Shown in pieces: positions 1-29,905 of a DNA stretch of 29,905 bases (positions within the stretch are counted from its first letter, which is position 1; every line of letters begins with the position of its first letter). The stretch lies in contig NW_003155238.1 of the NCBI RefSeq assembly GCF_000003605.2, positions 638,375 to 668,279 of the forward strand, in the 5' to 3' direction. The notes below the pieces were generated by a model that saw only the letters and a program-made list of their open reading frames with translations, ran no database searches and was not told the origin of the DNA. Source of the stretch: Saccoglossus kowalevskii (taxonomy: Eukaryota; Hemichordata; Enteropneusta; Harrimaniidae). The position numbers and the translations under genes are program-made.

Positions 1-2445
1 GCCAATCCTATCCATATTTAGTTGACCAATGAACCTTCTAATTTACCAACTGGTCCAATCCCATTCATATTTATTTGACCAATGAACTCTCTAATTTACC
101 AACTCGTCCAATCCCATTCATATTTATTTGACCAATGAACTCTCTAATTTACCAACTCGTCCAATCCCATCCATATTTATTTGACCAATGAACTTTCTAA
201 TTTACCAACTGGTCCAATCGCAGCCAAATTTAGTTAACCGGTGAACTTTCTAATTTAATAACAGAGCCAATCCTATCCATATTTATTTGACCAATGAACT
301 TTCTAATTTACCAACTGGTCCAATCCCATCCATATTTATTTGACCAATGAACTTTTTTATTTTACCAATTGGTCCAATCCCATCCATATTTATTTGACCA
401 ATGAACTTTTTGATTTTACCAACTGGTCCAATTCCATCCATATTTATTTGACCAGTGCACATTCTAATTTACCAACTGGTCTAATCCCTTCCATATTTAT
501 TTGACCAGTGCACATTCTAATTTACCAACTGGTCCAATCCCATCCAAATGTATTTGACCAATGAACTTTTTGATTTTACCAACTGGTCCAATTCCATCCA
601 TATTTATTTGACCAGTGCACATTCTAATTTACCAACTGGTCTAATCCCTTCCAAATTTATTTGACCAATGAACTTTCTAATTTACCATCTGGTCCAATTC
701 CATCCATATTCAGTTGACCAGTGAACATTGTAATTTACCAACTGGTCCAATTCCATCCACATTTAGTTGACCAGTAACTTTTCTAATTTATCAACTGGTC
801 TAATCCTATCCATATTTATTTGACCAATGAACTTTCTAATTTACCAACTGGTCCAATTCCATCCATATTCATTTGAACAATGAACTTTTTGATTTTACCA
901 ATTGGTCCAATCCCATCCATATTTATTTGACCAATGAACTTTCTAATTTACCAACTGGTCCAATCCCATCCATATTTATTTGACCAATGAACTTTTTGAT
1001 TTTACCAATTGGTCCAATTCCAGCCATATTTATTTGACCAATAAACTTTCTAATTTACCAACTAGTCCAATTCCATCCATATTTATTTATTTGACCAGTG
1101 CACATTCTAATTTACCAACTGGTCTAATCCCTTCCAAATTTATTTGACCAGTGAACTTTCTAATTTACCAACTGGGCCAATCCTATCCATATTTAGTTGA
1201 CCAATGAACTTTCTAATTTACCAACTGGTCCAATCCCATCCATATTTATTTGACCAATGAACTTTTTTATTTTACCAATTGGTCCAATCCCATCCATATT
1301 TATTTGACCAATGAACTTTTTGATTTTACCAACTGGTCCAATTCCATCCATATTTATTTGACCAGTGCACATTCTAATTTACCAACTGGTCTAATCCCTT
1401 CCAAATTTATTTGACCAGTGAACTTTCTAATTTACCAACTGGGCCAATCCTATCCATATTTAGTTGACCAATGAACCTTCTAATTTACCAACTGGTCCAA
1501 TCCCATTCATATTTATTTGACCAATGAACTCTCTAATTTACCAACTCGTCCAATCCCATCCATATTTATTTGACCAATGAACTTCCTAATTTACCAACTG
1601 GTCCAATCGCAGCCAAATTTAGTTAACCAGTGAACTTTCTAATTTACCAATAAAGCCAATCCTATCCATATTTATTTGACCAATGAACTTTCTAATTTAC
1701 CAACTGGTCCAATTCCATATTTATTTGACCAATGAACTTTTTTATTTTACCAACTGGTCCAATTCCATCCATATTTATTTGACCAGTGCACATTCTAATT
1801 TACCAACTGGTCCAATCCCATCCAAATTTATTTGACCAATGAACTTTTTGATTTTACAAACTGGTCCAATTCCATCCATATTTATTTGACCAGTGCACAT
1901 TCTAATTTACCAACTGGTCCAATCGCAGCCAAATTTAGCTGACCAATGAACTTTCTAATTTACCATCTGGTCCAATTCCATCCATATTCAGTTGACCAGT
2001 GAACATTGTAATTTACCAACTGGTCCAATCCTATCCATATTTATTTGACCAATGAACTTTCTAATTTACCAACTGGTCCAATCCCATCTATATTTATTTG
2101 ACCAATGAACTTTCTAATTTACCAACTCGTTCAATCCCATCCATAATTACTTGACCAATGAACTTTCTAATTTACCAACTGGTCCAATCCCATCCATATT
2201 TATTTGACCAATGAATTTTTTTAATTTACCAACTGGCCCAATCCCATCCATATTTATTTGACCAATGAACCTTCTGATTTACCAACAGGAGCCAATCGCA
2301 TCCATATATAGTTGACCAGTGAACTTTCTATTTTACCAATTGGTCCAATCCCATCCATATTTATTTGACCAGTGAACTTCCTAATTTACCAACTGGTCCA
2401 ATCCCATCCATATTTATTTGACCAGTGAACTTTCTAATTTTAGAA
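1..2445. repeat. 53-bp tandem satellite array, about 46 copies, running off the left edge
   Basis: The unit is read directly: CCAATC recurs at 2, 55 and 108, giving a 53-bp period that continues to about 2445. The typical unit runs CCAATCCCATCC-ATATTTATTTGACC-AATGAACTTTC-TAATTTACCAACTGGT. Every unit carries CCAAT-like words, and the sequence is AT-rich with no long reading frame. Variants (GTGCACATTC, CTTTTTGATT, GGTCTAATCCC) are interspersed in blocks, not gradually drifting, which indicates segmental amplification. The last units before 2445 decay into single-copy sequence. The left end is open. No function is visible; it is a satellite next to the glycosyltransferase cluster. Confidence 0.97.
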
Positions 2446-3287
2446 CTTCATCAATATTTGGTTGACCAAGCAATTTTACAAAATGCATATTACACGCCAT
2501 TGATATGTAGATGCTGGGTCAACGTTCTTAAACTTTAGATCACTCCAAGACATTTATTGATTCCATAATCATATACTATATTGTATCCATTATGTGGTTT
2601 GGTAGATACAACTTCCACAACCATTGTTATTAACCACAACGTATGTTTTGGTAACCATTTATGATTGGCCTGTCAACTCACAACACGTGACTGGTTACAC
2701 ATTGTGAACCACCCACTACACGTCAGTGCCCATTGGATTTGCCTCTCAACCCACAATACATGGTTGGTTAATCCCGTCATCTCAGATCAAGATATAATGT
2801 ACAACATTTTATTACAGCTATTATTCGGAAGAAGTGTTGTTTTAATATCAGAAGTGAATACATGTTGCATTTAATATTAATGTTTGAGTAATACAAATGA
2901 CATAAGTTACAGTCACACTATGGGACTGTCTTACAATATTCTCAGTACACCCAGTATACAATAACACAATGGGGAGCACATTTGTGTCGATCATCAATTA
3001 ATAACTATTAAGAGGTTTAGTAATTGTAAACTAAACAGTGCATCCTCGTTTTCAAATCCCTTTGACCTAATTCGATAAATGCCATAACAACGAAAAGTCT
3101 TACACAGAATGCACAACGATATTTTCCTGGTTGAATTTACCCTGTAGTTAGGTAAAGTTGTTGATTGGCAATTCATTAAATATAATTTCTACGAATGATT
3201 AATTTGTATAATATTTCAGTTGCATTATCCAAGTTTTTAGGGCAGGCCTAATGCCTTGCGCAATTTACTTATCTACCACTTTCTTTT
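2446..3287. other. Intergenic stretch between the satellite and the 3' end of the first glycosyltransferase gene
   Basis: About 840 bp of AT-rich sequence. Reading frames are short (70 codons or fewer) and have no recognisable protein motif, and no RNA gene is visible. The right part is expected to lie just beyond the poly(A) site of the minus-strand gene at 3468-5234. Confidence 0.5.
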
Positions 3288-3293
3288 TTTATT
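3288..3293 (-). terminator. Putative poly(A) signal AATAAA for the first glycosyltransferase gene
   Basis: TTTATT on the plus strand reads AATAAA on the minus strand, 175 bases past the stop codon at 3468. It is the closest canonical hexamer found downstream. The assignment is inferred from position only. Confidence 0.45.
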
Positions 3294-3467
3294 CTATTTT
3301 CTTTTTTCCAAATTGTGTCTTTTCGTTTTCTGGAATGGAAATATTGGTTCCTCGCATACGTCACATCTGGCCAAGCTGACGTTATTGTTGCGAATTAGCT
3401 TCTCAAGAACAGTAGAAAAAATGTGTTACATTGTATAATTAAAATCTGCTTTTTTTTGTTACTACAA

Positions 3468-5234
3468 TCACTTAATCTTCTCGGTGGAGCCGTAGTAGAT
3501 ATATCTAGCAATTTCTCCGAATGTGTTGTCCAGCGTTTTGATGCTTTCCGCGTCGTATTCGTTGTTATGGTAACCATACCCCAGCTGTATAACGTGCATA
3601 TGTGACCAGTCGCGTCGGCAACCATTCTTCCAGAGTTTACCCATGTCCCACCAGTCTGTCCATTCTGGTCGTGTCAAACAAATCCCTTCAATGTGTATTA
3701 GGTCAATATTTTCACTTGCTATTTCATACGGCATCTCTCTAGAGTTCAAGTACATTTGTGAGCCGTCGTAGAATTCGTAGGTATCATGGTAAAGTTTCAT
3801 AAATTTCGAGTTTGGTGCTGCCAGCACGACACCATTGTTCAGGCCGTATATATCCAATCCCATGGTGCATTGCTCGCTTCGTAGGGGGTTCAAATTGTTC
3901 ACTACTATAGCGTCTGGGTTCAAATAAATCCCGCCATATTCCAGTAAAACTTGTATTCTCGCGATATCAGACCTATGGTGAATATCTTCAATCGCGTTTC
4001 CGAAAATTTCCTTTGGCTGTTCTCGGTGAACCACTCGGAGAATTGTTTTCCCGCGTGTTTCGGCCATCTCTTTTGTGATTTCCCACCACTTTCCATTCGG
4101 TTCGGGATCGCAGTGAAAAATTATACTTTCCGCGTTTTGAACCGTGATGGCGCTTTTCACGCTCAAGAAATTGTGAAACTTGAATTCTTCTTTGGTGAAC
4201 CAGACGTAGTGCACGATGTTGGGCACGATGAGAGTTCTAGTCGCATTGGGTTTAGACGGCCAATCCATAATTCGCAATTTTGGGCTTCCAAAATATGCGT
4301 TTCTTGCTAATTCCCCAAAAGTAGTATTTAAATATTGAATTTCATACTCGCTGTATTCTTTATTAAAATATTCATAATAAAGTTTAATTGCTAAATTATG
4401 TCGATGGTTCACGTGACCAAAAAATATATTTTCCGAGGTCTCGTCACCATCGATTTGGTCCCGACGACGAAATTTCTTATTTTCTATATAAACTAATTTT
4501 GAGTGTGTTTTGCATAGTTGCGCTAGCGTCATTAGGTTAACGCCAGTAGTTTCGTTATAATTTTCAAAGGTTCCCCACCATTTCTGTAGAAATTCATCGT
4601 TTTCCCGGGCCAACATTATGCCGGGATTGAGTCCCATGTTTTCTCGACCAATGACGAAGTCGTACCGACGAAGAAAGTCGAAGTTTTTTATTACAATGAC
4701 GTCACTGTCCAGATAGATCCCGCCATACTTCAGGAGAGTTGTGATTCTCGCGAGAATCGCTTGGTCTCTTGGGTGTGTTATCGTTTTCCCGAACACTTCC
4801 GATGGTGGATCGGACTCTACAATTTCGAATTCTGTTAGCTCTTTTGCTTGATCCCAATACTGGTAAGAGAATGGTCCTAAATGTTCGGAAATCCTGTCTT
4901 TGTCGGTATGAAGAAGTATTTTATCGGGTTTTATAAATCTCTTAACACTCAGCAAGCTAAGAAAATGGTGAAGTTTGAACTCCTTCTCACCGTACCAAAT
5001 ATAATGAACGACATTTGGAACCACCATAGATTCCCGGGGCTCTGCCATCGCGGCCATCTTTGAACGCCCTCGTTCCCTAATCATTTGCGCCCTCTGTAGG
5101 ATGTCTGCCATTTCGTTTTTCTGTAGAAGCTCAATAATGGCGTAGTCGATGGTAAACCAGAGTGGTACCACAATCATCAGTAAGATCACCACTGACAACA
5201 CGATACATCTCCTCCCACCACACGTTATCTTCAT
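3468..5234 (-). CDS. Double-domain GT32-like glycosyltransferase, type II membrane protein (paralogue 1)
   Basis: The protein has 588 residues. Residues 10-33 are a hydrophobic signal anchor after a short basic start, predicting a Golgi or ER type II protein with a luminal catalytic part. Two homologous domains follow. Domain 1 (about 72-325) opens with VPNVVHYIW and carries GGIYLDSD, with DXD at 176-178. Domain 2 (about 337-588) opens with VPNIVHYVW and carries RSDIAR followed by GGIYLNPD, so the DXD position reads NPD (439-441). Both end in an FGE(L/I)AR..Y(F/Y)GS signature. By family (Gly_transf_sug, GT32-like) it should transfer a sugar from a nucleotide donor using a divalent metal; donor and acceptor are unknown. 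In domain 1 the Asp of D-x-x-R is replaced (ILAR). The ATG lies 5 bases past a strong 3' splice site, and the coding sequence is uninterrupted. It is the most 3' member of the three-gene cluster. The family call is strong; the substrate is unassigned. Confidence 0.93.
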   Translation of the reverse strand: MKITCGGRRCIVLSVVILLMIVVPLWFTIDYAIIELLQKNEMADILQRAQMIRERGRSKMAAMAEPRESMVVPNVVHYIWYGEKEFKLHHFLSLLSVKRFIKPDKILLHTDKDRISEHLGPFSYQYWDQAKELTEFEIVESDPPSEVFGKTITHPRDQAILARITTLLKYGGIYLDSDVIVIKNFDFLRRYDFVIGRENMGLNPGIMLARENDEFLQKWWGTFENYNETTGVNLMTLAQLCKTHSKLVYIENKKFRRRDQIDGDETSENIFFGHVNHRHNLAIKLYYEYFNKEYSEYEIQYLNTTFGELARNAYFGSPKLRIMDWPSKPNATRTLIVPNIVHYVWFTKEEFKFHNFLSVKSAITVQNAESIIFHCDPEPNGKWWEITKEMAETRGKTILRVVHREQPKEIFGNAIEDIHHRSDIARIQVLLEYGGIYLNPDAIVVNNLNPLRSEQCTMGLDIYGLNNGVVLAAPNSKFMKLYHDTYEFYDGSQMYLNSREMPYEIASENIDLIHIEGICLTRPEWTDWWDMGKLWKNGCRRDWSHMHVIQLGYGYHNNEYDAESIKTLDNTFGEIARYIYYGSTEKIK

Positions 5235-5240
5235 CTTTCT

Positions 5241-5265
5241 CTGACCAATGAAAAAAAAGAAAGAA
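5241..5265 (-). other. 3' splice site upstream of the start codon of paralogue 1
   Basis: On the minus strand a long pyrimidine run (TTTCTTTCTTTTTTTTC) is followed by ATTGGTCAG, then AGAAAG and the ATG. This is a near-ideal acceptor and implies a 5'-untranslated intron. It also fixes the start, because no coding sequence can continue upstream in the same exon. A matching donor is proposed at 5882/5881. Confidence 0.65.
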
Positions 5266-5881
5266 ACAAATTTGCAATGATTGTTGTTTACGCATGCAAT
5301 ATGGATTCATGCTGTTTATTGGTGAATACATTGGATTATAGTTTGAGTGAAATAAACATCGTTGTTTTGCGTTACTTTATTTAATATTTGCTCGTTCAAA
5401 CGTTGAAAATGCTGATTAAATCGCACGTACGCTGATTTGTACGTACACTAACAATCATGATTGGTACACAGGCACGAGTGTTAGTGTTTTAATGAAAACT
5501 ATTTTGTGTATTGAAAAAACAATGTATGATGTCACCATGACATATTATCTGTGCCATAGGAACCCATAGTTAAAGCGTTATAATACTGACAAAATAGCTA
5601 CTATTAACTAAAATACAAACATCATTTTCTCGAAAATTGAGCTGGTGACCCCAAACATTCTTTAAGCCAATACCATTATATTGCCCGAAACTTATAAATT
5701 TATTGGAAAATGGGTAAATTCCGGGTATTTGAAATCATGAGTAGGCTTCTACCTTAAGACATGTCATTCGTTGTCGATGACGCCCTCATGGTTAACCTCG
5801 GGATGCAATAAACTAGGATATACTTATAGTATCTAGAGCGGTCAGTAAAATGTATTAATTATTGAAAATATCAACACTCAC

Positions 5882-5931
5882 CTCTGGATTACGTCAACCG
5901 TGAAAAAATGTCGTTATGTGTCCTATATATA
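5882..5931 (-). promoter_or_regulatory. Candidate promoter and 5' non-coding exon donor for paralogue 1
   Basis: On the minus strand the palindrome CCTATATATAGG (TATATATA at 5924-5931) is followed 42 bases later by CCAGAG|GTGAGT, an excellent 5' splice site whose last exon base is 5882. A start about 25-30 bases after the TATA would give a very short leader exon, spliced to the acceptor at 5241. This is an inference from motifs and spacing. Confidence 0.3.
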
Positions 5932-6539
5932 GGTTTACATATCATAGCCAGTTCACCAGGGGGTTGCTGACTTAGCTAGATCTGTTGACGTGGCGAGCAA
6001 GTCCATAAAGTGACGACTAGGACAGTGAGTGTCACATCATTGTGATTTAGTAACCTTGACACATGGGCACCACAATGAGCTCATTGAGAAGACGCCAAAT
6101 ATTACGATCTTTCCCTCCGACAGAAAAGATTCTAGCAACTTTTTTTGCGGTCAAGCACCATTATAGGCCGATGAACTGATCTTTGCCCAGTACAGATAGT
6201 GGCATGGTTTGGGTTTAAATATTCATTGGGTCATTGGGTCTAACGGGCGTTAGACTTTAAACCGTTTTTTAGACATGCGCCACCTATATGTTGTGTATGC
6301 GTGTCCGGCAACTGGTCGTTCATGGAGTTATACCAATGAACTAAAATTGTCTAAAACGTATGCATTGTCAAATACATTTCTGTTTTGCGCGCGTGTATGT
6401 TTTTAAAGTGGAAATGGCGTTTTACATTTAATCCGTGTCACAGAAATTATTGTCACCAGTGATAAGCAGGCAAACGTGGCCACACGATGAAAAACCTTCG
6501 AGCACGCCCTCTGTTGGTAATAGTGACTTTACAAGTAGA

Positions 6540-6553
6540 CCTCTAGGTGGCGC
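6540..6553 (+). promoter_or_regulatory. CTCF-like core motif
   Basis: CCTCTAGGTGGCGC fits the CTCF core consensus CCWSYAGRKGGCRS at every position. A weaker reverse-oriented relative (CGCCCTCTGTTGG) lies about 25 bases to the left. Such a match is expected by chance now and then in 30 kb, so function is unproven. Confidence 0.25.
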
Positions 6554-7521
6554 CAGCATATATATTTTAGAGGGTCACGGATTTGCCAAGGACACTATCA
6601 AACATTACACGTCGACACATGAGATACAAAGATACGACGGAACAATAAAGGTCATCAGATTATAATTTATTTTTAAAATCACTTCATCGTTTATCTCGGG
6701 TAGCAGTACTTTGTAAGATTTGTACATTCGAAACGAGATTACATCATATCATTGTACAGTAAGTTTACAAGTTAAACTGGTGCAACCATTTTACCAGTTC
6801 AAAGAACGTCTTTTCGGTCCTTCGAACAAATCCCCCCTCTTCAAACAGTATTGTAAAATACAGGCCAGTGTGAACAGATCAACTTCTGAAATTTTCTGAA
6901 GTAAGATGAAATTCCTAAAAAATTGAAAAATATATTGTCTATTTGTCTAAAAACACTTATTGACTCTTCAAAAACATTTATTTATCTAACCTGTATCAAG
7001 AATATTGAATTACGTGCACCTACTAATTAAAACATGACGTCACACTAAAAGTATTATCAACTGGGAGTGTTTTATTTGCCATATATATTTAGACAAACGC
7101 CGCTTTACGTCATGTCTTGCATCACCAAAGCGGACGCACTTAAATGACAGTTAAATGACATAAAACAAAAAACGATATTCAGTCACATTCTTGAAGCTCT
7201 ACTAAGTAGTGAAAACAATGACAATTGCGCAAACAATTTTGAATCATGACATCACTGAATATTCTGTAAGATTGAGAATAATTAAAATGTTAAAATTTCT
7301 ATTTATTTTTGTGTGTGTCACATACACACACAAAATTAAATGAAAATTTTAACAATATTGTTTCATTATTTCCCATATTGTAATAAATACATTTGAGTGA
7401 AAGTTTTAAAATGCTGCAATACATCAGATAAAAGGAAAACAAATGCCCAGTAGGTCAGGTTTTAGAAACGAATTTGAATAGTTGTTTTCTCTTGATTTAA
7501 TTCTACTTTGTACACGTCTAA

Positions 7522-7621
7522 AACATTTACAAATACTCTTGACTTGAATATGGCTATCTTTGTGCATATGTTTTGATTTGACATAATCCTAATATTCAAG
7601 TCAAAAGTATTTGTAAATGTT
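7522..7621. repeat. Inverted repeat with 30-bp arms (hairpin 1)
   Basis: The arm at 7522-7551 is the reverse complement of 7592-7621 with one mismatch. The intervening loop is 40 bases. Thirty paired bases are far above chance. It could be a small inverted-repeat element, a cruciform or a transcribed stem-loop; nothing in the sequence decides between these. Confidence 0.85.
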
Positions 7622-7654
7622 CATATACCACTCCGGACAGAATGGTATATGAAC
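7619..7654. repeat. Perfect 12-bp inverted repeat (hairpin 2) abutting hairpin 1
   Basis: GTTCATATACCA at 7619-7630 pairs perfectly with TGGTATATGAAC at 7643-7654 across a 12-base loop. It overlaps the last three bases of the larger hairpin to its left, so the two form a double stem-loop. Confidence 0.8.
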
Positions 7655-8101
7655 TTGTTATGTTACCATGGATAATAGTTTACACACGACCACTCGAATA
7701 TAACCACGCTTCATTATAACTAATGTATGTATTTATAAATATCACAAGATCCTGGCTGATAGGCCAGTTACAGGTGTCTAAATATTTCCAGCCAATTCAA
7801 AGAAGGTCATAAAAATGAGTACTACTAATATATACATTCATTGCGGTAACTCCGTTTTGATTACAGGAAGTCTTAGATCAGGACGAATGGAAGTGTCGAG
7901 TGCAGTGTGTAAATGTAACATAACGCATGAGCCCTGATAAAACAAATCCAAAGATCAAATGACAGTGGTTCTACTGTGTTATTCACAAAGTAGCAAATAC
8001 AAAAGTTGTAACAGACTTGAAAGCAACCAGGACGGAGTTACTACAACTGATGTAAGTATCTACACTTTTTCTGATACCTTAGTGACTATCTATTTGTGTT
8101 T

Positions 8102-8107
8102 TTTATT
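8102..8107 (-). terminator. Putative poly(A) signal AATAAA for paralogue 2
   Basis: TTTATT on the plus strand reads AATAAA on the minus strand, 175 bases beyond the stop codon at 8282. Called by motif and position only. Confidence 0.4.
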
Positions 8108-8281
8108 AGAATTTCTTGAATTATTGAATATCAAGAGCATATAACGTGAGAACAGTGTTGGCAAACGGAATGCTTATTACAGAAAGTTGGTGTTGTAGTT
8201 TAAAATGTATCATTTCAACATTATTTCAAATTTACCCCCTGCTCTTCGTCGTGCATTTCTACATCTGTCGTGACTATACAC

Positions 8282-10621
8282 CTAGACTATTTTCTCCTGT
8301 ACGTCATTAATTGTATTCGGCTTATCTGCCTCATCCACCATTTTCTCGTTGTCCCTGATGTCTGTATCATCGTGCGTTTTTTCTTCATCTTTTATTGGAT
8401 CGGCTTGAGCTGCTTCGTCCATTTTTTTCTCTTTATCTCTGATTTCTGCATCATCTTGTGCTAATTTCTTTTCCATCGCTATTTCTTCTTCGCCTTTCGC
8501 TTGTTCATCCTCCTCCTCGGATCTCTGCTTGGCAATCTCTGTTTCCCCTTCTCCTCGAACCTCCACATCCTCAGTTTTCTCTCCATCTACCTCGCGAATG
8601 TCTTCTTTTTCATTCTCTTCGCCTTTTCTACCCAAATCTATTTCTTGAACTACTTCGTTATTCGCATGCTTATCATGTGGATGACCCACTTCACGAATAT
8701 AATTCTCATCTTTTCTAGCTGCCATTTCTTCATCTGCCAACTTCTCTTTTTTCCCACCATCCTTTTCAAGACGATGTTCATGTCCATCTTCTTTGTAGAA
8801 TCCTTTCTCGAATTGTTCTATGTCAACGCCCTCTGTGATGATTTCCGGACTACCGAAGTACACTAGTCGCGCTATCTCTCCAAACGTTGTATCCATGTCC
8901 AATATATCTTCTGGCTCGTATGTCTTGTCGTGATAGATCCATTTAAGCTGTATCGTCAGGGAGTGAGACCAATCCCTCTTCCCGTTCTCTCTCCACAATC
9001 TAGCCATGTCGAAAAAGTCTGTCCAATCAGGCCGAGTTAGACGGATTTCTTCGACGTTAAGACTGTCTGGGTGATCAGCACCGATGTGGTAAGGTTCCAT
9101 AGCCGAGTTGAAGTGTTCTTCTGCATCATTAAAGAACTGATACGAGTCGTGATAAAATCGAAGAAATTCAGCATTCTGTTCAGATAAAATCACCCCATTA
9201 TTCAACCCATATACATCCATCCCCATGGTGAACGGGAAATGACGGATGGTGTCGAGGCTTTTCACAATTAAAGTATCCTCTTCTATGAAAATTCCGCCAT
9301 ACTTGAGCAATGCGTGTAATCGGGCAATATCGGAACGATGGTGAAGCTTCGGCAGTGCTCGGCCGAATGCCTCTGTCGGCTGTTCTTTGTACATGACGCT
9401 GAGTTTGTCACCCGCCATTTTTTTAGCCTTGTCCCACCATTTACCACGTGGTTCAGCATCCGTGTGAAACATTATTGATTCTGCTTTCTGTATGTGAAGG
9501 GCGCTCTTTATACTGAGGAAGTGGTGGAACAGAAAATCGTGATCAGAGAACCAAACGTAATGAACAATATTGGGAACAACTAAGGGTTTTGTTTCCTTGG
9601 GTGGCCAGTCTTGTTTGAATTCTGGTGCCCCATAGTAAGCATATCGAGCCAATGCACCATATGACGAATTCACGTATTTTATGTTTTGTCCTGTATTTTC
9701 ATGATAGTATAGTTCATAGTAAAGTTTAACTGCATAGTTTCCGAAGTGATCAATTTTTGCCAAGAAGATATTATTACTATAGTCGTCATTCTGAAAGTTG
9801 TCATGGCGACGAAACTTTTGCGCTTCGACATGAATAGTTTCCGGGTGTTTAGAAATAAGCCAATACAGATTATCTTCTGCAGATCTCCGATCCGAGCCGT
9901 ACTTTTCAAAGGTTTTCTCCCATTCATCCAGAAACACGGTCTTGCCTTTGGCGAGCATTACCCCTGTGTTGAGCCCGGTTTTCTCCCGACCAATCACGCA
10001 CGCGTACTTACGAAGCGGGTCGAACGAATCAATGACGATGACATCATCGTCCAAGTAGATGCCACCGTATTGTTTGAGTATTTGAATACGTGACAAATAG
10101 TGTTGCGATTTTCGATCTAGCGTCAGATTATTGATTGATTCAGTAGGGGTGAAATGTACAACCTCCAGGCCTGGAATGCTTTTGGCCTCTTTCCACATTC
10201 CGCCGCTTCCCACTCCTTCCTGAAAATCCATATTATCAGTATTGATCATTAATTGTACGTTGGTATGAAACATGATCTTTTCTGGTTTCAGAAATCTCTT
10301 AGCACTCGCTAGACTAACTAAATTGTGAAATTGAAACGGTCTTTGTCCTATCCAAATATAATGTACTATGTTAGGAACAACGTTTTCTTGATAGGGCTGC
10401 AACTCGTCAGCGAATTCACCTTTTTTGTGGTTTTCATACTGCGTCTCGCGTTCACGTCCCGCCTGCTGGAGTTGACGAGTATTGTCTCTTTGTGTCTCGC
10501 TCATTTTTTCCTTCTCAAGCTTACCGAGATGAGGAACACTTCCACTGAAAGTGAAGTACATCCCCAATGCCGCTGTTATTAGAATCAACCCCATCCATAG
10601 TCCATAACTCTGGGACGACAT
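8282..10621 (-). CDS. Double-domain GT32-like glycosyltransferase with a long charged C-terminal tail (paralogue 2)
   Basis: The protein has 779 residues. A signal anchor at about 8-26 is followed by a polar, charged stem (31-80). Domain 1 (about 82-335) starts VPNIVHYIW and has GGIYLDDD, DXD at 191-193, but YLSR in place of D-x-x-R. Domain 2 (about 349-592) starts VPNIVHYVW and has RSDIAR, but the DXD position reads EED (447-449, in GGIFIEED). The end signature FGEIARLVYFGSPE is present. Residues 600-779 are an extension absent from the paralogues, very rich in Glu, Asp, Lys and Arg. It contains a 28-residue internal duplication (DDAEIRDKEKKMDEA at 723-737, DDTDIRDNEKMVDEA at 751-765). As a type II protein the tail would be luminal. 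Catalysis probably rests on domain 1. Donor and acceptor are unknown. The ATG is 10 bases past a good 3' splice site. Confidence 0.93.
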   Translation of the reverse strand: MSSQSYGLWMGLILITAALGMYFTFSGSVPHLGKLEKEKMSETQRDNTRQLQQAGRERETQYENHKKGEFADELQPYQENVVPNIVHYIWIGQRPFQFHNLVSLASAKRFLKPEKIMFHTNVQLMINTDNMDFQEGVGSGGMWKEAKSIPGLEVVHFTPTESINNLTLDRKSQHYLSRIQILKQYGGIYLDDDVIVIDSFDPLRKYACVIGREKTGLNTGVMLAKGKTVFLDEWEKTFEKYGSDRRSAEDNLYWLISKHPETIHVEAQKFRRHDNFQNDDYSNNIFLAKIDHFGNYAVKLYYELYYHENTGQNIKYVNSSYGALARYAYYGAPEFKQDWPPKETKPLVVPNIVHYVWFSDHDFLFHHFLSIKSALHIQKAESIMFHTDAEPRGKWWDKAKKMAGDKLSVMYKEQPTEAFGRALPKLHHRSDIARLHALLKYGGIFIEEDTLIVKSLDTIRHFPFTMGMDVYGLNNGVILSEQNAEFLRFYHDSYQFFNDAEEHFNSAMEPYHIGADHPDSLNVEEIRLTRPDWTDFFDMARLWRENGKRDWSHSLTIQLKWIYHDKTYEPEDILDMDTTFGEIARLVYFGSPEIITEGVDIEQFEKGFYKEDGHEHRLEKDGGKKEKLADEEMAARKDENYIREVGHPHDKHANNEVVQEIDLGRKGEENEKEDIREVDGEKTEDVEVRGEGETEIAKQRSEEEDEQAKGEEEIAMEKKLAQDDAEIRDKEKKMDEAAQADPIKDEEKTHDDTDIRDNEKMVDEADKPNTINDVQEKIV
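8288..8455 (-). repeat. 84-bp internal duplication coding a repeated 28-residue acidic/basic segment
   Basis: In the tail of paralogue 2, residues about 721-748 and 749-776 align with each other (DDxxIRDxEK..DEA in both). The DNA period is 84 bp. It lies at the extreme 3' end of the coding sequence and looks like a relatively recent in-frame duplication inside the low-complexity tail. Confidence 0.7.
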
Positions 10622-10631
10622 GTTTGGTTAT

Positions 10632-10655
10632 CTGAGTGGAGGAAACAAATAACAG
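10632..10655 (-). other. 3' splice site upstream of the start codon of paralogue 2
   Basis: Read on the minus strand, TTATTTGTTTCCTCCACTCAG is followed by ATAACCAAAC and the ATG at 10621. It is a strong pyrimidine-rich acceptor in the same place relative to the start as in the other two paralogues. Confidence 0.65.
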
Positions 10656-11049
10656 CTGGTAAATTAAGAATACATATTTCAACAGAAATCTACACACGAT
10701 TGTTGATAACTCGTAAAATGTGATTTTAAAATAATTGATTTTCAAGAAAATTTCTAATCATACAAGTCAAAGCATGAAACAGTCCCAGTCCGTTTTCAGT
10801 GTAAGGTCATATTAGCATATAGTTCCATGACAAACATTACAAATATGACTACCCAACAGCACTCATTAAAACACGTCTATCAATGGAATAACATAATAAA
10901 AACAAGATAGTTTTAATTTTTTCTTGTAAAACTGAATTTCATAGCTCGTTATATGATTCTGTTATTGCTAGCGCTAATAAGTCTGCGTCAGATTTACTAT
11001 TGATGACATGCATAGAACAGTGGGAAACGAATTGCGACTAATGCAAACA

Positions 11050-11064
11050 GCGCCCTCTGCTGAC
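11050..11064 (-). promoter_or_regulatory. CTCF-like motif
   Basis: The minus strand reads GTCAGCAGAGGGCGC, matching the CTCF core except for its first base. It lies upstream of paralogue 2 in the opposite orientation to the motif at 6540. Motif match only. Confidence 0.22.
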
Positions 11065-11918
11065 AACTCACGTCCACACAGGCCCATGCGTCAGCTGTCG
11101 TTGTTCTGTTGTTTATTGACTATGTAAGAAGTCTAAAACAGAAGATTGGTGAGGACTCCAAGACTAGTAGCAGTCGGGACGATTCTTTTTAAAACATTGG
11201 TGTAATTTTCAATTTAAACAAATCACGGTGATTGGGGATGTCGCGCCGAATGGGGTATTTAGCGGAAATATTTCTTTAACTCACTTGAGAAGTTGAGACA
11301 GTAAAAATGTAATCTCCTCGACCGTAGCCGATTTAGAGGACTCCCTCCCGATGAGTCTGTCGTTTAGTTTTCGGGATGTTGTCACTAACTATCCTGCCAG
11401 TGAATGGCCCTACGTCTACGCGTGCCTTAAATACACTTTTGAGCTAGGATATGTGTATATTTATCCTCCCTCCCCACAATTATATCTAAACTACAGGGTA
11501 CAACTGTCCGCCGCTTATTAAAATGATGCTTTATATGTGTTACTATCAGCACCAGTATAACCATCGTGTGAACTGAGTCAACATTACTGAGTCCATAGAC
11601 GTAAGTTGGTCATAATCAGTGCTTTGATTCCAAGGAGGCGTGTACGGTGTCCGTCGCTTACGTAAATCACTGGGAGATGCAAATATAACTGGTGTTTCAA
11701 CTGCACTGATAAACTTGAATTTCGGCCATCCCCAGGGTCGTGTATCGCCACCTATGCACAACCACCCAAATTAGATGCTTAAACTTCACTACTGAACAGC
11801 GAGGCCAAAGGCAGCGACATTACCGTACATAAAGCATATTGATTGTTGGGGGGGGGGGTTCGTTAAAGTGTAGCGGCTACTATAAAAGTTAGAAATCTCA
11901 AATAAACAGTGGTCTTAC

Positions 11919-12060
11919 CTGCTGTTATAGCTAATTCTTGTCGATATGGAAATGTTTTAAAGCTTCACATCGCTAGCTACGTACTGCGTCCGCCATTTGT
12001 AACACGACAGCACGTTATGTGGCGTATAGAGTTAACTATTAACCAATCTTGAGTCCACGG
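11919..12060 (-). promoter_or_regulatory. Candidate 5' non-coding exon and promoter region of paralogue 2
   Basis: On the minus strand AACAGCAG|GTAAGA is a strong donor whose last exon base is 11919; joined to the acceptor at 10632 it would remove an intron of about 1.29 kb. Upstream in the same direction lie a GATTGGTTAA (inverted CCAAT) at about 12040 and a short upstream reading frame at 11973-11996 (ATG GCG GAC ... TAG, seven codons). No clear TATA box is seen. Exon limits are inferred. Confidence 0.3.
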
Positions 12061-13953
12061 CGTGACCTCGGTGTGTTTACTGCTTCCCACAATGTAACAA
12101 TCGAATGCAAGTTGAGGGGCCTAAAGTGCATTGAAATGCCATCGATTGTGTGTTTTTTTCCGTAAACTGGACGTCCTTGAAACGGTCTATCTTATCAAGT
12201 TACGCACTGTGTACCCTACCATGTATAGGTCAAATTGAAGGTCAAGACGATTGTTTTGTAATGAGGAAGCAACAAATATATTACTGAAATTTTTTTCCGG
12301 CAGTGATTTGATCGGGCCCGGGTACATGTATATTGAATTCGTTGTATTATGTTGAACCCGTACCGGTTCTAGCATAAGAAATATTAACACTGTCGTGCAA
12401 GTTTTGCTCATAATATAAAGATAATGTCTTCTAGAGAATACAACGTTGTTTATACAAATAAATAAATATGAAAACACTATAAAATTAATTCGGCCATTGT
12501 ACCTTTCTGTGTGGTGAACGAGGAGTAATAATATAGCGTAGCCTGCCCATAGTAGCAATAATTTAAAATTACCGTGACCACTGTCTACGTATGCAGAAAT
12601 GAACATTCAATTATTAATTATTAATGATCAATTTTGTATTAACTCAAATATTGTTTACAAATCCGTGACAACTGTGTAGAATAGTTTACGTGGAATATAC
12701 ATAAAGTGACGTTGTTTCAAGTTGACGATTTTGTAAACAAGTATGCCCACTTGTTTGCATGTTTGCGTGGAATTGCATTTGATAAAAAAAGGGCCGCCAA
12801 TCGGTCATTTTCAAACCAATCTGAAAAAAATACCTACCGGAATCGCAGAAATTCTTGAATTTGATGAATTTTTTTAGCAATAAAATGGCCGCCATTCGAC
12901 CATCTTAAATTGAACGAACGCTTGTACGTACGAACGCGTGAATCAGGAAAATGCCAACCAATTAGAGAGCACATTGCGCTTTAGAGATTACCCAAATCAT
13001 GTGGTTTGTACAAACAAATACATGTTCGACTTTTATGTATTCATTTTTCTTCTTTAATCTCCAAATTGCGGAGTAATTTAAAAGAATAGTAGTTTTTTTG
13101 TCAACAGTATATAGTCATAGTATATAATCCCCATCACCTTGAATGTCAGTGATTATATTCCTAAATAATTTACAGCAAGTTTAGCATCTCTATAAATTGT
13201 TTTTCGCCAAAAGTAAATTAAGTTGACATTCTGGTCATACATTGCAAAACGTTATTTGTTTTGTATTTATAAACTTTCATTGAAATTTGCGTTAAAATTA
13301 ACATCTTACATACCTGGTTTGTACATTACAAATTACGTTACATATAATTGTGAAGTGGGCTTGAAAACATTTTTCACAAAATATCCCCATTTTTTTATTA
13401 TGAGAGGTCAACCTATTCTGTCCAGGAAATATTTTACATATCTTTTGTATGCCATTAATTCTGGCTTTTGGTTTTTATGACTACACAAATAAATATAACT
13501 TTTTGCTACCAGAAGGGGGAAGTTGACTAAACATGTAAAATTTTCATCCCCGAAAAGGAGCAAAACGTACTTTTGGGAAAAAACAAATACAGCTGGTGTT
13601 GAAATTTTGCTCTGTTCCTTCCTCCCATAAAGGGTGTTCTGAATATGATGGGCTAAATACCATTATGTGTTCGTGCGTGCGTTAAACGTCCCCCAAGAAC
13701 AGTTCGGAATAAATAAACTCGGACTGAATGATCTTGAAATCTCAAAATAGGATCTATCGTCCTACTGACACATTTTAAGTGACCTTAATACGTATTTCTG
13801 AATAATTTAATCAATTCTCAAAATGACTCTGACATTAATGAAGCCATAAATGAGAAGGAAACAAATCTTGGACAAAATTTAAAATGAAATTAAAATATCA
13901 ATTTGATCACTCAAAAAAATGAGGCACCAGCAGACGACAGAATGAGAAACGAC

Positions 13954-13957
<4 letters not shown>

Positions 13958-13994
<37 letters not shown>
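13958..13994. repeat. (TA)n microsatellite
   Basis: An uninterrupted TA dinucleotide run of about 36 bases lies directly left of the first decayed reverse-transcriptase copy. Confidence 0.97.
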
Positions 13995-13996
<2 letters not shown>

Positions 13997-13998
13997 AA

Positions 13999-14444
13999 CA
14001 AAAACTGTTTTCTTGTCCTAAGGAAATGCGTTTGATAGTGTAGAACACGAAGGTCTACATCTATTAAAATAACTGAATTTTGGAGTTACAGGTAAGCTAT
14101 ATAACACAGAATCTTTTCAATCTAATTTAGGAGTTGAACAAGGCTGTAACCTAGGTCACACACTTTTTAACCTCCTTAAAAAGGATATCCCAGAATTAGA
14201 TAATTCAAATATATGCAACCTGCCAACATTCTGTATGCTATAGATACTGTTATCCTTTCGTAATCAGAGAGTGGCCTACAATTTAGCCTAAACCAACTCT
14301 CAACAACGCAACAATTAAACACAAAAAGGAAAAAGTATGCAGTGGTTTTTAATTGATTAAACAGACCGCAGAATAACAATATTTTTTCGTCGATAGAAAA
14401 TAAATTAACGTCACAAAAATGTAAATTAGTTAATGGAGAGTAAT
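13999..14444 (+). pseudogene. Decayed non-LTR retrotransposon reverse-transcriptase fragment, copy 1
   Basis: Read on the plus strand from 14022, the translation gives GNAFDSVEHEGLHLLK, then a stop, then LGVEQGCNLGHTLFNLL. This is the LINE reverse-transcriptase block KAFDSV...GVxQGCxLSPxLFN. After a frame change SESGLQFSLNQLSTTQQLN resembles the stretch following the YADD box. The YADD box itself is damaged: CMLY is followed by a stop and ILL, consistent with loss of about six bases. In-frame stops, internal deletions and shifts show it is dead. The exact LINE clade cannot be told. Confidence 0.8.
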
Positions 14445-14456
14445 ATATAATATATA

Positions 14457-14902
14457 CAAAAACTGTTTTCTTGTCCTAAGGAAATGCGTTTGATAGTGTA
14501 GAACACGAAGGTCTACATCTATTAAAATAACTGGATTTTGGAGTTACAGGTAAGCTATATAACACAGAATCTTTTCAATCTAATTTAGGAGTTGAACAAG
14601 GCTGTAACCTAGGTCACACACTTTTTAACCTCCTTAAAAAGGATATCCCAGAATTGGATAATTCAAATGCATGCAACCTGCCAACATTCTGTATGCTATA
14701 GATACTGTTATCCTTTCGTAATCAGAGAGTGGCCTACAATTTAGCCTAAACCAACTCTCAACAACGCAACAATTAAACACAAAAAGGAAAAAGTATGCAG
14801 TGGTTTTTAATTGATTAAACAGACCGCAGAATAACAATATTTTTTCTTCGATAGAAAATAAATTAACGTCACAAAAATGTAAATTATTTAATGGAGAGTA
14901 AT
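14457..14902 (+). pseudogene. Decayed non-LTR retrotransposon reverse-transcriptase fragment, copy 2 (tandem duplicate)
   Basis: The sequence repeats copy 1 at an offset of exactly 458 bases with only about five substitutions seen, for example CTGAATTTT versus CTGGATTTT and TCGTCG versus TCTTCG. All the stops and deletions of copy 1 are shared, so the duplication happened after the element had died. A short TA-rich spacer joins the copies. Confidence 0.85.
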
Positions 14903-15059
14903 TAATTTAATTAATCATCCAAATTAAAAATTCAAAGCAACTATATAGAAGATAAACTGTGATATAAATAAAACACAAGCAGCCAGTCGGCTGAGATAGC
15001 TCCGCTGTTAGCAATGCACATTTCAATTAAAAAACAGAAGATATCATTAAGAAAATGAA

Positions 15060-15900
15060 CAATATGTAGACTTGCTATTTTCAACAAGAAAAATATCACT
15101 TCTCACCAAAAATGACAAAAATAATCATCAAAATTAGATAATTGAAGATATCACTACGAAAGTAACAAATCTGAAAGAGGTCCACATGTAGTATCTATAT
15201 ATGTAATATAAAAGCAATCAGACTTGTGGTTTTTAACAAGAAGTCGAAAATATCACTTTTTACCAAAAATATTCATCAAAATTAGAGAATTGAAGATATC
15301 ATCACGAAATGAACAAATCTGAGAGAGGTCCACATGTAGTACCTATATATGTAATATAAAAGCAATCAGGCTTGTGGTTTTTAACAAGAAGTCGAAAATT
15401 TTTACCAAAATTTTTACCACTTTTACCAAAAATTACAAAAATATTCACTAAAATTAGAAAATTAAAGATATCATCACGAAATGAACACATCTGAAATAGG
15501 TACACACGTAGTACCTACCGGGGGTATATATGTAATATCAAAGCAATTGGACTTGCGGCTTTTAACAAGAAGTTGAAAATAACACTTTTTACCAAAAATG
15601 ACAAAAATATTCACCAAAATTAGAGAATTGAAGATATCATTACAAAATGAACAAATCTGAGAGAGGTCCACATGTAGTACCTATATATGTAATATAAAAG
15701 CAATCAGGCTTGTGGTTTTTAACAAGAAATTGAAAATATCACTTTTTACCAAAAATAACAAAAATATTCACCAAAATTAGAGAATTGAAGATAAGATCAT
15801 GAAATGAACAAATCCGAGAGAGGTCTACCCAAGGTACATATACACCAAGTATCAAAGCATTCAGGCTTGTAGTTTTCAAGAAGAAGTCGAAAAGGTAAAA
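15060..15900. repeat. Degenerate tandem repeats of about 150-172 bp, five to six copies
   Basis: The segment AAATCTGAGAGAGGTCCACATG followed by TATATATGTAATATAAAAGCAATC recurs with its GGTCC position near 15179, 15328, 15499, 15665 and 15822, i.e. spacings of about 148, 172, 166 and 157 bases. Copies diverge by substitutions and small indels. Open minus-strand frames of 65-74 codons through this region arise from the repeat and are not called as genes. Confidence 0.88.
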
Positions 15901-15978
15901 CATTGACACGGATGACGGACGCAGGACGACGGACGACAGACGACGACGGACAACGACGGACAATCACTCATATGATAA

Positions 15979-16008
15979 GCTCCGCTCGACAAAGTCGACA
16001 GCGGAGCT
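15979..16008. repeat. Terminal hairpin of the 1-kb element
   Basis: AGCTCCGCTCGAC and GTCGACAGCGGAGCT pair across a 3-base AAA loop with a 2-base bulge. The outer nine bases of the stem are the same word as the terminal repeat at 14998, so the TIR word occurs twice at this end. Confidence 0.8.
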
Positions 16009-16012
16009 AATA

Positions 16013-16980
16013 AAAAGATTACTTTCTCTTTTTGACAAAATTATTCGCTATGGCTATACCGCAGACTGCCCCATATAATGTCCATGGGTATAACTTTAAC
16101 TAGTATATGTAATTTCGCTAATTCAAGATTTCGTTAATTTAAAATAAAGTATATTCTCCCAATGAGATTGTTGGAACTTGGCTAAATTGAGATTCTGTGG
16201 ATACATGCATTGATTGAACCAAGTTTGCTAAAAATGTATTTAGCTATTTCAAAGTCTTTTACAGAATTGACGACGTTTATGGAACTAAAAGGTTAGGAAT
16301 GTGTTTGTAACACGTTAGCGGTAACTTTCACTGTACCACGTGGTTGGCGATTCCAAGTGGGGATGATTTCAGGTGGAACACGCCGTCAATGTCTGACCAT
16401 TACAATCTGGGTCGGGGCAAGAGGTCGCCAGACTGTGGGGCAACAGGTCATCAGATTATGGGACTCAACGGTGACCATAGTATACGATAGATGACGTATA
16501 ACTATAATTGTCCACGGCATGTGAAAGGTGGCTTCATCCTCTGGGGCCTAGGTGAAATGGTCTACAGGTCTATCACGGAGGTTGGGTAGGCAAAATCGAG
16601 ACATTGACACAGGTTTCGTGAATATTTTGTTGCGTGGACGGCAGCTTAACATAACAAAATTTGGACTCGTACGTAGAAATATGAAATAATCCATAACTTT
16701 GGATGAGATAGAGGAGGGGGGGGTTATTTCTCTTTATGAATAACAAAATACAATTTCATAAACATGGGGTTAAAGAGCAGAAAACTCTCCTGGTAAACAA
16801 GTTGACTTCACGATGATGCAATGTATAGTGGAAAAAAGACAAACATGTTTTCATGTACATGTGTTTACATACTCATTGAGGTCAGAGAGTCGAGCCATTC
16901 GGTGATCACGCACGTGTCACGTTTATACACGGGGCGGCTGGGACCGGGACTTTGCATGAAATCAAATCACCGAACCTCAA
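16013..16980. other. Unassigned intergenic sequence
   Basis: About 970 bp. No coding frame of note, no RNA gene and no clear repeat boundary recognised. Confidence 0.4.
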
Positions 16981-17145
16981 TTTTGTAAATGCGTTAATTA
17001 TCCAATGGGTTTTAATTTTGCTATTTTCATTAACAGGAAATATTGGCTAAAATAAACCTATGTACAATTGTAATATCGCTCCTTGTTTCATTTCCAAATG
17101 CGTAATTTAAAAGTCTCCGTGAATATGCTCGAAATAGGTAAAAAT
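16981..17145. mobile_element. Older, degraded copy of the 23601-23811 MITE-like family
   Basis: GCGTTAATTATCC-AATGGGTTTTAATTTTGC matches GGGTTAATTATTC-ACTGGGTTTTAATTTTGC of the 23601 element. Further right, GTGAATATGCTCGAAATAGG matches CTGAATATGCCTGAAATGG. Order and spacing agree. The ends are eroded, so limits are approximate. Confidence 0.55.
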
Positions 17146-17410
17146 GGTGATATTCAATCTCAACAAAAATTAATCTTACAGTATATTTTGTTTAATCATT
17201 TATACACCACTTGGGTTTCAAACATTTTAATGATCGTTGTTTCCATTTCACACAATAGCATATAGTGACAAAAAACAACACAATGCGCATTGACAAATTT
17301 AATTTTAATATCGGGTAACAATCTCAGTTCGACATAATCTTTAAAAAATCATTTTCTAACATGGACAGCAAATACATCATCCCATTCGTATAATTAACAT
17401 CAAGAATAGT

Positions 17411-17574
17411 TACTCTCAACGCAATAAAAGCATCCCTTCATCTTTATAAATATTTATAAATTACAATCTTTCAACGTTATTCAATCAGCCATTTGAAACT
17501 TCTCGTTTTAGTTTGAATTGAAATGTATAAATATTGATGAAGATGAAGGAAATGTTTTCAAAGCGTTGAGAGTA
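17411..17574. mobile_element. Putative MITE of about 164 bp with TACTCTCAACGC inverted ends
   Basis: TACTCTCAACGC at 17411-17422 is the exact reverse complement of GCGTTGAGAGTA at 17563-17574. The similarity continues inward for about 35 further bases (CTTCATCTT...AATATTTAT in both arms) at lower identity. The size and structure suit a miniature inverted-repeat element. No clear target-site duplication was found. Confidence 0.5.
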
Positions 17575-18122
17575 TGAGATCAATTAATTGATAAAACATA
17601 TTAATTAATCTTAATTATTGCTGGTAACACTCTCTTAGATTTTTACTGAAAATAAATATTTCAGTTTCCTAAAGTTATACTAAATATAAATCATTGATAC
17701 TAAAATGTTCGATCACTGTGCGGACTACCACGTCATGTACGTACATGTGTATGTAAATCGTCGTAGGTTACGTTTTTGTCATGATAGATCTGATAAGCAT
17801 TCCGACGTTGCCATGGGAAAAACAGTAGCACTGGTCGCGCCACCAGTTCAGATAACAAGTGGTACTCCTGTTTCACTGGTGAACATGAAACCTCTCCAGT
17901 AATACGGGCCTGACTAACACTACGTGTCCCGACTGGCCAGGGAATGTAAAACCTATCTCAGAACCTACGAAATATATGTTTTTTTATCTACATCGTCATC
18001 GTTCCATGCGTTGAGTAGATTGTTATGAGACCCACATAAAGCAGAAACAATATTTTCTTGGGGTGAGATATAAATAGTTGGTACTCGTGCCAGCCATAAT
18101 TGCTTGGTCGCTAAATTTGGTA
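17575..18122. other. Unassigned sequence downstream of paralogue 3
   Basis: About 550 bp before the predicted poly(A) signal of paralogue 3. A 65-codon plus-strand frame at 17705-17902 has no recognisable motif and is not called. Confidence 0.4.
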
Positions 18123-18128
18123 TTTATT
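18123..18128 (-). terminator. Putative poly(A) signal AATAAA for paralogue 3
   Basis: TTTATT on the plus strand reads AATAAA on the minus strand, about 46 bases past the stop codon at 18174. This would give a very short 3' untranslated region. Motif and position only. Confidence 0.4.
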
Positions 18129-18173
18129 ATCTACAAATACATGGTAAATTTGTCAGTATAGCTACGCCCATAG

Positions 18174-19958
18174 CTATGAATTAAACGTCAACAATGGATC
18201 GCACATTAATTCAGGCGAGCCATAGTAAATCCATCTCGCAACTTCGCCAAAAGTGTCATCGAAACATCTAATTTCCTCTGGATTATGCTCATTTCCATGG
18301 TAACTGTAAATCCAGTGAAACGCGAAAGCGTGTGACCAATCGAGTTTTCCCTCATGTCGCCAGGCTCTTCTCATGTCCCACCAGTCTGTCCAATGGGGGC
18401 GCGATATCCCAGATGTCTCAATATGGATGTGATCGGGGTGTTCGGCTGCCAGACGATACGGCTCCATCACGGAGTTCCAGTTCCATTGAGCGTCGTCGAA
18501 GAACTTGTAAGAGTTGTAGTAAATGTTCAAAAACGTCGAGTTCGGAGCCGAGAGGATAATTCCGTTGTTGAGTCCCACGATTTCCATTCCCATGGAGTAA
18601 GGGTAGTACAACAATGGCTCCATGTTTTTAACTATCATAGTGTCCGAATCAAGATATATACCACCATGCTGCAGTAAAATTTGCATACGGGAGATGTCCG
18701 ATTTATGTGGGATGTTTCCAACGCCATGACCAAAAACTTCATTGGGCTGATCACAGTGGACCACTTCAAGTATTGGACCGGCGATTCGTTTGATCTCCTC
18801 CCACCAGAACTGACCAGCTGGTTCGGCGTCGGTATGAAACAGTATCCGGTCTGCTTTCTGGATGTGAACGACGCTCTTCACTCCTAAGAAGTGGTGGTAG
18901 CGAAATTCGTGAGGCGTGAACCAGACATAGTGGATTATATTCGGTACTACTTTTTTAGCGCCGCGCGGTGGCCGCCAATCCGTTACACCGAGAGTCGGGC
19001 TGGCGTAGTAAGACAAGCGTGCCATTGCCCCAAACGATGAGCGTAGTGATTTGATCTCTTCTGGGTTGTATTCTTTCTCAACCATACCGTAATGCAGCTT
19101 TACCGCGTAGTTATCGCTAAGGTCAATTTCCCCGTGAAACAGATTTCCGTAATCTTCGGGACCCTTCCAAGCATCTCTGCGACGAAATCCGTTCTCTTCG
19201 ACGTGCACAAGTTCGGGATATTGCATGGCAACGTCGAAAAGCGCATCTTCTGGCTCAAATCGGTTGGAGTCCGGCTCGTGAGACCATTGATACCATTTTT
19301 CCAAGAACGGAGCTTTGGGTCGAGCTAAGACAACTGCGGTGCTAAGACCGTAGTCTTCTCTTCCTATCACAAACTCAAAATGACACAACAATTCGAATGA
19401 TTTCAAAACAATGACGTCAAGATCCAAATATATTCCACCGTGGTCCCGAAGCATTTCCATCATGACAGCGAGTTTCAAATAGTGTTTACTTTGGTAGTCT
19501 CGTTCCGAGCGATATTTAGGTCCATCCCAAGGCACAATTTTGAAATTGGGGATGGTCTTGGCTTCTTTCCAATACTGAACTGAATCTGCATCTGTGTGTT
19601 TTTCCATATCCCTCACGTTGGTGTGAAACCATATTTCTTTGGGGCGAATGTGGCGAAACGCCGACTTGATCGACAGCAGATGATGGAATTTAAAGGATCT
19701 CTCTTCCAACCAAATAAAGTGGACTACTTTCGGAACAACTATTGTGTCGGACTGTGGCATCACCATATCACTCAACTTGTCATCCTTTGGACGACTACGT
19801 GACAGTGCCCCGGCAACAAAATCCTTGCGCGTTTCCTCCTCTTCAAACTCCGGGGTATCCGGTTTGATCACGTGCCGAAATAGAAGTACAAAGACGAGAA
19901 TCCCCATTAGCGCAAGTACAAGGCGCATCCCCCGTACTACCAGTTTTCTGCTTGCCAT
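18174..19958 (-). CDS. Double-domain GT32-like glycosyltransferase with both DXD motifs intact (paralogue 3)
   Basis: The protein has 594 residues. The signal anchor is at about 10-30, after a basic MASRKLVVRGMR start, followed by an acidic stem. Domain 1 (about 73-322) opens VPKVVHFIW and has GGIYLDLD, DXD at 179-181; here both D and R of the upstream D-x-x-R are lost (LAVM aligned by spacing to the GG). Domain 2 (about 337-585) opens VPNIIHYVW and has KSDISR then GGIYLDSD, DXD at 437-439. It ends FGEVARWIYYGSPE. It is the only one of the three whose second domain carries both motifs, so it is the best candidate for a fully active domain 2 and perhaps the least derived. The predicted role is Golgi-lumen sugar transfer with unknown donor and acceptor. 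The ATG is 27 bases past a 3' splice site. It is the most 5' gene of the minus-strand cluster. Confidence 0.93.
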   Translation of the reverse strand: MASRKLVVRGMRLVLALMGILVFVLLFRHVIKPDTPEFEEEETRKDFVAGALSRSRPKDDKLSDMVMPQSDTIVVPKVVHFIWLEERSFKFHHLLSIKSAFRHIRPKEIWFHTNVRDMEKHTDADSVQYWKEAKTIPNFKIVPWDGPKYRSERDYQSKHYLKLAVMMEMLRDHGGIYLDLDVIVLKSFELLCHFEFVIGREDYGLSTAVVLARPKAPFLEKWYQWSHEPDSNRFEPEDALFDVAMQYPELVHVEENGFRRRDAWKGPEDYGNLFHGEIDLSDNYAVKLHYGMVEKEYNPEEIKSLRSSFGAMARLSYYASPTLGVTDWRPPRGAKKVVPNIIHYVWFTPHEFRYHHFLGVKSVVHIQKADRILFHTDAEPAGQFWWEEIKRIAGPILEVVHCDQPNEVFGHGVGNIPHKSDISRMQILLQHGGIYLDSDTMIVKNMEPLLYYPYSMGMEIVGLNNGIILSAPNSTFLNIYYNSYKFFDDAQWNWNSVMEPYRLAAEHPDHIHIETSGISRPHWTDWWDMRRAWRHEGKLDWSHAFAFHWIYSYHGNEHNPEEIRCFDDTFGEVARWIYYGSPELMCDPLLTFNS

Positions 19959-19985
19959 TGTGTGTGAAACTGTTTAGCTGACCAA

Positions 19986-20008
19986 CTGAAACGAGAAAAG
20001 GGGGAACA
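19986..20008 (-). other. 3' splice site upstream of the start codon of paralogue 3
   Basis: The minus strand reads CCCCCTTTTCTCGTTTCAG, then 27 bases of leader and the ATG at 19958. Together with the acceptors before paralogues 1 and 2 it shows that all three genes share an intron in the 5' untranslated region. A second AG (TTGGTCAG) lies 8 bases further in and could be an alternative acceptor. Confidence 0.62.
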
Positions 20009-21866
20009 ATAAGATGGACTTAGTAAGCCTAGATTACTACTATACAGTGCGCATGTCCGTGGCATAACCTTCAAGAAGTTTTCAGAAGAGATATTCTCTT
20101 TCATAGAGCAACATTTGCACTTTAGTGAGAACCTTGAGGTTTCTTTCCTGATTTTAATTTTTTGGGAGGCTTTGGAAACACTGTAACGTTTAATCATGTC
20201 AATTGAGACGCCTATACGCATATCGCCACATTTTCGGATCCGGTCAATAACGTTGTCATAGGTTACTAGTTATATATGGTAATCTGAAAACGTCGAGAAA
20301 GAAAAGCAGTTTTATAATTATCTTATTTTTCTGGTAGTCAATTATAAATAACTCCCCTAATTTCATTTTTAATCAGAGTTTTATACAACTTAAACCAAAG
20401 ATACGTTTCTCATCGATACTATTTAGTAAAGCCCCCACCCCAAAAAAACAAAAAAAAAAACAAAAAAAAACAACAAAACAACAACAATGTTTCCATAGTT
20501 AACCATGCAGGGAGAAATATTTATGAAACGAGGGAGAACTTTTGTGAAACAAGGGGGAACTCAAGGTTGTTTTCGTAAATTCTTGTTGTTCACATCACGC
20601 CACGCATCTCGAGTTACGGACGGATCACAATGCCACGACCCAACAATGGCTTATATGTTAATTATTAATTTGAATATTGTTTACGGACCTCGCGTTATCT
20701 TGTTTAACTAACTTAGGCGGCAAACAATAAATCATAAAGTAAAGCAGACGACGAACTGAAGCTGTTTTTATCGTGACGTTGGACGATGAAGAGAATGGAG
20801 TCAAACACGGGGTCAAAGTTCGTTTGACACAAACATGATCCCTGGTGTTCAATAGCTTGGTTGCATTCGGGGTCGTTAGCAGGGACGTTCGCCCGGATAA
20901 CGATGATTCTGAAATCCCACAGACACCAGTTACCATACAGTGTGGTTAGTCTAACTAGACTAAATTTATAATTATTATCGTGTCAATTTTGTTCAAACTC
21001 GTGATCATAAATTGTGCATCAAATTCTAAAGTGACAAAAGCTGTGACAAAAACTAAATATACATTTTATCTTATTTTTGAAAATAAACGCAGGAAAATGT
21101 TGACTATGTTATAACATTTAACCCTTTGAATATAATTTTACTCACTTAAGAGAGATCAAGCGATTTTCTGTAAATCATTAACTTTTGCGTTCGCGTTTAC
21201 ACTTACCTCAAATAAATCCACGATTTTAGTTACGTTCAGATTATCGACAAACTATTGCAACTCACAGTTCCCAATTACAGACCAAAACATCATAAAACAA
21301 ATCTGCCCAGTATATACGTACCGGTAACTTGGGACAATGAGACCAGAGGAACCAGGTACGCAGTGGTGTAGTCAATGGATGGTGTTTACTCGCCACAGAT
21401 GGGATGGCCCTCTAACACATGTATGTTGGACCCCCTAACTCGATCATATTTCGCAAAGTATGTTGTGTGCAACGCGATGTGCAGGAAAGTCTGTACAATT
21501 TATTTACTTGGCCGAATTTTGAAATCTACAAAACAGAAAATCAGGCCAGAATATGTGTTTATGTTATTCGGGCTGCCATAGGTCATTATTCACGCACATG
21601 AATTATTTACTCTGTGTGGCATAATTTAATACAACCTAAAACACGGTCTATTATACAACGATCGTTCGAAATAAACTCGGGGCAATTACGTCGAACATAC
21701 ATTGGACAAGGACGCATTAATCTATTTCAACATTCAAGCTTAGATTCAAGACAAGGCAATTAATCCTTGAGTCACTATTACGTAATGACTGTCATTTTGA
21801 TGTAGATTGCGATGTCTTCCAGTGTTATTTTTCCACACCATAAAAATTGATCGTGTTGTCAATAAG
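20009..21866. other. Upstream region of paralogue 3
   Basis: About 1.9 kb. It contains an A-rich simple-sequence stretch near 20440-20487 (AAAAACAAAAAAA type), a candidate 5' exon and promoter for paralogue 3 (21207-21316), and otherwise unassigned sequence. No coding gene is supported. Confidence 0.4.
21207..21316 (-). promoter_or_regulatory. Candidate promoter and 5' non-coding exon of paralogue 3
   Basis: On the minus strand TATATA (21311-21316) is followed about 104 bases later by TTTGAG|GTAAGTG, a consensus donor with last exon base 21207. Spliced to the acceptor at 19986 it would remove about 1.2 kb, similar to the intron proposed for paralogue 2. Inferred from motifs. Confidence 0.28.
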
Positions 21867-21937
21867 CTTTGAAGGTCAGCACGAGGTTAGTTAAAAACGA
21901 ACGATTTGGAAATATGAGCCACATCATTGTTGGCGCT
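21867..21937 (+). repeat. Inverted 70-bp repeat, left copy
   Basis: CTTTGAAGGTCAGCACGAGG through AACATCATTGTTGGCGCT-like sequence matches the reverse complement of 24811-24882 with about 90 % identity by eye. Key shared blocks are GAAGGTCAGCACGAGGTTAG, GATTTGGAAATATGAGCCA and TGGCGCT. The similarity fades outside both limits. Confidence 0.8.
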
Positions 21938-22159
21938 GTTCTTAAAATCTGGTGACACGAGTCTAGCATCTAAATGAATAAGACTAACATTACTGAACAT
22001 ATTTGACAATGCATTTAAAAAAATCAAATTTAGATCCACAAATGTATCTTGGCAAATTTGGCACAGAGCAACTATACAAAGTTAAACAGCGATATTTGAC
22101 TGTAAACAATATGATGGGCCTGCTGTTCAACCTTAAAATGTTAGTACTGTATGTATATC

Positions 22160-23545
22160 ACTCATGAGGCATACGAGTGTCATACACAATATGACCAGAA
22201 ACCAGTACCACCACATGAAGCATAGGAGGGTCAAATGCCAGGTGACCAGACACTATCACATGAAGAGTAGGAGGGTCATGCACCAGGTGACCAGACACCA
22301 CAACAGGATGTGTGGGAGGGTCACACACCAGGTAACCATATACCACACATAAAGCATGGGAGGGTCCTACAACAGGTGATCAGACACGATCACATGAAGA
22401 GTAAGAGGGTCATGCACCAGATGACCAGATACAACAAGATGCATGGGAGGGTCATATGCCAGATGACCAGATACCACCACAGGATGTGTGGGAGGGTCAC
22501 ACACCAGGTGACCAGATACAACAAGATGCATGGGAGGGTCACACACCAGGTGACCAGATACAACAAGATGCATGGGAGGGTCACACACCAGGTGACCAGA
22601 TACAACAAGATGCATGGGAGGGTCACACACCAGGTGACCAGATACCACCACATGAAGCATAGGAAGGTCGTACGCCAGGTGACCAGATACCACACATAAC
22701 GCAAAGGAGAGTCATACACCAGGTGACCAGATACCACCACATGAAGCATAGTAGAATCAGGTGACCAGATATGACAGGATGGTCACACACCAGGTGACCA
22801 GATGACACACATAAAGCATAGGAGGGTCACACACCAAGTGACCAGATACCACACATAAAGCATAGGAGGGTCACACACCAGGTGACCAGATACCACACAT
22901 AATGCATAGGAGGGTCACACACCAGGTGACCAGATACCACCACATGAAACAAAGGAGGGTCACACACCAGGTGACCAGACACCACAACAGGATGCATGGT
23001 AGGGTCACATACCAGGTGACCAGACACCACAACAGGATGCATGGTAGGGTCACATACCAGGTGACCAGACACCACAACAGGATGCATGGTAGGGTCACAT
23101 ACCAGGTGACCAGACACCACAACAGGATGCATGGTAGGGTCCTCTGCCAGGTGACCAGACACCACAACAGGATGCATGGTAGGGTCCTCCGCCAGGTGAC
23201 CAGACACCACAACAGGATGCATGGAAGGGTCCTCCGCCAGGTGACCAGACACCACAACAGGATGCATGGTAGGGTCACATACCAGGTGACCAGACACCAC
23301 AACAGGATGCATGGTAGGGTCACATACCAGGTGACCAGACACCACAACAGGATGCATGGTAGGGTCACATACCAGGTGACCAGACACCACAACAGGATGC
23401 ATGGTAGGGTCCTCTGCCAGGTGACCAGATACCACAACAGGACACATGGTAGGGTCCCTCCGCCAGGTGACCAGACACCACAACAGGATGCATGGTAGGG
23501 TCCTCCGCCAGGTGACCAGACACCACAACAGGATGCATGGTAGGC
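22160..23545. repeat. 42-45-bp minisatellite, about 31 units
   Basis: The shared core is CCAGGTGACCAGA(C/T)ACCAC followed by CAGGATGCATGG and AGGGTC. Units are 42 bp around 22490-22640 and 45 bp from about 22970. The left part is irregular, with units ending CACATGAAGCATAGGAGGGTC. Because the units are multiples of three and lack stops in several frames, long open frames appear on both strands (for example 22827-23558 minus and 22902-23498 plus). These are by-products: they are pure repeat, overlap each other and have no gene structure. Confidence 0.97.
23001..23540. repeat. 270-bp second-order repeat inside the minisatellite, two copies
   Basis: Units carry either AGGGTCACATACC or AGGGTCCTC(T/C)GCC. 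From 23001 the order is three of the first kind (23001, 23046, 23091) then three of the second (23136, 23181, 23226). The same six-unit order restarts at 23271 (23271, 23316, 23361, then 23406, 23451, 23497). The array therefore grew by copying six-unit blocks. Confidence 0.9.
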
Positions 23546-23600
23546 TACCTCTTACCATGAGTTGTTAGCCAGCAAAGGGCAATTGTCTGTAAATACAATG

Positions 23601-23811
23601 TACTGTAAAAGGGTTAATTATTCACTGGGTTTTAATTTTGCTTATTTCGCTGACTGAGAAATGCGCTAAATTAAAACCCAGTGAATATGTAAAATTTAGC
23701 ATAGAACACATTGTCTAAATGATAAAACAGTGAAATTAAAACCCACTGAATATGCCTGAAATGGTAAATCAACGAAATTTAAACCCAGTGAAAATTAGTC
23801 ATTTTACAGTA
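23601..23811. mobile_element. MITE-like element of 211 bp with TACTGTAAAA terminal inverted repeats
   Basis: TACTGTAAAA at 23601-23610 pairs perfectly with TTTTACAGTA at 23802-23811, and the similarity continues for about 35 bases (TTCACTGGGTTT against AAACCCAGTGAA). Inside, the word AAATTAAAACCCAGTGAAT or close variants occurs at 23668, 23732 and 23774, and inverted at 23620. A TA target-site duplication is possible. No protein is encoded. Confidence 0.65.
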
Positions 23812-24810
23812 GTATTATCCACCACAGCTAGTTAAGTTTATTTATCTTTCGTAGATAACGCTTTTATTGGCCTACTGGTTATGTAAATACAGTAATGACA
23901 ACTTCGTGGAAATTAAAAACTTTGATTTATATTTTAAAAAAAAAATATTTCATGATAAATAATATGATCTACTTGATTCTCTGCGATTTATAATCTATAC
24001 CTACAGTAGTATAGCCTGTTTTCAATCTTTGACTTATACATGTATAAGTATTCTATTGGAGATACAATGGAAGCTCTTAACTGGAAAACTACAATCTACA
24101 CATAAGGAATCAGAATGTTGCCGTTACATTTGTGCATTTTAAAATAGTTTGAAATTCTTTTGTTAGTTTTGACCCAAATGGATATCACTTCCCATTTGTC
24201 ACAGGTCTTCTATCAAAATTGTTGATCTACATTCACAGGTTTAGTCATGATTATTCGAATAACATCGCTTATTCATGTGACCTTATTATTTGACCATGAA
24301 CTTTCAAACGGGATACATCACCCATTAATTGAGAGAATATTTCATGATAACCTGTATATGGTCAATGTCAAAGTCAATGTCAAGTACATGGGGCTGACAC
24401 ACTTAGGGTTAATACATTTATCTATTGAAAATTGCAATCATATCATTGATCCATAGGTCAATGTCAGCATGTTTCTGCTTTATCAGCCAAATGAAATAGC
24501 TCTGCTACAGAAACATTGTGATAACCAAATCACATAATGCATGCCTATAAGACAAAATGTGGTTAACCACCCAACAAAAGTGTTTTGGTTTGGTAACAAA
24601 GTTACTCTTACAATGAAAAAAATTAATTTTGTAATATTACATTCAATAAAATTTATATAAAACATCTATATTTACAGATTTAACAACAAATATTGTTTCA
24701 CACTTTAAGAATTGATAAACTCACGATAACTAATAATGAGACTCATGACTACACATTTTAAGAGGGTAAATATTGATCTACTGAGAATATTATTCTGCTG
24801 TGTATTCAAA
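23812..24810. other. Unassigned sequence between the MITE and the right inverted 70-bp repeat
   Basis: About 1 kb, AT-rich. A 69-codon plus-strand frame at 24247-24456 contains a GTCAATGTCAAAGTCAATG simple repeat and has no recognised family. No gene is called. Confidence 0.4.
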
Positions 24811-24882
24811 AGCGCCAGCAATGATATGGCTCATATTTCCAAATCTTTTGTTTTTAACTAACCTCGTGCTGACCTTCAAAAT
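24811..24882 (-). repeat. Inverted 70-bp repeat, right copy
   Basis: Reverse complement of 21867-21937 with few mismatches. The two copies lie about 2.9 kb apart and enclose the minisatellite and the MITE. Confidence 0.8.
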
Positions 24883-25588
24883 TTTATTTTGAATTTCAAT
24901 CAAAATTAGAGCACATTATTATAGAATATTATAGAGAGCACTCTCAAAATACACTAACATGAGTCGCCATGGTTACCTTAAATCAGTACTTTCTTAATTC
25001 TTGAATATTTTTCCTATTGAAATTTATTGATTTTTATCCAAATTGACAGAATCTTCAACTGCCTACAAGTCCTAAACAAAATTTTCAAAAAAACAACGAA
25101 AATGTTGAGATTGGAGCTCAATTGAATGAACAGACACAAAGAAATGTACAACAGCTATGAATTACTGATGTTTACAGATACACAGACAAGAAATATTATT
25201 TACAACAGATATGTAAATGTAAACATGTGTAAACTACTATAATTTCATGAAAAAAAAACACTACAAATATATAATTTTTGTAGTTTTTAACTTGGCAAAA
25301 TATAATAATTGTTGTACTCATAAATATTTTCTCCTTTAATTAGTTAGTGTGCTATCTCTGGGAAATAATATACATACAGACAGAAACACATTTAGCTGTG
25401 TTCTGCTAATTAAGGTTGAAAATAACTCCAGATTATGTTTGTTTGTTTGTTTGTTTGTTTGTATGGAACTAAAGTTATAGGCCCATGTTCTGACACATCT
25501 GTGTCTGGTGGGGCTAAAAACCTGTTGTAGTTGTTTGTGGTTGTGGTTTTGATGTGGGTATTAGTCACAACTTGCTTTCCATCTGGCG
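24883..25588. other. Region 3' of NAXD, including its presumed 3' untranslated region
   Basis: This AT-rich stretch contains a (TTTG)n run at about 25437-25461. On the minus strand ATTAAA at about 25334-25339 lies roughly 250 bases past the NAXD stop codon and is a possible poly(A) signal. No other gene is seen. Confidence 0.4.
25437..25461. repeat. (TTTG)n microsatellite
   Basis: About six TTTG tetranucleotides in a row, on the 3' side of NAXD. Confidence 0.95.
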
Positions 25589-25738
25589 TCATTCGTAAAG
25601 ATATACAAATGCTCTATGAAGTTCAGCCATCATATCAGTAGTTGTCATCTGCCTACCCATTTGTGCAAATGCTTGTTTTGCACACTGTCTTGTCAGCAAA
25701 CATGCCCCATATGCAGCACATATATTAGGACCATACGT
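25589..25738 (-). CDS. NAXD: NAXD terminal exon
   Basis: The acceptor CAATGCTACAG precedes ACG at 25738. The exon codes for 49 residues and a stop: [18 protein letters not shown], then [15 protein letters not shown], ending VYLYE. An alternative AG a few bases upstream would break the frame. Confidence 0.92.
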   Translation of the reverse strand, partial: TYGPNICAAYGACLLTRQCAKQAFAQMGRQMTTTDMMAELHRAFVYLYE

Positions 25739-28700
25739 CTGTAGCATTGTGCTGCGAATATTAAGTAAATATAAATATAAATACATACAGTAAAAAAAAT
25801 TTCATTATATAAATCCTACCATATATATGTACTGGGGTAAAGTAAAGTAAAGATTGTCCTTTTATTGTTACAGTAATTCAAGTGTCACTGGCTTGAAATT
25901 GCACATTATTATACATCCAAAACCGAAAACAATAGAATTCACATGTCCTTAAAAGTCATGAGTGCTACAGAGATATTTTTTATTGGGAAAATGTGCATCA
26001 CATTTACGTCACATTTTCTTTGTTTCATCAGATGCAGCAAACAATGTAGCACACAACTGAAATATAGTCACATCACTGAACACAAACAATGGCATAGGCA
26101 TGAATACTTTTCAAAAAATTCAAAGTACTCAATATCTTTGATATGTACAAATACGAACTTGCTACTAAATATGTAAATGATTCCCTACCCCCAGTCTTCC
26201 ATGATATATTTACCAAGCACTCACAGTGTCATTTATATGACACAAGAAATAAAAATAAATTTAAACTTCCTAAACTGAGCAAAATGTATATTATTCTCAG
26301 GTCCACAACTTTGGAATGAAATTGAGAACACAGTGAAAGACCTGCGCAGTGTTGAGAGATTTAAAGCTGCATTTAAAACATAACTGTTAAACCAATACTC
26401 TTAAATCAATGAATTGATTCATACTGTTAGAATATAGATTTTGTTATTCAGGACTATTAGTTTTGTATTACTTTATTTTCACAGGGGAATCTAGTTGACA
26501 GGGGCAATGTTGCTCTTTTTGATTTCCCCCACTCTGTATTTAGTTTGTTAAACTCATGTAAAGATGTATTATTTATTGTATTATTACGAGTGGAAGTAAA
26601 TTACTTTACTTTAATTTGCTGGCCTTTCATGCTGTTATATTCAAAAGTTTTACAATAATAAGAATATCATTAGAATATACCGCAAAGTAAACACTCAGGC
26701 AGTTACAGGATTGCATCAACCTAGGCATTGGTCAATATGATTATCAAACTAGAACTGCCTTTCAGTTTATCTAAAATGTTGATTGAATGTTGATGGCCTT
26801 AGTTTAATTGTTGTCCTGTCTTTGCAAAGACGTTTCATATTAGATGATCTCATTAGTGATAAGAATCAGCCTTACTTTTGAACTTGAGATTCCTTGGAAA
26901 ATACCATATTTGCCCAGCATGTAAAGGTTCCCATGGTTCCTGACAGAATATCGCCCTGACCACCGCATCGCCGTGGACTTCCCTCACCACAACACACTAG
27001 TACTGTTAACGTAAAGATAAACAATGATTTGTAAACACGGAAGCAATATGATTGAAAGCTGGTTTTGAAATAGTTTAGAATATTTCCTATTCAAGCTGGT
27101 CAGTTCTTTATAGAGTTTTCGCGATCAGACAAAAAAGTAACTATTACACATAAATGAATAACAAAATGGTAATACTTAAAAATAAACAAAATTAAAGCTG
27201 TGAGTGATCAATTATAATGAGAACAAGACTGCAGTCAACTCACAGGTTTTGAAAATGTTTGTTACATTTGATTTCGAGGTAAAGTCGCTGCTATGATAAT
27301 ATGATGAGCAAAATACTGAATTTTGCACCATGTAAGTGAACCAATTTATTTCTAATCTAATCATAGAAGCTACAAGTCAAACTTCACCAATGTGGTAAAC
27401 AAATCATTAAAAGTTGGAATTTTTTGCCCGCGCTTTTATATATCATTGTGGTCAAACAAGAGGACTAATGCAAATTTTTTAATTTTTTGCATGAGGGCTG
27501 TGGTCATAGATGATTACAAACCAGAATTCCAACCAGGTATTATCCCAGACCATCTATTAAGTAAGTTTCCTTTAAATATGTTTTCGATATATGTGTGGAA
27601 CATATATCAGGTTTGCAGGTTTTCCAAAAGCATCTATGTACATTGAAACTTGATGAGTGGCCGGGACTTGCTGAATCAGTAGACAGAGCAAATATTGCAT
27701 CTTATTCTTTTTCATAAAGTCCTTGCATACCTGTCATTTATATGGATGCCAGTAACTTGATGTTCTAACACTTACTTTTATTGCCATCTGCAATGATGTC
27801 ATTCAGACCTTTCCTAACAATTGTAACATTTCCTAGAGCACGTGCCAACACCATGACATCGTGAATTGGCTCATCTGGATTAGGATCCTCCCCGACCTGG
27901 AAAAATAAAACTTTGATTGGTGCATAAACATACTATTCAAGCACTGCTTAATATTGTAGCAGTGGACAATACGAACATGGGTCTTTAAGAAGGAAAGTTA
28001 CGTACAGTGGACATTAAATTTAGAATCTCTTAAACTGGGAGTCAGTGACGTTTACAAAATTCTATAAACCAGCAAATCATGAATATGAACAATCCAGTGA
28101 CAACCCAAAATAAAACTCATAAATCATCGCCTAATGGCGATAAACAACACTACTTACCACATTTTGGAAAAGATGTTTGAATTCTACCACGTTTGGTGTT
28201 AAGATGGCCTTGTTATAATTTTTAATCATATCAGGATCTTGGGATACAAAGAATACACCATCCTATGGAAAAAACATAGTGGAACTATTGCCCTTGTAGA
28301 CTATAAATTACAATACACGATTCTAACTTGATGGAAATCTCATTATTTTAGTTATTGATTGGTGAGCATATACCACATGCATCTGACTTAGCACCATTGC
28401 TCAACTAAGTGCCCATTCTTTTAAAAATTACGCAAATTTGTTTGTCTAGTTGGACGAGTATAATAAGTATGTACTATTAATCCCACATGGTAAGGGATCA
28501 CCAATGTATCACGTACATACTTACTGCATCAATCACTAATGGCATATCAAGATCTCTGCATTTATTAATTATGCTCTGAAAAAAGAAATAAATGAAATTA
28601 TTAATAGTTATTATGCAGTGTATTCCCATCATTTTGTAGTCTTCAGCCTACCTTAGTAGGAAATGCAAATAAGAAAAAAAATTAAGCAATATTTCCAACA

Positions 28701-29002
28701 TAGAAAATGTGTAAAAAAAAAACAATGCAAATATTCTCCGCTATTTTTCTTCACCTTGACCAGTGTAAAGATGTCTTATAATAATAAGTTTATTATGATA
28801 TGACATAATTTTGAGAATTAGGCAGAACAGAATAAAACTGTTTGTTTGTTTGTTGTTTATTTGTTTACTTTTACCAATAGTTGCAATCATTACCTTGATT
28901 GTTGGTAACAATGAGTCATCTCTTCCAAGTCCTGGACCAATAATTGTAGCATGGAATTTATTCAACATACTAGTAATCTGTTCTAAGCCATTACTAGTAT
29001 TA
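25589..29002 (-). CDS. NAXD: ATP-dependent NAD(P)H-hydrate dehydratase, C-terminal part in six exons (5' end outside window)
   Basis: The enzyme removes water from S-NADHX and S-NADPHX using ATP, repairing damaged cofactor together with the epimerase NAXE; in animals it is cytosolic and mitochondrial. I spliced six exons by hand: 28894-29002, 28525-28575, 28158-28262, 27776-27896, 26905-27002 and 25589-25738. All have AG/GT borders and consistent phases (2,0,0,0,1,0). They encode about 210 residues in family order: GPGLGRDDS, then PLVIDADGV across a junction, [32 protein letters not shown] (ATP-binding loop with the catalytic Asp), and the end [11 protein letters not shown]...TTTDMMAEL. These fit the YjeF C-terminal, ribokinase-like domain of animal NAXD. 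The N-terminal part, with mitochondrial signal and first glycine-rich motif, is missing from the window and presumably upstream. No frame damage is seen. Confidence 0.93.
26104..26620 (+). pseudogene. Decayed 3' end of a LINE (C-terminal part of ORF2 plus 3' tail)
   Basis: From 26104 the plus strand reads [33 protein letters not shown] and [14 protein letters not shown], then shifts frame to [21 protein letters not shown] and FKAAFKT, stop. The H-x-Y-x-TR block followed by G-P-x-LWN is the usual C-terminal end of CR1/Jockey-type LINE polyproteins. A 3' tail ending TTACTTTACTTTAA near 26620 follows. The frameshift and missing upstream part show it is dead. It sits in the last intron of NAXD, antisense to that gene. 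Confidence 0.8.
26905..27002 (-). CDS. NAXD: NAXD exon of 98 bases carrying the catalytic loop
   Basis: Acceptor TTACGTTAACAG completes the split codon as ATA (Ile). It encodes [21 protein letters not shown] and [11 protein letters not shown]. The donor ATG|GTATTT is weaker than the others but keeps phase 0 into the last exon. Confidence 0.9.
27776..27896 (-). CDS. NAXD: NAXD exon of 121 bases
   Basis: Acceptor TTTTATTTTTCCAG, donor AAAA|GTAAGT, leaving one base of a split codon. It encodes [10 protein letters not shown]...[11 protein letters not shown]...IIADGNK. Confidence 0.92.
28158..28262 (-). CDS. NAXD: NAXD exon of 105 bases
   Basis: Acceptor TTTTTTCCATAG, donor GTG|GTAAGT. It encodes [10 protein letters not shown] and [15 protein letters not shown]; the LTPN.xEF motif is typical of the family. 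Confidence 0.92.
28525..28575 (-). CDS. NAXD: NAXD exon of 51 bases
   Basis: Acceptor TTCTTTTTTCAG, donor GCA|GTAAGT. It encodes [17 protein letters not shown], whose VIDA is the strand leading into the conserved VIDADG. Confidence 0.9.
28894..29002 (-). CDS. NAXD: NAXD exon (first one inside the window)
   Basis: The acceptor TTTTATTTAG precedes base 29002; the donor AAG|GTAATG follows 28894. The exon starts with the third base of a codon. It encodes [19 protein letters not shown] and LLPTIK, the glycine-rich substrate and ATP loop region. Confidence 0.88.
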
Positions 29003-29399
29003 CTAAATAAAACAAAGCATATACAAAGTCTGGTGAGAATTTGAAAGGGTGCAGTTCCAAGGAATCATACCAAAACAGTCAATTAAGCAATAACCCTGAT
29101 ATACCACAAGATACCATATACTACAAGATATTGAAAAATTCATGACATACATGCAGGAACCATAGGTGAGTAGATATGTGAAGTGAATTGTGCAATACAA
29201 AGTAGTAGTATATTATCATAATAAACCTATTTTTAGAAAATATCAGTTACCTAAAGAGCATTTTATGCACCACTACATTACACAGGCTTAGTGAACTTGT
29301 TGACAGCATTGATGCTCATTAGAGCAAACCAGTGTAGATGACTGACTATTATTGGCGATCCGCTCCGCTAGGATTGCCCTTATAATCACTTTTGTCGTT

Positions 29400-29428
29400 T
29401 TGTGTGTGTGTGTGTGTCTGTGTGTGTA
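29400..29428. repeat. (GT)n microsatellite
   Basis: A GTGTGTGT run with one TCT interruption, immediately left of the degenerate repeat at the window edge and probably part of it. Confidence 0.9.
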
Positions 29429-29461
29429 CATTTCCAGTGTTCCAGTGTTCACGTATTATTT

Positions 29462-29905
29462 CTTCTGTGATTTTTTTGGCTTGGCCGATTTCGTTCAAAC
29501 TTGGCAGGTAGGTCACACCTTAACCCTAGTTATAAGGAAAAATCTGGAAAATTTTTTTGGCCCACCGTTGCCATAGCAACAGCCAAAAAACTGATTTTTG
29601 GATAGCTTCGCGCCAAATGTATCTCCTCCTACAAATTTGGGATAAAATACTTCAAACATAGCTCATTCTACTCAGCTTGAGTGTGGGCACAAAGTTACCA
29701 TTTGAATTTTTGATATCTGTTTTCATTACTGAGAAATTTGACCCCAAAGTTGGGGTAACTTTTCACCAGCAACGGCTCGGCTGGTTTTGTTCATACTTCA
29801 CAGGTAGGTCGTGCCGTCACTAATTGGAAAAAAATCCTGGCCCACCACTGCCATTGCAACATCCAAAAACTGATTTTTGAATACTTTCGCCCCAAATGTA
29901 TTACC
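29462..29905. repeat. Degenerate tandem repeat, unit about 280-310 bp, running off the right edge
   Basis: GGCCCACCGTTGCCATAGCAAC at about 29560 recurs as GGCCCACCACTGCCATTGCAAC at about 29840. Each is followed by CCAAAAA.CTGATTTTTG and CCAAATGTAT. The upstream part GGCCGATTTCGTTCAAACTTG...CAGGTAGGTC at 29465 recurs in weaker form near 29775. It lies in an intron of NAXD as far as can be told. This style of repeat is familiar from marine invertebrate genomes. Confidence 0.8.

What the first reader, a model, noticed from the sequence alone, without database searches (positions are those of the whole stretch)
3468..19958. Complementary loss of catalytic motifs between the two domains of all three tandem glycosyltransferases
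By eye alignment, domain 1 of every paralogue has an intact DXD (DSD, DDD, DLD) but lacks the Asp of the D-x-x-R motif eight or more residues before the GG (ILAR, YLSR, LAVM). Domain 2 of every paralogue keeps D-x-x-R (SDIAR, SDIAR, SDISR), but its DXD reads NPD, EED and DSD. In this superfamily D-x-x-R contacts the nucleotide sugar and DXD binds the metal. So the two halves may have split roles (one catalytic, one binding or scaffolding), as in other bi-domain glycosyltransferases. This is inference built on direct motif reading.
Basis: partly seen in the sequence, partly recalled or inferred. Interest (0 to 1): 0.72.

Follow-up and report, generated by a model that had tools for sequence, protein, structure and literature searches.

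The report
Twin-domain glycosyltransferases with one dead half
Three neighbouring genes, probably from an invertebrate animal, each encode a membrane-anchored sugar-adding enzyme built from two copies of the same domain; the front copy has lost key active-site residues in all three, and only one of the six copies looks fully working, which resembles other animal enzymes that keep a non-catalytic twin domain.

Summary
The motif reading is accurate, but "complementary loss in all three" is not. Each gene (A 3468-5234, B 8282-10621, C 18174-19958, minus strand) encodes a hydrophobic N-terminal anchor plus two Gly_transf_sug (PF04488) domains. Domain 1 always lacks the Asp of D-x-x-R (I, Y, L; C also lacks the Arg). 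Both are missing from both domains of A and B (Lys in every domain 1, Gln in A2 and B2, at the His) and kept only in C2. So losses are shared and graded, not complementary: one of six domains, C2, has the whole set. A tree places the domain-1 loss before the gene duplications. Domain 1 is predicted still to fold as GT-A. Best reading: domain 1 is a non-catalytic pseudo-glycosyltransferase; C works through domain 2; A and B are altered enzymes or pseudoenzyme partners. Precedents exist (EXT2, COSMC). Eukaryotic orthologues could not be searched.

The parts
3468..5234 (-). Gene A: 588 aa, N-terminal hydrophobic anchor + two PF04488 domains, uninterrupted ORF
5148..5204 (-). A: predicted N-terminal membrane anchor (aa 11-29, mean hydropathy 2.89)
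4230..5024 (-). A domain 1: D-x-x-R Asp replaced by Ile160 (nt 4755-4757), DXD intact (Asp176, Asp178), C-terminal His replaced by Lys284 (nt 4383-4385)
   Evidence: PF04488 35.4 bits; fold pLDDT 89.9, pTM 0.88
3477..4229 (-). A domain 2: SDIAR kept (Asp423, Arg426), DXD is NPD (Asn439, nt 3918-3920), C-terminal His replaced by Gln550 (nt 3585-3587)
   Evidence: PF04488 35.9 bits
8282..10621 (-). Gene B: 779 aa, anchor + two PF04488 domains + long charged C-terminal tail, uninterrupted ORF
10547..10603 (-). B: predicted N-terminal membrane anchor (aa 7-25, mean hydropathy 1.71)
9581..10381 (-). B domain 1: D-x-x-R Asp replaced by Tyr175 (nt 10097-10099), DXD intact (Asp191, Asp193), C-terminal His replaced by Lys299 (nt 9725-9727)
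   Evidence: PF04488 31.3 bits
8819..9580 (-). B domain 2: SDIAR kept (Asp431, Arg434), DXD is EED (Glu447, nt 9281-9283), C-terminal His replaced by Gln558 (nt 8948-8950)
   Evidence: PF04488 32.0 bits
8282..8818 (-). B: charged C-terminal tail, not present in A and C
18174..19958 (-). Gene C: 594 aa, anchor + two PF04488 domains, uninterrupted ORF
19866..19922 (-). C: predicted N-terminal membrane anchor (aa 13-31, mean hydropathy 2.62)
18960..19739 (-). C domain 1: D-x-x-R Asp replaced by Leu163 (nt 19470-19472) and Arg by Met166 (nt 19461-19463), DXD intact (Asp179, Asp181), C-terminal His replaced by Lys287 (nt 19098-19100)
   Evidence: PF04488 25.9 bits
18198..18953 (-). C domain 2: the only domain of the six with Asp421, Arg424, Asp437, Asp439, Trp492 and His548 all present
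   Evidence: PF04488 42.0 bits

Best explanation
A, B and C are tandem paralogues of a type II membrane (probably Golgi) protein made by duplication of one GT32-like (Gly_transf_sug) domain, followed by duplication of the whole gene. Shown by sequence: domain 1 of each lacks the D-x-x-R Asp and the C-terminal His; domain 2 of C keeps all six active-site positions examined; domain 2 of A and B lacks the first DXD Asp, the Trp and the His. Predicted: domain 1 keeps a GT-A fold. Inferred: domain 1 is a non-catalytic pseudo-glycosyltransferase domain that supports folding, acceptor docking or pairing; C transfers a sugar through domain 2; A and B are either altered enzymes or pseudoenzyme partners, possibly of C. 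The Lys that replaces the His in all three domain 1s may fill the metal site.
Against: Loss of the C-His is compensated in other GT-A families by water or another residue, and GT14 dispenses with the metal (PMC7185993, passages), so missing motifs do not prove inactivity. Three relatives also lack the D-x-x-R Asp (G, G, N) and may be active. The Trp is less secure than the others: over all 87 relatives it is W in 63, a gap in 23 and L in 1. C2 is not perfect outside the six positions: it keeps 19 of 24 conserved columns and lacks a Phe found in 83 of 84 relatives, which domain 1 may keep one column away. Conserved columns outside the active site are also lost in the five other domains (60 of 90 cells kept, against 14 of 30 active-site cells, counted). 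Full-length C has pTM 0.62, so no domain interface is predicted. No eukaryotic orthologue, expression or activity data.
Confidence: 0.6

Rival explanations
1. Complementary split as proposed by the reader: in each protein domain 1 supplies the metal (DXD) site and domain 2 the sugar-contact (D-x-x-R) site, together or as catalytic and binding halves.
For: Motif strings in A and B fit.
Against: C2 has both motifs. The C-terminal His is lost from all three domain 1s. His and Trp are missing from both domains of A and B. The domain-1 loss predates the A2/B2 losses on the tree.
Confidence: 0.06
2. Both domains are active but with altered chemistry: domain 1 is a metal-independent transferase in which Lys (for His) replaces the metal, as basic residues do in GT14; EED and NPD sites in B2 and A2 still work.
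For: Lys is invariant in the three domain 1s and both DXD Asp are kept; domain-1-specific invariant positions. GT14 uses basic side chains in place of metal (PMC7185993, passages).
Against: The D-x-x-R Asp, whose counterpart contacts sugar hydroxyls in the Och1 model (PMC12312940, passages), is Ile, Tyr or Leu, and C1 also lacks the Arg. In GT14 the DXD is lost, here it is kept.
Confidence: 0.18
3. Domain 1 is simply decaying: a neutral leftover of the domain duplication kept only because it is covalently attached.
For: Domain 1 pairs are less alike (38-44% against 49-51% for domain 2) and the domain-1 stem branch is longer (0.74 against 0.36).
Against: 69 of 259 columns are invariant in domain 1 although synonymous sites are saturated or undefined for most pairs; GT-A fold predicted with high confidence.
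Confidence: 0.13

Closest known systems
GT32 enzymes such as yeast Och1 (PDB 9N3S)
   Same: D-x-x-R then DxD with the same spacing (D171, R174, D187, D189 in Och1; D421, R424, D437, D439 in C2), a conserved late His (H463) and a GT-A fold (PMC12312940, passages)
   Different: One GT domain (recalled, as is its membrane anchor); here two tandem domains, five of six with incomplete active-site sets. The sequence-profile match to 9n3s_A is weak (E 0.043)
EXT1-EXT2 heparan sulfate polymerase
   Same: Two glycosyltransferase domains behind a membrane anchor, one of them (EXT2 GlcA-T) judged inactive, with Asn at two Asp positions (PMC9675754, passages)
   Different: An N-terminal GT-B fold domain and a C-terminal GT-A domain, not a tandem duplicate of one family
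COSMC (C1GALT1C1)
   Same: Paralogue that lost the catalytic motifs and serves as scaffold and chaperone for an active paralogue (PMC7185993, passages)
   Different: GT31; a separate protein, not a fused second domain
Prokaryotic and viral Gly_transf_sug proteins (from loci L001-L159)
   Same: Same domain; the best matches to C2 are 33-39% identical over the best segment (six top rows)
   Different: 0 of 166 matching ORFs carry two copies, while the same search finds both in A, B and C; ten longer ones have GT2 or methyltransferase partners or none
Bi-domain GT-A proteins LARGE1, K4CP, LH3, COLGALT1
   Same: Among the listed Foldseek matches of the full-length C model; that LH3 and COLGALT1 have a non-catalytic lobe is recalled, not from a call
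   Different: Low TM-scores (0.17-0.26), so only a loose resemblance; other families

Membership tests
PF04488 Gly_transf_sug | Score above Pfam's gathering cut-off of 23 bits | tested here: met
   A1 35.4, B1 31.3, C1 25.9, C2 42.0, A2 35.9, B2 32.0 bits
GT32-like active enzyme | D-x-x-R, DxD and C-terminal His all present, domain C2 | tested here: met
   Asp421, Arg424, Asp437, Asp439, His548
GT32-like active enzyme | D-x-x-R, DxD and C-terminal His all present, domains A1, B1, C1, A2, B2 | tested here: not met
   A1 IRDD-K, B1 YRDD-K, C1 LMDD-K, A2 DRNDMQ, B2 DREDEQ in the order D, R, D, D, W, H
GT32-like active enzyme | Sugar transfer with retention | not testable with these tools
   Needs an assay
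CAZy GT32 | CAZy assignment | not testable with these tools
   CAZy is not held; only Pfam, profile and fold matches were made
GT44 TcdA/TcdB catalytic domain (PF12919) | Score above Pfam's cut-off of 23.6 bits | tested here: not met
   Best 22.5 bits (C), best stretch 414-441, the shared D-x-x-R to DxD segment; domains alone 15.6 or less
Caps_synth (PF05704) | Score above Pfam's cut-off of 24.5 bits | tested here: not met
   Best 17.1 bits (A)
GT-A fold | GT-A Rossmann-like fold in domain 1 and domain 2 | tested here: met
Type II Golgi glycosyltransferase | Single N-terminal hydrophobic anchor | tested here: met
   Hydropathy of A, B and C; not a topology predictor
Type II Golgi glycosyltransferase | Golgi location | not testable with these tools
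   Needs localisation
Pseudo-glycosyltransferase (EXT2, COSMC kind) | Loss of family-conserved active-site residues with fold kept | tested here: met
   Residues: domain 1 of A, B and C. Fold: predicted for A1 alone and for C1 within C
Pseudo-glycosyltransferase (EXT2, COSMC kind) | Measured lack of activity | not testable with these tools
   Needs an assay

The most novel reading that the evidence does not exclude
A lineage-specific family of tandem GT32-like proteins in which domain 1 became a stable pseudo-enzyme on its stem: loss of the sugar-contacting Asp together with replacement of the metal-binding His by an invariant Lys that fills the metal site. It now docks the acceptor or a partner, and A and B (with eroded second domains as well) act as pseudoenzyme subunits of C.
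Probability: 0.22. Interest if true: 0.55.

Novelty: new variant of a known kind. Interest (0 to 1): 0.38.

Why it matters
Pseudo-glycosyltransferase domains are easy to miss because they keep the fold and may keep the DXD, as domain 1 does here. Three paralogues side by side give a graded series (complete C2, eroded A2 and B2, and three domain 1s that lost the same residues), so it can be tested which residues a GT32-type domain can lose, whether a Lys can stand in for metal, and whether inactive copies become partners of the active one. The lesson for motif reading is that DXD alone is a poor sign of activity; D-x-x-R and the C-terminal His must be read with it.

Tried and rejected
Complementary loss was rejected because C2 is complete and because His and Trp are missing on both sides in A and B. 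A shifted Asp in domain 1 was rejected: spacing to GG is ungapped in all six domains and the helices coincide in the model of C. A relic fourth copy in the window: no tblastn match outside the three genes better than E 0.6, apart from one of E 3e-4 on the opposite strand inside gene B. Filing under the TcdA/TcdB or Caps_synth families was rejected: below cut-off. NCBIfam gave one match of E 0.32 far under its cut-off; Rfam at gathering scores and ARAGORN gave nothing. A phage-record search with protein C gave no match. A viral-contig search with domain 1 of A alone confirmed no relative. Sequence search of the PDB with protein C gave only a match of E 0.76.

Papers: ten searches were made. Searches matched nothing; one listed nine papers, mostly on validamycin-type and related bacterial pathways; two listed papers on other subjects, as far as titles and abstract starts show. 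I read passages of three papers (PMC12312940, PMC9675754, PMC7185993) and no paper whole. I make no claim about what is in print on such proteins in animals.

Whether active-site columns are lost more than other conserved columns was only counted by hand (14 of 30 active-site cells and 60 of 90 others kept in the five incomplete domains); no test was run and I do not lean on it. dN/dS was not usable because dS is saturated or undefined for most pairs. The order of losses was read from the tree by eye; no ancestral reconstruction was run.

Species identity is not determined; 'invertebrate animal' is a guess from gene and repeat structure.
Full report
What is there. The window looks eukaryotic (long AT-rich spacers, satellites; no tRNA or Rfam match). 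It holds three uninterrupted genes on the minus strand: A 3468-5234 (588 aa), B 8282-10621 (779 aa) and C 18174-19958 (594 aa). Each has one N-terminal hydrophobic segment and two stretches matching Pfam PF04488, Gly_transf_sug. Tested one by one, all six domains pass the PF04488 cut-off of 23 bits, with domain 1 scores of 35.4, 31.3 and 25.9 for A, B and C and domain 2 scores of 35.9, 32.0 and 42.0. They do not reach the cut-offs of the TcdA/TcdB or Caps_synth families. No relic fourth copy was seen.

Checking the motifs. The D-x-x-R Asp is Ile160, Tyr175 and Leu163 in domain 1 of A, B and C; C1 also has Met for the Arg. Domain 2 has SDIAR, SDIAR and SDISR. EED is a mild change; an acidic first residue occurs in other GT-A enzymes (recalled: EDD in GnT-I).

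Baseline from relatives. In these, 166 ORFs matched the six-domain profile; 110 had E below 1e-12 and enough coverage, 87 after redundancy removal, 44 from genomes and 43 viral. Among the 87: D-x-x-R Asp 84, Arg 87, both DXD Asp 87, C-terminal His 84 of 84 with a residue there (3 gaps, in ORFs that run off the end of the locus). The set D, R, D, D, H is complete in 81 of 87; the six others are those three and three with G, G or N for the Asp. One of the two search patterns demanded a DxD-like string; the 19 relatives carrying the other pattern all have the complete set, 10 of them without the DxD pattern. A Trp is invariant in the 45 closer relatives (45 of 45); over all 87 it is W in 63, a gap in 23 and L in 1, so it is a weaker marker.

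Result for the six window domains, in the order D, R, D, D, W, H: A1 IRDD-K, B1 YRDD-K, C1 LMDD-K, A2 DRNDMQ, B2 DREDEQ, C2 DRDDWH. Only C2 is complete. The His and Trp are missing from five domains, that is from both domains of A and of B. This is graded, shared loss, not complementary loss. Against too neat a picture: C2 keeps 19 of 24 columns conserved in the closer relatives, the other five domains 14 or 15; C2 lacks a Phe found in 83 of 84 relatives, and domain 1 has a Phe one column away that may be its counterpart.

Meaning of the positions. In the Och1 structure (a GT32 enzyme), conserved D171, R174, D187-x-D189 and H463 are placed for donor binding, and the modelled sugar hydroxyls contact D171, R174 and D187, with Q263 (PMC12312940, passages read). 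The spacing D-R-D-D is the same as in C2. A survey of GT-A enzymes names a C-terminal His 'C-His', a metal ligand in a subset of families, lost in several clades with compensation by water or another residue; GT14 has replaced metal with basic side chains; COSMC lost its motifs and is a scaffold and chaperone (PMC7185993, passages read). That our His is this C-His is inferred from its place in the alignment and in a late strand of the model. Domain 1 of all three has Lys there.

History. In a maximum-likelihood tree of 41 rows (six domains and the 35 closest relatives) the domain 1s form a clade (100/99), the domain 2s form a clade (91/83, below the starred level), A2 and B2 are sisters (98/83), and all six are together (100/100). 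So the domain was duplicated first and the gene later. Read by eye, the Asp loss and the His-to-Lys change fall most simply on the domain-1 stem, and His-to-Gln on the A2/B2 stem; the two DXD changes (N and E) could be one or two events. The domain-1 losses are thus older than those of A2 and B2, and C shows that they need not go together.

Architecture elsewhere. None of the 166 matching ORFs carries two copies of this domain over the same profile positions, while the same search finds both copies in A, B and C; ORFs cut by locus ends could hide a second copy. Of ten longer ORFs examined, seven have a GT2 match (one below cut-off), three a methyltransferase match (one below cut-off), six TPR matches (one above cut-off), and none a second Gly_transf_sug stretch. 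The tandem pair is thus particular to the window within what could be searched. Eukaryotes were not searchable, so it may be common in animals.

Judgement. The most likely reading is a family of bi-domain, membrane-anchored GT32-like proteins with a pseudo-glycosyltransferase domain 1, an active domain 2 in C, and eroded domain 2s in A and B, which may be altered enzymes or partners. The inactive-domain idea has good precedent: EXT2's GlcA-T domain, with Asn in place of two Asp, is judged catalytically inactive (PMC9675754, passages).

Noticed in passing
window 21868-21940 and 24808-24880: A 73-nt inverted repeat, 93% complementary, brackets a 45-bp tandem-repeat array (22201-23544); looks like a non-autonomous transposable element with a satellite core. 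No clear target-site duplication was seen by eye.
   Followed up: partly
window 2-2440: 53-bp satellite, 45.8 copies, also reported as a 426-bp unit.
   Followed up: no
window 22310-23558: Several overlapping ORFs of up to 243 aa on both strands look like an artefact of the 45-bp (15-codon) repeat unit.
   Followed up: partly
window 13984-14902: 458-bp direct duplication, 98% matches, next to a TA run; then repeats with periods of 148-338 bp at 15097-15893.
   Followed up: no
window 8282-8818: Gene B alone carries a charged, Glu/Lys/Asp-rich C-terminal tail of about 180 aa.
   Followed up: no
L089, L096, L101: Three prokaryotic relatives carry G, G and N for the D-x-x-R Asp while keeping R, D, D and H.
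   Followed up: no
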